From Agaribacillus aureus (GTDB lineage Bacteria; Bacteroidota; Bacteroidia; Cytophagales; Cyclobacteriaceae), in NCBI GenBank assembly GCA_030442055.1, contig JAUJEB010000001.1, forward strand, positions 2,852,001 to 2,916,000: a stretch of DNA of 64,000 nt. The letters are read 5' to 3'. The notes below the pieces were generated by a model. That model did no database searches. It was not told where the DNA came from and saw only the letters and a program-made list of their open reading frames with translations. Made by a program: the position numbers and the translations under genes. Shown in pieces: positions 1 to 64,000 of the stretch (the first letter of the stretch is position 1; the number at the start of each line of letters is the position of its first letter).

Positions 1-1098
1 AAATTCCGGTTCTTCCTCTATGGATTTTTGAAAATACCGAATAGCGTTCTGGGTATCTTCAGGGGTCCATCTATTACTGTGATATAATCCCTTTAAGTAA
101 TAATTATAAGCCTCAATATTGTCAGTAGCAGGGGTAACGATAGGTGCATGGCTTTCGGCCTTTGTCAATTTCTTTCTCAGGTTGTTGGCTATTTTCCGGG
201 CAATTTCATCCTGTAATTCAAAAATATCTTCCAAATCCCTGTTATAGCTCTTGGACCAGACATGATAGCCATCTGCTGCGTTTACCAGCTGCGCTGAAAT
301 ACGTACCTTCTTTCCAGCTTTTCGTACACTGCCTTCCAAAATAGAATGAACGTTTAACTGCTGGCCTATTTCGCGAACATCCTGGTTTTTCCCCTTGAAA
401 GAAAAAGATGAAGTTCTTGAGGTCACCTGCAAACCTTCTACCTTTGTTAATGCATTAATCAATTCTTCGGTAATACCATCGCTGAAATACTCGTTCTCAG
501 GGTCAGTGCTTACATTGACGAAGGGCATTACCGCAATACTTTCAATTTTTTCTTTTACCTTTCCCTTCATCTGCTCCCTTCTGGGGACGCATATGCCTTC
601 ATTGGTTATGGCGAAAACCTCAATGGGCCTTCTCACATTCTTTAATTGAAACTCTCCCATCGTGCGGGCCTTGAATTCCCTGTGATTTTTGATCTCGTCG
701 AATACTTTTCCCGAGATCATGACACTGCCCGCTACGGACAGAGACTCGACACGGGAGGCGATATTCACGCCATCACCATAAATTCCCTCGCCGTCGTAGA
801 CAATATCACCTGTATGAATGCCAATTCTCAGCGGAACTTTCGGCTCTTTTTGCAACGATGTCTGAATTTCTATGGCACACTTCACAGCCTCTATCGCACT
901 GTTAAAAATGCTGAGCGTACCATCGCCGTAGTATTGAATGGTTTGCCCGGCATGAATGCCGATGGCCTTGTTCAAAACCTTCCGGTGCCTGTCGCGATTG
1001 CTTTTAGCAAATTTTTCATCTTCTTGCATCAAAGCAGTATACCCAATCATGTCGGTAAACATGATGGCGGCTAACTTACGGATACTTTTATCAGGCAC
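1..1098 (-). CDS. Class III adenylate/guanylate cyclase with TolB/FlgO-like region, 3' end cut by window
   Basis: Open frame of 366 codons running off the left edge. A GTG start at 1098 (V-P-D-K-S-I-R-K-L-A) fits the usual family N-terminus. Residues 11-20 read AIMFTDMIGY, with the first metal-binding Asp at 16; further on are YYGDGT and GDGVNIASRVESL, the hallmarks of a class III cyclase homology domain (about residues 8-180). A second region starting near KIESIAVMPFVNVS resembles the TolB/FlgO-like domain that links these cyclases to C-terminal TPRs, and the frame ends where TPRs would begin. Expected activity is cAMP or cGMP synthesis from a nucleoside triphosphate. No membrane segment is visible in this part. 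The C-terminal repeats lie outside the window, so substrate and localisation remain open. Confidence 0.85.
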   Translation of the reverse strand, partial: MPDKSIRKLAAIMFTDMIGYTALMQEDEKFAKSNRDRHRKVLNKAIGIHAGQTIQYYGDGTLSIFNSAIEAVKCAIEIQTSLQKEPKVPLRIGIHTGDIVYDGEGIYGDGVNIASRVESLSVAGSVMISGKVFDEIKNHREFKARTMGEFQLKNVRRPIEVFAITNEGICVPRREQMKGKVKEKIESIAVMPFVNVSTDPENEYFSDGITEELINALTKVEGLQVTSRTSSFSFKGKNQDVREIGQQLNVHSILEGSVRKAGKKVRISAQLVNAADGYHVWSKSYNRDLEDIFELQDEIARKIANNLRKKLTKAESHAPIVTPATDNIEAYNYYLKGLYHSNRWTPEDTQNAIRYFQKSIEEEPEF

Positions 1099-1148
1099 GA
1101 ATTTCCAAGGATTTATTTTATTCGTTCTAAAATAAGAGATAAATTCAT

Positions 1149-1172
1149 TTTTCCCTTACCCGCAAGGGAAAA
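1149..1172. repeat. Inverted repeat between the cyclase and uvrC
   Basis: Perfect 9-bp stem TTTTCCCTT / AAGGGAAAA with a 6-nt loop. The T-run is on the 5' arm and the A-run on the 3' arm in both orientations, and no U-tract follows, so it is not a standard intrinsic terminator. It lies between the uvrC stop and the cyclase start, where it could be an operator or an RNA hairpin in the cyclase leader. Confidence 0.5.
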
Positions 1173-1271
1173 TCAAAATCTTAACTAACAAAATAATTGT
1201 TGAAACACCTAGAGGTTTTTTTATTACTGTTGTTTTGTATCCCTAATCCCCGGTAACGACAAGAGGCTAGC

Positions 1272-3068
1272 CTATGATTCTTTATTAAAATAATCTCTGA
1301 CCACCCCGGCCTTGTCTTTTCCGATGACCTCCGTCAATTCTGCGTGGGTAGCCTCACGGATTCTTTTAACAGACCGAAAGCTGGAGAGTAGTTTATCCAC
1401 CGTTTTCTCGCCGACTCCCTTGATGCCTTCCAACTCAGATAGCAGGCTGTTTTTACTTCTCAGGTTTCTGTGGAATGTGATGGCAAAGCGATGCGCCTCG
1501 TCCCTGATTTTTTGCAGAAGGCTAAGGGAAGGAGATTTTTTGTCAATATGCAATGGGTAGGGGTCTTCGGGGTAATAAATTTCCTCCAGGCGTTTGGCAA
1601 TGCCTATCACTGGAATTTTCCCATATAAATTAAGATCCTTTAAGGCATCGCAGGCCGCGTTCAATTGCCCTTTACCCCCATCAATAACAATCAGATCAGG
1701 CAAGGGCGCCTTTTCCTCCACAAGCCTTTTGTACCTTCGGTGATTAATTTCATACATGGAAGCAAAGTCATCCGGACCAACAACGGTCTTGATATGGTAT
1801 TTCCGGTAATCCTTTTTAGAGGGTTTACCATTTTTAAAGCACACCATGGAAGCCACGGGATTGGTCCCCTGGATATTAGAATTGTCAAAACATTCTATGT
1901 GGTTGGGTAAATGCTTTAACTGCAGGTCTTCCATCAGGATTTCCAATACCTTGTTTGGTTGTTTTTGATTGACCCGTGACTCGCTAAGCTTTTCCTTTTT
2001 ATAGAACATGATGTTTTTTAAGGACAGGTCAATCAATTTTTTCTTATCCCCTATTTTCGGTAAGGTAACGATCACATTATCCAAAGGCAGGTCTACCGGC
2101 ACATTAGCAAAGATTTCGGCGGAGGTGCTCTTATATTTACCGCGTTGATCAATGATGATCATAGCCAATATATCTTCGTCCGCCTCATTGAGTTTTTTCT
2201 TTATCTCAACGGTATCCGTTACAGTGATAGTGCCATGAATTATTTTCAGATAGTTAACATAGGCCGTTTTATTATCGCTAACGACTGTAAAAACATCTAC
2301 ATCGGTCAGTTTTTGGTTAACTACCAGGGATTTTGCCTGAAATTTTTCCAGCAGCTGGAGCTTATCTTTCATCAATTGTGCTCTCTCATAAGCCATCTCT
2401 TCGGCGGCCTGCTGCATCTGATCCTTAAAATAATTCCTGACAAGCCCCAGATTTCCTTTCAAAATATGCACCGCCTGGCTAATATCCCGGTTATATTCTT
2501 CTTCACCCTGCAAATTTTCACACGGCCCCTTACAGTTGCCAATATGATATTCCAGGCAAACCTTGAACTTTCCTTTGTCAATATTTTCTTGCGATAAATT
2601 TAAGCTGCAGGTACGAATAGTATAAAGTCCGCGAATTAACCCCAAGACGCTTTTCATCGCTTTAACGCTAGCGTATGGGCCAAAATACTGCCCGGCCTTT
2701 GGGATCACTCTTCTGGTGGAATAAATCCTGGGAAATCTTTCATCAGCCACGCAGAGATAGGGGAAGGTTTTGTCGTCCTTCAACCTGATGTTGTATTTCG
2801 GTAAATTGGTTTTTATCAGGTTATTTTCCAGCAAGAAGGCATCAAACTCCGAATTGACAATAGCATATTCAGCGGCCGCAATTTCAGACACCATTCTTAC
2901 GGTCTTTCGGTCAAGCAGGGATTTACTAAAATAACTGCTTACTCTTTTTTTGATATCTTTTGCCTTGCCAACATAAATAAGGGTATTTTCCCTGTTAAAA
3001 AATTTATAGATGCCGGGCTGATTGGGCAGCTTGGCCAGTGATTCCTTATTGTATTTGCTTAGCTCCAT
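1272..3068 (-). CDS. uvrC: UvrABC excinuclease subunit C
   Basis: 598 aa, the normal length for UvrC, which makes the dual incision around bulky DNA lesions after UvrA/UvrB loading. An N-terminal GIY-YIG nuclease (PGIYKFFNRENTLIYVGKAKD, about residues 17-40) makes the 3' cut. A UVR motif lies near residue 210. The C-terminal RNase H-like endonuclease (ECFDNSNIQGTNPVASMV, then VIDGGKGQL) makes the 5' cut. The protein ends in a helix-hairpin-helix (LEGIKGVGEKTVDKLL). The ATG start matches the family. It is separated from the PBP gene by about 120 bp, so it may have its own promoter. Confidence 0.97.
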   Translation of the reverse strand: MELSKYNKESLAKLPNQPGIYKFFNRENTLIYVGKAKDIKKRVSSYFSKSLLDRKTVRMVSEIAAAEYAIVNSEFDAFLLENNLIKTNLPKYNIRLKDDKTFPYLCVADERFPRIYSTRRVIPKAGQYFGPYASVKAMKSVLGLIRGLYTIRTCSLNLSQENIDKGKFKVCLEYHIGNCKGPCENLQGEEEYNRDISQAVHILKGNLGLVRNYFKDQMQQAAEEMAYERAQLMKDKLQLLEKFQAKSLVVNQKLTDVDVFTVVSDNKTAYVNYLKIIHGTITVTDTVEIKKKLNEADEDILAMIIIDQRGKYKSTSAEIFANVPVDLPLDNVIVTLPKIGDKKKLIDLSLKNIMFYKKEKLSESRVNQKQPNKVLEILMEDLQLKHLPNHIECFDNSNIQGTNPVASMVCFKNGKPSKKDYRKYHIKTVVGPDDFASMYEINHRRYKRLVEEKAPLPDLIVIDGGKGQLNAACDALKDLNLYGKIPVIGIAKRLEEIYYPEDPYPLHIDKKSPSLSLLQKIRDEAHRFAITFHRNLRSKNSLLSELEGIKGVGEKTVDKLLSSFRSVKRIREATHAELTEVIGKDKAGVVRDYFNKES

Positions 3069-3185
3069 GAAAGGGGTTTGACAATGTGCTAATTCTTAGC
3101 GACACATTAATTTATGCTTCTGCTAAATTAACAAAACCCACACTGATTTTATCGGGTAAGATCAACAAAATATAAAACCGGATTT

Positions 3186-5531
3186 TTAGAAAATATCGTT
3201 TTCCTCAAATACCTCGGGCGATTCCTGAAGAATATTCAAACTATCGGCGGGATTAGAAGTCAACCCCCTGTATTTGTTACAATCCAGCTCTACAGGCAAC
3301 CTTTTAGCTGGTCTTTTGAATGGTCCTTTTTCATAACCAAGATCCTCGTCGGCATAAATCTTGGTCATAAAATTTCTGTAAATGGGCAGGGCGGTTCTAC
3401 CCCCTTGTCCGTCGGCCCAGTTTCTAAAGTGAATGCTCTGGTTTGAGGCACCTACCCAGGCTCCAGCAACCAGGTCCTTCGTTACCCCCATAAACCATCC
3501 ATCAGATGCATTTTGAGTGGTTCCTGTTTTAGCGCCAATTTCATTATCATAGATCAAGTCACGCCCCAGGCCCATACCTGTACCACCTTCCACCTGCGTT
3601 CCTCCCTGCAACATATGCAACATCACATAAGCATTTTCCTCGCTGAGCGCCTGTACGGTAGTAGGGGTAGGGTCGTAAAGGACATTGCCGTTTTTATCTT
3701 CGATCCTGGTAATAAAAATAGGTTCGGTCCAGATACCCTCATTCGCAAAAGTGCTGTAGGCGCCTACCATTTCATAAACCGACACCGGGCTTACACCCAG
3801 GCACAAGGCCGGAACCGGATCCAATGGGCTTTTTATACCCATGGCCTTTGCCTTTTGTACTACATTTTCAGGCTTGACACGCCTCATAAGGAAGGCCGTA
3901 ATTTGATTGATGGATCTGGCCAGGGCTTCGCGTATCGTCATAATTTGCCCATCGTACTCATGGGTTGAGTTTTTGGGTGTATAGGTCGGAGGGTCCTGTC
4001 CTGGCAAGGAAAAAGTAACGGGGACATTATGCACTTCCATACAAGGAGAATATCCATACTCTATAGCAGTAGCATAAACGAAAGGTTTGAAAGTCGAACC
4101 CGGCTGTCGCTTACCCTGCTTGACATGATCCCACTTGAAATGTTTGTGATTGATACCGCCAACCCAGGCTTTAATATGTCCGGAATGGGGATCCATGGCC
4201 ATGAAGCCGGTTTGCAAAAACCGTTTGTAATGCTTTAATGAGTCGATAGAACTCATGACCGTGTCGATTTCCTTCTCCCACGTAAAGATCTTCATGGGCC
4301 TTTTCAGATTCATCATGATTTCCACTGAGTCAGCACCCCTGCCATATTTTGCCACCAATTTTCGGTAGTGATCCGTAAGCTTTGATTGATCCTGAATAAA
4401 TCCTTTAATTTCATGCCAGTTCTCATCAATCCACGGGTTGCGGCCTTTCCAGTGTTCTTCAAACCGTTTTTGCAATTCACTCATATGTTCATTGACGGCT
4501 TCCTCCGCATAAGTTTGCATCTTGCTGTCAATGGTGGTATAAATCCTTAACCCACCTTCATACAGATCCTGGTTGTTTTCTTTGGCCCATCTTCTTAGAA
4601 AGTTTCCTGCCACCTTTCTGAAATAGGGTGCCGGGCCAACATTCTGATTGTCCACATTAAAATTCAGCACCAAATCCAGCTTTTGCAAAGAGTCTGATTC
4701 TTCTTTAGTAATGTATTCATATTTCTCCATCTGCCTGATAATTCTGTTCCGTTTCTTCAGAGCTCTTTCAGGATGTCTTCTTGGATTATATCTTGACGGG
4801 CCATTGGCCAACCCAACTAAAACTGCCGCCTGAGGGATTGTAAGGCTATCGGGAGTGGTATTGAAATAAGTCTTGGCGGCTACTTTAATACCAAAAGAGC
4901 TATAGCCAAGAGGAATAGTGTTCAGGTATTTAGCCATGATTTCCTCTTTGGTATATTTAGATTCGAGGATGACCGATAAAATCCATTCCTTGGTTTTGAT
5001 GATCGCCAGGCTTATTACCCCCCGGTCGCTGGAATTCAGGATACCTCTATATTTACCCGGATCCTCTATACCGCGGGTATCAAATAAATTCTTAGCCAAT
5101 TGTTGCGACAGGGTGCTACCTCCTCCCAGTCTTCTGAAACTTAAAACACCGCTCGCTGCCCTGAGCACCGATTTCAGGTCTATGCCCGAATGATCGCGGA
5201 ATCTGATATCTTCAGCGGCCAGCAGCGACTCTCGCAAGGCTTTCGACAGGTCAACGTAATCGACCGGCGTACGATTACTGTTAGGTCGAAAATATTTTCC
5301 CAGCAAAACACCATCTGCTGCGTAAAGCTCGGAGGAAAGTTCGTCCTGCGGGTTATCCAATTCTTTCAGGCTTGGCATGCCGCCATAAAGGTTAAACCAA
5401 TTGCCCCTGACGGAAACCACATAAAGTGGCACCATTAAAATGCCAACAGCAAAGGCTATCCAAAGCCCTTTTATGATTTTTTGATATATATTTTTCCTGG
5501 TCTTTTTTTTGGTTGTCTTCTTCTTTGGCAT
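3186..5531 (-). CDS. Class A penicillin-binding protein (PBP1A-type transglycosylase/transpeptidase)
   Basis: 781 aa bifunctional peptidoglycan synthase, anchored by one N-terminal membrane helix (about residues 18-42) after a very Lys-rich cytoplasmic tail. The glycosyltransferase family 51 domain shows AAEDIRFRDHSGID and GGSTLSQQLAKNLF. The transpeptidase domain has the SxxK serine in GSTFKPF, the SxN motif as RSINQ, and KTGTTQNASDGWF. All catalytic motifs are intact. The start lies 12 bp after the sprE stop, so the two genes are probably co-transcribed. The C-terminus is a short acidic tail. Confidence 0.95.
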   Translation of the reverse strand: MPKKKTTKKKTRKNIYQKIIKGLWIAFAVGILMVPLYVVSVRGNWFNLYGGMPSLKELDNPQDELSSELYAADGVLLGKYFRPNSNRTPVDYVDLSKALRESLLAAEDIRFRDHSGIDLKSVLRAASGVLSFRRLGGGSTLSQQLAKNLFDTRGIEDPGKYRGILNSSDRGVISLAIIKTKEWILSVILESKYTKEEIMAKYLNTIPLGYSSFGIKVAAKTYFNTTPDSLTIPQAAVLVGLANGPSRYNPRRHPERALKKRNRIIRQMEKYEYITKEESDSLQKLDLVLNFNVDNQNVGPAPYFRKVAGNFLRRWAKENNQDLYEGGLRIYTTIDSKMQTYAEEAVNEHMSELQKRFEEHWKGRNPWIDENWHEIKGFIQDQSKLTDHYRKLVAKYGRGADSVEIMMNLKRPMKIFTWEKEIDTVMSSIDSLKHYKRFLQTGFMAMDPHSGHIKAWVGGINHKHFKWDHVKQGKRQPGSTFKPFVYATAIEYGYSPCMEVHNVPVTFSLPGQDPPTYTPKNSTHEYDGQIMTIREALARSINQITAFLMRRVKPENVVQKAKAMGIKSPLDPVPALCLGVSPVSVYEMVGAYSTFANEGIWTEPIFITRIEDKNGNVLYDPTPTTVQALSEENAYVMLHMLQGGTQVEGGTGMGLGRDLIYDNEIGAKTGTTQNASDGWFMGVTKDLVAGAWVGASNQSIHFRNWADGQGGRTALPIYRNFMTKIYADEDLGYEKGPFKRPAKRLPVELDCNKYRGLTSNPADSLNILQESPEVFEENDIF

Positions 5532-5543
5532 AATCTAGTTGTT

Positions 5544-8207
5544 CTAGTTGTAATGCTGCTCAAAAAAGGATAGGTAATTATCAATATCCTTTGTTTGATA
5601 AAAGATGTCAAAATTATCTTTTGTAATTACAAAATTACTAAAATCCAGCGTATTTAAACCTTTTAACGGTGTATTCTCGCCGTTGAATAAGTTAAAAAAT
5701 GTTAAAGCATCATCTCGCGTTTCAAATTGATTTACAACTATCAATGATTTGGAGCCGGTTAATATCAGCTGGGCAAAGTTTAGTCCTTTATCCGGAAAGT
5801 GGTTATTGATGAAGTTTTCTATTCTTGTTGGCAGCTCATTTTCGCCGTATGTCTCAAAATTATATACCAACACAAATGAGTGGTTTTGGTCAAAATCCTG
5901 GATGAATTTTACAGCTTTGGCTGATTTCACCTCATTTAGCAGGTTTTGAGAGCTACTCAATAATTCGGCTGCATAAGCCTTCATTTCACTTTCGGGATAA
6001 TTCTTGGGAAATTCCGTGAGTGCGGACTGGTAGCGGTAGACGTCATCGGTTTTTCCAAGGATCAGAATCTCCAGGAGCCTGACATTATCGGAAAAATCAT
6101 TTTCCTCAAAGCCTTCTTTTCCCCGATTAATAATCTGCGTCGCTGTCTCATAGTCACCGTTGGTAAAGTGTGCATAGGCCTCCTTGTAAACCTTTTTCAG
6201 TTTTTCACTGGCTATTTTGCTTTCCTCCTGGTAATTAGGATTGATGAGGATCTTGGCATAAATGGAATTTGGAAATTCTTCCAATATCCGGGTCTTATAT
6301 TGTTCATAAAGCCCGCCTTCCATGTTTTTATTGATAAGGTACATTTGATACAATACTTCAGGCTTGTATTTTGAGGTTGGGTATCTGACCAAAAGTGTAT
6401 CAAAAGTATTTAAGGCATTGGATTTTTCAAGTAGATTAAAATTGTAAATATTACCCAGGTTATAAAAGGCATCCTCCAGCATTTGATTGGCTTCTGCTTT
6501 TGCCTGTTCGGAAAAGGGAATTGAACTATACAATGTTTTTTTTCTTTCCGACCTGGCTACTGCCGGATCTACCTCTTCCTGCTTTTGCTCCGCACCTTCG
6601 GCATCTGCCTGCCCCACCGGAGCTTGGGTCTCCGCCAAAACCGACTCTTTATTGGCCCTTCTCCAATCATCTTCCAATGGCCGTGTTCCCCACCTCCTTC
6701 GAAACTCATTCTGCCCCTGGGCCCGGGCTGAGTTGTTGTAAAAATACCAGGAGGAGGTTTTGTCCCCATCCTCTACCCTTCCCGAGGTAAAAGCGTTATT
6801 TTTTTCCCCAAAATCAGATCCAAAACTGCGGGCGTTTCGCTTATTTCTTTTCTCTTCTTCTAACTTTTGTTCGGCCAAAAGCGCCTCTTCTTTTTTGATG
6901 ACCTCATCGAGATAGGCGCTTAGCGACATAGAGTCCATATTGGCCAGGGTAAGCAGGCTATCCTGTAAATGTATCGTATTAAGCTGCTTTACGAAGTCTT
7001 CCAGCACCTGTTGTCTTTCGGCAATGGCTTCATAACTCTCTTCATCCTTGGGCATGACCTGTACCGTACTATCATAATATAACTTGGCTAACTCAAAATT
7101 TTTCAATCTTTCGTAATTAATCTGGCCCAGCCGCCAGTAGGAATACCCTTTTTGGCGATTGTTATTAACACTGGAGGCTACAGAAGACTTGTAATGTTCA
7201 ATGGCTTGGTCGAGATTGTCCTGCTTCATCTCAAATTCCGCCATATCGTAATATATTTTATCTTTGAATTCCTCGTTTTTGGCGTCTTTCAACAACTTTT
7301 GATAAAATTTCCGGATCTTTTTCAGGTCAGTTGTTTTGGATAGTTCAAATACCTGGGCCCGGTTTAACCTGGCGTAAAAGAACAGTTCATAATCAGGATT
7401 GTATTTAATACACTTGGTGTAATTGCTATGCGCTTCGGCATCAAAGCCCAATGACTGATATATTTGACCGATGATAAAGTAAATCTTTGCTTTTCCTTCC
7501 GACTTTTTCATCAATGGGGCTGCCTTCACCAAATTATTGACCATGCTATCCATTTCATCCCTCTTTTGATAGAGATAGGCCTTATTGAGGAAAAGTCTTT
7601 TTTTATTCTGTTTACTCAGCCGTTCTTTTCTTAAAAAATCTGCCACGGCAATGGCATTATTATCTTCATTGTAATCGGTATAGGTACGGATCAGGTGAAT
7701 TAAAGCCTCGTGTCTGACATCCTGTGATTTATTACTCTTATTTTTGTTCTTGTTTTCACTGGTAATGTTTTTATTGACGATCTTGTAGGCCATTACCGAT
7801 TTTTCAAATTCTCCCAGATAATACAATGACCGACCCAGCAGAATGTAGCTGGGCTCTACCATATTGCTGTTTTTATGCCAGTCTATTGCCTTGGAACATT
7901 TCTTTAGAGCATCTTCTAACTGCGGCTTCAAGCCTTCAATAGTAGTGGAGTCAATCGACGGGTAAATTTTGAGTACCTTATTATAATTATTATCGTGTTG
8001 TTCCTCCAGTGTTGCCTCTACTTCTTTGATATGCTCGTTGGCAATGAAGTAGGGATTAAACCTGGCAGTAGTGCTGTGGTAGGCCTTGCTGATAGCATTG
8101 TTTTTTTCGGCAGAGCATCCGGCAAAAAAAAAGCCGAAACCAAGCAAAATTATGAATAAGTGATGGTTTGAGCGATCCAAGCTAATTAACTTTTTTACTC
8201 CTTTCAA
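5544..8207 (-). CDS. sprE: SprE/PorW-type TPR lipoprotein of gliding and type IX secretion
   Basis: 887 aa. The N-terminus is a lipoprotein signal ending FFFAGC|S, followed by AEKNNAISKAYHSTTARFNPYF, the characteristic opening of SprE/PorW. A long run of degenerate TPR units covers about residues 100-420. A charged, low-complexity middle part (about 430-560) is followed by a C-terminal region containing repeated FV(I/L)VYNF-type segments. In Flavobacterium SprE is needed for gliding and type IX secretion; Porphyromonas PorW links the periplasm to the outer-membrane translocon. The start is uncertain: 8207 is TTG, and a second TTG at 8180 would still leave a full signal peptide. It is the first gene of an operon with the PBP. 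Confidence 0.85.
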   Translation of the reverse strand: MKGVKKLISLDRSNHHLFIILLGFGFFFAGCSAEKNNAISKAYHSTTARFNPYFIANEHIKEVEATLEEQHDNNYNKVLKIYPSIDSTTIEGLKPQLEDALKKCSKAIDWHKNSNMVEPSYILLGRSLYYLGEFEKSVMAYKIVNKNITSENKNKNKSNKSQDVRHEALIHLIRTYTDYNEDNNAIAVADFLRKERLSKQNKKRLFLNKAYLYQKRDEMDSMVNNLVKAAPLMKKSEGKAKIYFIIGQIYQSLGFDAEAHSNYTKCIKYNPDYELFFYARLNRAQVFELSKTTDLKKIRKFYQKLLKDAKNEEFKDKIYYDMAEFEMKQDNLDQAIEHYKSSVASSVNNNRQKGYSYWRLGQINYERLKNFELAKLYYDSTVQVMPKDEESYEAIAERQQVLEDFVKQLNTIHLQDSLLTLANMDSMSLSAYLDEVIKKEEALLAEQKLEEEKRNKRNARSFGSDFGEKNNAFTSGRVEDGDKTSSWYFYNNSARAQGQNEFRRRWGTRPLEDDWRRANKESVLAETQAPVGQADAEGAEQKQEEVDPAVARSERKKTLYSSIPFSEQAKAEANQMLEDAFYNLGNIYNFNLLEKSNALNTFDTLLVRYPTSKYKPEVLYQMYLINKNMEGGLYEQYKTRILEEFPNSIYAKILINPNYQEESKIASEKLKKVYKEAYAHFTNGDYETATQIINRGKEGFEENDFSDNVRLLEILILGKTDDVYRYQSALTEFPKNYPESEMKAYAAELLSSSQNLLNEVKSAKAVKFIQDFDQNHSFVLVYNFETYGENELPTRIENFINNHFPDKGLNFAQLILTGSKSLIVVNQFETRDDALTFFNLFNGENTPLKGLNTLDFSNFVITKDNFDIFYQTKDIDNYLSFFEQHYN

Positions 8208-8264
8208 ACGTTAAAAATTGTGAAATAATACAATATTTTTTAATCTAATAGAGAAATAATTATA

Positions 8265-8272
8265 TATTTTTG
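8265..8272 (+). promoter_or_regulatory. Putative Bacteroidota -7 box (TATTTTTG) ahead of the M23 gene
   Basis: Matches the TAnnTTTG consensus of Bacteroidota primary sigma factor promoters, 25 nt upstream of the TTG start of the M23 gene, in the 90-bp divergent gap with sprE. No clear -33 TTTG lies at the expected distance, so support is weak. Confidence 0.3.
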
Positions 8273-8297
8273 ATCTTTAATTAACTATTTAGCAACC

Positions 8298-9173
8298 TTG
8301 GCTCCGAAAAAAACACTTTCTAATTGGCTGTCTAACAGATACTTATTAATAATACGGAACGAAGAAAACTTTGCGGAAAAGTCCACTTTCAGCTTTACAT
8401 ATGCTAAGGTAATAGTTTTTATTTTTTCCGTCTTTATAATTTTTATGATAATCAGTCTGTATCTGGTAAGTACTATCTTATCACAATGGCTTGATCCGCG
8501 ACATACAGAAATGGAGATGAATAAAAAACTATTCTCTTTGTCGCAAAAAGTAGACTCTTTGTCTGACCAGGTCGATAAAAAAGAGTTGCTGATAAAAAAT
8601 ATACAGAGTATGGTCAGCGGAGAAGCAGTCGCTCCCACTATTCAAAGAGATAGTTTAAACAACGACGTTTCGTTTAATGATCTCAACAAAGAAATTGATT
8701 TAAGTCAAATTGCTCCCGCAGATTCCCAGTTTCGCAAAGATTTTGAGGCTTCGGGGCTTGAGTTGATTAGCAACAATAAAATCCGGGATATCGAATTACA
8801 GGAGATGTTCTTTTTTGATCCTGTGGAGGGAGCTATAATTTCCTCACCTTATAATGCCAAGGAAGATCACTTTGGCATAGACATCGTGGCAAAGAAAAAC
8901 GAACCGGTAAAATCCATTGCCAATGGAACGGTTATAATGGCCGATAATAACCTCGATGATGGATACGTCATTGCCATACAACACAGCAGCAATCTTTTAT
9001 CGATATATAAGCATAATTCGGCATTGTTAAAAAAAGTTGGTAATTTTGTTACAGCAGGTGAAATAATATCAATTATGGGAAACACCGGAAACCTTAGTTC
9101 GGCTCCTCATTTACATTTCGAAATATGGTATAACGGCAATCCCGTTAATCCCGAAGATTTCGTATCATTCTAA
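8298..9173 (+). CDS. M23 family peptidoglycan endopeptidase, single-pass membrane protein
   Basis: 291 aa. A short cytoplasmic N-terminus (TLSNWLSNRYLLIIRNEENF) is followed by one transmembrane helix (about 36-62), a short coiled coil (about 75-105) and a C-terminal LytM/M23 domain. Zinc and catalytic residues are present: H191 and D195 (HFGID) and H271/H273 (HLHFE). It should cleave peptide cross-links of peptidoglycan in the periplasm. The start is TTG at 8298; the conserved APKKTLSNWL just after it supports this choice. The bactofilin gene begins 10 bp downstream. M23 peptidase/bactofilin pairs are a known arrangement in which the bactofilin scaffold positions the hydrolase. Confidence 0.9.
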   Translation: MAPKKTLSNWLSNRYLLIIRNEENFAEKSTFSFTYAKVIVFIFSVFIIFMIISLYLVSTILSQWLDPRHTEMEMNKKLFSLSQKVDSLSDQVDKKELLIKNIQSMVSGEAVAPTIQRDSLNNDVSFNDLNKEIDLSQIAPADSQFRKDFEASGLELISNNKIRDIELQEMFFFDPVEGAIISSPYNAKEDHFGIDIVAKKNEPVKSIANGTVIMADNNLDDGYVIAIQHSSNLLSIYKHNSALLKKVGNFVTAGEIISIMGNTGNLSSAPHLHFEIWYNGNPVNPEDFVSF

Positions 9174-9183
9174 CAAAGACAAT

Positions 9184-9630
9184 ATGTTTACTAACAAAGA
9201 AGAAAAAAAAGTCGAAGCGGAGATTACAAGCTCCAGCAACACCATCGGAAAAGGCACTGTCCTTTATGGTGACATAGAGACACACGGAAATCTAAGAATC
9301 GAGGGAAAGGTTGAGGGAAACATCAAAACAAAATCAAAAATAGTTTTAGGAAAATCTTCTGTGGTTATTGGCAACATCAATGCCCAAAATGCTGAGATTG
9401 AGGGGTCTGTTACGGGAAAAGTCAATGTATCAGACAATCTGATTCTCAAGCACACATCTGTAATCAAGGGCGATATTATCACACAACGGCTCATCGTAGA
9501 ATCAGGTTCTCAATTTAACGGTGGCTGCAAAATGGGCGGTGGTCAACCCACTCGTAAAGGCCTGGAAAAAACCACTGAAGTTCACAATAAACAATCATTT
9601 AAAGAACCTGAAAAAGCCCGTACCGTTTAA
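9184..9630 (+). CDS. Bactofilin family cytoskeletal protein
   Basis: 148 aa. After a short tail, a core of repeating beta-strand turns (TLYGDIETHGNLRIEGKVEG style, about residues 22-112) is rich in G, I and V with G-N/G-D turns, the right-handed beta-helix typical of bactofilins. The C-terminal tail is hydrophilic. These proteins polymerise without nucleotide on the inner face of the membrane. It follows the M23 peptidase by 10 bp and precedes the ATP synthase accessory genes, an order common in Bacteroidota. It probably scaffolds local cell-wall hydrolysis by the upstream protein. Confidence 0.93.
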   Translation: MFTNKEEKKVEAEITSSSNTIGKGTVLYGDIETHGNLRIEGKVEGNIKTKSKIVLGKSSVVIGNINAQNAEIEGSVTGKVNVSDNLILKHTSVIKGDIITQRLIVESGSQFNGGCKMGGGQPTRKGLEKTTEVHNKQSFKEPEKARTV

Positions 9631-9758
9631 CTTCAAAAAAAGTGTGTTTGGATTATTGGCCCGGGCAATTTGTTAATAACTCAGATATTCCTAATCGTAA
9701 CGATGCCTGCCGCTAGCCCAATGTATGCTTTGATCAAGTTTTTTCGGGAGCTAATAAT

Positions 9759-10163
9759 TTGAATTTGGAATCCAGGCCATTGAGGCAATTATCTTTGTAC
9801 GCGTGTATAGTTGCCTTGCTAATAAGTATCATTCGGTTTTCGCCCTTCAACAGTTACCTGCACCAGCATATTTGGGTCATATTTTTTTTTCTCTTTTTTC
9901 TTTCCATGTCTACCACGGGACTTACCTACCTGGCACTCAAGGAAACTCCGAAAAAATTCAGGACCAATTATTTATTAATTATTACCATTAGACTGTTAAT
10001 TGCCATGATCATATTGGGCTACGCCGTGTATATGAATATCATTAATCTGAAAATATTTGCCATCAATTACTTTATAATCTATTTAATATTCGTCATTTTT
10101 GAGTTATTCGCCCTGAAGTTCAATATCGGCGGAAATTCCGGCAAGGGACGAAAATTTCTTTGA
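9759..10163 (+). CDS. Small four-helix membrane protein ahead of the ATP synthase genes (AtpI-like)
   Basis: 134 aa with four hydrophobic segments (about 12-28, 38-58, 70-92, 97-120) and a basic C-terminal tail. No catalytic motif is visible. The TTG start at 9759 is preceded by GGGAG at 9746-9750, a good ribosome site with 8-nt spacing. Its topology resembles the protein at 10453-10848, including the string ALKETPKK/AFKNKDAK before helix 3 and IRLLIA/IRLIAC inside helix 3. The position directly before atpZ suggests an AtpI/UncI-like role in c-ring assembly; this is inferred from context. Confidence 0.7.
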   Translation: MNLESRPLRQLSLYACIVALLISIIRFSPFNSYLHQHIWVIFFFLFFLSMSTTGLTYLALKETPKKFRTNYLLIITIRLLIAMIILGYAVYMNIINLKIFAINYFIIYLIFVIFELFALKFNIGGNSGKGRKFL

Positions 10164-10207
10164 AATAGATTGGTCTTCGTAAAAATCTGCTTCCTAAACA
10201 CTGATCA

Positions 10208-10453
10208 TTGCCATCTTCCGAAAAAAAACATAGCGACCGCAGGCCCGACAAAAGAAGAGCAAACCAGCTTAAAAACTATGCCAGGTATTCCGGGCTTGGA
10301 TTTCAATTACTGGTTTCTTTGCTACTTGGCTTTTTTATCGGCCAAAAGTTAGATCACTGGGTAGGTACCAAAAATCCATGGTTTACCATATCACTGATTT
10401 TCCTGGCTTTTTTTGCATCTATGGTATATCTGATTAAAAAATTACCAAAATAG
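10208..10453 (+). CDS. atpZ: AtpZ/AtpI family ATP synthase assembly protein
   Basis: 81 aa. A basic N-terminal tail leads into YARYSGLGFQLLVSLLLGFFIGQKLD, the conserved first helix of AtpZ, followed by a second helix (about residues 56-76). The family sits in the membrane beside the Fo genes and is thought to help c-ring assembly or Mg2+ supply. The start is TTG at 10208, with no in-frame ATG before the conserved region. Its TAG stop overlaps the GTG start of the next gene (TAGTG), indicating translational coupling. Confidence 0.85.
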   Translation: MPSSEKKHSDRRPDKRRANQLKNYARYSGLGFQLLVSLLLGFFIGQKLDHWVGTKNPWFTISLIFLAFFASMVYLIKKLPK

Positions 10454-10848
10454 TGAATACCCACAACACAACCCCGCCTTATCTTAGACTAACCCTTTTT
10501 ACCCTGGTTGTGTCGCTAGCAATTTATGTGGTTCACTGGCTTCACCCTCAATCCATCTATCATAACATTGAATTTCTACTGGCCTTTTTTTACGCGACCT
10601 TCCTTTTTACCTACTTTTTGATCAGCCTGGCCTTCAAAAATAAAGATGCCAAAAGTGCGGTAATTATCAACCTGTCTGCCGTGGTCATCAGACTAATCGC
10701 CTGCGTCATTTCGGCCTATTTTTTTCTAAGAAATGACCCTGAAAACCATAACGTATTTGTTACCAATTTTTTGGTAGTTTATTTGTTTTACTTAGGGTTT
10801 GAAATTTATTCCATATTAAGTAACTTGCGGCCTAATTTGAAGCCGTAA
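10453..10848 (+). CDS. Second small four-helix membrane protein in the atp operon (AtpI-like)
   Basis: 131 aa, four predicted membrane helices (about 13-29, 38-58, 72-92, 100-122), GTG start overlapping the atpZ stop. It shares topology and scattered residues with the 134-aa protein on the other side of atpZ, so the two may be old paralogs. No named domain can be assigned with certainty; AtpI/UncI-like is the best guess because it ends only a few bases before atpB. It probably acts in assembly of the Fo sector. Confidence 0.7.
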   Translation: MNTHNTTPPYLRLTLFTLVVSLAIYVVHWLHPQSIYHNIEFLLAFFYATFLFTYFLISLAFKNKDAKSAVIINLSAVVIRLIACVISAYFFLRNDPENHNVFVTNFLVVYLFYLGFEIYSILSNLRPNLKP

Positions 10849-10857
10849 GCGTTGAAT

Positions 10858-12169
<1,312 letters not shown>

Positions 12170-12175
12170 CAACTT

Positions 12176-12217
12176 TGTGCTTGCTTACCAACATTAGGTT
12201 GGAGCAAGCACATTTTT
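12176..12217 (+). terminator. Intrinsic-terminator-like hairpin between atpE and atpF
   Basis: Perfect 10-bp outer stem TGTGCTTGCT (12176-12185) / AGCAAGCACA (12203-12212), with a nested 5-bp stem CCAAC/GGTTG around an ATTA loop, then TTTTT (12213-12217). It looks like a complete rho-independent terminator inside an operon whose downstream genes must still be expressed. It may therefore act as a partial attenuator or as a 3'-end stabiliser giving more c-subunit mRNA than b, delta, alpha and gamma mRNA. Confidence 0.75.
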
Positions 12218-12258
12218 ATTAGACAATTAATTACGACAAATTTTATAGAGATAAAAAT

Positions 12259-12753
12259 ATGGATTTATTAACGCCAGGTTTAGGATTGATTTTCTGGCAA
12301 TTCGTCACCTTCATTGCTGTGGTTGTCATTTTGGCAAAATTTGCATGGAAGCCCATCCTGGGTGCCTTGAAGGACAGGGAAACCTCCATCGAAGATGCAC
12401 TTAGCGCCGCTGAAAAAGCGAAAAGCGAAATGGAAAATCTTAAGGCTGAAAACGAAAAGCTTTTAGCCGAAGCAAGACTTGAAAGAGATAAAATACTGAA
12501 AGAGGCCACCGCTGCCGGTAACAAGCTGAAAGACGACGCCAGGGACGAGGCAGGAAAAATTAGTGCCAAAATGTTGGAAGATGCCAAAAATGCCATCAAC
12601 AACGAAAAGAAGGCCGCACTGGCCGATATTAAGGGCCAGGTAGCGTCACTTTCTATCGAAATTGCAGAGAAACTATTAAGAAAAAATCTTGAAGACGACA
12701 AAGCCCAAAAGTCATTGGTCAATGAGTTTATCAAAGATTTAAATAATAATTAA
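12259..12753 (+). CDS. atpF: F-type ATP synthase subunit b
   Basis: 164 aa. One N-terminal membrane helix (about 6-27, FWQFVTFIAVVVILAKFAWKP) is followed by a long charged alpha-helical coiled coil to the C-terminus, the stator stalk. FAWKPI after the helix is the usual family signature. ATG start. It is the first gene after the hairpin that follows atpE, and atpH begins 15 bp downstream. Confidence 0.95.
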   Translation: MDLLTPGLGLIFWQFVTFIAVVVILAKFAWKPILGALKDRETSIEDALSAAEKAKSEMENLKAENEKLLAEARLERDKILKEATAAGNKLKDDARDEAGKISAKMLEDAKNAINNEKKAALADIKGQVASLSIEIAEKLLRKNLEDDKAQKSLVNEFIKDLNNN

Positions 12754-12768
12754 TTAAGTAAATAGCCA

Positions 12769-13326
12769 ATGTCTGATTTCAAAGTTGCTTCCAGGTATGC
12801 CAAGTCATTGTTGGATTTGTCAATAGAAAAGGACTTTGTGGAGGAAGTGCATAAAGACATGCAGACCTTCTTCGATGTTTGTAACAGCAACAGGGATTTT
12901 CATTTAATGCTTAAAAATCCAATTATCAATCACAGCAAAAAATTGAAAATTCTGGATGAGATTTTTTCCAAAAAATTTCATCATTTGAGTTTATCCATCT
13001 TCAAACTCATCACATCGAAGCAGAGAGAGAGTTATCTCCCATCGATTTCCAGGCAATTTCTCCTTCAATACAATATTTACAAAGGCGTAGAAAGCGCCCA
13101 GGTGACAACCACCTTCCCGCTTACTGAGGAACTGAGAAAGGAATTCGTCGAGGCTGTGGAGCACATGACAGGGAAAAAAGTGGATTTGAAGGAAATCATC
13201 GATAAAGACATTTTGGGAGGATATATCCTGAAACTGGGCGACAGGCAGGTTGATGACAGTTTATCAGGAAAATTAAAAGAATTAAGTTTAAAATTTAATC
13301 ACAACCCATACATAGCAGCCTTTTAA
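12769..13326 (+). CDS. atpH: F-type ATP synthase subunit delta (OSCP)
   Basis: 185 aa, normal length. It begins VASRYAKSLLDLSIEK, the conserved N-terminal helix that contacts the tip of alpha. It ends with the signature DKDILGGYILKLGDRQVDDSLSGKLKEL. It joins the b stalk to the F1 head. Located between atpF and atpA as in most operons. Confidence 0.95.
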   Translation: MSDFKVASRYAKSLLDLSIEKDFVEEVHKDMQTFFDVCNSNRDFHLMLKNPIINHSKKLKILDEIFSKKFHHLSLSIFKLITSKQRESYLPSISRQFLLQYNIYKGVESAQVTTTFPLTEELRKEFVEAVEHMTGKKVDLKEIIDKDILGGYILKLGDRQVDDSLSGKLKELSLKFNHNPYIAAF

Positions 13327-13376
13327 TATCAATACGAAGGCTTTTGAGGTTATAGGCACATAAAAATTAAAATATA

Positions 13377-14957
13377 ATGGCAGAAGTAAGACCCGATGAA
13401 GTTTCAGCGATACTGAGGGAACAGTTATCAAATTATAGAACAGAAGCTGAGCTGGAGGAAGTAGGCACCGTACTACAGATAGGGGATGGTGTAGCGCGTA
13501 TTTACGGACTTTCCCAGGCTCAATCCGGTGAATTACTGGAGTTTGAAAATGGACTTAAAGCATTGGTACTCAACCTGGAGGAGGATAATGTAGGAGCAGT
13601 ATTGCTCGGAGAATCCCAGGAAATAAAGGAAGGAGATACCGTTAAAAGAACAGGTCAAATTGCTTCCATTAACGTTGGTGACGGTTTATTGGGAAGGGTA
13701 GTTAACACCCTTGGCGAACCCATCGACGGCAAGGGTCCTGTCAGTGGCGATCTCTATGACATGCCATTGGAAAGAAAAGCCCCCGGGGTAATCTATAGGC
13801 AGCCGGTGAATGAGCCGTTGCAAACCGGTATCAAGGCCATCGACTCAATGATCCCTATTGGTCGTGGCCAAAGAGAGTTAATTATCGGCGATCGCCAAAC
13901 TGGAAAAAGTGCAGTAGCCATAGATACCATCATCAATCAAAAAGAATTTCACGAAAAAGGTGAGCCTGTCTTCTGTATTTATGTGGCTATAGGCCAAAAA
14001 GCTTCTACTGTGGCAGGTGTGGTTTCCGCGCTGGAAAAGGGTGGTGCTATGGATTACACCATCGTAGTAGCTGCCAGTGCCTCCGATCCTGCTCCGATGC
14101 AATTCTTCGCCCCGTTTACAGGTGCCGCCATCGGAGAATACTTCCGGGACACCGGTCGGCCGGCGCTCGTTGTTTATGACGACCTTTCAAAACAAGCCGT
14201 GGCATACCGCGAGGTGTCACTACTGCTAAGAAGACCTCCAGGACGTGAGGCCTATCCCGGCGATGTATTCTATCTGCATTCAAGATTGTTGGAAAGAGCT
14301 GCAAAAATTAATGAAAGTGATGAAATTGCTGCTGACATGAATGACCTTCCCGAGTCAATAAAACATCTGGTTAAGGGAGGAGGGTCTTTAACAGCATTAC
14401 CGATTATCGAAACACAGGCCGGCGATGTGTCTGCCTATATTCCCACCAACGTAATTTCCATTACTGACGGTCAGATATTCCTTGAAACCAACCTCTTCAA
14501 CTCCGGCATCAGACCTGCCATCAATGTGGGTATCTCCGTTTCCAGGGTTGGTGGCTCGGCACAAATTAAATCAATGAAAAAAGTAGCCGGTACCTTGAAG
14601 TTGGATCAGGCCCAATTCAGAGAGCTGGAGGCCTTTGCAAAATTTGGCTCAGACCTCGATGCAGCTACCAAATTGACCATCGAAAGAGGAAAAAGAAACC
14701 TTGAAATTCTGAAGCAAGGCCAGTACAGTCCGGTTCCGGTTGAAAATCAGGTGGCCATTATCTACGCCTCTACCAATGGCTTGCTTGACAACGTGCCTAT
14801 CAATAAGGTGAAAGAATACGAAAATGAGTTGTTGGCGTTGTTGGAAGCACAACACGAAGATCTCCTGGCATCACTCAGATCCGGCAAACTGGATGGCGAT
14901 GTAACTGATACAATTAAGAAAGTGGCAGCTGATCTTGCCAAGAAGTACGAAAATTAA
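13377..14957 (+). CDS. atpA: F-type ATP synthase subunit alpha
   Basis: 526 aa. Walker [10 protein letters not shown] lies near residue 170 and the catalytic-interface arginine is in the conserved [13 protein letters not shown] segment (near residue 380). Length and all blocks match AtpA, the non-catalytic nucleotide-binding subunit of F1. It is followed 20 bp later by atpG. The catalytic beta subunit is not next to it, which is normal in this phylum. Confidence 0.97.
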
Positions 14958-14977
14958 ATTTATCCTGAATCTCTGAA

Positions 14978-15868
14978 ATGGCGAATTTAAAGGAAGTAAA
15001 AAATAGGATTAAGTCTGTAATTTCTACCCAGCAGATCACCAAGGCAATGAAAATGGTGGCCGCGGCCAAGTTGCGGAGGGCACAGGATCGGATCATTCAG
15101 ATGCGCCCCTATGCTAACAAGTTATCAGTAATCCTATCCAATGTTTCCTCTGGTGTTGAAGACGATACGGTCAATGAGTACGCTGAGGTAAGGCCGGTAA
15201 AAAAAGTACTTTTAGTAGTTATTACATCCGACCGGGGATTGTGTGGGGCCTTTAACAGTAATATCTGTAAGACCGCGTCGAGCTTAATTAAGGAAAAGTA
15301 CCAGGACCAAAATGACAATAGCAACGTCTACATATTGCCTATTGGTAAAAAGGGGCTTGATTACTTTAAAAAGAGGAATTACCCAATTATCGAGGATTAT
15401 GTCACGCTTTTTGGACATTTGAATTTTGATGAGGTAAGAAAAGCAGCGGAAATGGCCATGAATGGTTATAAAAGCGGAGAATTTGATGCGGTAGAGCTTG
15501 TATATAACGAGTTTAAAAATGTAGCCACGCAAATACTGAGAAAGGAGCAATTCCTGCCAATAGCCCCCCCCGCGGAAGAGGAAAAAGAAACCAGTGTTAC
15601 TAACGTTGACTATATCTTTGAACCTTCCAAGGAGATTATCATTGAAGAGCTGATACCCAAGTCTTTAAAGGTTCAGTTTTATAAAGCACTCCTGGAATCA
15701 AATGCTTCGGAGCAAGGCTCCAGGATGACGGCAATGGATAAAGCTACTGAAAATGCCAGTGAGTTATTAAAGGAATTAAGGTTAACTTACAACCGAACCA
15801 GACAGGCTGCCATTACAAAAGAAATACTGGAAATTGTCGGAGGTGCGGAAGCATTGGCCAGCAATTAA
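14978..15868 (+). CDS. atpG: F-type ATP synthase subunit gamma
   Basis: 296 aa. The N-terminal helix NRIKSVISTQQITKAMKMVAAAKLRRAQ and the C-terminal helix RMTAMDKATENASEL form the central rotor shaft. SDRGLCGAFNSNI is the conserved central block. It is the last gene of the operon; a clean terminator follows 24 bp after the stop. No atpD or atpC follows, so beta and epsilon must be encoded elsewhere. Confidence 0.96.
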   Translation: MANLKEVKNRIKSVISTQQITKAMKMVAAAKLRRAQDRIIQMRPYANKLSVILSNVSSGVEDDTVNEYAEVRPVKKVLLVVITSDRGLCGAFNSNICKTASSLIKEKYQDQNDNSNVYILPIGKKGLDYFKKRNYPIIEDYVTLFGHLNFDEVRKAAEMAMNGYKSGEFDAVELVYNEFKNVATQILRKEQFLPIAPPAEEEKETSVTNVDYIFEPSKEIIIEELIPKSLKVQFYKALLESNASEQGSRMTAMDKATENASELLKELRLTYNRTRQAAITKEILEIVGGAEALASN

Positions 15869-15891
15869 TAAAAATTTTAGTTATATTTATT

Positions 15892-15921
15892 AAAGCTCAT
15901 TAATTATAATGAGCTTTTTTT
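15892..15921 (+). terminator. Rho-independent terminator of the atp operon
   Basis: 9-bp stem AAAGCTCAT (15892-15900) / ATGAGCTTT (15909-15917) with an 8-nt loop, running directly into a seven-T tract. It sits 24 bp after the atpG stop and separates the operon from the UbiA-like gene. Confidence 0.9.
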
Positions 15922-15948
15922 GTATCTAAAGTTCTTCAAAATGCTTTA

Positions 15949-16791
15949 GTGTTGGAAGTCTTGATCAAAATATATCGGTATCTGAGAATTTTAAGCGTGG
16001 ATGTAGTAATGGGGGCCTGTATAAGCGCTATATTCATAGCAAATTATATTGGCGTACAAATTAAAGTAGCACCACTTTTCACGCTGGCTATCTGTGTCTG
16101 GCTAATTTACACCGCAGATCATTTAATTGACGCCTACCACATCAAGCATAAACCTCATTCCCTTCGACATTTCTACCACAAGAAATATTTCAGGCCACTC
16201 GTATACCTTTTTATCATTGCCTGCTCTATTGGCTTGATCTCCCTGGCTTTTTTGCCCGGTAAAACGGTATTCTGGGGTGCCATTTTGCTGGTGGCTATAT
16301 TTACCCATTTCCTGCTGTTAAAGTTAATTGGGATCAGACCTTCCATACACAAGGAATTTCTGGTAGCTATTATCTATGTTTCGGGAATTTTTTTAGTGCC
16401 GCTCAGTATTTATAAGGGGGCCATAAACATAGATTTATGGATATTATACGGTCAATATCTCGGCCTAGCATTGATAAACCTTTTACTATTTGCGGTGATT
16501 GAGGAAAGCATTGACAAAAGGGATGGACATACCTCCTTTGTCCAATTTGCCGGCCCAAAGCTTACGATGTCCATTATTTGGGTGCTGCTAATCCTGTCAA
16601 GTCTATATCCGATTTATGCCCTGATAGCCGCTTCAAGCCGATATGGTATCGTTTATCAATTGATTATTCTTGCCATGAGTATCACCCTGGCAATCATCGC
16701 TTACAAAAAAGAGTACTTTAGCAAAAGAGAACGATACCGGATCTATGGAGATGCCATATTTTTATATCCGATCCTGGTAATAGGTTGGTGA
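15949..16791 (+). CDS. UbiA-like multi-pass membrane protein, possible prenyltransferase
   Basis: 280 aa with about eight to nine hydrophobic helices. An Asp-rich site between helices 2 and 3 reads TADHLIDAYHIKH (D57, D61) and a second reads EESIDKRDGHTSF (D189, D192). These positions correspond to the two divalent-metal/diphosphate motifs of UbiA prenyltransferases, although the first is a shortened version of NDxxDxxxD. Substrate unknown. The start is GTG at 15949, with TTG 15952 as an alternative. Its stop overlaps the following methyltransferase, so the pair is coupled and may form one lipid- or quinone-modifying step. This is inference. Confidence 0.6.
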   Translation: MLEVLIKIYRYLRILSVDVVMGACISAIFIANYIGVQIKVAPLFTLAICVWLIYTADHLIDAYHIKHKPHSLRHFYHKKYFRPLVYLFIIACSIGLISLAFLPGKTVFWGAILLVAIFTHFLLLKLIGIRPSIHKEFLVAIIYVSGIFLVPLSIYKGAINIDLWILYGQYLGLALINLLLFAVIEESIDKRDGHTSFVQFAGPKLTMSIIWVLLILSSLYPIYALIAASSRYGIVYQLIILAMSITLAIIAYKKEYFSKRERYRIYGDAIFLYPILVIGW

Positions 16792-17435
16792 TTGTCAACG
16801 AATACAATAAGCTGGCCCCTTATTACGATTTCCTTGCTCGTATGGTGTTTGGAAAGCGTCTCTTACGCGCAAAACTTCACTTCCTGCACCTTTTACCCGA
16901 ACACGCAAAAATCTGTATTATTGGCGGAGGCACGGGCCATGTTTTACAGCAACTATTAAAAAACAACCCACACACCCAAATTATTTATCTTGAAAAATCA
17001 TCGAAAATGATCGCCCTTGCCAGGCAAAAATTGAATCAAAACATGTTGACACAAGTTCGCTTTGTAGAAGGTGATGTTTCAAATTTAGCGGAAGAAGAAA
17101 AATATGATGTCATTATCACCAATTTCTTCCTGGACCAATTCTCGGAACGCCGGCTTACAATTTTGATGAAATCACTGAATAGTCGCCTGCAGGCAGGGGG
17201 GTTATGGCTGTTCACCGACTTTGTATTAACCAAAAGATCAAAAAATTATTGGTGGCAATTTCCGTTGGTAAAATTCATGTTTGCCTTTTTTAAGCTGACA
17301 GTCAATATTGAATCCAACAAGCTCCTGGAATTCAATCTTTTTTTTCAGGCGTTAGGTCTTGAAATTAATAATGAGCAGTATTTTTTAAAAAAGCTACTGG
17401 TAACAAGGATCTATAAAAGAAAAAGTTCCAAGTAG
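16788..17435 (+). CDS. Class I SAM-dependent methyltransferase
   Basis: 215 aa. The SAM-binding glycine motif IIGGGTGHVLQQLL lies near residue 45. An acidic end of strand 2 (IYLEKS) and a VRFVEGDVSNL segment follow, then YDVIITNFFLDQF, as in ubiquinone/menaquinone-type methyltransferases. The substrate cannot be read from sequence. The start is GTG at 16788, overlapping the stop of the upstream UbiA-like gene (GTGA); a TTG one codon earlier is also possible. The coupling suggests a shared pathway. Confidence 0.75.
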   Translation: MIVNEYNKLAPYYDFLARMVFGKRLLRAKLHFLHLLPEHAKICIIGGGTGHVLQQLLKNNPHTQIIYLEKSSKMIALARQKLNQNMLTQVRFVEGDVSNLAEEEKYDVIITNFFLDQFSERRLTILMKSLNSRLQAGGLWLFTDFVLTKRSKNYWWQFPLVKFMFAFFKLTVNIESNKLLEFNLFFQALGLEINNEQYFLKKLLVTRIYKRKSSK

Positions 17436-17491
17436 CGGTAGTCAGATTGATGGAAATTAAAAAAAGCGGAAGGGAATGTTCTTAAAAGGGC

Positions 17492-17525
17492 AAAAAAAAG
17501 AAGCCAGCAGGTGAAAACTGGCTTC
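17492..17525 (-). terminator. Rho-independent terminator of the coiled-coil lipoprotein gene
   Basis: On the minus strand, an 8-bp stem GAAGCCAG/CTGGCTTC (17500-17507 and 17518-17525) with a 10-nt loop runs straight into a U-tract (A-run at 17492-17499 on the plus strand). It lies about 47 bp beyond the lipoprotein stop. Confidence 0.85.
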
Positions 17526-17530
17526 TGGTG

Positions 17531-17549
17531 GATTCTCGTGGCGAGAATC
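17531..17549. repeat. Perfect 8-bp inverted repeat next to the terminator
   Basis: GATTCTCG / CGAGAATC with a 3-nt loop, between the lipoprotein stop at 17572 and the terminator hairpin. On the minus-strand transcript it would form a second stem-loop just upstream of the terminator and could protect the 3' end. Confidence 0.6.
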
Positions 17550-17571
17550 TATATATGGATGGAGATTGGGG

Positions 17572-18453
17572 TTAATCCACCATTACTACCAGATACTTCG
17601 AAGAATTCCAAAACTTCTCAGGATCCAGTATCACTAGGCTTTCTACATTCTTATCGTTAACTTTTTCAAAAGTGTAAGAGTCTTCCGGGTGGTTGGTTAC
17701 CAACTCTACTTTTTTTCCATTGATTGGGAAAGACTTGACTTCAGTGATGTCAATCTTGCTGAAAGCATCTCTGTTAAAGCCATCCTTCAAGGAACTTGTC
17801 TTACCAATCCCTAAGAAACCACCTTCTTTCGACACCACGTTTTCACTCAGCAATTCTTTTTTAGTGCTGACAGTGTAGTAAGCGGTGTTGATCTCTGTAA
17901 CTTTTTCTCCGATAATTTGTGCCTGATTGGCATTTTCGATAGAAAGCGTGTCAATAGTTGCATTTAGCTCAGCAATGCTAAAGTTCTTCTCTTCAAGATC
18001 TTGTTTAAGCATTGCGATTTGCTGATCTTTTTCTTCAATTTGTGCGGTCAATTCAGCTTTAAGCGTCTCCATAGCTTTTTTCAGCTTAGAATTGCTGCCA
18101 TAAGATCTTTTAAGCTGCTTGTCAAGAGAGGCGATGGTCTCTTTGTTTTGAGCCATCAATTCATTAATTGCCGCGATATCTTCAGAAATTTTCTTTTTGA
18201 TATCTTCCTCGGTTAGTTTATTGTCACTATTCGTAATGGCAATATTATTTTCTCTTGCTCTGATTTCGGCCAGATTCTTTTCGATTTCATTGAAAGAATC
18301 CATAAAGGAAGCAATAGAAGAATCTTTATCAGTAGATTCAGCCAGCAACTTTTGGTTTTCCTCGGTTAGCTGAGCGATCTTTTGCTCCATTTCTTTGTTA
18401 GTACATGCAAATGTGCCTGCACCAATTAGTAAGATAATAAGATACTTTTTCAT
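17572..18453 (-). CDS. Coiled-coil lipoprotein of unknown function
   Basis: 293 aa from the ATG at 18453. This start is fixed by GGAG six bases upstream; a TTG four codons earlier lies before that site. Lipobox GAGTFAC|T is followed by EMEQKIAQLTEENQKLL. A near-continuous heptad coiled coil covers about residues 20-185, and a globular C-terminus of about 100 residues ends in a hydrophobic strand (KYLVVMVD). The C-terminal part contains KEGGFLGIGKTSSLKDGFN. It is probably periplasmic or surface exposed. I do not recognise a named function. Monocistronic, with its own terminator. Confidence 0.8.
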   Translation of the reverse strand: MKKYLIILLIGAGTFACTNKEMEQKIAQLTEENQKLLAESTDKDSSIASFMDSFNEIEKNLAEIRARENNIAITNSDNKLTEEDIKKKISEDIAAINELMAQNKETIASLDKQLKRSYGSNSKLKKAMETLKAELTAQIEEKDQQIAMLKQDLEEKNFSIAELNATIDTLSIENANQAQIIGEKVTEINTAYYTVSTKKELLSENVVSKEGGFLGIGKTSSLKDGFNRDAFSKIDITEVKSFPINGKKVELVTNHPEDSYTFEKVNDKNVESLVILDPEKFWNSSKYLVVMVD

Positions 18454-18677
18454 AATAATCTCCAATTGTTACTTTTGGTTTAGTCTCCATAATGTAAATA
18501 ATGTGCCAAAAAATGGAAAAATCAGAAAAACCGCGATTTAAGCCCGATTTCAGCGGTTTTGAGAAATTTTAAAGAAAATGGGCATAAAAATTTCATCCTC
18601 CTAATGGGGATTGGGGGCGCAAACTGTGGAATTAGTCTACACCACTTTCTACAAAAAGTGATATTTAAATCGAATAT

Positions 18678-20405
18678 TTAATCTCTTATATATGCAACCT
18701 TTCCATCGATAATCGTCATATCAATCCTCGTATTTAGGATCTCGTCTTCACCCACTTGCATAAGGTCCTGAGAATATACGGTGAAGTCGGCAACCTTTCC
18801 AACCTCTATGGATCCTTTGATATTTTCTTCAAAGGCGCCGTAGGCGGCATGCAGGGTATAGGATCGCAAGGCCTGGTCTCTTGTCATTTTCTGTTCCGGT
18901 TCATAGCCACCGTCCGGCTCGCCTTTTAAAGTCTTTCTGCTAACGCTCGCATAAAATGATGCGATCGGATTAATAGGTTCAACCGGCACATCAGTACCAT
19001 TGACGATAATAGCACCCGACTTTAGTAATTTCTGCCAAACGTATGCGCCTTCCACAATTCTTTTTTTACCCAAACGATAGATGGCCCAAGGGCGGTCTGA
19101 TGACATATGTATGGCTTGCATCGCCGGAATTACACCTAACTGGCCAAATCTTGGAATATCTTCCAGGCTTAAATGTTGTGCATGCTCGATTCTAAACCGC
19201 GCATCTTTGGCCGCTTCCGGATTTTCTTTAAATGCTTTTTCATACATGTTCAGCACTTCCCGGTTGGTACGATCTCCTATGGCATGAGTACATACCTGAA
19301 AACCATGTCTTAGTCCTTTTTTTGCTATATCATACACAAATGCCATGGGCTCGGTTTCATGGCCAAAATGTGCCGGACGGTCTTCATATTCATCCAACAG
19401 CCAGGCCCCACGGGAGCCAAGCGCACCGTCGGCGTGAATCTTAATCGCGCGGATGGTCAGGAAATTGTTACCAAGTCCTACTGCAGGCCCTTTGGTATAC
19501 CAGTCATTTAACAAGATAGTATCTTTGCTGGATAACATCATCCAAAGCCTTACATCTAACTGCCCCTCGGTCAAAAAATCCTCTGCCAGCTTTATTTGAT
19601 TTGCAAATGCGCCGGCATCCTGAAAACTGGTGATGCCGTTTTCCAAACACTCCTGTATGGCCAGTTTCATCGCCCTCCTGTCCATAGCCTCATCTGCTGC
19701 AGGAATATGTTTGGTAATTAATGCCATGGATGTTTCATTAAATATGCCAGTAGGATTCCCTTCTTTATCTCTGATAACTTCTCCACCATGCTTATCCTCT
19801 TTTGATAAACTCTCTTTGGCCAGTAACCCAACGCCGGCAATCTCCATCGCTTTGGCATTGGCAAATCCTGCATGCCCACTGGCATGACTTAAAAAGACCG
19901 GATTGTCAGGTGATACTGCGCTGAGCATCTGATGTGTCTGAAATCCCTTTTCCACTGGTCCGGAAATGCTATCCCACTTACTTTGATGCCAACCTCTTCC
20001 AAGGATCCACTCACCTGGTAAAGCTTCCATTACAGCTTCTTCTACTTTTTCTACCAGTTGTTCATAGCTGGTGACATCCAATAAATCAAGGTTTAATTTG
20101 GACCGACCCATCGCCAAAAAGTGTCCATGGCCCTCTATAAGACCTGGCGTCATGGTTTTTCCCTGTAAATTAATTACCTCGGTGTGTTCACCAATCCAGG
20201 GATCCACAGTTACATTCTTTCCTACAGCCACTATAAATCCTCCCACCACCGCCACTGCCTCGGCTTTGGGAGCGGCTTGATCTACGGTATAGATATTGCC
20301 ATTTTTTATCACTATATCTGCCTTCTGATGCCCGACATCTTTGCAGCTAATACACAAAAGGATCACCAGGAAAGCAATCAGGGAATTAAAATAAAAACTT
20401 GTCAT
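18678..20405 (-). CDS. YtcJ-like amidohydrolase lipoprotein
   Basis: 575 aa. Lipobox ILLCISC|K lies at the N-terminus, so the enzyme is exported and lipid anchored. The amidohydrolase family 3 fold shows the metal motif GHGHF, then IKIHADGALGSRGAWLL, CTHAIGDRTNREVL, RIEHAQHL and NGTDVPVEPINP. The family hydrolyses amide or related bonds of small molecules; the substrate here is unknown. The gene lies between the coiled-coil lipoprotein and the DUF58 operon with gaps over 100 bp on both sides, so it is probably its own transcription unit. Confidence 0.85.
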   Translation of the reverse strand: MTSFYFNSLIAFLVILLCISCKDVGHQKADIVIKNGNIYTVDQAAPKAEAVAVVGGFIVAVGKNVTVDPWIGEHTEVINLQGKTMTPGLIEGHGHFLAMGRSKLNLDLLDVTSYEQLVEKVEEAVMEALPGEWILGRGWHQSKWDSISGPVEKGFQTHQMLSAVSPDNPVFLSHASGHAGFANAKAMEIAGVGLLAKESLSKEDKHGGEVIRDKEGNPTGIFNETSMALITKHIPAADEAMDRRAMKLAIQECLENGITSFQDAGAFANQIKLAEDFLTEGQLDVRLWMMLSSKDTILLNDWYTKGPAVGLGNNFLTIRAIKIHADGALGSRGAWLLDEYEDRPAHFGHETEPMAFVYDIAKKGLRHGFQVCTHAIGDRTNREVLNMYEKAFKENPEAAKDARFRIEHAQHLSLEDIPRFGQLGVIPAMQAIHMSSDRPWAIYRLGKKRIVEGAYVWQKLLKSGAIIVNGTDVPVEPINPIASFYASVSRKTLKGEPDGGYEPEQKMTRDQALRSYTLHAAYGAFEENIKGSIEVGKVADFTVYSQDLMQVGEDEILNTRIDMTIIDGKVAYIRD

Positions 20406-20523
20406 GATAGGTTATGTTGGTTGTTTTTAGTCCACTCGCTGGTAACGAATATTTAACAATTCAATATAACAAGTATTTTCGAAAGGAAAATGAGAGGTTA
20501 CGAATATAACTTCAAAAAGTCTT

Positions 20524-21855
20524 TTAAATGAGTCCGCGGGCTTTGAGCTCCAGGTATTTGTTGATAGTATTGACAGTCAGGTTTTCGGGATCTGTTAAAA
20601 CAGTCTGAATGCCATGTTTTCTCAATTCTTTTACTATCAGTTTTTTATCAAAGGTGAATTTTTCGGCGATGGTTTTACGATAAACTTCCTCTATATTTTT
20701 GGGTTTAATCTCAGTTAAAGATCGCAACGTAGTATTTTCAAAAAAGACGACTACAAGCAAGTGCTCCCTTGATATCTTTCTCAAATAAGGCATTTGCCGC
20801 TCAATAGAGGAGAGCGTTTCGAAATTGGTAAAGAGTATCAGGAGGCTTCTTTGTTTGATCTTGTATTTAATGGTATTGTATAAAATGGAATAATCGGATT
20901 CTTTATACCCGGTTTTCTGATTGTATAAGGTCTCCATGATATTGTGCATTTGGATCCCTCTTTTACTGGCCGGAACAATGGTATTGATTTTATGCTGAAA
21001 GGTAATCAAGCCGGCCTTGTCATCCTTTTTGATGGCAACGCTCGACATGGCCAGCGAGGCATTGATAGCATAATCCAGCAATGTCATCCCTTCAAAAGGC
21101 ATTTTCATAACCCTGCCTTTGTCAATCAGGCAGAAAACCTGTTGTGACTTTTCGTCCTGGTAATTATTTACCATAAGGTCTCCGCGCCGCGCCGTTGCCT
21201 TCCAGTTAACCGTACGAAAATCATCCCCTACCACATACTCCTTGATATGTTCAAACTCCATGCTGTGCCCGATTTTTCGGATCTTTTTTATCCCAAATTC
21301 CTTAAGATTATTGGAAATTGCCAGCAGCTCATATTTCCTCATTTGTATAAATGAAGGATAAACCGGAACTGTCGTGTCTTGCGAGAATTTGAACCTCCTG
21401 GCTATCAGCCCAAGGGCTCCGGACACAAAAACGTTTACCGCACCAAATGTATATTCACCACGCTTAACCGGTCTTAAATGGTAATTGAGTATTTTGGTCT
21501 CCCGACCTTTAACCATCAGGTCAAAATGCAGATCCCGTTTTTGAAACTGCGCCGGAAGTTCATCAATGACGGATGCATATACGCTAAAATTGTAATAATT
21601 TTCAAAGTAAATCTGCAGCTGATTTTCATCACCGTTGGAAAGCTTGTCGGGACATATTCTACGACCGTAGACCCCTTTTTTCACTCCGAACAGTAATAAT
21701 AAATCGACTAAAAAAACCGCGAGCACTACCATCAATAAAAATTTGGCCACGGGTATCAGTGCAGCAAACTCAAAGCCGATGATAAACAATAAGATCACCA
21801 GGCCAATAGCTACAAACAGACGATTTTTAAGATATAAGGATTTGATAATTTTCAC
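20524..21855 (-). CDS. DUF58 domain membrane protein of the MoxR operon
   Basis: 443 aa. Two N-terminal membrane helices (about 12-50) are followed by a beta-rich region and the DUF58 signature FRTVNWKATARRGDLMVNNYQDEKSQ (near residues 215-240), then a von Willebrand A-like fold. GTG start immediately after the MoxR stop (TAAGTG), so translation is coupled. DUF58 proteins accompany MoxR ATPases in operons linked to envelope stress and oxidative metabolism; the exact role is unknown. Confidence 0.88.
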   Translation of the reverse strand: MKIIKSLYLKNRLFVAIGLVILLFIIGFEFAALIPVAKFLLMVVLAVFLVDLLLLFGVKKGVYGRRICPDKLSNGDENQLQIYFENYYNFSVYASVIDELPAQFQKRDLHFDLMVKGRETKILNYHLRPVKRGEYTFGAVNVFVSGALGLIARRFKFSQDTTVPVYPSFIQMRKYELLAISNNLKEFGIKKIRKIGHSMEFEHIKEYVVGDDFRTVNWKATARRGDLMVNNYQDEKSQQVFCLIDKGRVMKMPFEGMTLLDYAINASLAMSSVAIKKDDKAGLITFQHKINTIVPASKRGIQMHNIMETLYNQKTGYKESDYSILYNTIKYKIKQRSLLILFTNFETLSSIERQMPYLRKISREHLLVVVFFENTTLRSLTEIKPKNIEEVYRKTIAEKFTFDKKLIVKELRKHGIQTVLTDPENLTVNTINKYLELKARGLI

Positions 21856-22833
21856 TTATCGCGGCACTTCGATTTTATCAATTATTTGTTCGATCACCTG
21901 GGCGGTACCCAATCCTTCCATTTCCTTTTCCGGTGTCAGCAATATGCGGTGACCCAACACCGGAAGCGCAACTTCTTTGATATCTTCGGGAACTACAAAA
22001 TCCCGTCCGTTAATGGCTGCCAGGGCCTTGGCTGCTCCCAGTATCCCCAGTGAGGCCCGGGGAGATGCGCCCAAAAACAACGACTTATTCTGGCGGGTTT
22101 CATGAACAATTTGTGCAATGTATTTCATCAGGTGGTTATCTACATGCAACGATGCCACCTTTTCTCTATAGTCCGCTATTTCCTGGGCTCCCAGTATTGT
22201 CTTTATATCCGCAAGCGGGTCATGTTTTCGGCTGTGCTCTCCTTCAATGATAAGGATCTCTTCGTCCAAACTCGGATAACCCACAGATATTTTGAATAAA
22301 AACCTGTCGAGCTGGGCCTCCGGAAGCCGGTAAGTGCCTTCCTGGTCTATAGGGTTCTGTGTGGCGATTGTGATGAAGGGTGGCTCCATTACAAATTTCT
22401 GACCGTCAATAGATACCTGCCGCTCTTCCATTACCTCGAAAAGCGCCGCCTGCGTTTTGGCAGGAGCCCTATTAATCTCGTCAATCAACACAATGTTGGT
22501 AAATATTGGTCCGCTTTTGAATTCAAACTCGGAAGTCTTTAAGTTGAAAACCGAGGTACCCAATATGTCCGAGGGCATCAGATCGGGTGTAAACTGAATT
22601 CTGGAAAAATCAACGTCAATGATTCTTGCCATCAGCTTTGCCGTTAGCGTCTTGGCCACGCCGGGGACACCTTCCAGCAGTATATGACCGTCGGCCAGGA
22701 TGGCCGTCAGCAATAGCTCGATCATTTTATCCTGCCCTACGATCACCTTCGCTATTTCGCTTTTGATGGTGCCGACGCTCTCTTTCAGTTTGGACAGGTC
22801 AATTCTGTTGGTAAATTGTTCGTTGTTTTCCAT
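21856..22833 (-). CDS. MoxR-type AAA+ ATPase
   Basis: 325 aa. Walker A LEGVPGVAKTLTAKL, Walker B NIVLIDEINRAPAKTQAAL, sensor 1 IATQNP and the lid segment GASPRASLGILGAAKA all match MoxR. The family acts as a chaperone-like ATPase on VWA-type partners. Here the likely partners are the DUF58 protein downstream and the three membrane proteins upstream. Gap to the DUF4350 gene is 6 bp; gap to DUF58 is zero. Confidence 0.95.
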   Translation of the reverse strand: MENNEQFTNRIDLSKLKESVGTIKSEIAKVIVGQDKMIELLLTAILADGHILLEGVPGVAKTLTAKLMARIIDVDFSRIQFTPDLMPSDILGTSVFNLKTSEFEFKSGPIFTNIVLIDEINRAPAKTQAALFEVMEERQVSIDGQKFVMEPPFITIATQNPIDQEGTYRLPEAQLDRFLFKISVGYPSLDEEILIIEGEHSRKHDPLADIKTILGAQEIADYREKVASLHVDNHLMKYIAQIVHETRQNKSLFLGASPRASLGILGAAKALAAINGRDFVVPEDIKEVALPVLGHRILLTPEKEMEGLGTAQVIEQIIDKIEVPR

Positions 22834-22839
22834 TAATCT

Positions 22840-24039
22840 CTAATTTTTAAAAAATTCGTCCAACTCTTCACTTAAATTAAAGAGTTCGGTTTTACTGATT
22901 TGTTTTTTTGACTCAATTTCGGCAATATGCTGAAACAAACTTTTGACAGCTTTCAGGTCCTTTCCTGTTTTGTTACTTAACTCCGCATAAAAGTCTTCAT
23001 CCAGCACCCCGGTTTGCATATAATATTTTGATCTTAATTGTTCTTTAAAAAACAAAATCTTCTTTTCCACCAGGTTAAGGTGATCGCCATGATTAAAATA
23101 AAGATTGCCTACTGTCTCCGCAAATTCAAGTGTGGTATTCTCAGGTGGTTTGACAATGGGTATGATCCTTTGCTTTCTTTTCATTTCAAAAAACACAAAA
23201 AACAACAGGGTAAAAAGTGTAATATAATAAGCCCATTTCAACGCCTCATTACTCAAAACAAATCTTAGCGGCGAGCTTGACTCCCGCCTCCCAACCTGGT
23301 AATATTCCGTCCAGACTACCTCCTCTTCCGGGAAATAAGACAATACCCTCGAGACAAATTCATGGTTTTGATCCCACAACATATAGTAGTTTGTAAAGCT
23401 AAGCGGTATAGTTGATAAAATAATGTTTCCATTGCTCCAGGGAGTTGTGGTCACCACCGGATATCCCTCATTATTTTCAGCAATAACCCGGCTATGAAGA
23501 GTATCTATTGATGAAAAATATTCTGCAGCTGTTCTTTTCTTGTAATAATAATGGTGCTTACCAAGGGCCGGGTTGACAAAATGCATCGCGATAGAATCCT
23601 CAAAAGCCCCCAGGCGAGATAAGCCGAAATTAAGCAATGAATCGTTCAGTATGACATTGTCTACATCCAAATTTAAAGTATCTCTGAACTCTCCATAAAA
23701 TGAAGAAGCGGCAATGAAGATGTTGGCGCCATCATCCAACATATCAAATAATGCGTGCAGGTCAGGATCATCGGGATTAAACCTTTGGCAAAGGATCAAT
23801 AAGTTTTTAACTGCTCCTTCATTAGCCAATTCATAAATTGTTTTATTGGCATGGGCGACCTGTTTTTGTTTTAACAAATCCGGCAATAATTTACCCAATA
23901 TGTAGGTACCATAGGGATTTTTATCCGATTTAGATAAAGAGACCTGCCAGCTTAGCGCTTTCGGTTTGTTTAACTCGTAAAGCACAAAGGCTAAAAAAGC
24001 AAGCAATAATATGATGTAGTATTTCAGATCTTTTTTCAT
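22840..24039 (-). CDS. DUF4350 domain membrane protein
   Basis: 399 aa. One N-terminal helix (about 5-22), a large extracytoplasmic domain opening with KALSWQVSLSKSDKNPYGTYIL, a second helix near residues 265-283 (YYITLFTLLFFVFFEM), then a cytoplasmic helical tail. The first domain matches the DUF4350 class found between MoxR and DUF4129 genes in Bacteroidota. Function unknown. It starts 17 bp after the DUF4129 gene. Confidence 0.8.
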   Translation of the reverse strand: MKKDLKYYIILLLAFLAFVLYELNKPKALSWQVSLSKSDKNPYGTYILGKLLPDLLKQKQVAHANKTIYELANEGAVKNLLILCQRFNPDDPDLHALFDMLDDGANIFIAASSFYGEFRDTLNLDVDNVILNDSLLNFGLSRLGAFEDSIAMHFVNPALGKHHYYYKKRTAAEYFSSIDTLHSRVIAENNEGYPVVTTTPWSNGNIILSTIPLSFTNYYMLWDQNHEFVSRVLSYFPEEEVVWTEYYQVGRRESSSPLRFVLSNEALKWAYYITLFTLLFFVFFEMKRKQRIIPIVKPPENTTLEFAETVGNLYFNHGDHLNLVEKKILFFKEQLRSKYYMQTGVLDEDFYAELSNKTGKDLKAVKSLFQHIAEIESKKQISKTELFNLSEELDEFFKN

Positions 24040-24056
24040 GAAAACTCCCCTGAAAC

Positions 24057-24797
24057 TTACGCTTTATCTAAAATTGTCTTAAAATCTCTAAATATGACCT
24101 TTGCCTTGGCAAACATGTTTTCGTTAATGGGGAAGTCCCCGTACCAAGCATATTCAAAGTAATAGCTTAAGTCCCCAAATGAAGGCCGGATCTCTGCGAA
24201 CCGAAGCTCCTGCTGATACTCATGATTGGTTTTGCCTGGCTTCCAACTGATCAGATCCCGGTCCGCCAGTTTCTTCAGCGCATAGAGATAATACAGGCGT
24301 ATGGCTTTCTTATACTCCTTCTGATTAATGGCTTCTTCTATCAGGGCCTCAAAATCCATTTGATGAATATCTTCATCACTTACATTAAAATCAAGATTGC
24401 CCTGATCTGATAATTTATAAAACACTTTGCTGATATCCACGTTCGCCAATTTTAAAATGGCATATATTATTATTCCGGCAATGATGGTATAAAATACAAT
24501 TTTGGCCCACATATCATCCACCCCCTGAAACTGAAATACATTCCCCAGCTTATCCAGGATCCATTGAATAATCCGCTGCCATAAATTAGACTTTAATTTA
24601 GGCGCCCCGCCGTAGTTAAAATCACTATCACCCTGAAACTCCTGAATTTTTTGGTTGGAAAAACCCCGAACCTTCACCCGGGCAGTATCCATTTGCAGGG
24701 CTTTGGTTTCAGGCGCAGGCTCCGCATGTTGCCATCCAAGTGTCAATTCCGAATGAAACAGAAATATTATGAAAAAGTAAATACTAATATTCCTCAT
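24057..24797 (-). CDS. DUF4129 domain membrane protein
   Basis: 246 aa from the ATG at 24797; upstream alternatives in the frame give no better signal. Signal-like hydrophobic start (NISIYFFIIFLFHSEL), one central helix (about 98-118, IVFYTIIAGIIIYAIL), then a cytoplasmic C-terminal domain with KKAIRLYYLYALKKLADRDLISWKPGKTNHEY, the DUF4129 signature. The start overlaps the preceding gene by 14 bp, so the two are coupled. Role unknown beyond the MoxR operon context. Confidence 0.8.
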   Translation of the reverse strand: MRNISIYFFIIFLFHSELTLGWQHAEPAPETKALQMDTARVKVRGFSNQKIQEFQGDSDFNYGGAPKLKSNLWQRIIQWILDKLGNVFQFQGVDDMWAKIVFYTIIAGIIIYAILKLANVDISKVFYKLSDQGNLDFNVSDEDIHQMDFEALIEEAINQKEYKKAIRLYYLYALKKLADRDLISWKPGKTNHEYQQELRFAEIRPSFGDLSYYFEYAWYGDFPINENMFAKAKVIFRDFKTILDKA

Positions 24798-25713
24798 GCT
24801 CCTCTTCGCTATCGGTGTTAGCCTCCTTTGTTCCAAATGAATCAATTTTTTGCATTAGTCCGGTAGACTCTTTTCGCTCAACAAGATTAAAGTATTGAAA
24901 AGCCACGCCTATGACCGGGATCATCATCACAATGTAGCTTCCTACCATGTAAACTGCCGAAAATACGACTGTGAGCACTTTTGTGACGGGAGATGGCTCA
25001 TTAAAGATAGCCGGTTGCCCGCCGTCGGCAATGTTATGGAACATCTCGGCAAATGTCACAATATAATAGGGGATCAATAAAGCATATACCAACACTCCCC
25101 AGATGAACCAACACACGAGGTTAATTCCAAATGTACTCCACCACTTGCCATTAATGATACTTATGCATCTGGTAAATGCGCTAAAAAATCCAATACGCTC
25201 AGTAACCTGAACTATGTAGATCAAAGAAAGCGTAACAAACAGATAAAAGCCGGGAATAATAAAAAATACAGTCCCCACCATCACCACAAGGCTATATCCT
25301 ATACTTGAGAGCAATACCATCAGATAATCCTTTTTCACCCGCTGCCATACCTCGACCGGCTCAATATCATTGCGCTGCTCTTCCATATAGATAACCACAT
25401 ATTCATTAATGATGGTCACCACCAACGCAAAAGTAAGTATGCTAAAAAACATGGCAAGAAGAGAGACCGCCACCACCTCTGTCAGAAAACCCTCAGAGAT
25501 ATCAAACGGCACACTAGTCCCCCTTGACAGCCACATAACATTGTTCTGGTAGAAACCCATTAATACGCTGGTAATAAGCATGAGAGGGCCACCTATAAAG
25601 ATAATGCTGCGAAACAAAGCTTTAAAATTGGCTCTTATGAATTCGATGGTAGCATTTAGCTTCTCCCCAAAATCCCTTGTTTTCCTAATGGTGATGGGTT
25701 TACTCTGTGACAT
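24784..25713 (-). CDS. Multi-pass membrane protein in the MoxR operon
   Basis: 309 aa from the ATG at 25713. Six or so hydrophobic segments in pairs, a hydrophilic N-terminal 30 residues, and a Glu-rich cytoplasmic tail (DSEEEHEEY). No catalytic motif is visible. Both ends overlap neighbours by 14 bp (SpoIIM-like before, DUF4129 after), showing tight translational coupling. This gene is a regular but unnamed member of the Bacteroidota MoxR operon. Confidence 0.75.
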   Translation of the reverse strand: MSQSKPITIRKTRDFGEKLNATIEFIRANFKALFRSIIFIGGPLMLITSVLMGFYQNNVMWLSRGTSVPFDISEGFLTEVVAVSLLAMFFSILTFALVVTIINEYVVIYMEEQRNDIEPVEVWQRVKKDYLMVLLSSIGYSLVVMVGTVFFIIPGFYLFVTLSLIYIVQVTERIGFFSAFTRCISIINGKWWSTFGINLVCWFIWGVLVYALLIPYYIVTFAEMFHNIADGGQPAIFNEPSPVTKVLTVVFSAVYMVGSYIVMMIPVIGVAFQYFNLVERKESTGLMQKIDSFGTKEANTDSEEEHEEY

Positions 25714-26659
25714 TCTTTCTGAATCTAATAGGGTATATAATATAATAATACAAAACAAAAGCCGCGGACGCGGCGATGATTACGGCTTTAAAACTCCAGT
25801 GCCAATCGGTTATTCTGGTCACAAACCCTTCAAGCAGCGCCGCCAGTGTAATTACCGGAATAAGGCCTATGATAATCTTTAATCCCTTTTTAACTCCTAT
25901 TTTGAATGATTGAAAACGAGAATAAGTGCCGGGAAACAAAATGCTGTTGCCGACTGTTAATCCCGCACCACCTGCCAGAATGATGGCAGAAATTTCCAGC
26001 GTTCCATGGGTCCAAATGGTCAGAAAAGAAATCCAGAATAATCCTTTCAGGTAGAAAAAATATTGGAAAACACCAACCATTACCCCATTATAGAACAAAA
26101 TCATAACCGCACCCACGGACAAAAGCAGGCCAAAAGCAAAGGTTTTCAGCATTACTTTTACATTGTTGATCAGTATTACTAAAAACATGGTGGTTCGGTC
26201 CATGCTACTGTAGACGCCCATGGGTTCTCCTCTTTCAATGTTTTCTAAAGTGGTGTTGATATAACCGTCACCCAATATCAGGCGGGCAAAAGTTTGATCA
26301 TAATGAGCAGACAGGGCCCCGATAAGCGCTGGTATCACAAAAAAAACAAAAGCATAAAAAAATTGCTTCCGCGCTTCAAAGTGAATCATTGGCAACTCCT
26401 GGGTCCAAAAGGTAATAAACCGGCTGGTCTTTTCCTTTTTATTCCGATAGATGGCATGATGGATTTTGGATGCCAGGCTGTTTAGGTATATAGTGACCTG
26501 ACTTTCCGGGTATTGCGTTCGTGAAAAAGCCAGATCGTTGGTTACACGGATAAACAAATCAGCCAGCTGGTCAGGGTCAGCTTTGGAGGTATCCTGTATC
26601 ACCTTCTCAAATGCCTCCCATGTCTGTAAATTTTGTTTGACAAAGGCCGCCTCTTTCAT
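25700..26659 (-). CDS. Stage II sporulation protein M-like (SpoIIM) membrane protein
   Basis: 319 aa. An alpha-helical N-terminal domain of about 100 residues (MKEAAFVKQNLQTWEAFEKV) is followed by five to six membrane helices with the SpoIIM pattern NNVKVMLKTFAFGLL and WTHGTLEISAIILAGGAGL. In sporulating Firmicutes SpoIIM helps septal peptidoglycan hydrolysis; in non-sporulating Bacteroidota its relatives travel with MoxR and their role is unknown. First gene of the six-gene minus-strand operon. Confidence 0.85.
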   Translation of the reverse strand: MKEAAFVKQNLQTWEAFEKVIQDTSKADPDQLADLFIRVTNDLAFSRTQYPESQVTIYLNSLASKIHHAIYRNKKEKTSRFITFWTQELPMIHFEARKQFFYAFVFFVIPALIGALSAHYDQTFARLILGDGYINTTLENIERGEPMGVYSSMDRTTMFLVILINNVKVMLKTFAFGLLLSVGAVMILFYNGVMVGVFQYFFYLKGLFWISFLTIWTHGTLEISAIILAGGAGLTVGNSILFPGTYSRFQSFKIGVKKGLKIIIGLIPVITLAALLEGFVTRITDWHWSFKAVIIAASAAFVLYYYIIYPIRFRKNVTE

Positions 26660-26960
26660 TTAAACTGATTAACGATATTGTTGTATGGCTGCTACGATAA
26701 TTTAAAAAATTAAAGGTGGGAAAGATAGATAAATCTAAGAATATTACCTACTTACCCATTGATTTAAACTATGTTTATTGATCAAAATAACCACTCTTGT
26801 AAGTTAATGGAGACTAATTCCGTTAATCCCTGAATAATTTTAAGTTTAATTGATGTAAGTATTATTTCCTATAAGGAAGAAATTTAATTTCGAACTTGTT
26901 AAATTGCAGCTCAATTGACAATAAATTAACTTAATTAAGAAAAAATATAATTTTTTTTAC
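26660..26960. other. Divergent intergenic region, no gene seen
   Basis: 301 bp, strongly AT-rich, between the SpoIIM operon (minus) and the hypothetical at 26961 (plus). It must hold both promoters, but I see no clear TAnnTTTG box on either strand and no stable hairpin. Confidence 0.5.
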
Positions 26961-28055
26961 ATGCGAGCCGTCACTATTTTTATCTTCGGAGCTTTATTTT
27001 TACTTCATTTTCCAGTCCATTGGGGAAAAGCTCAAAGTAAGCAGGATCAAGCCGATACAAGCGGGTTTGTTTTGCCTGGAATTGAAGAATTTCACCATAA
27101 CAAAATACCCACCACCAATGCAATAAATCCTGAGCCGGCCATCTTCAGCATGGTCAACATCACCGCTTCTCAACTGGTTACGGCTTCGATCAGTTTAGAA
27201 GAACAAAGTGTGGTTATTGCGCCGTTTCAATTGAAATCCTATAAGTTAAACACCTTTGATATGGCCGTTAAGGTTGGGCTAAAGGACAATATTAGCTATT
27301 TGGGTACCGGCTTTAAATGGAAGCCACGTAATGCCAGGATGGATGCCATTTACAATAAAGTTGCCAAAAAATACCAGGCGCTTCATCAAAATATTGTTGG
27401 CATGAGCAATGAACAGGTGAAAGCCACCGAAATGAAAAAATTTATAAGCATTTACAGAAACGCCCTTATCGAGGATATTTATCAGGAATTTAACCGCTCG
27501 CAAATCACCTTACAGGGAAGCGCCAGCGCCCTCCTATTCGAGATCATCGGCGGAGATAAGGTGGACGTGGACGGAAATGGTTTTATTGACAACTTTCATC
27601 ATATAAAAGGATTTAATCTTTCGGGAGGCGCATCATTTTCCTTTTCGCAAAAAGCCGGGTTGCATGTCAATTACAATTACAGCGAGCGGCGGGCCAACCC
27701 TGCTGAGAACACAGCTTCAGCGGTATACAGCGGGTTTTCTGCGACGCTTAGTAAGCTATTCATTATCAATAAAAAATATATTGGCAGTGACGACTATCTC
27801 AAGCATTCATTTATCCCGGGACTTGAAATTGCCCTGGCCTATGAATATGAGGAGGTCATAAATAATGAAAATTTTGCAGAAAACGGTATCCTCTCCCAAA
27901 CTTCCATAGCTCCTGTATTTGACTTGAAAATTTCTCCGTTGTCCCAAATCAGGCTGTCTTTACCGCTCAAAATGATCGATTTGCCAAACAGGAAGGAGCA
28001 AAGGCTTACCGCACTTGTCCAATACAATTTGCAAATTAGCGATTTTCAAAGATAG
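26961..28055 (+). CDS. Exported outer-membrane-type protein of unknown function
   Basis: 364 aa with a signal peptide (hydrophobic about 4-19, cleavage near GKAQS). The mature protein has an N-terminal region containing long charged helices (about 115-170) and a C-terminal half of alternating aromatic and polar strands (KAGLHVNYNYSERRA, GLEIALAYEYEEV, RLTALVQYNLQI), suggesting a beta-barrel ending in a hydrophobic strand. KVDVDGNGFIDNF near residue 195 resembles part of an EF-hand calcium loop but lacks an acidic 12th ligand. No family recognised. ATG start. Monocistronic; the next gene is convergent. Confidence 0.65.
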   Translation: MRAVTIFIFGALFLLHFPVHWGKAQSKQDQADTSGFVLPGIEEFHHNKIPTTNAINPEPAIFSMVNITASQLVTASISLEEQSVVIAPFQLKSYKLNTFDMAVKVGLKDNISYLGTGFKWKPRNARMDAIYNKVAKKYQALHQNIVGMSNEQVKATEMKKFISIYRNALIEDIYQEFNRSQITLQGSASALLFEIIGGDKVDVDGNGFIDNFHHIKGFNLSGGASFSFSQKAGLHVNYNYSERRANPAENTASAVYSGFSATLSKLFIINKKYIGSDDYLKHSFIPGLEIALAYEYEEVINNENFAENGILSQTSIAPVFDLKISPLSQIRLSLPLKMIDLPNRKEQRLTALVQYNLQISDFQR

Positions 28056-28097
28056 GAATCCTCTGACAAGCTTTAGCAGCAGATGCTGGCAGGCCAG

Positions 28098-29468
28098 CTA
28101 GATAATTGCTAATATCTCCTGGATTAACGCTACCATGTATTCTCCCGACTGGGGGCCGGTCCAATTCATTTCCCGGGTTTCAGGCTTGCGAATAGTATTA
28201 TAGTATCGTTCCGGATTTACATAACCCATATAGTTACCATTAAAAGAAGTAATCATTAAGGAAATACCCTTTTCCTGGCAGATCGCTGCAAATTCGGGAT
28301 AAAATTCCCCGGAAAGCTCTACGGGTAAACCTAGCAGCACCGTATTACCGACCCTGAGGCAGGTAATATAGCTGGGTTCTTTACCCAGCACCCAATGAAA
28401 TAACCAGGGTCTTACCCGCCATCGATCTGTTATTCGAAAATGGGGTGACCTCAGGGAGACGGGCCATTGTGCGAATTTAAGTACAGTGGTGGAATCCATC
28501 TCAACTTCATCCTCAGACCCCGCTACATAGCTTGCCAGCTCTCTACTATATTGAAGCATCTTTTCATAAGCAAAGGAGCCCCTTCTGATAGGTGAATGAT
28601 TCCCCATGGCCCCCGCGGCAAATGAAGCAAATTTTATGGAGTCTATCCCGGTAAGAAAGGTTAAAAACGGACCCGGATAATCGGCAGACAGGCCATTGAT
28701 ATTTTTATCCATGTATACAGAATGCGCTGAAAAAGTAGTAAATACAGCCTGTTCCCCATTTTTATGTTGGATTTTTAATAACCTTATCTTGTCATCTAAC
28801 CTCGCGGTATCACTTAAGCGATTTCGAACCATATTCCTGGTAGACACCGATCCAAAACCAATCCTCGATGTCCCGGTATTTGCCTCTGCCTGTCGCAGGG
28901 ATTTCAAGGTCATTTGCCCCAGATAATCCAGCGTTTTTTTATCATTACCCCCTACAACCAGCTTTCCCAATAAACCTTTGGCCCAACCTCCGATACTTGA
29001 ATGCGTGTGGCTGGCTGTAAAATAGATCCCGGTTATTCCCAGGTCTGAGGTATTGATCCTCCTCGTAATCTCCCCGGCCAAATGAGGATGTATAATCCAC
29101 AGATCATAGCTGATGAGGGCAATTTTATGGCGATTGTTGGAAAAAATAAAGCTTCTTACAAAAACAGAATCGTAGATTGATTCATAAGGTTTCCGGCGAT
29201 TGCCGGTAAGCCTTACCGGGGTTGGTGGCGCAATGTTAGCCTGGCCCCAACCAATGCTTACCTTCCCGCCGGGATCACCGTGAATGACTTTTCCAATACT
29301 ATCCAGACCGGCTATTGTTTCCCGGTAAAATCCGGTATCCTGAAATGGTGTATCATCGACGGGGGTAAATAAAATCATCGCCAACCCCACTAAAATCAAA
29401 AAAAGTAACGCCAGCTTAAGCAGACGTTTTTTGTTTTTTTCTCCTTTTGACAGGCCGGGTGATTTCAA
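28098..29468 (-). CDS. Neutral/alkaline ceramidase-like protein, membrane anchored
   Basis: 456 aa with one N-terminal membrane helix (about 17-33). The body matches the N-terminal catalytic domain of neutral ceramidases: GWGQANIAPPTPVRLTG, then TASHTHSSIGGW with the paired His zinc ligands, FSAHSVYMD, SADYPGPF and AGAMGNHSPIRRG. The immunoglobulin-like C-terminal domain of full-size ceramidases (about 650-700 aa) is absent, as in many bacterial relatives. Likely hydrolysis of an amide in a lipid, possibly Bacteroidota sphingolipids; this is inference. Start TTG at 29468; no ATG is placed better. Confidence 0.75.
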   Translation of the reverse strand: MKSPGLSKGEKNKKRLLKLALLFLILVGLAMILFTPVDDTPFQDTGFYRETIAGLDSIGKVIHGDPGGKVSIGWGQANIAPPTPVRLTGNRRKPYESIYDSVFVRSFIFSNNRHKIALISYDLWIIHPHLAGEITRRINTSDLGITGIYFTASHTHSSIGGWAKGLLGKLVVGGNDKKTLDYLGQMTLKSLRQAEANTGTSRIGFGSVSTRNMVRNRLSDTARLDDKIRLLKIQHKNGEQAVFTTFSAHSVYMDKNINGLSADYPGPFLTFLTGIDSIKFASFAAGAMGNHSPIRRGSFAYEKMLQYSRELASYVAGSEDEVEMDSTTVLKFAQWPVSLRSPHFRITDRWRVRPWLFHWVLGKEPSYITCLRVGNTVLLGLPVELSGEFYPEFAAICQEKGISLMITSFNGNYMGYVNPERYYNTIRKPETREMNWTGPQSGEYMVALIQEILAII

Positions 29469-29713
29469 AGATATTTCCTGATTAGTAATGTAACGTTATA
29501 TTTATTTAAACCAGGCTTAGGACAGGTCTGGCTACTTATTTTTTACCGGATATCACGGCAGATAAAGTGCTGCGCCGCAGCCTGCCTGATCTACCGCAAT
29601 ATCCTGGAATATGTTAGACACCTACATGCAATCATCAGGAAAAATGAGCCAGGTGCAAAGTCAAAGGCTACTCATCTCCGCACATTGCCTAACGGTGCTT
29701 GTCATTACTGAGG

Positions 29714-31069
29714 CTATAAATACTGATTGATTATGTTCTCAAATAATTCCTGTTTGCCGCTTGTCATGGCAGGCTCGCCGTTGTTGTTACCGATAGCAGC
29801 CAGGGCTTCCAGCGTCATATTTCCATCTTCAAATGATTTACCATTATCTGTTGTAAACGAGCTGTAGCGGGTTTCCTTCAGGTTACTGTAACCAGATTTT
29901 TCAAGGATCTTATTGGCAATGATCAAGGCCCTTGCAAAGGCATCTATACCACCGATATGGGCGTGGAACAGATCATCAAGATCCGTTGAATTCCTTCTGG
30001 TCTTGGCATCGAAATTGACACCACCACCGCGCAATCCGCCAGCTTCCAAAAATACCAGTAAGGTTTCGACCAATTCATAAATGTTATTCGGAAATTGATC
30101 CGTATCCCAACCGTTCTGATAATCTCCCCGGTTGGCATCCATGCTTCCAAGCATACCCGCATCAGCAGCAACCTGCAATTCATGAGCAAAAGTATGCTGT
30201 GCCAATGTAGCATGATTGACCTCAAGGTTTAACTTAAAATCGTCCATTAAATCATACTGTCTCAGGAAGCCAATTACCGTGGCAGCGTCAAAGTCATATT
30301 GGTGTTTCGACGGTTCCATGGGCTTAGGTTCAATAAAAAAGTTACCCTTAAACCCCTGTTTTCTAGCATAGTCCTTCACCATATGTAAAAAGGTCGCAAA
30401 ATGATCCAGCTCCTTTTTCATGTTGGTGTTAAGTAAGGACATATAACCTTCTCTTCCACCCCAGAAAACATAATTCTCGCCATCTAATTTAATCGTTGTA
30501 TCAATGGCGTTCTTGACCTGGGCGCCGGCGTAGGCAACTACATCAAAGTCAGGATTTGTAACCGCTCCATTCATGTACCTGGGATTGGAAAAAAGGTTGG
30601 CCGTACCCCAGAGCAGCTTAACGCCGGACGCTTTTTGTTTTTCCAGGGCATAATCTGAAATTATCTCCAATCTCTTCCCGGACTCGCTTAAAGTTGCGCC
30701 TTCCTCAATTAGATCAAAATCGTGAAAACAATAATAGGGAACCGACAATTTGGTGATGAACTCGAAGGCTGCATCCATTTTGTCCTTGGCTTGTTGAATA
30801 GGGTCATCAGCTTGTAACCAGGGGAAATTTTTAGTTGGCAATCCAAACGGATCTGCGCCCGTACCGCAGAATGTATGCCAATAGGCTACGGCAAACCTGA
30901 AGTGATCCTTCATGGTTTTTCCGGCTATTAATTTATTTTCATCATAATATTTAAAGGCAAATGGATTGTCAGAGTTATTTCCCTCGTAGGATATTTTATC
31001 TATTCCTTTAAAATATTCCTTCTCACCAATGGTTACTGGCAATGTCTCGGTTGAATTGTTACTGCTCAT
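29714..31069 (-). CDS. xylA: Xylose isomerase
   Basis: 451 aa. TIM-barrel isomerase converting D-xylose to D-xylulose. Family blocks present: [44 protein letters not shown] (metal Glu), [19 protein letters not shown] (metal Glu and His), [19 protein letters not shown] and [13 protein letters not shown]. This is the longer class II type. It lies 17 bp downstream of xylB in one operon. No xylose transporter or XylR regulator is next to it. Confidence 0.97.
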
Positions 31070-31086
31070 ATTGTCTTTATATAACG

Positions 31087-32574
31087 TTATTTTAATATTT
31101 TTTCTAAATCATGTTTCCAGACCTGATAGGCGTCCTGATATATCCTTCGGTCAGTGTTGGGCTGAAAGGAATTTACTACTTTCAAACCGGAATTGGCTTC
31201 TCTGAGATCGCGGTAATGGCCTGTCGCGATCCCAGCTGCTTTGGCGGCCCCGACAGCGCCGGTAGCATCCACCACCTCGATACTGCAATCCAGCAAGCTG
31301 GCAATTGTTTGGGAAAAAATGGTGGACTGGAATAAGTTGTCATTACCTACCCTGATCAACTGAATATTTAGCCCCATTTCCTTAAGTATGTCAATACCAT
31401 AAATAAATGAAAAAGCAATCCCTTCCAGGGAAGCTCTCACCATATGGGCTTGTTTATGCCTGTTGAAATTAAGATTGATAAATTGGGCCCCGACATTTTT
31501 ATTACTTAGGATTCTTTCCGCACCATTGCCAAATGGAATAATGCGCAAGTCGTCAGCGCCAACAGGAATACTTTGCGCCATTTTTTCCAAATCTTCGTAG
31601 GTAACATCCTGGTCAGCCATGTGTTTTTTTATCCAGCTGTAGGCTATGCCTGCCCCATTAATGCAAAGTAATATGCCAATTCTGGCCTTTTCCACTTCGT
31701 GGTTAACATGAACAAACGCATTTACTCTTGACGCTGGATCATAGGCAGGCTCATCAGTTATACCGTAAACCACTCCGGAGGTGCCTCCGGTGGCGGCAAT
31801 TTCCCCAGGCTCAAGCACATTAAGACACATGGCGTTGTTGGGCTGGTCTCCGGCACGATACGTTACCGGGGTGCCTGGCTTTAACCCCAGGGCGGTCGCA
31901 GCAACTTCTGTCAATTCACCCTGATGGCCGCAAGTGGGTATCAATTCGGGAATCATATCTTCAGAAAGACCAAAATGGTCAAATAAAAACGAGGCGGGCT
32001 TGTTGCTGGTAAAGTCCCACATAATCCCTTCCGAGAGGCCCGACATAGTGGTTAAGATCTGGTCGGTCATTTTCATAGCAATGAAATCGCCAGGGAGCAT
32101 AAACTTATCGATCTGTGTATATAACTCCGGCTCGTGCTCTTTTACCCACTTTAGCTTCGAGGCTGTAAAGTTGCCTGGAGAATTTAAAAGTGTTTGTAAA
32201 CATTGATCCTCTCCCAACGTCTGAAAAGCCTTGTCGCCAATTTCAACAGCACGGCTGTCACACCAGATAATGGAAGGTCTTAACACGTTTTTGTTTTTGT
32301 CCACCACTACCAAGCCGTGCATCTGATAGGCGATGCCTATTCCTTTTATCTCTTCGGGCCTGACCTGATTATTTCCGGCTAAAAGTTTTTTTGTTGCAGT
32401 GCACAAATGCTCCCACCAGGTTTCCGGATCTTGTTCAGCCCATCCCATTTCTACCGCCGCAATTTCCATTTCCACCTCGGGGTGCTGAACGACGTCAATC
32501 ACCTCCTTGGTATCAATAGCAACCAGCGCGGCTTTGATGGAAGAACTGCCAATATCGTATCCTACTAAATACAT
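31087..32574 (-). CDS. xylB: Xylulokinase
   Basis: 495 aa FGGY-family sugar kinase phosphorylating D-xylulose. The N-terminal phosphate loop is [13 protein letters not shown]; the central catalytic segment [16 protein letters not shown] contains the catalytic Asp; [12 protein letters not shown] and [14 protein letters not shown] complete the ATP site. ATG start at 32574, with a good -7 box about 50 nt upstream. First gene of the xylBA operon. Confidence 0.95.
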
Positions 32575-32624
32575 TTAAAATATGTCCGATTGAAATCTCA
32601 ACTATGAAAAAATTTTTGTAGGAC

Positions 32625-32632
32625 CAAATATA
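32625..32632 (-). promoter_or_regulatory. Putative -7 box (TATATTTG) of the xylBA operon
   Basis: On the minus strand the sequence is TATATTTG, a full match to TAnnTTTG, about 50 nt upstream of the xylB ATG. Candidate TTTG elements lie upstream, but at about 12 nt, shorter than the usual -33 spacing. Confidence 0.4.
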
Positions 32633-32881
32633 ACAGATTCAAAACAAATTAATGATATACTGTCAGATGATTTGGCAATATAAGACGGCCACAAATTCCG
32701 ATGGGGTAGCGGAAGTCAACAATCAATGCACTGCGGGTAAAATATAAAATTAAAAAGTCTTAAGATGTGGGAAAGAGCCGGGCCAGTTTAACTTAAAGCC
32801 CAGGGTCCAGGATTTGTCAGATTAATTGGGGAATGTAGTTATTTGATAAAATTGACCGATGGTTTGATCTCGAAATATGAC

Positions 32882-32921
32882 AAAAAGAAAATGGCCATCC
32901 AAACTGGTCGAACGGCCATTT
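32882..32921 (-). terminator. Rho-independent terminator after the beta-barrel gene
   Basis: On the minus strand the stem AAATGGCC/GGCCATTT (32889-32896 and 32914-32921) has a 17-nt loop and is followed by TTCTTTTTG. It lies 33 bp beyond the stop of the 306-aa gene. Confidence 0.8.
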
Positions 32922-32953
32922 AATTACTAGTTTAAAAAATGGATTGATGTATC

Positions 32954-33874
32954 TTAAAATTTCAAGTGAACGCCAAAATTAAGCCCCATGCTGCCTGCAT
33001 TTACGTATTGAACAGGAACCGTTCTGGGCTCATTGGTTGGTGGTTCAGTAATCATTGATGCCTGAAAAGAATCTGAAAAAATGAATTGTTTGGAAGAAAC
33101 AGGAAGGTTTTCCAATTGTTGTCCGGGAACAGGGTTGGAAGTGCCGCCAGAAATGGCCACTGTGCTGAATTCTTCGATTTCGCCTTCCTTTGCATCGATT
33201 GTAAAATTTCTGAATTCCAATTCACCGAATAAGCTGATTTTTTCATTGATCGGAAATAAGGCGCCAATGGCACCGGCATACCCTATACTAAAATTGGGCT
33301 CCACCACCGTTTGTGCAGCTACCCTGATATCTGTGCCAGGGCCTCCACCACCGGGTACGTCGACTGAGGTATCCACATATAATTTACCTGTAGCCGTCAG
33401 TACCAATCCAGCTCTTACGTAGGGGTTAACACCGGAAAATCCGGGATCTATCACCAATGATGGGCTTAGCAGTACACCATTTAAATAACCTGTAGCCTCT
33501 TCTGAGGAAATGGCGTCCTGATATTTACCTATCGTTTTTTCATCTCCCTTTAAATAAACAATCCCTAACTCTACAGCCAGGTAATTATTGATAATATAAC
33601 CGCCGGTAAGATCTATCTCCAGACCACCTCCAAAAGTACCACTAATATCTTCAACTGTCGCTAAACCACTGCTGTTTATATTTATATCCAGAGAAGGAAC
33701 GATGCTGGTGAGTCCGTTAGGATCTGCATCAATAAATCTTGTTTTGCCTGCCTGTAATTTGTAGCCGCCGCCGGCTTTGAGGTAGAATTTTTGTGCTACC
33801 CCTTCATAGCTGATTAATAATAGAGATATGCAAACCAATAATATGTTGCATTTTAATCTTTTTCCAATTCCCAT
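32954..33874 (-). CDS. Outer membrane beta-barrel protein
   Basis: 306 aa. Signal peptide (hydrophobic about 9-24, cleavage near GVAQ). The mature part alternates short amphipathic strands with Gly-rich turns (KFYLKAGGGYKL, IGYAGAIGALFPI, ISLFGELEFRNF) and ends in the strand LNFGVHLKF with a terminal Phe, the signal used by the BAM machinery. Resembles the small OmpW/OmpA-like porin-fold proteins common in the phylum; substrate unknown. Monocistronic, with its own terminator. Confidence 0.75.
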   Translation of the reverse strand: MGIGKRLKCNILLVCISLLLISYEGVAQKFYLKAGGGYKLQAGKTRFIDADPNGLTSIVPSLDININSSGLATVEDISGTFGGGLEIDLTGGYIINNYLAVELGIVYLKGDEKTIGKYQDAISSEEATGYLNGVLLSPSLVIDPGFSGVNPYVRAGLVLTATGKLYVDTSVDVPGGGGPGTDIRVAAQTVVEPNFSIGYAGAIGALFPINEKISLFGELEFRNFTIDAKEGEIEEFSTVAISGGTSNPVPGQQLENLPVSSKQFIFSDSFQASMITEPPTNEPRTVPVQYVNAGSMGLNFGVHLKF

Positions 33875-34459
33875 GATCGATTTGATTTGATAAAATTTAA
33901 ATTTACTATGCCGGCAAATTAAGGCATTTGGTGATCCTTATTATGAAAATTAGCAATGGTTCATAACATGTGTTTTATTCACCTTTGTTTCAGTAGGTTA
34001 TCGTTCAGGATCGGGGCATAAAGTCGAATAAATCGACAATGCATTTCAATTATCCCATAAATGTCAAAGATTATGACATTTTGAGGGTGATTTTAAATGT
34101 GTCAAATCCACAGTAACCCATGACGATTTCACATTTTCTTCATGGAAGCTTAAATTTATGACATCTGCCTGTGGGGGTGTTTTGGTAAAAATCATCTCTC
34201 ATCATACCACGCCAATAAACGCTTCGGGAAACAGACCAGTGGCTACCTTCTCCAACAGCATTTGAGGGTGTTATAACGGCATTGGTACCCCTGGATTGCG
34301 GCGACAATTACGGCCTCGTTAGTGTAATGGCAACCTGGATCCAATGTTATCTGCATTTTAAATTGGCAGGGAAAAGGGTGCGAAACGCATCGAATTGATT
34401 ATATTTATTTTTGCTTTGATCAAAATGTTACCCAAAATAAATCAAAAACTTCCCAGGAG
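33875..34459. other. Long divergent intergenic region with small inverted repeats
   Basis: 585 bp between the barrel gene (minus) and the PHP gene (plus). No frame of note. AATGTCA/TGACATT forms a 7-bp hairpin at 34060-34080, and GTCGA/TCGAC a 5-bp one at 34023-34037. The string TATGACAT recurs about 85 bp further right, so a regulator site is possible. A -7 box lies at its right end. Confidence 0.45.
34406..34413 (+). promoter_or_regulatory. Putative -7 box (TATTTTTG) of the PHP lipoprotein gene
   Basis: Full match to TAnnTTTG, 46 nt upstream of the ATG at 34460. No TTTG at the -33 distance, so confidence is limited. Confidence 0.33.
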
Positions 34460-35656
34460 ATGAAAATAAATCGGTTTGTTACTTTCTTTTTAATCATTAT
34501 CCTTCTAAACACCACCTGCAGCAGCAAGAAAGAGACCAGGCGCTGGTACAAAGGCAATCTACACACCCATTCCTACTGGAGCGACGGGGATGAGTTCCCG
34601 GAAATGATCATGGACTGGTACAAATCCCATGGCTATCACTTTGTGGCCTTATCAGATCATAACATCCTGGCCGAAGGTGAAAAATGGAAGAATATATCAA
34701 CCAGTATTATTCGGGAAAAAGGATTCAAAAAATATCTTGAAAAATACGGGGAGGATTGGGTAGTCTATAAAGAAGATTCGTCAGGAATTAGTGTAAAGCT
34801 TAAAACTTTCGAAGAATATGTGCCCTTGTTTGAGGAGGCAGAGAAATTCCATATTCTGCAGGGCGAAGAAATTACCACCAGCTTTGGCAAAAAGCCTATT
34901 CATATCAATGCCAGCAACATTCAACATTTAATTATCCCAAAAGACGGAGCAAATGTGACTGAAGTCATGCAGAATAATATTGATGCCGTTTTGGAACAGC
35001 GGGAAAAAACCGGAGTTCCTATTCTCCCGCACATCAATCACCCTAATTTTCACTATGGGATTTCCGCCCAGGATATCATTGGTTTAAAAGGGGAACGATT
35101 TTTTGAGGTATATAACGGACATCCTCATGTGCGTAATTTAGGCGATTCGGCACATATCTCCACTGAGGAAATGTGGGATGTCATCAACCTGGCTTATTTT
35201 AAAAACAACCAACCGCTGATTTATGGAATTGCTACCGACGACAGTCATAGCTACCATCAATTTGGCACCGAATACAGTAATGCAGGCCGAGGCTGGGTAA
35301 TGGTAGCAGCCAAAGCCTTACAAGCCGACTCTTTAATAAATGCGATGGAACGTGGAGAATTTTACGCTTCTACAGGCGTGGTACTAAAAGATGTCGATTA
35401 TTCCCATCATCAATTAACCATTGAGGTAGCGCCGGAACCTGGCATTGAATATGAAATACAATTCATAGGCGCTAACAATCAAGAAAACCAGGCAAACATC
35501 CTGAAAAAAGAATCCGGCAATATCGCAGAGTTTACAATAACCGAAGAACATCAATTTGTAAGGGCGAAAGTCATTTCGACCAAGTTAAAAGAAAACCCAA
35601 ATGTAGAAGGGGAATATGAAGTTGCCTGGACGCAGCCGGTGCGTTACATCAACTAA
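34460..35656 (+). CDS. PHP-domain metal-dependent phosphoesterase lipoprotein
   Basis: 398 aa. Lipobox ILLNTTC|S is followed by the PHP motif GNLHTHSYWSDGDEFPEM (HxH metal ligands and Asp), then HFVALSDHN, LQGEEIT, PHINHPNF and ATDDSHSY, which complete the trinuclear metal site. The C-terminal 70 residues form a separate beta-rich domain. Family members hydrolyse phosphate esters or related bonds outside the cytoplasm; substrate unknown. A purine-rich GGAG abuts the ATG. The next gene is convergent, with a 15-bp gap. Confidence 0.85.
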   Translation: MKINRFVTFFLIIILLNTTCSSKKETRRWYKGNLHTHSYWSDGDEFPEMIMDWYKSHGYHFVALSDHNILAEGEKWKNISTSIIREKGFKKYLEKYGEDWVVYKEDSSGISVKLKTFEEYVPLFEEAEKFHILQGEEITTSFGKKPIHINASNIQHLIIPKDGANVTEVMQNNIDAVLEQREKTGVPILPHINHPNFHYGISAQDIIGLKGERFFEVYNGHPHVRNLGDSAHISTEEMWDVINLAYFKNNQPLIYGIATDDSHSYHQFGTEYSNAGRGWVMVAAKALQADSLINAMERGEFYASTGVVLKDVDYSHHQLTIEVAPEPGIEYEIQFIGANNQENQANILKKESGNIAEFTITEEHQFVRAKVISTKLKENPNVEGEYEVAWTQPVRYIN

Positions 35657-35671
35657 TTCGGCGGTTTTTCT

Positions 35672-36280
35672 TTATTTTCTTAACTTACCATTAAAAACAC
35701 TGACTTTCGAATTGAATGGATTACCCGAGGACCTCCGGAAAGAGACCACCTGCCCCACATGCCAGATGGCATCGGCAATTGGCCCGTTAATAAGGTTCCA
35801 AAACGGATATTCCGTCGTATTTTCATCCCTTTTATAAACGATTTTATTTTTCTCCATATCCTTCCCGTTTTCGGATTTAAGGAGATCACTCGCCCTTTTG
35901 AAATTCTGCAATGTTTTTTCCCTTAGCTGTTGAAAAGTCAATTCGGATTTTTCTTTCGATCCGTCATTAGGCTTACGGTCCGGAGCGTTAACAATCAGCC
36001 GGGATAACCCATAAATGTGATCCAACGTCTCTCTGGTGGTTCTTGCCATTTCACTCGGTTTAAACTTTAGATCTTCTTCTCTCAGACCTTCGGTTGCCCA
36101 GTAATATCTGAAGCCCAATGCATCAATCATCCTGGCGCTTACGTTGCCGGCGGTATAAGTGTGGGGATATTCAGGAATTTGATAGTAAGGCAGATCCGAC
36201 TCCCGGGCATCGCTATTTTGAGCTGTTGTCTCTTGCATAAATAGAATGGAAAATATAAGGCAGGTGAAAAAACGTTTCAT
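35672..36280 (-). CDS. Exported DinB-like metal-binding protein
   Basis: 202 aa. Signal peptide (FFTCLIFSILFMQETTAQ) followed by a four-helix DinB/YfiT-like fold: a first His in TRETLDHIYGLSR and a second in ADAIWHVGQVVSFRR, matching the metal-ligand helices of the family. Most DinB proteins are cytoplasmic thiol-dependent enzymes; the export signal makes this a periplasmic variant. Substrate unknown. The ATG start gives a clean signal peptide. Confidence 0.75.
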   Translation of the reverse strand: MKRFFTCLIFSILFMQETTAQNSDARESDLPYYQIPEYPHTYTAGNVSARMIDALGFRYYWATEGLREEDLKFKPSEMARTTRETLDHIYGLSRLIVNAPDRKPNDGSKEKSELTFQQLREKTLQNFKRASDLLKSENGKDMEKNKIVYKRDENTTEYPFWNLINGPIADAIWHVGQVVSFRRSSGNPFNSKVSVFNGKLRK

Positions 36281-36602
36281 ATAACAAATGGGTATAAAAT
36301 TGAAGTCTGCAATTTAAGTAGTTCAAATCTAAAAAATTACCTGACAAAAAAGTGGAACGAAGTGCAAAAGATCCCTAATAGCTATTCCCTAATCGCAAAA
36401 TAGCCAGTAAACTACCGACATTTGGGCGATGCTACTATGGTGAAAGGCGCTTTATGTATTCTATACAACAGTATTTGACAAAATGTACCCGACAGCTGTT
36501 ACCCACCTTTCAAATTGAGGTATTAAATGGCTATTTTTATTATGGTGGGACTATTTGAGCATCCTGCTGTTTTCGGAATTTTCCATAAAGTGTCTCCGGC
36601 CT
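36281..36602. other. Divergent intergenic region, no gene seen
   Basis: About 322 bp between the DinB gene (minus) and the channel gene (plus). The channel frame is open back to a TTG at 36555, but the shorter ATG start is preferred. No hairpin with a stem over 7 bp, no tRNA fold and no consensus -7 box was found. Confidence 0.45.
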
Positions 36603-37367
36603 ATGATCAGCCTAAAAAAAAGATTTTATAAAATTGTTTATCCCTCGGACTCTCGAAAAGACCCAAACTTCACTTTCGATGTGGTTATTATCACTTTGAT
36701 TCTGCTCAATGTCCTGGCAGTAATTATTGAGTCCGTACCCGAGATAAACGCCAGGTTTCAGCGCGGATTTGAAAGATTTGAAATCTTTTCCGTCGTCGTC
36801 TTTACTTTGGAGTACCTCATCAGGTTATGGACCTGCACAGAAATGGAGGCTTATAAAAAACCGGTTACCGGCAGGCTTAAATGGTCTTTGACCCCGATGG
36901 CACTTATTGATTTATTGGCAGTTTTGCCATTTTACCTACCCTTCATTGGTGTTGACCTCAGGTTCATCAGGATTTTCAGGCTGTTCAGAATATTCAGGCT
37001 GTTAAAAATAGCCAGATACACTTCGGCATTATACCTTATCAGAAAGATATTGGTAAATAAAAAAGAAGAGCTTTTTGTCACTTTGCTTTTTAGTGTGTCA
37101 CTGCTGATCGTATTTTCAACCCTGATGTTTTATGCAGAAAGACAGGCCCAGCCGGAGGTGTTTACCAGTATTCCAAAATCCATGTGGTGGGCAGTAATTA
37201 CCCTTACATCTGTCGGTTATGGAGACATTTATCCCATCACAACCCTGGGCAGAATTCTTGGTGGCCTGATTGCCATATCCGGCATTGGTCTTTTCGCGCT
37301 GCCGACCGGCATATTAGCTTCCGGATTTTCTGACGAAATAGCAAAAAGGAAAAACCCTGGTAAATGA
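36603..37367 (+). CDS. Voltage-gated potassium channel (Kv-type, six helices)
   Basis: 254 aa from the ATG at 36603; a TTG start at 36555 would add 16 residues. S1-S4 voltage sensor followed by pore helices S5-P-S6. S4 carries a basic residue at every third position (R120, R123, R126, R129, R132, K135, R138). The selectivity filter is TSVGYGD (202-208), a K+ filter. S6 holds GIGLFALPTGILASGF. It ends soon after S6, with no cytoplasmic regulatory domain. It should conduct K+ on depolarisation. Confidence 0.92.
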   Translation: MISLKKRFYKIVYPSDSRKDPNFTFDVVIITLILLNVLAVIIESVPEINARFQRGFERFEIFSVVVFTLEYLIRLWTCTEMEAYKKPVTGRLKWSLTPMALIDLLAVLPFYLPFIGVDLRFIRIFRLFRIFRLLKIARYTSALYLIRKILVNKKEELFVTLLFSVSLLIVFSTLMFYAERQAQPEVFTSIPKSMWWAVITLTSVGYGDIYPITTLGRILGGLIAISGIGLFALPTGILASGFSDEIAKRKNPGK

Positions 37368-37371
37368 AATT

Positions 37372-37719
37372 TCAGGTAGCTATCATTTCCTCGGTTGAAC
37401 AAACATTATCCAGGTTATTGACGCCCCATGTGTTCAGTACTCTAAATACAGGTTGCAAACTTTTACCTTTTTCAGAGATCACATATTCTACCTTAGGCGG
37501 AATAGTTGGAAAGGGTTTTCTTTCGATTAATCCATCGGCACATAACTCCTTTAAGTGCTGGGTCAGCATCTTTCTACTGATATTGGGGATCAAACGCTGG
37601 AGTTCTCCGTACCTTTTACTTTCTGTAAATAAATAACTAAGAATACAAGGTTTCCATTTGGCAGAAAAAACTTTTAAAGTTTCTATAACGGCACATCGCT
37701 GTTTTGGATCCATTCTCAT
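37372..37719 (-). CDS. HxlR family transcriptional regulator
   Basis: 115 aa winged helix-turn-helix. Conserved family blocks: FSAKWKPCILSYLF, KRYGELQRLIPNISRKMLTQHLKEL and DGLIERKPFPTIPPKVEYVISEKGKSL. A Cys at residue 9 (KQRCAV) lies at the position of the redox-active cysteine found in many HxlR/YodB proteins, so redox sensing is possible. It faces the DUF3291 gene across 103 bp containing a palindrome, so it probably controls that gene and itself. Confidence 0.92.
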   Translation of the reverse strand: MRMDPKQRCAVIETLKVFSAKWKPCILSYLFTESKRYGELQRLIPNISRKMLTQHLKELCADGLIERKPFPTIPPKVEYVISEKGKSLQPVFRVLNTWGVNNLDNVCSTEEMIAT

Positions 37720-37750
37720 AAATTATACATTTTAGTTCCTATGGAAGCAT

Positions 37751-37791
37751 AAAGTAACTACTTGTTTTGCACGCAAAAGTGCTTTTACTTT
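37751..37791. promoter_or_regulatory. Candidate HxlR operator: nested palindromes
   Basis: In the gap between the divergent hxlR-type and DUF3291 genes. Inner palindrome TTTTGC-AC-GCAAAA (37765-37778) is perfect over 6 bp per arm. Outer arms AAAGTAA (37751-37757) and TTACTTT (37785-37791) are also complementary. HxlR dimers bind two-fold symmetric sites, so this is the most likely operator. Assignment is by position and symmetry only. Confidence 0.45.
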
Positions 37792-37822
37792 ACCTCATCG
37801 AATTTAATCATTTTCCTTATCA

Positions 37823-38269
37823 ATGTATCACCTGGCTCAATTGAATATCGGCAAATTACGCTATCCTATAGATCACCCTGAAGTTGCGGAATTTGCTGAT
37901 AATCTGGACAAAATTAATGCTTTAGCTGAAGGCAGTAAAGGTTTTGTATGGCGCCTGAAAGATGAATCCGGTAATGCCACCGGCATCAAAGCTTTTGACG
38001 ATCCTATGATTATTGTCAATATGTCGGTATGGGATACCCTGGAAAATTTGAAGGCATTTGTATACAAATCCGGGCACATAGATTTTCTAAAAAAACGTAA
38101 CCTATGGTTTGAAAATCCGGCTTCAGCTCACATGGTGCTGTGGTGGATTAAAAAAGGGTATATTCCGACCGTGCAAGAGGCCAGACTAAGACTAAAAGAG
38201 CTGGACAACATTGGTGAAAGCCCGGCTGCATTCACCTTCAAAAAAACATTTGTGCCCCCGGAAAAATAA
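37823..38269 (+). CDS. DUF3291 domain protein
   Basis: 148 aa. Opens YHLAQLNIGKLRYPIDHPEVAEFADNLDKIN and contains GFVWRLKDESGNATGIKAFDDP and SVWDTLENLKAFVYKSGHIDFLKKR, the full DUF3291 pattern, a ferredoxin-like fold related to antibiotic-biosynthesis monooxygenases. Enzymatic role unproven. Divergent from the HxlR regulator, which suggests induction by electrophiles or oxidants if that regulator is redox responsive. ATG start. Confidence 0.85.
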   Translation: MYHLAQLNIGKLRYPIDHPEVAEFADNLDKINALAEGSKGFVWRLKDESGNATGIKAFDDPMIIVNMSVWDTLENLKAFVYKSGHIDFLKKRNLWFENPASAHMVLWWIKKGYIPTVQEARLRLKELDNIGESPAAFTFKKTFVPPEK

Positions 38270-38429
38270 TCCCTCTGCGCATAATCGCTAAATATTCTTT
38301 TCAGGTAATAAACTAATTGACAAATTGTTATTATTTTAAAGATAAATTTCAAGTCCCATTAGTACGGTTTAATGATCTATATCAGGTAACATTAAATGGC
38401 CATCTTTATCCATTTTAATTAAAAAATTA

Positions 38430-39233
38430 ATGTCGACAACTACAGAAGTAAACCCAGGGGCATTTCAGGCTTTTCCGAAAACCACTGTAAGGAAAATACT
38501 CTCCAAGACCTATTCCCGTCTGAAACAAGGAGAATTCCGGGGAATCGCAAACGGACTCATTGCCGACAGTTCCAACCTAATCAATCAACGAAAAAAGACG
38601 CCCAGGTTTCATTGCAATTTATGCCAGAGTGACCAAGCCTACCTCGTGCACCTATCCAACCGGCTGAGAATAAAATGGTATTCTGTATGCCCTACCTGTA
38701 ATTCCAGACCGCGACACCGGGGTTTGAAGATCTTGTACGAGGAGATTTTGGAGAAACTAGAGCAACCAAAGGTTATCCATTTCGCTCCGGAACCGGTTTT
38801 TTATCAAATATTTGAGGGCTTGTCGTCAAATTATCAGACCACCGATTTTTTCCTTGAGGATGTCACTTTTCCAAAAGAGGACATCCAGGCCTTGAGTTTT
38901 CCTTCGGAAAGTTATGATATGGCACTTTGTAATCATGTGATCGAACATGTACCTGATGATGCCTGTGCCGTATCGGAAGTAGCCAGGATCCTTAAGAAAA
39001 CAGGCCTCGCTATCTTCACCATTCCCGGCAACTGGAATCGACAAAAAACAATTCCTTTTAAAGACCTACGGTTTAACGGTCATTACAGGGACTATGGCAT
39101 GGATGCAGTGGCACTGTTTTCACAATTCTTCGAAAAGGTGGAGGTCAAAGATCTGGCTGATTACAATCTTCAACTTAAGCTTCCGCTAGGTATATCAAAA
39201 AAAACCAATCTGGCATTCATTTGTAAAAAGTGA
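38430..39233 (+). CDS. SAM-dependent methyltransferase with N-terminal zinc ribbon
   Basis: 267 aa. A zinc-ribbon-like segment (C62, C65, C87, C90: HCNLC and SVCPTC) precedes a class I methyltransferase domain in which FPSESYDMALCNHVIEHVPDD and AVSEVARILKKTGLAIFTIP match the Methyltransf_11 late motifs. The glycine-rich SAM loop is degenerate (VIHFAPEPVFYQIF), as in several glycan- or lipid-modifying relatives. Substrate unknown. Stand-alone gene, ATG start. Confidence 0.75.
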   Translation: MSTTTEVNPGAFQAFPKTTVRKILSKTYSRLKQGEFRGIANGLIADSSNLINQRKKTPRFHCNLCQSDQAYLVHLSNRLRIKWYSVCPTCNSRPRHRGLKILYEEILEKLEQPKVIHFAPEPVFYQIFEGLSSNYQTTDFFLEDVTFPKEDIQALSFPSESYDMALCNHVIEHVPDDACAVSEVARILKKTGLAIFTIPGNWNRQKTIPFKDLRFNGHYRDYGMDAVALFSQFFEKVEVKDLADYNLQLKLPLGISKKTNLAFICKK

Positions 39234-39251
39234 CCGATCAGGGTAGTACGG

Positions 39252-39962
39252 TCAGTTAAGCAACATGCGCCGGGCTGCTTCTTTTATGAGCTGGGCTGTA
39301 TTTCTGACTTTAAACTTTTTGATCAGATTTTTTCGATGTGTGATGGCTGTATGACTGCTTATAAACAATTTATCGGCAATCTCCTTTGACGAAAACCCCG
39401 ATCCGATCAACCTGATCACTTCTAACTCCCTTTCCGAAACACCCAATCGATTCAGATGCTTGTTCGCCGGCAAATCATTGTTGATGTATCGTTGCCCCCC
39501 ACATTTGATCTTATATAAGTGGTGGTTAAATCTCTCTTTTTCGGTAATATCAATGATAAGATTCACTACCCACAGCCCTGTCTCATATTCCAAAAAATTC
39601 TGTTCGTGATTCACGTAGACCCAATGGCCTTTTTGATGGCGCAAACGATACTGAAAAGATGTATTTTTCCCATTCATCTGAGAAGTGTTGTTGCGCAATA
39701 TCTCCGACATCAATGACTGCTCCCCGCAGTGGATCATGGATATCCAATCCATTGCTTTAAACCGGCTGAAATGGTCGGGTTCATATCCAAGGATTTTTGT
39801 AGCAGATTGGCTGACAAAAACGAAAAGGTCTTTTGACACATCGTAAATGGTGATGACAGTTTGATGTAAATCATTGCCATTTTTAAGCAGGTAACTCCAA
39901 TCCGGAGAGCCGTTGACGACGGCCTTGTTTAGCTTGAAGGATGGGGTAATAGTTGATTCCAT
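39252..39962 (-). CDS. PAS-LuxR-type transcriptional regulator
   Basis: 236 aa. An N-terminal PAS domain (about 25-150; VFVSQSATKILGYEPDHFSRF, then the FQYRLRHQKGHWVYVNHE strand) is joined to a C-terminal LuxR/FixJ helix-turn-helix (LGVSERELEVIRLIGSGFSSKEIADKLFISSHTAITHRKNLI, about 170-225). No receiver or kinase. Probably a one-component sensor-regulator. The ligand is unknown. It is convergent with the methyltransferase and divergent from the 40304 lipoprotein gene, a possible target. Confidence 0.85.
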   Translation of the reverse strand: MESTITPSFKLNKAVVNGSPDWSYLLKNGNDLHQTVITIYDVSKDLFVFVSQSATKILGYEPDHFSRFKAMDWISMIHCGEQSLMSEILRNNTSQMNGKNTSFQYRLRHQKGHWVYVNHEQNFLEYETGLWVVNLIIDITEKERFNHHLYKIKCGGQRYINNDLPANKHLNRLGVSERELEVIRLIGSGFSSKEIADKLFISSHTAITHRKNLIKKFKVRNTAQLIKEAARRMLLN

Positions 39963-40303
39963 ATTTTTGCGTTTTTGGCTGGAAGGAATTTCAATGTTTG
40001 TAAAATGTTTTGCCTCAATCCGGCTTATAAAAGGATATTTCCTTTGATCAAATCAACAGCAAACTTCTAGCTTTAATGAGAAAACAGGGGAATAGTAACC
40101 TGTCGAAACATCAAAAACAGCCATTGGACACAAATAGCATATAGCTCTTCCCCCTGCCAGCCGGGGTATCCCTTACTTTTTTATTAAAAAAAATCCTGCT
40201 GCGGTAATAATTTCTTTTTGAGAAACATTAAGGTCGGTCAAGGTTCAAAACAACAACCACTGATCATTGAAAATGTCTACAACAATTAACTGATTAAAAA
40301 ACA
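39963..40303. other. Divergent intergenic region, no gene seen
   Basis: 341 bp between the PAS-LuxR regulator (minus) and the lipoprotein (plus). A short GC-rich CCCC/GGGG stem with an 8-nt loop lies near 40161-40176. No consensus promoter box and no frame worth annotating. Confidence 0.45.
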
Positions 40304-40999
40304 ATGAAAACACTAAAGGAAAATCAAACCGGATTTTTAAAAATTGTCACCATTTTATTGGTAATTATCGTGGGGTGCACCAGCTGCAATAATGACGACG
40401 AAGCAGCCACTACCAATCCAGGCACCACGTCAAGCGACATCATTGCCGTGCCCTTTTTTGTGGAAACAGCGGACAAGCAAATGCCCACATCCGCCGATCA
40501 ATTGCTCTATGAAACACGTAATCACAATCCTGTTAAAGCACCTGACGGCCAACACCTTAGCTGGGGTGAATTTAGCCAGGTTACCGGCACTGTCATCGTA
40601 AATTGTATGGGAGCCAATGTCAAAGTAGATCTGACTTTAAATGGGTTGATACCCAATGGTGTTTATACCATTTGGAATGTAACCTTCGATGCGCCCGGAA
40701 TGGATCCAAGCGAGACCATGTTGGGGCTCGACGGTATTGGCGCCGCTGGCAAGGGCAACGGATCGGACAATTATTTTACGGCCTCGGCCAATGGTTCGGC
40801 TTCTATTTCTATCATATCGCCGGGAGGGTCACTATCTATGATGGGCACTATGGAGGCTTGTCCGTTAACCGATAATTTTGAATGGCATATTATCGGCACC
40901 TATCATATGGATGGGAAAACCTATGGCCCGGATCTGGGTCCGGATGGCACAGTGGCCGAACAATTCGGATTTATCTTTAAAAACGAAACCCCACAATAG
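40304..40999 (+). CDS. Secreted lipoprotein of unknown function
   Basis: 231 aa. Lipobox VGCTSC|N is followed by an acidic linker (NNDDEAATTN), so it is probably surface exposed or outer-membrane anchored. The mature domain has alternating strands with GTVIVNCMGANVKVDLTLNGLIPNGVYTIWNV and later NFEWHIIGTYHMDGKTYGPDLG. A CHRD-like immunoglobulin fold is conceivable but not demonstrable here. Two cysteines in the mature domain could pair. Divergent from a LuxR-type regulator. ATG start. Confidence 0.7.
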   Translation: MKTLKENQTGFLKIVTILLVIIVGCTSCNNDDEAATTNPGTTSSDIIAVPFFVETADKQMPTSADQLLYETRNHNPVKAPDGQHLSWGEFSQVTGTVIVNCMGANVKVDLTLNGLIPNGVYTIWNVTFDAPGMDPSETMLGLDGIGAAGKGNGSDNYFTASANGSASISIISPGGSLSMMGTMEACPLTDNFEWHIIGTYHMDGKTYGPDLGPDGTVAEQFGFIFKNETPQ

Positions 41000-41201
41000 T
41001 CATCCCGGAATTTTCAAAAATGCTATCTCTGTGTGCTTTAACAAATCGAATATTGCTTTTATTCATTTTTTATCACTCCACCCTATCTCATTCAAGGGAA
41101 AGGTTAATATTACCCACAGGTCAAAACAATTGCTCCAATTAAAGTCAATGCGGGATAGCACATCCGCGATTTTATCAAATGTCCTTTGATGACAACGAAA
41201 A

Positions 41202-41238
41202 TTCATTGGGAGTTGCCCGTTCCGGCACTTCCAATGAA
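41202..41238. terminator. Bidirectional terminator between the lipoprotein and chemosensory operon 1
   Basis: 8-bp outer stem TTCATTGG (41202-41209) / CCAATGAA (41231-41238) continued inward by AG/CT and TGCC/GGCA with small mismatches. Followed by CTTTTCTC on the plus strand and TTTTCG on the minus strand. It lies 50 bp beyond the last gene of chemosensory operon 1 and 200 bp beyond the plus-strand lipoprotein, so it can stop both. Confidence 0.75.
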
Positions 41239-41287
41239 CTTTTCTCAAATTTCAGCGCCGGTTCCAAGCATGTTAACTGTAGTGCCC

Positions 41288-41665
41288 TTATAATAACCAG
41301 TCATTAACGGTTTTATCAAAGGTCTCCCTATCCAGCTCCCGGTAGGCGTGCTGATCAATTACAAGGGAATTATAGCCAAGCTTTGCGGCAATCTCCTTAC
41401 AAAATGTAAATTCCTTTTTGTCAATTACATCATCCGCCTGTATAAGCTTAAGTGCCAGGAATAACATTTCTTTTTTATCATCAATTAAATGGAAATCACC
41501 AATTTCTTCGTCAGCCATTTCCAGCAGATGAAAGTCATCCACGTCCAAGCCCTCTTTATTGACAAACTCACGGAGCAGCGCCTTTTCAGCTCTATGGAAT
41601 TTACCATCTATTCTAGCCAGATGGACTAATAAGTTCAGTTTTCGTTTGCTATCAATGTCTATCAT
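41288..41665 (-). CDS. TerB-like protein, last gene of chemosensory operon 1
   Basis: 125 aa, all-helical. The TerB-like acidic motif HLARIDGKFHRAEKALL occurs near the N-terminus and is echoed by LIQADDVIDKKEFTFCKEI, matching the two acidic-helix repeats of the TerB/TerB-like fold that can bind divalent metal. No membrane segment. The gene begins 3 bp after cheR and ends at a strong terminator. A paralog sits in the same place in cluster 2 (55870-56253). Conservation in both copies suggests a chemosensory function, but none is known to me. Confidence 0.8.
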   Translation of the reverse strand: MIDIDSKRKLNLLVHLARIDGKFHRAEKALLREFVNKEGLDVDDFHLLEMADEEIGDFHLIDDKKEMLFLALKLIQADDVIDKKEFTFCKEIAAKLGYNSLVIDQHAYRELDRETFDKTVNDWLL

Positions 41666-41668
41666 AGT

Positions 41669-42490
41669 TTAAGATATTTTCCTGAAAATTTTATTATCGA
41701 GATCGTAAAATTCAAACTTTGACTTATCAATAATGGGAACCAGGGAATCGAAAAAGCCAATGATCAAAAATCCCCCTGGCTTTAGATTTCTGTAAAACTT
41801 GTCCAGTACCAGCTGTTTGGCGCCCATATCAAAGTAAATCATCACATTTCTGCAAAATACGATGTCATATTGTTGGTTATTAATATCTGTAATAAGGTTA
41901 CTCATTTCAAATCTCACATACTGCGTTAATGTGGGATCCATATGCCCATATTTGTCATCTTCGCTGTAATACCACCTGAAGGAACCGGTATTGTTATATT
42001 CATTGTAATTTTGTTCGTATTCATTCAGCTTGAGCAAATGATAAATACCTTTTTTCGCATCCTCCAGGGCTGCCGTATTCATATCGGTAGCATAGGATCT
42101 TGCCTTTTCCTGCAAGGCCAATTCCCGAAGAATAATATTAAAGGTATAAACCTCTTCCCCGCTTGAACAGCCGGCATGCCAAATATCCAGGTCGCCTTTT
42201 TCGGTGATCATTTCCGGCAACATCTTTTTCATCTTTATCCAGAACTTCGGATCCCTGAACATGGCTGTTAGTCCCACGGACATCTCATTGACAAACAAAG
42301 TCACAAAACCTGTATCGCGAAGAATCTTCGCCCACAATTCGTGAACAGAGCTCAGGTTAAATACCGACAAGGCTCTCACAATTCTTCTTTTTAACGACTT
42401 GGGCTCATAGCAGACAAAATCTATTCCATACCGCTGCCTGATGGCTGCAGTAAGTGAATTCAACTCCTCATCCGAAATCTCAACATTCAT
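41669..42490 (-). CDS. cheR: CheR chemoreceptor methyltransferase, cluster 1
   Basis: 273 aa. N-terminal helical domain ends with VGLTAMFRDPKFW; the SAM motif WHAGCSSGEEVYTF (104-117) and FCRNVMIYFD are family signatures. It should add methyl groups to receptor glutamates, opposing CheB. Located between the CheC-like gene and the TerB-like gene. The paralog at 56264 has the same length and the same motifs. Confidence 0.96.
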   Translation of the reverse strand: MNVEISDEELNSLTAAIRQRYGIDFVCYEPKSLKRRIVRALSVFNLSSVHELWAKILRDTGFVTLFVNEMSVGLTAMFRDPKFWIKMKKMLPEMITEKGDLDIWHAGCSSGEEVYTFNIILRELALQEKARSYATDMNTAALEDAKKGIYHLLKLNEYEQNYNEYNNTGSFRWYYSEDDKYGHMDPTLTQYVRFEMSNLITDINNQQYDIVFCRNVMIYFDMGAKQLVLDKFYRNLKPGGFLIIGFFDSLVPIIDKSKFEFYDLDNKIFRKIS

Positions 42491-42515
42491 TGGTCAGCAT
42501 TATTATTAAGGTGAC

Positions 42516-43094
42516 TTACTTATTAATCATTGAAAGTAACTTCTTATCCATTTTCCAAATAAACACAGGAGAGATCATTCCATGGTTTTCAAAAATAAAA
42601 TTAGAACGTGCTAAAAAGTAGTAATCATCATTTCCTTCTCTTATAGCATTGTGGAATTCTCTGATATTATCCACTTGAAAGAGTCGGGGCACATCGCCAT
42701 GGATTCTAATATTGAGGGCATTTGACAGTTCCGTGATCACTGAAGCCGAAATAATATTGTCAATCTCCTTTAATATAATAGTCTCTTCCAGGGAGGTGGA
42801 GCTGGCAAAGGCGACCAGGCTCATGTTAGAAATGACCCTTCTCTCCTCCGCATTAAAAATCAGGTAACCAGCCCCGTCGAGCTGCCCTACAACATCCGTC
42901 TGCACAACTGTCAGATCTTTTAAATGGCCGAAATTTTCAATAAGATAATTGTGATCCGTGCAAAGATCAAAATCCGCGTTTTCTATGCTTATATTTTGAC
43001 CTGTTAAAGAAGAAAAAGAATTAGCTGCACGCTTATATCCCAGGTTGATGATTTCTGCGATTAATTTTTTTTCTGTTATACCTATTGGTTGCAT
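42516..43094 (-). CDS. cheC: CheC-like CheY-P phosphatase, cluster 1
   Basis: 192 aa, matching CheC length. The second half holds a correct phosphatase site: E110-I-D-N113, with P136 exactly 22 residues after N113. The first half has E14-I-I-N17, but the matching position is Ala instead of Pro, so that site is degenerate. The usual Asp/Ser four residues before the Glu is missing in both. In Bacillus CheC removes phosphate from CheY and regulates CheD; both partners are in this operon. A CheX-like assignment is less likely because of the two-fold repeat. Confidence 0.82.
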   Translation of the reverse strand: MQPIGITEKKLIAEIINLGYKRAANSFSSLTGQNISIENADFDLCTDHNYLIENFGHLKDLTVVQTDVVGQLDGAGYLIFNAEERRVISNMSLVAFASSTSLEETIILKEIDNIISASVITELSNALNIRIHGDVPRLFQVDNIREFHNAIREGNDDYYFLARSNFIFENHGMISPVFIWKMDKKLLSMINK

Positions 43095-43107
43095 ATATTA
43101 TTACATG

Positions 43108-45000
43108 TTAATGGTGAGACATTGCATTTTTATTGGAAAAGCTTTTGGCAAAAACCATATTGCAAATGGCTGCCACGTTAAAAACCAGGCATACGTGGCC
43201 ATTACCCATAATGGTAACACCACTTATGATCTTTACCTGATCTATCGGTTTCATGAGCGGTTTTTCAACAATTTCTTTTTGTTGTAACAGTTTATCCACC
43301 ACAAAACCAATGGTACGATCGTTATAGGAAACAATAACAATGTCCAGCTTTTCCCCAGGGTCCAGGTGATCATAACTGTGATGAAGTACTTTTTTATCGT
43401 AGACAGATTCGCCGGCCTTTAAGGCAAACAGGTCGCTCAAAAAAACTACTGAAATCGTATTGCCAAGATAAGTGGCGATTAGTCCATTACTTACCTTATG
43501 AATATCCGGTTTGTAAAGAGAGACCACGGCTTCGGTATAAGACAGAGGGATGGCATATGTTTCTTTGTCTAATTCAAACAACAATGTTCCCTTTACAGCC
43601 ATGGAAGAAGGCAAACGAAGTGAGAAGGTCGATCCAATCCCCGGTTCAGTGCGAACTGACACGTTCCCCCCAATAGAATCCAGGGCTTTTTTGACAACGT
43701 CCATCCCTACCCCTCGTCCCGATATGGCGGTAACCTGATCCATGGTACTGAACCCGGGTTCAAAAATCATCAGTATGATATCATTATCAGCCATATGTCT
43801 GGCGTCTTCCGTTGAGATCAGGCCTTGTTTAATGGCCTTTTCCCTCACCTTTGCCGCATCAATCCCGCGGCCATCATCTTTAATTTCAATAATGACTGCG
43901 TCACTTTCACTAAAGGCACTCAGTGTAATACTGCCTTCTTCCGGCTTTCCGGCTTTTTTCCGCTCCTCCGGTGTTTCCACGCCGTGGCCAATCGCATTTC
44001 TAATCAGGTGGATCAAAGAATCACTGATAATTTGCAGGATGTTTCTATCAATTTCCGTCTCGGTACCTTCCAGGTTAAGGGTCACCTTCTTTTTTTCGTG
44101 GCTGGCTGCGTCTCTTACCACCCGGTGAAACTTGTTGAAGAGAAATCCTACCTGTACCAAACGAACGTCCATTACCGAATACTGCAAGTCCGAAGATATC
44201 CGGTTTAGCCTGGCGTATTCGTTCGCATTTATTCTGGCGGAGTTGGCGGAAATGATACGATCCCTTTCAATTACCAATTCCCCTACCAAATTGAGCAGGT
44301 TATCCAATTTTCTTACCGGAACCTGAACCAGGTCTGAAAATGCAATTTTAGTATCATCAACCTGATCAAGGTTTTCTACCCCGGGGTCAACTTTTTCGGC
44401 GACAGATTCGGCAGGCACGTTTTTCGTCTTTTCAGCTGACTTTTTATCGATAACTGCCTTTCCTTGAGATACCGGTTTCCGCTTGCTGCTCCTGGTGGGT
44501 GTCACCTTTGCCTTCTTGTTACCTTTGGAAGTCGCACCTCTTTTCGGTTTGGGAGCCGGCTGCTGAAGTTTCTCTTCGAGAGGTTTTTCTGCTGTCGCCT
44601 TATCCTGACCTTCCTGCTGCACCGATTTCAGCATTACTTCCAGTTTGGTTTTGATCCCTCTGAATGATACTTTGCCATCATCTTTTACAGCATTTATCAG
44701 CGCCCCCAAAACATCTATGGCCTTAAAGAGGCTGCCAAACATATCGTCATCCAATGACAACTTTCCATCCCTTACTTCTCCAAAAAGATCTTCCAACACA
44801 TGAGCAAAATCCGCTACATTTTTAAAGCCCATACCTGCAGCATTTCCCTTGAGCGTATGGGTAATGCGAAAGATGGCGTTAACGGACTTTGTGTCACCAG
44901 GTTTTTTCTCCAATACAGTCATCAGACGATTGAGCTCCTCATGGTTTTCCAGAGCTTCGGCAAGAAAGATTTCTTTATATTCCTGATCTTTAGACTTCAT
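43108..45000 (-). CDS. cheA: CheA histidine kinase, cluster 1
   Basis: 630 aa. HPt domain with phospho-His H48 (FRITHTLKGNAAGMGF). Then a long Lys/Pro/Thr linker (about 128-215) where a P2 CheY-binding domain would be; none is seen. Dimerisation domain (LDNLLNLVGELVIERDRI, about 231-285). HATPase with N-box HLIRNAIGHGVE (331-342), G1 DDGRGID and GRGVGMDVV. C-terminal CheW-like domain. The N-box has Gly (338) where most CheA proteins have Asp. No receiver domain. The kinase gene follows cheB and precedes the CheC-like gene. Confidence 0.96.
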   Translation of the reverse strand: MKSKDQEYKEIFLAEALENHEELNRLMTVLEKKPGDTKSVNAIFRITHTLKGNAAGMGFKNVADFAHVLEDLFGEVRDGKLSLDDDMFGSLFKAIDVLGALINAVKDDGKVSFRGIKTKLEVMLKSVQQEGQDKATAEKPLEEKLQQPAPKPKRGATSKGNKKAKVTPTRSSKRKPVSQGKAVIDKKSAEKTKNVPAESVAEKVDPGVENLDQVDDTKIAFSDLVQVPVRKLDNLLNLVGELVIERDRIISANSARINANEYARLNRISSDLQYSVMDVRLVQVGFLFNKFHRVVRDAASHEKKKVTLNLEGTETEIDRNILQIISDSLIHLIRNAIGHGVETPEERKKAGKPEEGSITLSAFSESDAVIIEIKDDGRGIDAAKVREKAIKQGLISTEDARHMADNDIILMIFEPGFSTMDQVTAISGRGVGMDVVKKALDSIGGNVSVRTEPGIGSTFSLRLPSSMAVKGTLLFELDKETYAIPLSYTEAVVSLYKPDIHKVSNGLIATYLGNTISVVFLSDLFALKAGESVYDKKVLHHSYDHLDPGEKLDIVIVSYNDRTIGFVVDKLLQQKEIVEKPLMKPIDQVKIISGVTIMGNGHVCLVFNVAAICNMVFAKSFSNKNAMSHH

Positions 45001-45033
45001 GTATCAAATCATTTTGTAAATGTGCCACTCCAT

Positions 45034-46068
45034 TTAGAAACAACTCACGATAAATCCCGGTATCACTCCGAGCTTCATGACGTGACCGGCGGCGCCGATA
45101 TCGACAGAAGCCTGTGGCATGCCGTTTACCACACAGGATTTGCCTTCCTGGGCTACGGTGAGCCCTCCTTTTTTCTTTATTTGCAGCAATCCCTGGCTGC
45201 CATCTTTACCCATGCCCGTAAGTATTACACCAATGGCTTTGGCCCCATATAAACTTGCAATTGATTCAAACATGCAATCAATGGAGGGATGGTTAAATTC
45301 CTTGTACTCTTTTTTTGTGTATTGAAAGTGCGGATTCCCGTGCCTATTGGCCTTCACCATCATGTTTCCATCTCCCGGGGCGATGTAAATTGTTCCGGGT
45401 GTCAGTTCTTCACAATGTGTGGCCAATTTTACCTTCAGCGGTAAAATCGAGCTCAGTCGTTCGGTATACGATGTCAGGAAACGTTTTGGCATGTGTTGGA
45501 CGATCACGACGGGAATTGCCAGATTGCTGGGCAATTGGGCTAAAATAGATTCTATCGCACTGGGGCCTCCGGTGGAGGCGCCAATAGTCAATACCTCATA
45601 CTGAAGCACACCATCAAATGAGTGAAAATGGTGATTGGTTTTATCTACCACTTTACCCAACACATCTGAATTTAACGCCACCGCAGCCCTTATTCTTTGT
45701 TTTAACGTACCCAAAGCCCCTTTAAAATCATCAGCATCTTTTGTCTGCGGTTTGTCGACAAAGTCAAAAGCCCCGGCATTGAGCGCGTCGAATATCTCCG
45801 GGTTGGCCCTGTCCAGCGAACTCAGCAAAATAATTGGCGTGGGTGAGTCCTTCATAATATTTTTTACAGCATATAACCCGTCATATTCCGGCATTATCAT
45901 GTCAGTAACAACTACGTCAGGATGCAAGGCTCTAACTTTCCGGACACCCTCCCAGCCATTATTGGCCGTACCAATCACCTCAATCTCCGGATCTGATCGC
46001 AATGAGTCTGATATCATAATGCGCATAAGACCCGAGTCCTCTATTAAAAGTGTTTTAATTTTTTCCAC
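45034..46068 (-). CDS. cheB: CheB receptor methylesterase/deamidase with receiver domain, cluster 1
   Basis: 344 aa. Receiver domain (1-125) with phospho-Asp D56 (VVVTDMIMPEYDG). C-terminal esterase with catalytic S165 (IGASTGGP), H192 (QHMPKRF) and D289 (LTGMGKDG). It removes methyl groups from the receptor when phosphorylated by CheA. The start is GTG at 46068, the same codon as in the paralog. Lies 12 bp after cheY. Confidence 0.96.
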   Translation of the reverse strand: MEKIKTLLIEDSGLMRIMISDSLRSDPEIEVIGTANNGWEGVRKVRALHPDVVVTDMIMPEYDGLYAVKNIMKDSPTPIILLSSLDRANPEIFDALNAGAFDFVDKPQTKDADDFKGALGTLKQRIRAAVALNSDVLGKVVDKTNHHFHSFDGVLQYEVLTIGASTGGPSAIESILAQLPSNLAIPVVIVQHMPKRFLTSYTERLSSILPLKVKLATHCEELTPGTIYIAPGDGNMMVKANRHGNPHFQYTKKEYKEFNHPSIDCMFESIASLYGAKAIGVILTGMGKDGSQGLLQIKKKGGLTVAQEGKSCVVNGMPQASVDIGAAGHVMKLGVIPGFIVSCF

Positions 46069-46080
46069 CTGACCAAACCA

Positions 46081-46437
46081 TTAGACCTTAGCCAAAGCCA
46101 CCATCAGCTTATCCGGGGTAAACGGTTTAACTATATAATCAAGAGCGCCCAGACTCATCCCTTCATTAATCACCGAATCCTGACCTACAGCACTTATCAT
46201 AATCACCTTAGAGGATAACCCCTCTTCTTTAAACACCTTTAATATATCGGTACCGATCATATCCGGAAGAATATTATCCAGCGTAATGATATCAGGTATC
46301 AACTCGAAGGCAAGATCAATGGCTTCCTCCCCGTTAGCAGCTTCTCCAATGACGTTAAATCCATTTTCGCTCAATGCATCTTTAATTAAAGTACGCATAT
46401 AAAGCGAATCATCCACGATTAAAACATTTTTGCTCAT
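46081..46437 (-). CDS. cheY: CheY single-domain response regulator, cluster 1
   Basis: 118 aa from the ATG at 46437; a longer frame start is not supported by the paralog, which also has 118 aa. Acidic pair D9/D10, phospho-Asp D54 (ITLDNILPD), S82 at the Thr/Ser switch position and K104 are all present. Only 11 residues differ from the CheY of cluster 2. The output partner is unknown; in a gliding bacterium it may be a motility or secretion component rather than a flagellar switch. Confidence 0.95.
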   Translation of the reverse strand: MSKNVLIVDDSLYMRTLIKDALSENGFNVIGEAANGEEAIDLAFELIPDIITLDNILPDMIGTDILKVFKEEGLSSKVIMISAVGQDSVINEGMSLGALDYIVKPFTPDKLMVALAKV

Positions 46438-46450
46438 TTTATTTTTTTTA

Positions 46451-46924
46451 TTAAATGGTATAATAATTTTTCCTTGCATTGTTTACGGACAATATGCCAC
46501 TCTCCACATCTAATCTGGCAGTGCGACTTTTTGTACCACCTGTATCTTCCGAGCTAACAACTATCCCTTTTTTCCTTAATTCTTTCTTTACGTATATAGT
46601 ATTGCGGTACCCAATTCTGTAGGCATGCAGGTTTAATATATTGGCGCCACCCACTAATCTGGCCCTAATAGTGAGGCGGTGGCAGCCCTTATCCAACATC
46701 CCATTAATAATATCATCAAGCATTTGATCGCTTTTGTGCTCTTCGCCATTACCCGGAGATAAGATATGGGCTCCCGCTCCGACTTTTTGAAATTTATCAT
46801 ATAGAAATACCCCAAGGCAAGACCCTAAGCCGTAACAAACAATTTCTCCCGGAGCCGCACAAACAACGGTTTCTCCAATGTTTAAGGCGTGTAGACCATA
46901 TTTCGAATTAGTTTGTGCCAACAC
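46451..46924 (-). CDS. cheD: CheD receptor glutamine deamidase, cluster 1
   Basis: 157 aa. Catalytic Cys in YGLGSCLGVFLYD (C36) and His in GAGAHILSPG (H53), the CheD pattern. CheD deamidates receptor glutamines and, in Bacillus, is sequestered by CheC; both proteins are encoded here. The start is GTG at 46924, overlapping the cheW stop by 17 bp, so translation is coupled. Confidence 0.95.
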   Translation of the reverse strand: MLAQTNSKYGLHALNIGETVVCAAPGEIVCYGLGSCLGVFLYDKFQKVGAGAHILSPGNGEEHKSDQMLDDIINGMLDKGCHRLTIRARLVGGANILNLHAYRIGYRNTIYVKKELRKKGIVVSSEDTGGTKSRTARLDVESGILSVNNARKNYYTI

Positions 46925-47450
46925 CCGCTGAGTTTACCGTTTCCAATTCCTGTTCATTAAGCACCTTGAAAATATCAATGAGTATAATCAGCTTACCTTT
47001 AAGCTTTACAATACCCTGAATGTAGTCCGAATTTACGCTGTTGTCGTGAACAACATTAACAGAATGTTCCATATCGGCCGGGTTTACCGAGAGGGTATTG
47101 GGCACTTCTTTGACCAATATTCCTACTTTAAATTCATCGCTTTCCACCACCAAAGTGTAGTTGCTTTCCCGATTGGCTTGTTCCGTAGTTGTTGCTTCCT
47201 TGATACCAAATTTCTCTTCCAGATCAATGATCCCGATAATGTTGCCCCTGATATTGGCGACACCTTTTACATAACCAGGTGTTTGAGGCATTTTAGTAAT
47301 ATTCGGAGTGAGTACTACCTCTTTAATCTGATCTATATACAGGCCGTACTCTTCCTCGCCCAGGCGGAACACAATCAATTGTTGTGTTTCTGTCGATTGT
47401 TGCTCCGTTGCCGCGGTCTTGTCTGTATTTAATTCAATTTTATCTGACAT
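46908..47450 (-). CDS. cheW: CheW coupling protein, cluster 1
   Basis: 180 aa. The two SH3-like subdomains of CheW carry VFRLGEEEYGLYIDQIKEVV, GVANIRGNIIGIIDLEEKFG and VKLKGKLIILIDIFKVL. It joins the receptor to CheA. The N-terminal 25 residues are a Thr/Gln-rich tail. Starts 23 bp after the receptor stop; its end overlaps cheD. Confidence 0.95.
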   Translation of the reverse strand: MSDKIELNTDKTAATEQQSTETQQLIVFRLGEEEYGLYIDQIKEVVLTPNITKMPQTPGYVKGVANIRGNIIGIIDLEEKFGIKEATTTEQANRESNYTLVVESDEFKVGILVKEVPNTLSVNPADMEHSVNVVHDNSVNSDYIQGIVKLKGKLIILIDIFKVLNEQELETVNSAGVGTN

Positions 47451-47473
47451 TTTCTTTTAACTTTAAAAAAGCC

Positions 47474-50467
47474 CTACTTCTTTTTAAGTTTAAACTGGTT
47501 GACTCCCGACTGGAGCTTGGTGGCGATGTTGGACAGTTGTGTACTGGCTGCGGAAATATCCTCCATGGCACTGTCAAGTTCCTGGGAGCTACTTGCCACC
47601 TCCTGAGTACCCGCAGCAGTTTCTTCTGCAACAACCACTATTTGCTCTATATTTTTCACCACTTTATCGATAGATTGTTTCTGGCCGCCGGAGGCTTCCT
47701 GAATCTCCTGTGAATAGGTAAATGTTTCCTCGCTGGAGCTGGCAATTTCCTGGAAGATTGTCTCAGCTTCCGAGGAAGCTGTACTGCCCTGCTTAACACT
47801 GCCTTCCATGGTTTCAATAGCTTTACTGGCAGCCTGCGTATCCTTTTGCACATCTCCGATAATTTTTTCAATGTCCACGGCGGATTTGCGAGAGTCTTCT
47901 GCCAGCTTTCTGATCTCTTCGGCGACTACTGCAAACCCTCTTCCTGCCTCACCTGCCCTGGCCGCTTCGATAGCAGCGTTCAGCGCCAGCAGATTGGTTT
48001 GTGCCGCGATATCGGTGATTACGTTCAGCGTCCTGGCTATCTCATCTGCGCGCTCGGTCAATACTTTAATCGAATCGGACGTCAGATTGGCTGAAGAACC
48101 TATTCCATCCATATTCTCCACCAGCGCCTTGATGATTTTCAAACCACTTTCAGAACTTTTCTTGCCATTTTCAGCGGCCTTATTGATAAGGTTGGCCTTT
48201 TTCTCCATCTCCGCCGACGATTGCATGACCTCCTCGGCCAAGGTTGAGGATTCATCGGTCTTGGCAGCCTGATCCTGCGCTCCCTTCGACATTTGTGATA
48301 TGGCCGAGGCTACCTCCTTGGTGTTACTCTTCATAGCCTTACTCCTATTCATCATACTTCCGGCAGAGTCGGCCACCTGCTGCGCACTTTCATCAATGGT
48401 GCCAAGCAAGCTGTTGAGGTTTTCCATGGCTTCATTTAACGCCTCACCCATGTCCTTCACATAACCCTCAGCAGCCATATCAAACCTGCTGGTCAGATCT
48501 CCCTGGGCCATTTCATTGATGATCTCATTTACAGCCAATATGGGCAGTTTCACCTGTGAAATATCCATGGCATACTTTATTATTTTAGTTGGTTTCCCAT
48601 CCAAGTCCAATATGGGATTGTAAGAGGCCATAAACCAAAGTTCCTTTCCGTTTTTGTGGAACCGCTTGATTTCCCCTGACTCATAGTGCCCCTCATTTAA
48701 TTTCCTCCAAAACGCCTTGTATTCCTGACTATTTTTGTGGGAATCCTCCACAAACATGCTATGATGGTTACCTTGCAACTCCTCAAGTGTATAACCTGTT
48801 GCTTTCATAAAATTTTCATTGGCCGTAATAATGGTACCATCCAGATTGAATTCTATCACAGCCTGATTTGCACTGATGGAGTTTAATATATTGCTGAGTT
48901 CGGCAGCCTGTTCTTTCTGCCTGGTAATATCTTTAATAAAGGCCGTATATTGTAGATCCTCCACAACCTGAACTTTACTCAGGGATAGATTACCCCAAAA
49001 TTTGGAGCCATCTTTACGGGTCATTTCCAGGTCCCGGCCTTGCCCTACCACTTTGTTGATACCCGTGGCTATATTGGACTCCACATAGTTGTCGTGATTG
49101 CCACGATGCTCCATCGGTACGATCATTTTTACGTTCTGCCCCATGACCTCCTCACGGGTATAGCCGAACATTCGCTCTGCGGCGCTGTTATAAAAAGTAA
49201 TAATTTTATCAGCGTTGATAGTCACCACCGAATCAACCGCTTGCTCCAATATCTGAACGTTGGTTTCCCTAAGCTTTATTTCTTCTGAAATATCCTTGAT
49301 AAAGGCCGTATATTGCAGATCCTCGCCAATCTGAACTTTGCTCAGGGATAGATTGCCCCAAAACATAGAACCATCTTTACGGGTCATTTCCAGGTCTCGC
49401 CCTTTCCCTACTACTTTGTTGATACCAGTGGCTATATTGGACTCCACATAATTATCGTGATTGCCACGATGCTCCATTGGTACGATCATTTTTACATTCT
49501 GCCCCATGACCTCCTCACGGGTGTAGCCAAACATCCGCTCTGCGGCGCTATTATAAAAGGTAATAATTTTATCAGCGTTGATCGTTACCACCGAATCAAC
49601 CGCCTGTTCCAATATTTGAATAGTGGTTTCCCTTAACCTTACCTCTTCGCTAATATCTTTAATAAAGGCAGTATATTGCAGTTCATGCCCAACCTGGACT
49701 TTGCTCAGGGATAAATTACCCCAAAATTTGGAGCCGTCTTTGCGGACCATTTCCAGGTCGCGACCTTTCCCTACCACTTTATTTACACCAGTAGTCATAT
49801 TGGCTTCTACATAGTTATCGTGGTTGCCCCGGTGTTCTAAAGGGACAATCATTTTTACATTTTTACCTATAACTTCCTGCCTGGTATAGCCGAACATTCG
49901 CTCTGCTGCGTTATTGTAAAAGGTAATTTCCTTATTGGCATTGATGGTCACGACAGAGTCAACTGCCTGTTCCAGTATTTCCAGCACATTGCCTTGTTCA
50001 TTGCCGACTAATCCAACTGTTTTGTTTCCGGCTTTGGTGCTTCCATTTCCATTAGTTGTTATCATTTTATTGTCTTTTTCATTTGCATTTTTCCCCAATA
50101 CATCGTGTTGTGTTTTCTTGGCAACTGCCAAAGCTGCATTTCTTAAAGTCTTTGGCACTTTTAATTCTGTTAGTGTAGATTCCAGGTGGCCTATAACCGC
50201 GTCAAAGTGGTCTTTGTTTAATCCTTTCGCATCCAGATGCGCATGTGCCTCACGCAGATTTTTACCAGAATATTTTACAGCTCCCCCTAATGCTTTGGCC
50301 AAAAAAGCTTTTTGTTTCCCCTTTTGTTGCTCCCAATCAGTTCCGGCAAAAAAATGATTAATACTTTCATCAGCCATTACCTTCTCGTAGAAAATCTCCA
50401 CGGCTGCATCGACCGCCTTTTTGCCGCCTAGCTGCTGGTATATGGTCTTTTCTTGTACCTCTTTCAT
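47474..50467 (-). CDS. Soluble chemoreceptor: truncated hemoglobin, three FixL-like PAS, BdlA-like PAS, HAMP, MCP
   Basis: 997 aa with no membrane segment. Residues 7-127 are a group I truncated hemoglobin ([35 protein letters not shown]) with proximal F8 His H75. Residues 164-514 hold three near-identical PAS domains, each with R-G-N-H-D-N-Y. The His (H216, H337, H458) and an Arg 20 residues later (R236, R357, R478) match H200 and R220 of Bradyrhizobium FixL, so each may bind heme b. A fourth PAS (about 525-640) is of the GxHHxxF class. A HAMP-like unit (about 641-700) leads into the methyl-accepting domain with the hairpin tip [22 protein letters not shown]. First chemosensory gene of the operon, 6 nt after hemA. 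Confidence 0.9.
48926..49978 (-). repeat. Three tandem 363-bp PAS-coding repeats in receptor 1
   Basis: Successive units of 121 codons (residues 164-284, 285-405, 406 to about 514) align without gaps at the protein level, and long nucleotide stretches are identical at a 363-bp offset (for example around 49080 and 49443). Units 2 and 3 are closest to each other, indicating recent duplication of unit 2 or 3. Confidence 0.92.
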
Positions 50468-50473
50468 TGCTTG

Positions 50474-51757
50474 TTATTTTAGATCTAATATTTCCTGTGA
50501 TCTGATGTCATCAAAGTCGTGCAGTTTTTTAATAAGGTCGAAGGTTATGGCCGGCTGATGGGATACGTGTGCTGTTTTCCTCATATGTCTAAATGGCTGG
50601 CTGGAAATTTGTCGAATTAATTTGTGTGAAAATTTTCTGATCAGCCGCCGTTGATTTTCATCCATATCGCCAAGTTTAGGCATTAGCCAATCCAGCTCTT
50701 TGTCCTTGATGCCCTGCAACTTGTTCCAGTAAGCCTTGTAAACAGGGCTCCACTTCCTTTCCATGAAGGACCGGATAATAAACTCCAGTTTCCTTTCTAT
50801 GCACGCTTGTACAGCCGGAATTTCCTCCTTACGCAAATCAATATTTTTGGACCTAAAGTCAATCAGCGTATCCAAATCAACATGATCCACATTCCCCCCA
50901 TTTAATGCCTCAGGATTGAAATTTCTTGGGATCCCAAGATCAACGATTAAGGTGGTTTTCGGATTGACCACCAATTGCTCTCTCAAACACGACGGTCCCC
51001 CCGGTTGAGGAGCAGGAAAATCGATTTCTTTATGGGTGCCGGCAACGATCACATCAACCCTGGGCAATAAATACTCCAGGTCATCCATGTTAACAGGAGC
51101 AAAACCTTTGCGTTTGGCAAAACTTATCGCCCGTTCATATTGATGACTTGCTATCAGCACCTCCCTAAATTTTGAGGTGCTCAACAAATTGCCGACCAAT
51201 TCCGACATTTTACCAGTACCTATCAGTAATACTGACAAATCGCTCAAATCATTAAATTTTTCTTTGATCAGATTAAATGCCAATGCTGCATATGATGTGA
51301 CATGATCGCTGATCCTGGTGCTTCTTCTGACTTCTCTGCCGAGCGACAAACCTTCTCGGATCAACATATCCAAATTTTGCCCCAGCGATTGCTCTTTCAG
51401 GGCGATCTGATAATGTTTTTTTATTTGTCCCAGGATCTCGTACTCACCAATAATCCTGGATTTAATGCCTGCTGCTGTTGCAAGGAAATTGTGGATGGCG
51501 GCACGAGAGGAGGCAAACTCCTGCACAAACTCCGCGAATAGTTTTAACTCTGGAATAACATGATAAATATCCCGGACGTCTTTCGCTAAAAAATAGATGG
51601 CAAATCTGTTGCACGTAGAAACTATAAAGCTTTCCCTAATTCCGTTGTTTATGAGTCTTTTTAGAAAGGATGGTGTATCCCGAAATTTCATAGCAATCTC
51701 TCCCCCGGTAGCCAGACTGGCGCGACTATAATCAATCTCAATGCAATTTAATTTCAT
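50474..51757 (-). CDS. hemA: Divergent glutamyl-tRNA reductase (HemA), first gene of chemosensory operon 1
   Basis: 427 aa from the ATG at 51757; upstream codons in the frame give an unusual N-terminus. Catalytic Cys in IVSTCNRF (C49). Active-site segment IIGEYEILGQIKKHY, NADPH fold LLIGTGKMSELVGNLL, VIVAGTHKEI and VDLGIPRNFNPEA all fit glutamyl-tRNA reductase, which makes glutamate semialdehyde for tetrapyrroles. The N-terminal substrate segment (usually SHKTAP...RE) is strongly changed here. The stop lies 6 nt before the globin receptor, so both share one mRNA. It may be a second hemA copy serving the heme sensor, or a repurposed paralog. Confidence 0.83.
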   Translation of the reverse strand: MKLNCIEIDYSRASLATGGEIAMKFRDTPSFLKRLINNGIRESFIVSTCNRFAIYFLAKDVRDIYHVIPELKLFAEFVQEFASSRAAIHNFLATAAGIKSRIIGEYEILGQIKKHYQIALKEQSLGQNLDMLIREGLSLGREVRRSTRISDHVTSYAALAFNLIKEKFNDLSDLSVLLIGTGKMSELVGNLLSTSKFREVLIASHQYERAISFAKRKGFAPVNMDDLEYLLPRVDVIVAGTHKEIDFPAPQPGGPSCLREQLVVNPKTTLIVDLGIPRNFNPEALNGGNVDHVDLDTLIDFRSKNIDLRKEEIPAVQACIERKLEFIIRSFMERKWSPVYKAYWNKLQGIKDKELDWLMPKLGDMDENQRRLIRKFSHKLIRQISSQPFRHMRKTAHVSHQPAITFDLIKKLHDFDDIRSQEILDLK

Positions 51758-52861
51758 GTGACTCGCATTTACTTTATACTGGTGACCTTGAAACCAGAAT
51801 TTTTTTAGCATTACACCGAGACTCCCAGTCATAAAGATCCTTTTGTCACATCTTTACCGAGCCGGTGACCTATTCATATTATATGTCATCAAGAGATAAG
51901 CGACAGGTTTAAACGCGGGCCTATTCGTTTCCCTGGTTTAGCCTTGTCATTTTAGCTGGCAGTAAGACTTTTATTTACCTGTTCCCCACTGGCCGGGTAA
52001 ATGAAAGCATAGCTGATTTACCTCGTATTTGATAGATCAAATGTATTGTGATTACAGTGATAAGTATTCCCAATATGGATATGAACAAAATGAATGTAAT
52101 ATCTCCCGTGAATCAAATTTCAACTTCGATTATCGACATTATCGAACTTTAGGTGTTTTTACGGATAGGTAACAGGCGCTAATCCATAGGGCTAAAGGTA
52201 GCTGTCGAAAAATTGGCCTCATTCATTTTTCAATTCATTTCACGCTTAAACCAAAACTTTTTGAATAGGAATAAATCTTGGACAAAACATTAAAATCCAG
52301 CTATTAGTATATTTCAACCGCTTAATCAGTCCCATTGGAAACAATACCTGAGATCGCCGAAAATTGTTGTTAGTCAGTGCGTAAAGTTAAATTCGAGTGG
52401 TTGACTCACGCTTGCTCATCTATCAAATTTCTGTTATTAGTGAAGGAGGGCCGTTATGCAAAACTACCTAACGGAGGTAGGTATTAATACCTGGTAATAA
52501 AATCCATATTTTCATTGGGTTCCGAAAATATTTAAGCAACAATTCTTGTAAACATCTCATCATCAATGCCTTAATTTCTTTAGGCTGTCAAAATTGTATC
52601 TATTTTTCTCATCATATAGCCTTTCCTGGCTGGTATATACGATACGATGGGACAAAAGCAAAAAAAACCGGGCGCTCTGAATGATCACCCGGGTTTTCTC
52701 AATAAAATACATTATTGAATCATAAATTGCTGCACTTGCTTGGGAGGGGTTGACATTGATATGTTTTAAAAATTCAAATCAAGGTGGTCCCCATTTCATA
52801 TTAGTGTTAAGTTAACCATAACACTAGCAAATTATCTTCCTATATCGCCAAATAAGCGATT
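51758..52861. other. 1.1-kb intergenic region upstream of the hemA/chemosensory operon
   Basis: No supported gene. On the minus strand, TACATTTG (52038-52045) matches the TAnnTTTG -7 box, about 280 nt before hemA. An inverted repeat ATTTACC/GGTAAAT (51973-52002) falls in the predicted hemA leader. At 52464-52492 lie CTACCT/AGGTAG and a perfect 14-bp palindrome AGGTATTAATACCT. TAGTGTTA/TAACACTA (52802-52826) follows the PAS gene stop. A plus-strand 13-codon frame at 52456 has GGAGG before it but no further support. Confidence 0.5.
52656..52697 (-). terminator. Rho-independent terminator after the GAF/PAS membrane protein
   Basis: On the minus strand, AAAACC/GGTTTT plus GGG/CCC (with one bulged C) close a hairpin at 52664-52697, followed by a U-rich tract (A-run at 52656-52663). 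About 165 nt beyond the stop of the PAS gene. Confidence 0.65.
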
Positions 52862-55765
52862 TTAATGCTCCTTTTCTTCCACTAAAATCACCACAATCTT
52901 GCAAAGTTTGTTTTCCAGATTTTTAATGGGATAAAATGTCGTTTTAAATCGTCCGTAACTTCCTTTCTTACCAACTAATTTTAAGTTTTCCTGCACACAT
53001 TCTTCTCCTTCCAGCTTCTTGAAAACTGCTTTGATTTTGTGCCCCCCGGCATCTCCGTTGAGAAATAAGTCAAATTTGGCATTTCTCAATTCCAACCTTT
53101 TGTATCCAAAGTAGCTAAAGAATAATTCATTGGCATTCTTAAAGGTGCCATCGCTATTAAGTTCCATCACCGGCAAAGACTGTTTCAGCGCATTGACAGT
53201 ACCCCTCAGATCTAATTGCTTTTCTTTTTCCTTGGTAATAAATTGGGCAAACATCACAATCATCTGCAGCTTGCCATGCTGATCCAGAATAGGATTGTAG
53301 GTGCCCAGAAGCCACAGCTCTTTGCCCGATTTATCTACCTTTTTAAATTCTCCGGTGAAGAACTGGCCTTCCCTGAGGTTGTGCCACATGATCTGTGTTT
53401 GCGGCTTATCCAGTTCCGACTGTGGTATCAACTGGGTGTAGGGCTTTCCGACAAGCTCCTTTTTTTCATAACCGGTAACGCTAAGGAATATTTCATTGGC
53501 ATCCCGAACAACACCATCCATATCAAACTCAATACTGGCTAACGTTTTGTTAATAGTATCCAATTGATTTTTCAGCAAAAACCCTTGCTCCTGCGCTGCT
53601 ATTTGCAATTCTTTTTCCCGGGTAATGTCAACGGCAAACTTTATGATTTTAGAAAGTTTGTTCTGAATATCAAAAACGGGATTATAGATACCCTTTAGCC
53701 ATATTTCCTGACCATTTTTGTTTATTCTTTTAAATTCCCCTTCCAGGTGTTCTCCGTTTTTCAACTTTTTCCAATGCTCCTCATAGGCTTTAGAAAGTTT
53801 GGTTTTTTCATCCACAAAAATGGCATGATGCTGACCTATTATTTCCTCTTTTTTATATCCGAGAATGTTTAGAAAATTTTCGTTAACCGCCTCCACGATC
53901 CCATCTTTGTTAAATTCAATAACGGCATTTGACCGGCTGATGGCCTCTAATTGATAGGCATAGTCCAACGATTTAATCTTTGTTTCAGTAATATCTGCCT
54001 GAATTGAAATGAATTTTTCAACCTTATGCTCCTCGTCAAAAATTGGATTGATCATAAGGGATACCCAATAAGATGCTCCATCCTTTTTATAATTGAGGAT
54101 CTCCTCATATATAGGTTCTGCCTCCCTAAGCCGGCTACTTATTCTCTTTGCTGTTTCGGGATCGGTATCAGGTCCCTGCAAAAAAGAGCCTGGTTTTTTG
54201 CCGATCACCTCATTCAATTCATAGCCGGTAAGCCTGGAAAAACCGGCGTTCGCAAATTCTATATGTCCCCTTCCGTCTGTGACCAGTACCGAATTGTCGG
54301 TATTGTCTGCCACCAGGGATAGCTGTTCAAAGTCCTTTTCTACCTGTTTTCGGGTTGTGATGTCCTGCGCCAGCATCAAGACTTTTCCAACCCTGTTTTC
54401 TTTATCTTTTATGGCCGTAAAGGAGGTGTTGATCCAAACCTCATCCCCCGATTTTGTATGAATCCGCAGGTCCATGGAGTTTGATTTATCTTCTTTAAGA
54501 TTATTGCAAATCTCGTCGTATTGGGTTTGTCCATCTAAAAGCACATCCTGATACTGACCCACCACTTCTTTTTGAGTTCGCCCGTAAATATGCAACAAGC
54601 TTTCATTTACCGCCAGTATCTTGCCGTTCATATCAAATTCGGCCATGCCCATCGTGGCATTGATAGCACTAAAAATGCCATCCAATTCGGTCTGTTTTCT
54701 TTCCATCTCTTCCTGGGCCGCTGTAAGCTCTTCCAGATTCTGTTTCATTTCTTCCTCTCTTGACCTTAATTCTTCTGTTAACAGCTGAGATTGCTGAAGC
54801 AGGTTTTGGGTATTGGCATTTGTTTTAACCGAAACGACATATGCGGCAATATTTTCTGCTACTTTTTCCAAAAATTCGACCTGGTAATCTTTCAAAATGT
54901 TGAAAGATGCCAATTCAATGGCGCCACAAAATTCTTCATTAAACAGTAAGGGTACAATAATAAGGTTTCTAGGCGTTGCCTCACCCAATCCCGAGGTGAT
55001 GTTTACATAGTTGTCAGGAATCCTGGTCATGTAAACAGTCTGTTTCTCAAGCATGGATTGGCCCAGCAAGCCCTGTCCGGCATACACCTTTTTTTCCTGA
55101 AACTTTCTTCCGTCATAGGCATAGCTGGCTAATAATTCCAGGTATGATCCGTTTTCCTCCTCCTCGTTGATGATAAAAAATCCGCCCTGATTGCAGTCAA
55201 CGTAGCGCACAAGATTGCTGATGACCTCAAATCCCATTTCAGATTCTTGTTCATGGTGCTGCCTTAGAATTTCGCTGAAACGAGCCACCCCTTCCGCTAT
55301 CCATTTTCTTGTGCTTTCCTGATCATTGTAACTGTTTATTTTGTCACGCATTTCTACCAGCGCCATCCTGACATTGTCACGCTGCTGCAAATGTTGAAAT
55401 TCCCCTATTTCCTTTCCTTCTCCGATTTTAGCAATCAATTCAGCCGCCTCATCGTTTTTATGGTCTATTAACACGAGCTTTTCGATGATGCGTCCCTGTA
55501 ATCCTTTCTTTCTCGCGAATCGCGCATTGTCCAGATTTTTCTCCTCCAAAGCCCGCATGGCATCCAGTATCAACTGAAAGCGCCTGCGAATGGCACCAAA
55601 TAAAATGCCGAAGATTACTGCATCTAAGAAAGCTATTGCGGAAATAACGTAGGCCATACCTACCTTGACGACCAAAGGCACGATTACTGCCACCAATAGA
55701 GAAATGATGGCACTTGCTAAAAGCAAAACCAGCAAATTATCTTCTATTTTACGAATTCTTTTCAT
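52862..55765 (-). CDS. Membrane GAF/5xPAS sensor protein without output domain
   Basis: 967 aa. Two N-terminal helices (about 11-33, 37-58). A HAMP-like and helical stretch, then a GAF domain (about 165-310), a coiled coil (320-360) and five PAS domains (about 362-473, 484-595, 605-718, 735-848, 853-965). PAS2 has GKKPGSFLQGPDTDPET, a LOV-like signature in which the flavin-adduct Cys is replaced. PAS3 has GQHHAIF, as in the receptors. The protein ends in PAS5 with no kinase, cyclase, phosphatase or MCP domain. It follows chemosensory cluster 2 on the same strand by about 100 bp. Confidence 0.85.
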   Translation of the reverse strand: MKRIRKIEDNLLVLLLASAIISLLVAVIVPLVVKVGMAYVISAIAFLDAVIFGILFGAIRRRFQLILDAMRALEEKNLDNARFARKKGLQGRIIEKLVLIDHKNDEAAELIAKIGEGKEIGEFQHLQQRDNVRMALVEMRDKINSYNDQESTRKWIAEGVARFSEILRQHHEQESEMGFEVISNLVRYVDCNQGGFFIINEEEENGSYLELLASYAYDGRKFQEKKVYAGQGLLGQSMLEKQTVYMTRIPDNYVNITSGLGEATPRNLIIVPLLFNEEFCGAIELASFNILKDYQVEFLEKVAENIAAYVVSVKTNANTQNLLQQSQLLTEELRSREEEMKQNLEELTAAQEEMERKQTELDGIFSAINATMGMAEFDMNGKILAVNESLLHIYGRTQKEVVGQYQDVLLDGQTQYDEICNNLKEDKSNSMDLRIHTKSGDEVWINTSFTAIKDKENRVGKVLMLAQDITTRKQVEKDFEQLSLVADNTDNSVLVTDGRGHIEFANAGFSRLTGYELNEVIGKKPGSFLQGPDTDPETAKRISSRLREAEPIYEEILNYKKDGASYWVSLMINPIFDEEHKVEKFISIQADITETKIKSLDYAYQLEAISRSNAVIEFNKDGIVEAVNENFLNILGYKKEEIIGQHHAIFVDEKTKLSKAYEEHWKKLKNGEHLEGEFKRINKNGQEIWLKGIYNPVFDIQNKLSKIIKFAVDITREKELQIAAQEQGFLLKNQLDTINKTLASIEFDMDGVVRDANEIFLSVTGYEKKELVGKPYTQLIPQSELDKPQTQIMWHNLREGQFFTGEFKKVDKSGKELWLLGTYNPILDQHGKLQMIVMFAQFITKEKEKQLDLRGTVNALKQSLPVMELNSDGTFKNANELFFSYFGYKRLELRNAKFDLFLNGDAGGHKIKAVFKKLEGEECVQENLKLVGKKGSYGRFKTTFYPIKNLENKLCKIVVILVEEKEH

Positions 55766-55851
55766 TACTTCAGTGCCATAATTTTCTCTCTGCGGAATTT
55801 TGAAAATAAAATAATTTCACACCACCCGACGCTTTCGAAACCCCGTTTTAA

Positions 55852-55872
55852 TGATGGGTATCTTCCCCATCA
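55852..55872 (-). terminator. Weak hairpin at the end of chemosensory operon 2
   Basis: TGATGGG (55852-55858) / CCCATCA (55866-55872), 7-bp stem with a 7-nt loop, overlapping the stop codon of the TerB-like gene. On the minus strand it is followed by TTAAAACG, not a proper U-tract. It may attenuate rather than stop transcription into the PAS gene. Confidence 0.4.
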
Positions 55873-56253
55873 GGAGGCTTCCAGCAGCCACCTGTCAATG
55901 GTGTTGTCAAAAGATTCCCGGTCCAATTCCTGGTCGGCATATGCTTCTACTGCCCCTGAGTCGTAACCAAGCTTGGTGGCAATTTCCTTACAAAATTCAA
56001 GTTCTCTTTTATCAATGATATGATCCGCCTTCATAAGTTTGATCGCCAGGAAAAGCATTTCTTTTTTATCATCAATCAGGTGCACATCATGTGTCTGTTC
56101 GCCAGCCGCCACAAGAATTCTAAAGTCTTTGACATTAAATCCTTCTTCGATAACAAATTCTTCCAGCAACGCCCTTTCAGCTTTATGAAATTTGCCATCT
56201 ATTTTAGCGAGATGGATAAGCAGGTTCAATTTGCGTTTGGTATATTCATTCAT
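55870..56253 (-). CDS. TerB-like protein, chemosensory operon 2
   Basis: 127 aa from the ATG at 56253; the longer frame overlaps cheR and lacks a homologous counterpart. Same two acidic-helix repeats as the cluster 1 copy (HLAKIDGKFHKAERALL; LMKADHIIDKRELEFCKEI) and the shared string LIDDKKEMLFLA. Central loop and C-terminus differ. Last gene of the cluster, 10 bp after cheR. Confidence 0.8.
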   Translation of the reverse strand: MNEYTKRKLNLLIHLAKIDGKFHKAERALLEEFVIEEGFNVKDFRILVAAGEQTHDVHLIDDKKEMLFLAIKLMKADHIIDKRELEFCKEIATKLGYDSGAVEAYADQELDRESFDNTIDRWLLEAS

Positions 56254-56263
56254 AACGATATGT

Positions 56264-57085
56264 TTAAGGTATTTTTCTGAAAATTTTATTGTTGAGATCG
56301 TAAAATTCAAACTTTGATTTATTAATAACCGGCACCAGTGAATCGAAAAAACCAATGACCAATAACCCTCCGGGCCTCAGGTTGTTATAAAATTTGTCCA
56401 GTACCAATTGCTTGGCTCCAGCGTCAAAATAGATCATAACATTCCGGCAAAAGATGATATCATATTTTCCATCATTTGTATTGGTAATCAAGTTGCTAAT
56501 CTCAAAAATTACGTTTTCGATCAGCTTTGTATCCATATGTCCATATTTGCCTTTTCTCTCATAATATTGACTGAGGGAGCCATTGTTTCTAAAATTGCCG
56601 TAATTGTGTTCGTATTCATCGAGCTTAAGGATGTGATAAATACCTTTTTCTGCCTGCTCAACGGCGGCGGTATTCATATCTGTGGCATAGGATCTCACTT
56701 TTTCCTGCAGCGCCAGCTCTCGCAGGATAATGTTGAAAGTATAAACTTCTTCACCGCTTGAACATCCGGCATGCCAAACGTTAAGCCGCCCATTTTCCGA
56801 TATCATTTCAGGCAGGATCTCTCTCAGCTTTATCCAGAATCTAGGATCCCTGAACATGGCCGTTAATCCTACGGACAATTCATTAATAAACAGACTTATA
56901 AAGTCTCTATCCCGAAGAATTTTTATCCAAAGTTCATGGACCGAATTGAGATTAAACACAGAAAGTGCTCTGACAACCCTTCTTGTCAAAGATTTAGGTT
57001 CGTAGCAAGTAAAATCTATGCCGTGTCTTTTTCTGATCGCCGCCGTCAGTGAATTCAGTTCTTCGTTTGAAATCTCAATTTTCAT
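56264..57085 (-). CDS. cheR: CheR chemoreceptor methyltransferase, cluster 2
   Basis: 273 aa, same length as the cluster 1 copy. SAM motif WHAGCSSGEEVYTF at 104-117 and FCRNVMIYFD are kept; VGLTAMFRDPRFW closes the N-terminal domain. Differences from the other copy are spread through the protein, mostly on the surface. Should methylate receptor 2 and perhaps receptor 1 as well, since their signalling halves are nearly the same. Confidence 0.96.
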   Translation of the reverse strand: MKIEISNEELNSLTAAIRKRHGIDFTCYEPKSLTRRVVRALSVFNLNSVHELWIKILRDRDFISLFINELSVGLTAMFRDPRFWIKLREILPEMISENGRLNVWHAGCSSGEEVYTFNIILRELALQEKVRSYATDMNTAAVEQAEKGIYHILKLDEYEHNYGNFRNNGSLSQYYERKGKYGHMDTKLIENVIFEISNLITNTNDGKYDIIFCRNVMIYFDAGAKQLVLDKFYNNLRPGGLLVIGFFDSLVPVINKSKFEFYDLNNKIFRKIP

Positions 57086-57111
57086 CAGTTACGATTTTAG
57101 AATATAATGGC

Positions 57112-57690
57112 TTACGCGTTAATCATTGACAAAAACTTCTTATCCATTTTCCAGATAAAAATAGGAGAGATCATCACGTGATTTTCAAAAATAAAATTGG
57201 AACGCGCCAGTAAATAATAATCGCCGTCACCCTCTTTCATGGCGCTATAAAATTCTTTGATATCCTCTGTTTCAAAGAGATGCGGCACATCACCATATAT
57301 ATTCACATTAAGCGCGTTTGACAGTTCCGTGATGACTGAGGCTGATATAATATTATCAATTTCCTTCAGTATCGCCGTGTCATCAATCGATATCGAACCT
57401 CCGGACGCAGCCAGGCTCATGTGAGAGACTGCCCGTTTTTCCTCCTCATTAAATATCAAGTAACTGGACCCACCCAGCTGTCCGATAACATCGGTCTGCA
57501 CAATGGTCAGGTTTTTTAAATGATCAAAATTATCAACCAGGTAGTCATGATTTGTGCAGATATCAAAACCGGCGTTTTCCGTTCTAATATTTTGACCTGT
57601 CAGCATAGAAAAGGAAGTGGCAGCCTGCCTGTATCCCGTATTGATAATTTCCGCTATTATTTTTTTTTCTTTAGTACCTATCGATTCCAT
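57112..57690 (-). CDS. cheC: CheC-like CheY-P phosphatase, cluster 2
   Basis: 192 aa, aligned without gaps to the cluster 1 copy. Second-site motif E110-I-D-N113 with P136 is kept; first site E14-I-I-N17 again lacks the Pro. So both paralogs retain only one complete site. Starts 13 bp after cheA. Confidence 0.82.
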   Translation of the reverse strand: MESIGTKEKKIIAEIINTGYRQAATSFSMLTGQNIRTENAGFDICTNHDYLVDNFDHLKNLTIVQTDVIGQLGGSSYLIFNEEEKRAVSHMSLAASGGSISIDDTAILKEIDNIISASVITELSNALNVNIYGDVPHLFETEDIKEFYSAMKEGDGDYYLLARSNFIFENHVMISPIFIWKMDKKFLSMINA

Positions 57691-57703
57691 CTATTTTCAA
57701 AGA

Positions 57704-59536
57704 TTATTGGTAAGACATCATATTTTTACTGGAGAAATTTTTGGTAAAAATCATATTGCAAATGGCCGCAACATTGAAAACAAGACAAACGTGGCCATTG
57801 CCCATAATGGTGACACCGCTAATAATCTTCACCCTGTCCATGGGTTTCATGAGTGGTTTTTCTACTATCTCCTTCTGCTGCAAAAGTTTATCCACCACAA
57901 AACCAATTGTACGACCATTGTAGGAGACAATGATGATGTCCAGCTTTTTTTGAGGATCCAGGTCATCGAAACTGCGATGGAGCACTTTGTCCTGGTAAAC
58001 CGATTCCCAGTTTTTCAAAGCAAACAGGTCCTGGAGAAAGACCACAGAAATAGTTTTATCCAAATAAGTGGCCACAAGCCCATTGCTTACCTTGTGCAGG
58101 TCGGGTTTATACAACGATACTACCGCCTCGGTATAAGCTAAGGGGATAGCATATGTTTCCGCCCCTAATTCAAACAGTAAGGTTCCCTTTACTGCCATAG
58201 AAGAAGGCAATCGAAGAGAAAAGGTAGTTCCTTTGCCCAATTCGGCATGAACGGAGACATTACCTCCTATGGAATCCAGGGCTTTTTTGACAACATCCAT
58301 CCCTACGCCGCGGCCGGATATGGAAGTAACCTGATCCATGGTACTGAATCCCGGCTCAAAAATCATCAGGATGGCATCATTGTCAGACATTTGCCTGGCA
58401 TCCTCCGCCGAAATGAGGCCTTTCTTAATAGCTTTATCTCTCACCGCCGCTGCGTCAATACCTGTGCCATCATCTTTAATTTCAATGATAACTGCATCGC
58501 TTTCGCTGAAAGCGCTGAGAACTATCCTGCCTTCTTCGGGTTTCCCTGCCTTCTTTCGCTCATCAGGTGTTTCTATGCCATGCCCCACGGCATTCCTTAT
58601 CAGGTGGATTAAAGAATCACTGATGATCTGCAGAATGTTCCTGTCTATTTCGGTGTCTGTTCCTTTCAAATTGAGGGATACCTTTTTCCCCTCCAGACTG
58701 GCAGCATCCCTGGCTACCCTGTGAAATTTATTAAAGAGAAACCCAACCTGTACGAGTCGCACATCCATTACCGAATACTGCAGGTCAGAGGATACCCGAT
58801 TCAGCCTTGCGTATTCATTGGAATCCATATTCCCTGCGTTGACCGCGATAATACGATCTCTTTCAATCACCAGCTCGCCTACGAGGTTGAGCAAATTGTC
58901 CAGCTTACGCACCGGTACTTGCACGAGGTCCGAAAATGTCATTTTGGTATCCGGGGCTTCCTGTGTATTTTCTCCCTCTTCAACCATTTTGGCATGGTGG
59001 TCGGGTACAGATTTTTTTTCGCTTTTCAAATCGGCGGCCGGTCGCCTGGCTTTACTGACTTTCTTAGCGGGTTTTTGTTTAGGCTTGGTGGCTGATCGGG
59101 CCGTTTTATTTTCAATGGGCTTATCTTCTTTTTTTGTCGATGCAGTTTCCTGCCGGACCGATTTCAGCAGCACTTCAAGCTTGGTTTTTATACCCCTGAA
59201 CTGTACTTTGCCATCGTCTTTAATTGCATTTATCAACGCCCCCAGCACGTCGACGGCTTTAAAAAGATTAGTGAAAATGGCGTCATCCAAAGCCAGATTT
59301 CCATCTCTTACTTCACCAAAAAAGTCTTCCAGTACATGCGCAAAATCTGCTACGTTTTGAAATCCCATCCCAGCTGCATTCCCTTTGAGGGTATGCGTAA
59401 TACGGAAAATGGCATTGACCGATTTTGTATCGTCGGATTTTTTCTCGAGCAGTGTCAACAACCGGTTAAGCTCTTCGTGGTTTTCAAGTGCCTCGGCCAG
59501 AAAAATTTCTTTGTATTCCTGATCTTTTGACTTCAT
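57704..59536 (-). CDS. cheA: CheA histidine kinase, cluster 2
   Basis: 610 aa. HPt with H48 in FRITHTLKGNAAGMGF; a Lys-rich linker about 20 residues shorter than in the other copy and without P2; dimerisation, HATPase (HLIRNAVGHGIE, DDGTGID, GRGVGMDVV) and CheW-like domains. The N-box again has Gly where Asp is usual. The catalytic and CheW-like parts are highly similar to cluster 1; the linker is the most diverged part. Confidence 0.96.
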   Translation of the reverse strand: MKSKDQEYKEIFLAEALENHEELNRLLTLLEKKSDDTKSVNAIFRITHTLKGNAAGMGFQNVADFAHVLEDFFGEVRDGNLALDDAIFTNLFKAVDVLGALINAIKDDGKVQFRGIKTKLEVLLKSVRQETASTKKEDKPIENKTARSATKPKQKPAKKVSKARRPAADLKSEKKSVPDHHAKMVEEGENTQEAPDTKMTFSDLVQVPVRKLDNLLNLVGELVIERDRIIAVNAGNMDSNEYARLNRVSSDLQYSVMDVRLVQVGFLFNKFHRVARDAASLEGKKVSLNLKGTDTEIDRNILQIISDSLIHLIRNAVGHGIETPDERKKAGKPEEGRIVLSAFSESDAVIIEIKDDGTGIDAAAVRDKAIKKGLISAEDARQMSDNDAILMIFEPGFSTMDQVTSISGRGVGMDVVKKALDSIGGNVSVHAELGKGTTFSLRLPSSMAVKGTLLFELGAETYAIPLAYTEAVVSLYKPDLHKVSNGLVATYLDKTISVVFLQDLFALKNWESVYQDKVLHRSFDDLDPQKKLDIIIVSYNGRTIGFVVDKLLQQKEIVEKPLMKPMDRVKIISGVTIMGNGHVCLVFNVAAICNMIFTKNFSSKNMMSYQ

Positions 59537-59569
59537 GCATCAAACTGTTTAGTAAATATTCGATTTCAT

Positions 59570-60604
59570 TCAAAAACAACTCATTACAAATCCCGGGATT
59601 TCGGCCAGCTCCACGACGTAATCTGCAGCTCCTATTTTAACAGCGGCACTTGGCATACCATTGACTACACACGATTTGGGTCCTTGTGCAATTGTAAGCC
59701 CTCCATTTTTCTTAATTTGTAACAAACCCTCACTGCCATCTTTGCCCATGCCGGTAAGTATTACGCCAATGGCTTTAGAGCCGTAAAAACTGGCAACAGA
59801 CTCAAACATGCAGTCCACAGATGGGTGGTTAAATTGCCTGTATATTTTTCTGCAGTAGCGAAAAACCGGGTTACCTTCCCTGTCGGCCTTAATCATCATA
59901 TTGCCATCGCCCGGCGCTACATAAATTATCCCAGGCGCTAGTTTTTCACCTCGTCTCGCCAATTTCACTTTCAAAGGCAAAAGTGTCGCCAGCCGGCTGG
60001 TGTAGGACTCCAAAAATCGATGCGGCATATGCTGGACTATGACAACCGGGATAGCGAGATTTCCGGGTAATTGCGTTAAGACAGATTCTATGGCATTGGG
60101 CCCTCCGGTAGAAGATCCAACCACCAGGATATCGTATTGTAATATGCTTCCAAATGTATGAAAATGATGATTGGTCTTTTCAACCTGCTTCCCCAATACC
60201 CTGGAATTCAACCCGTTTGCCGCTTTAATTCTTTCCTTTAATTTTGTCAATACCGCTTTAAAGTCATCCTTATTTTTTGTCTGGGGCTTATCGACAAAAT
60301 CAAATGCCCCTGCGTTCAGCGCATCGAATACCTCCGCATTGGCTCTATCGAGCGAACTCAACAGAATAATCGGCAAAGGTGACTTTTTCATGATGTTTTT
60401 CACCGCATACAAGCCGTCATAATCAGGCATAATCATATCAGTGATGACAACATCAGGATGCAAATGCTGAACCTTTTGGACCCCTTCCTTACCGTTTTTG
60501 GCGGTGCCAACCAGCTCAATTTCAGGATCGGACGTTAACAAATCGGATATTAACAAACGCATAAAAACCGAGTCTTCGATCAAGAGTGTTTTAATTTTCC
60601 CCAC
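59570..60604 (-). CDS. cheB: CheB receptor methylesterase/deamidase, cluster 2
   Basis: 344 aa, GTG start. Receiver D56 (VVITDMIMPDYDG); esterase S165 (VGSSTGGP), H192 (QHMPHRF) and the Asp in LTGMGKDG. Same length and residue numbering as the other copy. Twelve bp after cheY. Confidence 0.96.
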   Translation of the reverse strand: MGKIKTLLIEDSVFMRLLISDLLTSDPEIELVGTAKNGKEGVQKVQHLHPDVVITDMIMPDYDGLYAVKNIMKKSPLPIILLSSLDRANAEVFDALNAGAFDFVDKPQTKNKDDFKAVLTKLKERIKAANGLNSRVLGKQVEKTNHHFHTFGSILQYDILVVGSSTGGPNAIESVLTQLPGNLAIPVVIVQHMPHRFLESYTSRLATLLPLKVKLARRGEKLAPGIIYVAPGDGNMMIKADREGNPVFRYCRKIYRQFNHPSVDCMFESVASFYGSKAIGVILTGMGKDGSEGLLQIKKNGGLTIAQGPKSCVVNGMPSAAVKIGAADYVVELAEIPGFVMSCF

Positions 60605-60616
60605 AGGTCAAACGCA

Positions 60617-60973
60617 TCAGGTCTTTGCCAGCGCTGTGATCAACTTTTCCGGAGTGAACGGCTTGACTATATAGTCGAGCGCCCCCAGGCTTAAGCCTTC
60701 GTTAATAACCGAATCCTGACCCACTGCACTTATCATGATAACTTTAGAAGGCAGGCCTTCTTCTTTAAACACTTTCAAAATATCGGTACCGATCATATCA
60801 GGAAGAATGTTATCAAGGGTGATGATATCGGGATTTAACTCGAAAGCAAGGTCAATGGCTTCCTCCCCATTTGCTGCTTCACCGACAACATTAAATCCTT
60901 TTTCAACCAATGCATCCTTGATTAAGGTCCTCATATAAAGAGAATCATCCACTATTAAGACTTTCTTGCTCAT
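60617..60973 (-). CDS. cheY: CheY single-domain response regulator, cluster 2
   Basis: 118 aa. D9/D10, D54, S82 and K104 are all present. By direct reading it differs from the cluster 1 CheY at 11 of 118 positions, the closest pair among the short proteins of the two clusters. The two proteins probably share the same output target. Confidence 0.95.
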   Translation of the reverse strand: MSKKVLIVDDSLYMRTLIKDALVEKGFNVVGEAANGEEAIDLAFELNPDIITLDNILPDMIGTDILKVFKEEGLPSKVIMISAVGQDSVINEGLSLGALDYIVKPFTPEKLITALAKT

Positions 60974-60985
60974 GGAATTTTATTG

Positions 60986-61456
60986 TTAAATGGTATAATA
61001 ATTTTTTTTTGAGTTGTTAACGGATAGTGTGCCACTCTCAATCTCCAGTCTTGCCGTCCGGCTTTCCACACCACCGATATCTTCTGCAAGGATCATTATT
61101 CCGCTTTTTTTTAACTCCTCCCTTACATATTCAATGTTACGCTGACCAATGTCGGAACGCAGCATATTCATGATATTGGCACCCCCCACCAGCCTGGCTC
61201 TTATCGTCAACGGATGACAATTCCTGTCCAGCATTCCATCAATAATGGTTTGAAGCATTTCATCGCTTTTTCGCCATTGATTACTCCCGGGGAGCATAAT
61301 ATGTGCTCCGGCACCAACTTTTTGAAATCGATCATACAGAAATACCCCCAGACATGACCCCAGGCCGTAACATATAATTTCACCAGGGGACGATGAAACC
61401 GCAGTTTCACCAATATTCAACACGTATCTGCCATCATGAAATTTAACCTGCACCAA
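60986..61456 (-). CDS. cheD: CheD receptor glutamine deamidase, cluster 2
   Basis: 156 aa if TTG 61456 is used, 155 from GTG 61453. Catalytic Cys in YGLGSCLGVFLYD and His in GAGAHIMLPG are kept. The start overlaps the cheW stop by about 14 bp, as in cluster 1. The middle and end differ moderately from the other copy. Confidence 0.94.
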   Translation of the reverse strand: MVQVKFHDGRYVLNIGETAVSSSPGEIICYGLGSCLGVFLYDRFQKVGAGAHIMLPGSNQWRKSDEMLQTIIDGMLDRNCHPLTIRARLVGGANIMNMLRSDIGQRNIEYVREELKKSGIMILAEDIGGVESRTARLEIESGTLSVNNSKKNYYTI

Positions 61457-61985
61457 CCGTATTGGAAGTTACTGTCTCCAATTCCTGCTCATTAAGCACC
61501 TTAAAAATATCGATCAGAATAATCAGCCTGTCTTTGAGCTTTACGATAGCCTGGATATATTCTGAATTCACATTGTGGTCATGGACGATGTTTATCGAGT
61601 GCTCCATATCAGCCGAGCTGACCGAAAGGGTATTAGGCACTTCCGTGACCAATATCCCCACTTTGAACTCATCACTTTCTACTACCAGCGTATAATTATT
61701 TTCCTTATTGGCCCGATCGGTGGTAGTAGCTTCTTTAATGCCAAACTTTTCTTCCAGGTCAATAATACCGATGATGTTACCTCTTATATTGGCCACTCCT
61801 TTTACATAGTTAGGAGTTTGCGGCATTTTGGTAATATTTGGGGTAAGCACCACCTCTTTGATCTGATCGATGTGAAGACCGTACTCCTCGGTGCCCTGCC
61901 GAAATACAATCAATTGTTGTGTTTCCAGTGACTGCTCCTTAGTTTCATTTGGCTCATCCATCTTTAAACTCGTGTTATCTGACAT
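61443..61985 (-). CDS. cheW: CheW coupling protein, cluster 2
   Basis: 180 aa from the ATG at 61985, which matches the length and start (MSDN) of the cluster 1 copy; a second ATG at 61997 adds four residues. CheW blocks VFRQGTEEYGLHIDQIKEVV, GVANIRGNIIGIIDLEEKFG and VKLKDRLIILIDIFKVL are present. Starts 23 bp after the receptor stop. Confidence 0.95.
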   Translation of the reverse strand: MSDNTSLKMDEPNETKEQSLETQQLIVFRQGTEEYGLHIDQIKEVVLTPNITKMPQTPNYVKGVANIRGNIIGIIDLEEKFGIKEATTTDRANKENNYTLVVESDEFKVGILVTEVPNTLSVSSADMEHSINIVHDHNVNSEYIQAIVKLKDRLIILIDIFKVLNEQELETVTSNTVGAG

Positions 61986-62008
61986 TTCTTCTAACATTTT
62001 AAATAAAC

Positions 62009-64000
62009 TTAACTCTTCTTAAGCTTAAATTGATTAACTCCGGATTGGAGCTCGGTAGCAATGGAAGCCAGTTGGGTGCTAGCCTCTGAAATATCTTCCA
62101 TTCCGGCATCCAATTCCTGCGAGCTGCTGGCTACTTCCTGCGTTCCCGCCGCGGTCTCTTCCGCCACGACTACAATCTGTTCAATATTTTTCACCACCTT
62201 ATCGATAGATTGTTTCTGACCACCGGAAGCTTCTTGGATTTCCTGAGAATAGGTAAATGTTTCGTCACTCGAGCTGGCAATTTCCTGGAAGATACTTTCG
62301 GCTTCAGTGGAAGCGGTACTACCTTGCCTGACACTGCCCTCCATAGTTTCGATAGCTTTACTGGCCGATTGTGTATCTTTTTGCACATCGCCAATAATCT
62401 TTTCTATGTCCACCGCTGATTTGCGGGAATCTTCCGCCAGCTTTCTGATTTCTTCGGCCACTACCGCAAATCCTCTTCCGGCCTCTCCTGCCCTGGCCGC
62501 TTCTATAGCAGCATTTAGCGCCAATAAGTTGGTTTGAGCGGCTATATCGGTTATTACATTCAACGTTCTGGCAATTTCATCGGCGCGCTCAGTCAGTACT
62601 TTGATGGAGTCTGAGGTCAGATTGGCTGAAGATCCGATTCCTTCCATGTTCTCTACCAGATTTTTGATGATCTTTAAACCGCTTTCGGAGCTCTTTTTTC
62701 CGCTCTCGGCAGCCTTATTGATAAGGTTGGCCTTTTTCTCCATTTCAACGGACGATTTCATGACTTCTTCGGCCAGTTTTGAAGATTCGTCCGTTTTTGC
62801 TGCCTGATCCTGAGCACCTTTGGACATTTGTGATATCGCTGAAGCCACTTCATTTGTGTTGTTCTTCATGTTCTTGCTTCTATCCATCATGCTGTCAGCA
62901 GCGTTGGCCACTTGAAGCGCGCTATCGTCAATGGTACCAAGCAGGCTATTAAGATTTTCCAACGCTTCGTTCAAGGCATCTCCCATTTCTTTAACATAGC
63001 CCTCAGCTACCATATCAAACTTCATGGTCAAGTTACCCTGCGCCATTTCGTTTATTATTTCGTTTACGCTCAGTACCGGAAATTTTACCTTTGAAATATC
63101 TGCCGCTATTTTAATCACCCGGGTAACCTTACCATTAACATCTTTAATGGGGGTATAAGCTGCTTGCAACCACACCGGCTGACCATCCTTTTTGACACGG
63201 GAATATTCCCCGTTTTGTGCAATGCCATTGGCCAGGTCTTTCCAGAATTTAGAGTATTCAGCACTGGCGGCATAGGATGTATCACAGAAAATCCGGTGGT
63301 GTTGCCCTTGAAATTCAGATAAGCTGTTGTAGCCCATGGCGCTGACAAAATTACTGTTGGCCGAGATAATCGTTCCGTCCGGTTCAAACTCTATATAAGC
63401 CCAGCCTGTATCGATCGCTGCCTGACTGTTTTCACCTTTTATACGCCCTGCCACCATATCTGTAATATCAGCGGCGATTTTAATGACTTTTACCACTTTA
63501 CCGCTTTCATCTTTTATCGGCGTGTAGGAAGCGTTAATCCACACTTCTTCACCGTCCTGTGTAAGGCGCTTAAATTCACCGGCCCGGACCAAACCCCTGG
63601 CTAACTCTTCCCAAAACATTTTGTACTCGGCAGAGGAAGCATACTCATTTTCACAGAAAATCCGGTGATGCTTTCCTACTATTTCCTGCTCACTATCATA
63701 ACCCAGTGTTTTGACAAAATTTTCATTGGCCGTAAGTATTGTACCATCCGGTTTAAATTCTATGGATGCCCAGCCTGTGTTTACAGCCGACAGCAGGTGT
63801 TCCCCGGTCAGACGCGCCTCCACCATGCCGGTAATATCAGCAGCAATTTTAATGACTTTTACCACTTTGCCGCTTTCATCTTTTATTGGTGTGTACGAAG
63901 CGTTGATCCACACTTCTTCACCGTCCTGTGTAAGCCGCTTAAATTCACCGGCCCGGACCAAACCCCTGGCTAACTCTTCCCAAAACATTTTGTACTCGGC
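62009..64000 (-). CDS. Chemoreceptor with tandem BdlA-type PAS domains, N-terminus outside the window
   Basis: 663 residues visible; the frame continues through the last base (A-E-Y-K before the first internal Met), so the gene is truncated by the window. At least three PAS domains of the GxHHxxF class ([20 protein letters not shown]) are present, then a HAMP-like unit and a methyl-accepting domain almost identical to receptor 1 (tip [22 protein letters not shown]). No membrane helix in the visible part. This PAS class occurs in soluble receptors such as BdlA and Aer-like proteins; ligand unknown. Confidence 0.9.
63467..64000 (-). repeat. Tandem 369-bp PAS-coding repeat in receptor 2, cut by the window edge
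   Basis: The sequence at 63467-63631 recurs at 63836-64000 with only scattered differences; from about 63540 to 63631 almost every base matches the copy 369 bp away. This is 123 codons, one PAS unit. The second copy continues outside the window, so more units may exist. Confidence 0.9.

Follow-up and report, generated by a model that had tools for sequence, protein, structure and literature searches.

What does a cytoplasmic chemoreceptor sense when a truncated hemoglobin (trHb) and a chain of PAS domains precede its signaling domain? A gene in a 64,000-nucleotide stretch of Agaribacillus aureus DNA (the window) raises this question. Our best reading is that it senses a gas (O2, or NO or CO) for the Che pathway; with a probability of roughly two in three (0.68), the protein is a cytoplasmic Che-pathway chemoreceptor for a diatomic gas, most likely O2, with up to four b-type hemes at H75, H216, H337, and H458. 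This explanation builds on the domains, conserved residues, and fold models, on an operon-like gene order, and on recurrence of the architecture in other genera.

Domain architecture of the receptor

The receptor gene is a single intact open reading frame of 997 amino acids on the minus strand (47474-50467), at the coordinates and on the strand that the earlier note had given. ORF and Pfam analysis yield the order trHb-PAS-PAS-PAS-PAS-(HAMP-like)-MCP, and this architecture is certain. Pfam finds Bac_globin (PF01152) at residues 8-123 (E 1.7e-18; 67.4 bits against a cut-off of 21), and sequence and structure comparison together with Pfam place the group I trHb domain at residues 8-126 (50090-50446, minus strand, as for all domains that follow). 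Four PAS stretches score above the cut-off (PAS_9, E 1.5e-59): PAS1, residues 164-274 (49646-49978); PAS2, residues 285-395 (49283-49615); PAS3, residues 406-516 (48920-49252); and PAS4, about residues 533-639 (48551-48871), which is without the HDxY...R motif. A HAMP-like stretch (residues 639-685, 48413-48553) matches HAMP_2 below the Pfam cut-off. The MCP signaling domain (PF00015, residues 763-944, 47636-48181; E 2.2e-40, 138.7 bits) contains the conserved hairpin tip motif of this class and supplies a C-terminal signaling output of the kind that globin-coupled sensors have. We expect no membrane helix, because the highest 19-residue Kyte-Doolittle mean is only 1.01, inside the MCP domain.

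The earlier note had described a trHb, three FixL-like PAS domains, and an MCP domain without a membrane helix, and had asked for a search with truncated hemoglobin, PAS, and MCP profiles; all of these profiles match, and Pfam and hydropathy bear the description out. Its PAS count is right for the three domains with a His...Arg pair and misses PAS4. It also overlooked the second hemA gene next door and the relatives whose globin domain lacks a heme ligand, both described below.

Recurrence of the fusion

A globin and PAS domains occur in one frame in 3 of 390 sampled genomes of the family, a lower bound: the receptor's own genome (G000) and two further genera, G126 and G976. Both of the others carry three His...Arg PAS units with the same 20-residue spacing. 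The G126 protein (983 aa, 61% identical to the receptor) has the trHb, three PAS domains, HAMP_2 above the cut-off, and the MCP domain, with no PAS4; that of G976 (1156 aa from the first Met) reads trHb, PAS4-like, three His...Arg PAS, PAS4-like, MCP. Given this recurrence, and a related remnant in the same-genus genome G009, we reject an assembly or frame artefact. The G009 remnant is an 88-aa frame (L185:10276-10587) in which a piece of hemA runs into a piece of a PAS domain. Because its contig and the window match on one side (35682-39231), this arrangement suggests that the cluster was once present in G009 and later lost.

The fusion is rare. A separate search for globins in 148 genomes of the family was positive in 103, and in two of these, G000 and G126, the frame exceeded 900 aa. 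With the globin profile, a frame of more than 436 aa containing a globin appeared only in the receptor's own genome among 390 genomes of the order, and the fusion likewise only there among 395 genomes of the phylum; 299 genomes from the phylum to which a Methylobacter (G1087) belongs yielded no frame that combines a globin with such PAS domains, and MCPs there carry up to three PAS domains of this type. These three results are lower bounds as well, with up to 10 (order), 6 (phylum), 6 (family), and 8 (Methylobacter phylum) candidates scored per genome; the samples overlap, and the phylum of G1091 is represented by 5 genomes only. The best 80 of at least 514 confirmed globin loci elsewhere, one of which (L076) stops at the globin, contain no fusion, and their largest globin ORF (276 aa) is a tandem globin. 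Tandem truncated hemoglobins, two or three per frame, also occur at G428:C5:2370066-2371178, G438:C21, G472:C6, and G490:C2, and likewise in L077, L082, L095, and L132.

Several long globin frames, seven of them 238-508 aa in length, were considered as PAS/MCP fusions and rejected. A domain scan of two of the seven shows a 2Fe-2S ferredoxin with a globin in G132 (L024:134-1657) and SnoaL-like domains with a globin in G015 (L025:207-1445); by reading, L026-L030 resemble these types of trHb fusion. The five others of the seven come from G100, G098, G092, G042, and G069 and were judged by reading; none of the seven reads as PAS or MCP. A 616-aa frame in G1336 has a globin at 497-616 and nothing recognized upstream with a small reference set; it is probably a chance open frame.

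The His...Arg PAS domains

PAS1, PAS2, and PAS3 each contain a His followed 20 residues later by an Arg: H216 (codon 49820-49822) and R236 (49760-49762), H337 (49457-49459) and R357 (49397-49399), and H458 (49094-49096) and R478 (49034-49036). These residues, their spacing, and H75 of the globin are as the earlier note stated. The AlphaFold model made for residues 1-285 gives a gap-free alignment with FixL, where H216 falls on position 200 and R236 on 220, and with DosP, where these residues fall on 77 and 97. The proposed equivalence with H200 and R220 of FixL thus holds and extends to DosP. The F-alpha His and strand-G Arg of the FixL/DosP heme PAS are present in PAS1 by structure and in PAS2 and PAS3 by motif. 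Since pLDDT falls below 50 in the linker preceding PAS1 (137-159, 161-168) and in a short loop right before R236 (230-233), the coupling between globin and PAS and the exact position of the Arg lack support from the model.

Calling PAS1 FixL-like is correct as far as the match goes, but E. coli DosP is closer (best E 6e-26 versus 4e-20 for FixL). All 13 PDB sequences that match PAS1 at E <= 1e-10 are DosP or FixL, a list from which a family could still be absent. Rhizobial FixL and E. coli DosP share the PAS fold with the receptor and carry the His and Arg at equal structural positions; their outputs differ, DosP being a cyclic-di-GMP enzyme and FixL a histidine kinase where the receptor has an MCP domain, and DosP PAS-B has no His at the corresponding place. 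DosP M95, which we take to be the distal ligand in the ferrous state, aligns with K234, K355, and Q476; because Lys, Lys, and Gln occupy this position, the PAS hemes are predicted to be five-coordinate, as in FixL.

PAS2 and PAS3 are 95% identical across 111 residues, and there is therefore no sequence hint of differing affinities. The three PAS hemes of Vibrio vulnificus Aer2 have similar O2 affinities according to passages of a review (PMC13401364). Both points weaken the earlier suggestion of a wide-range readout of O2, NO, or redox state.

We examined conservation in 59 PAS rows from fetched loci, 52 after contained duplicates were removed. His and Arg are both present in 46 of these, neither in 4, His only in 1, and Arg only in 1 (Fisher p 9e-5, which is indicative only, the rows being related and chosen by similarity). 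Among the five rows that lack the His, the loss of N203, of Y219, of T226, and of R236 is seen in four rows each, and N185, L165, G193, and G245 are always kept; judged from these alignments, PAS pocket residues tend to disappear along with the His. Both residues persist in every one of the nine PAS units that the three fusions contain, and these nine units yield no resolved tree. Elsewhere in the A. aureus genome, a 489-aa protein (L170:3951-5417), histidine-kinase-like by reading, has two such PAS domains, one without both His and Arg.

PAS4 raises the question of a flavin. Its best PDB sequence matches are the FAD PAS chains 3ewk, which we take to be MmoS, and Aer 8dik, and a Trp aligned to both is kept. 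This would fit a receptor for redox state or energy taxis that is dominated by an FAD-binding PAS4 and modulated by the heme domains, a view also favored by the receptor of a neighboring che cluster, whose PAS domains come without any globin match. Yet the G126 fusion combines its three PAS domains and HAMP_2 with no PAS4, and the remaining FAD contacts, which include a His and an Asn in passages of PMC10468136, are not evidently conserved at the corresponding positions of the PAS4 alignment. We regard a flavin-dominated receptor as very improbable.

The truncated hemoglobin domain

Alignment of sequence and structure identifies H75 (codon 50243-50245), Y27, Q48, K51, and Q52 as the key residues of the globin domain, presumably F8, B10, E7, E10, and E11 in helix notation. 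By sequence, the domain is closest to the solved cyanoglobins (1s69, E 9e-29) and to Tetrahymena trHb (3aq5); Y25, Q46, and Q50 of the latter align with Y27, Q48, and Q52. With PF01152 above its curated cut-off, the F8 His, the B10 Tyr, and a 2-over-2 fold, the domain is a group I truncated hemoglobin and not a 3-over-3 sensor globin, as the earlier note had said in calling it truncated rather than myoglobin-like.

In a set of 52 group I globin rows (50 different), no row lacks the F8 His, the B10 Tyr, the E7 Gln, or the E10 Lys, and E11 is Gln in 47, Met in 4, and Leu in 1. Ten of an original 62 rows had been dropped beforehand for long branches or doubtful alignment, including both degenerate domains without the His described below. 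The three fusions all keep the F8 His and differ at E11 (Gln, Leu, and Met). This variation counts against the four-heme reading, as does the fact that a His predicts a heme and does not prove one; going by the residues, heme at the PAS sites and in the trHb is nonetheless likely.

In free trees, the fused globins of G000, G126, and G976 do not form one clade, and that of G976 groups with a stand-alone globin of the A. aureus genome (support 95.8). Constraining all three to one clade gives a tree that scores 2.83 log units higher than the quick free one, and the test does not reject it (p-AU 0.55); uniting G000 and G126 alone gives a value 8.15 log units higher (p-AU 0.667).

The globin need not take part in signaling. 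The PAS domains could be the sole gas sensors, with the trHb a tethered module for gas handling; as an NO dioxygenase or an O2 buffer, it would protect the array or the hemes of the PAS domains. TrHbN has NO dioxygenase activity, and the receptor domain keeps the F8 His, B10 Tyr, and E7 Gln; the low-confidence linker before PAS1 points the same way, as do several MCPs of the family that have the same PAS type without a globin (for example L175, L176, L182, L184, and L188), several of them in the same che context. Against this, a Pfam scan of the receptor found no reductase domain. We consider a purely gas-handling globin rather unlikely.

Two sister receptors bear on whether the globin holds heme at all. 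A second receptor of G976 (L173:2197-6408) and one of G985 (L174:5381-8500) begin with a domain that can be aligned to the trHb (32% and 31%, respectively) and that has Leu at B10 and Asp where the F8 His would be. For Pfam, the domain of L174 is still a globin (28.2 bits against a cut-off of 21); that of L173 has no Pfam globin match at E <= 0.001, and its model has the trHb fold by Foldseek (AlphaFold mean pLDDT 75.7), with a bias toward this result from the holo-globins in the alignment. Since both have lost the F8 His and the B10 Tyr, a trHb domain can persist without its heme ligand, which is a caution for the present receptor; the two ligand-less receptors are natural controls. A ParA-like gene directly precedes both MCP genes (AAA_31 in the case of L173), and a similar gene lies before the PAS-MCP of L184.

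These degenerate domains would suit a receptor whose trHb and PAS folds contain no working heme and instead sense protein contacts or a different ligand. So would two reports: the HemAT globin domain binds ethanol with no involvement of the heme (PMC7542364), and the His is missing in 40% of the FixL/DosP PAS cluster (PMC10468136). That the fusions keep His and Arg in every PAS unit and the F8 His in every globin, and that pocket residues tend to go with the His in the five rows, all argue against it. We judge a non-gas sensor of this kind quite improbable, and we favor a heme-based gas receptor.

Gene neighborhood

The receptor gene lies in a run of minus-strand genes in the order hemA2, receptor, cheW, cheD, cheY, cheB, cheA, cheC-like, cheR, spaced by -29 to 33 bp. 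Pfam identifies cheW (46908-47450, 23 bp downstream of the receptor gene), cheD (46451-46924), cheY (46081-46479, Response_reg), cheB (45034-46068), and cheR (41669-42490). A domain scan of cheA (43108-45000) shows Hpt, dimerization, ATPase, and CheW-like domains, and the cheC-like gene (42516-43094) matches CheC below the Pfam cut-off. A second, paralogous che cluster adjoins (window 55870-64000 and L212:2013-5027). Its receptor is an open frame of 1005 aa that extends beyond the end of the window, and the C-terminal 357 residues are 90% identical (320/357) to those of the trHb receptor.

Upstream, 6 bp from the receptor gene, is a hemA paralog (50474-51832, minus strand), one of two glutamyl-tRNA reductase genes in the genome; the better-scoring copy is on another contig. 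Its predicted product has full-length similarity to glutamyl-tRNA reductases and keeps the Cys of the STCNR motif (C74), with FA after CNR where others have TE. It matches 1gpj, which we take to be the M. kandleri-type reductase, with E 1.2e-34 across residues 62-411, and is 20% identical to the other copy in the genome and 30% to the G126 operon copy. In G126, hemA and the receptor gene are 1 bp apart, followed by cheW-D-Y-B-A-C, and the genome again has two glutamyl-tRNA reductase genes. No hemA lies beside the G976 fusion, so the link is not universal.

Comparison with known sensors

Each part of the receptor is known, as are globin MCPs (HemAT) and multi-heme chemoreceptors (Vibrio Aer2). 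HemAT and its kin sense O2 directly via the proximal His, and globin-coupled sensors are defined by a 3-over-3 sensor globin, according to passages of PMC13401364 and PMC10851874 and of PMC1457004, respectively. B. subtilis HemAT and Atu1027 are of this MCP type, in contrast to the group I trHb and four PAS domains here. The Aer2 proteins of V. vulnificus (three PAS hemes) and V. cholerae (two PAS domains) resemble the receptor in placing tandem heme PAS domains on a chemoreceptor (passages of PMC13401364), and the former is a precedent for three heme PAS domains on one chemoreceptor. The Aer2 PAS differs in having its heme His at E-alpha (E-eta) and forms a separate PAS cluster (passages of PMC10468136); no globin is described in Aer2. 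IcpB of Azorhizobium caulinodans is a cytoplasmic chemoreceptor with one N-terminal heme-binding PAS and a relatively simple domain composition (passages of PMC13401364), and by this description it differs from the receptor. Pseudomonadota MCPs carry one to three DosP-like His...Arg PAS domains in tandem (three in L205:1773-3263) and no globin domain.

What is new is the trHb fusion and the occurrence of a FixL/DosP-type PAS triple on an MCP together with a trHb. The earlier claim that no such receptor had been described is supported within the open-licence literature passages searched, where we found no truncated hemoglobin fused to an MCP, which is weak evidence of absence. In the 2026 aerotaxis review (PMC13401364), the words "truncated", "FixL", and "gliding" each occur 0 times. 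TrHb fusions to other signaling domains may have been seen earlier: passages of PMC1592074 list "Globin" among signaling-helix contexts, citing a truncated-hemoglobin paper, and state that the signaling helix typically avoids MCP domains.

A model for signaling and its significance

We infer heme binding, the identity of the gas, the direction of signaling, the output, and the role of HemA. In the gas-receptor reading that we prefer, O2 (or NO or CO) would bind the ferrous PAS hemes, and the strand-G Arg (R236, R357, R478) would, like its counterparts in FixL and DosP, swing toward the ligand. This movement would be relayed along the PAS domains, past PAS4 and the HAMP-like stretch, to the MCP hairpin, where it would alter CheA activity, with adaptation by CheB, CheR, and CheD. 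On its flexible linker, the trHb may be a high-affinity O2 input or may condition the gas that reaches the PAS domains, and the adjacent hemA paralog would provide additional heme precursor during expression of the operon. Because a search of the genome detected a gliding-motor gene (GldM) and no FlhA, the likely output would be aerotaxis by gliding, or else another Che-controlled behavior. A bolder version equips the receptor with a gas filter and a heme source of its own: at the array, the trHb would destroy NO (or buffer O2), the three PAS hemes would report O2 with no interference from NO, and a dedicated hemA paralog would feed all four sites, steering gliding along O2 gradients. We think this version unlikely.

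Truncated hemoglobins are mostly seen as stand-alone proteins. If our main reading is true, globin-coupled chemoreception would extend from 3-over-3 sensor globins to truncated hemoglobins, and the globin and PAS heme-sensor folds would be united in one receptor. The receptor would also offer a concrete handle on O2 sensing by non-flagellated, gliding bacteria of the Bacteroidota type, to which, as we infer from its gene content, the host belongs.
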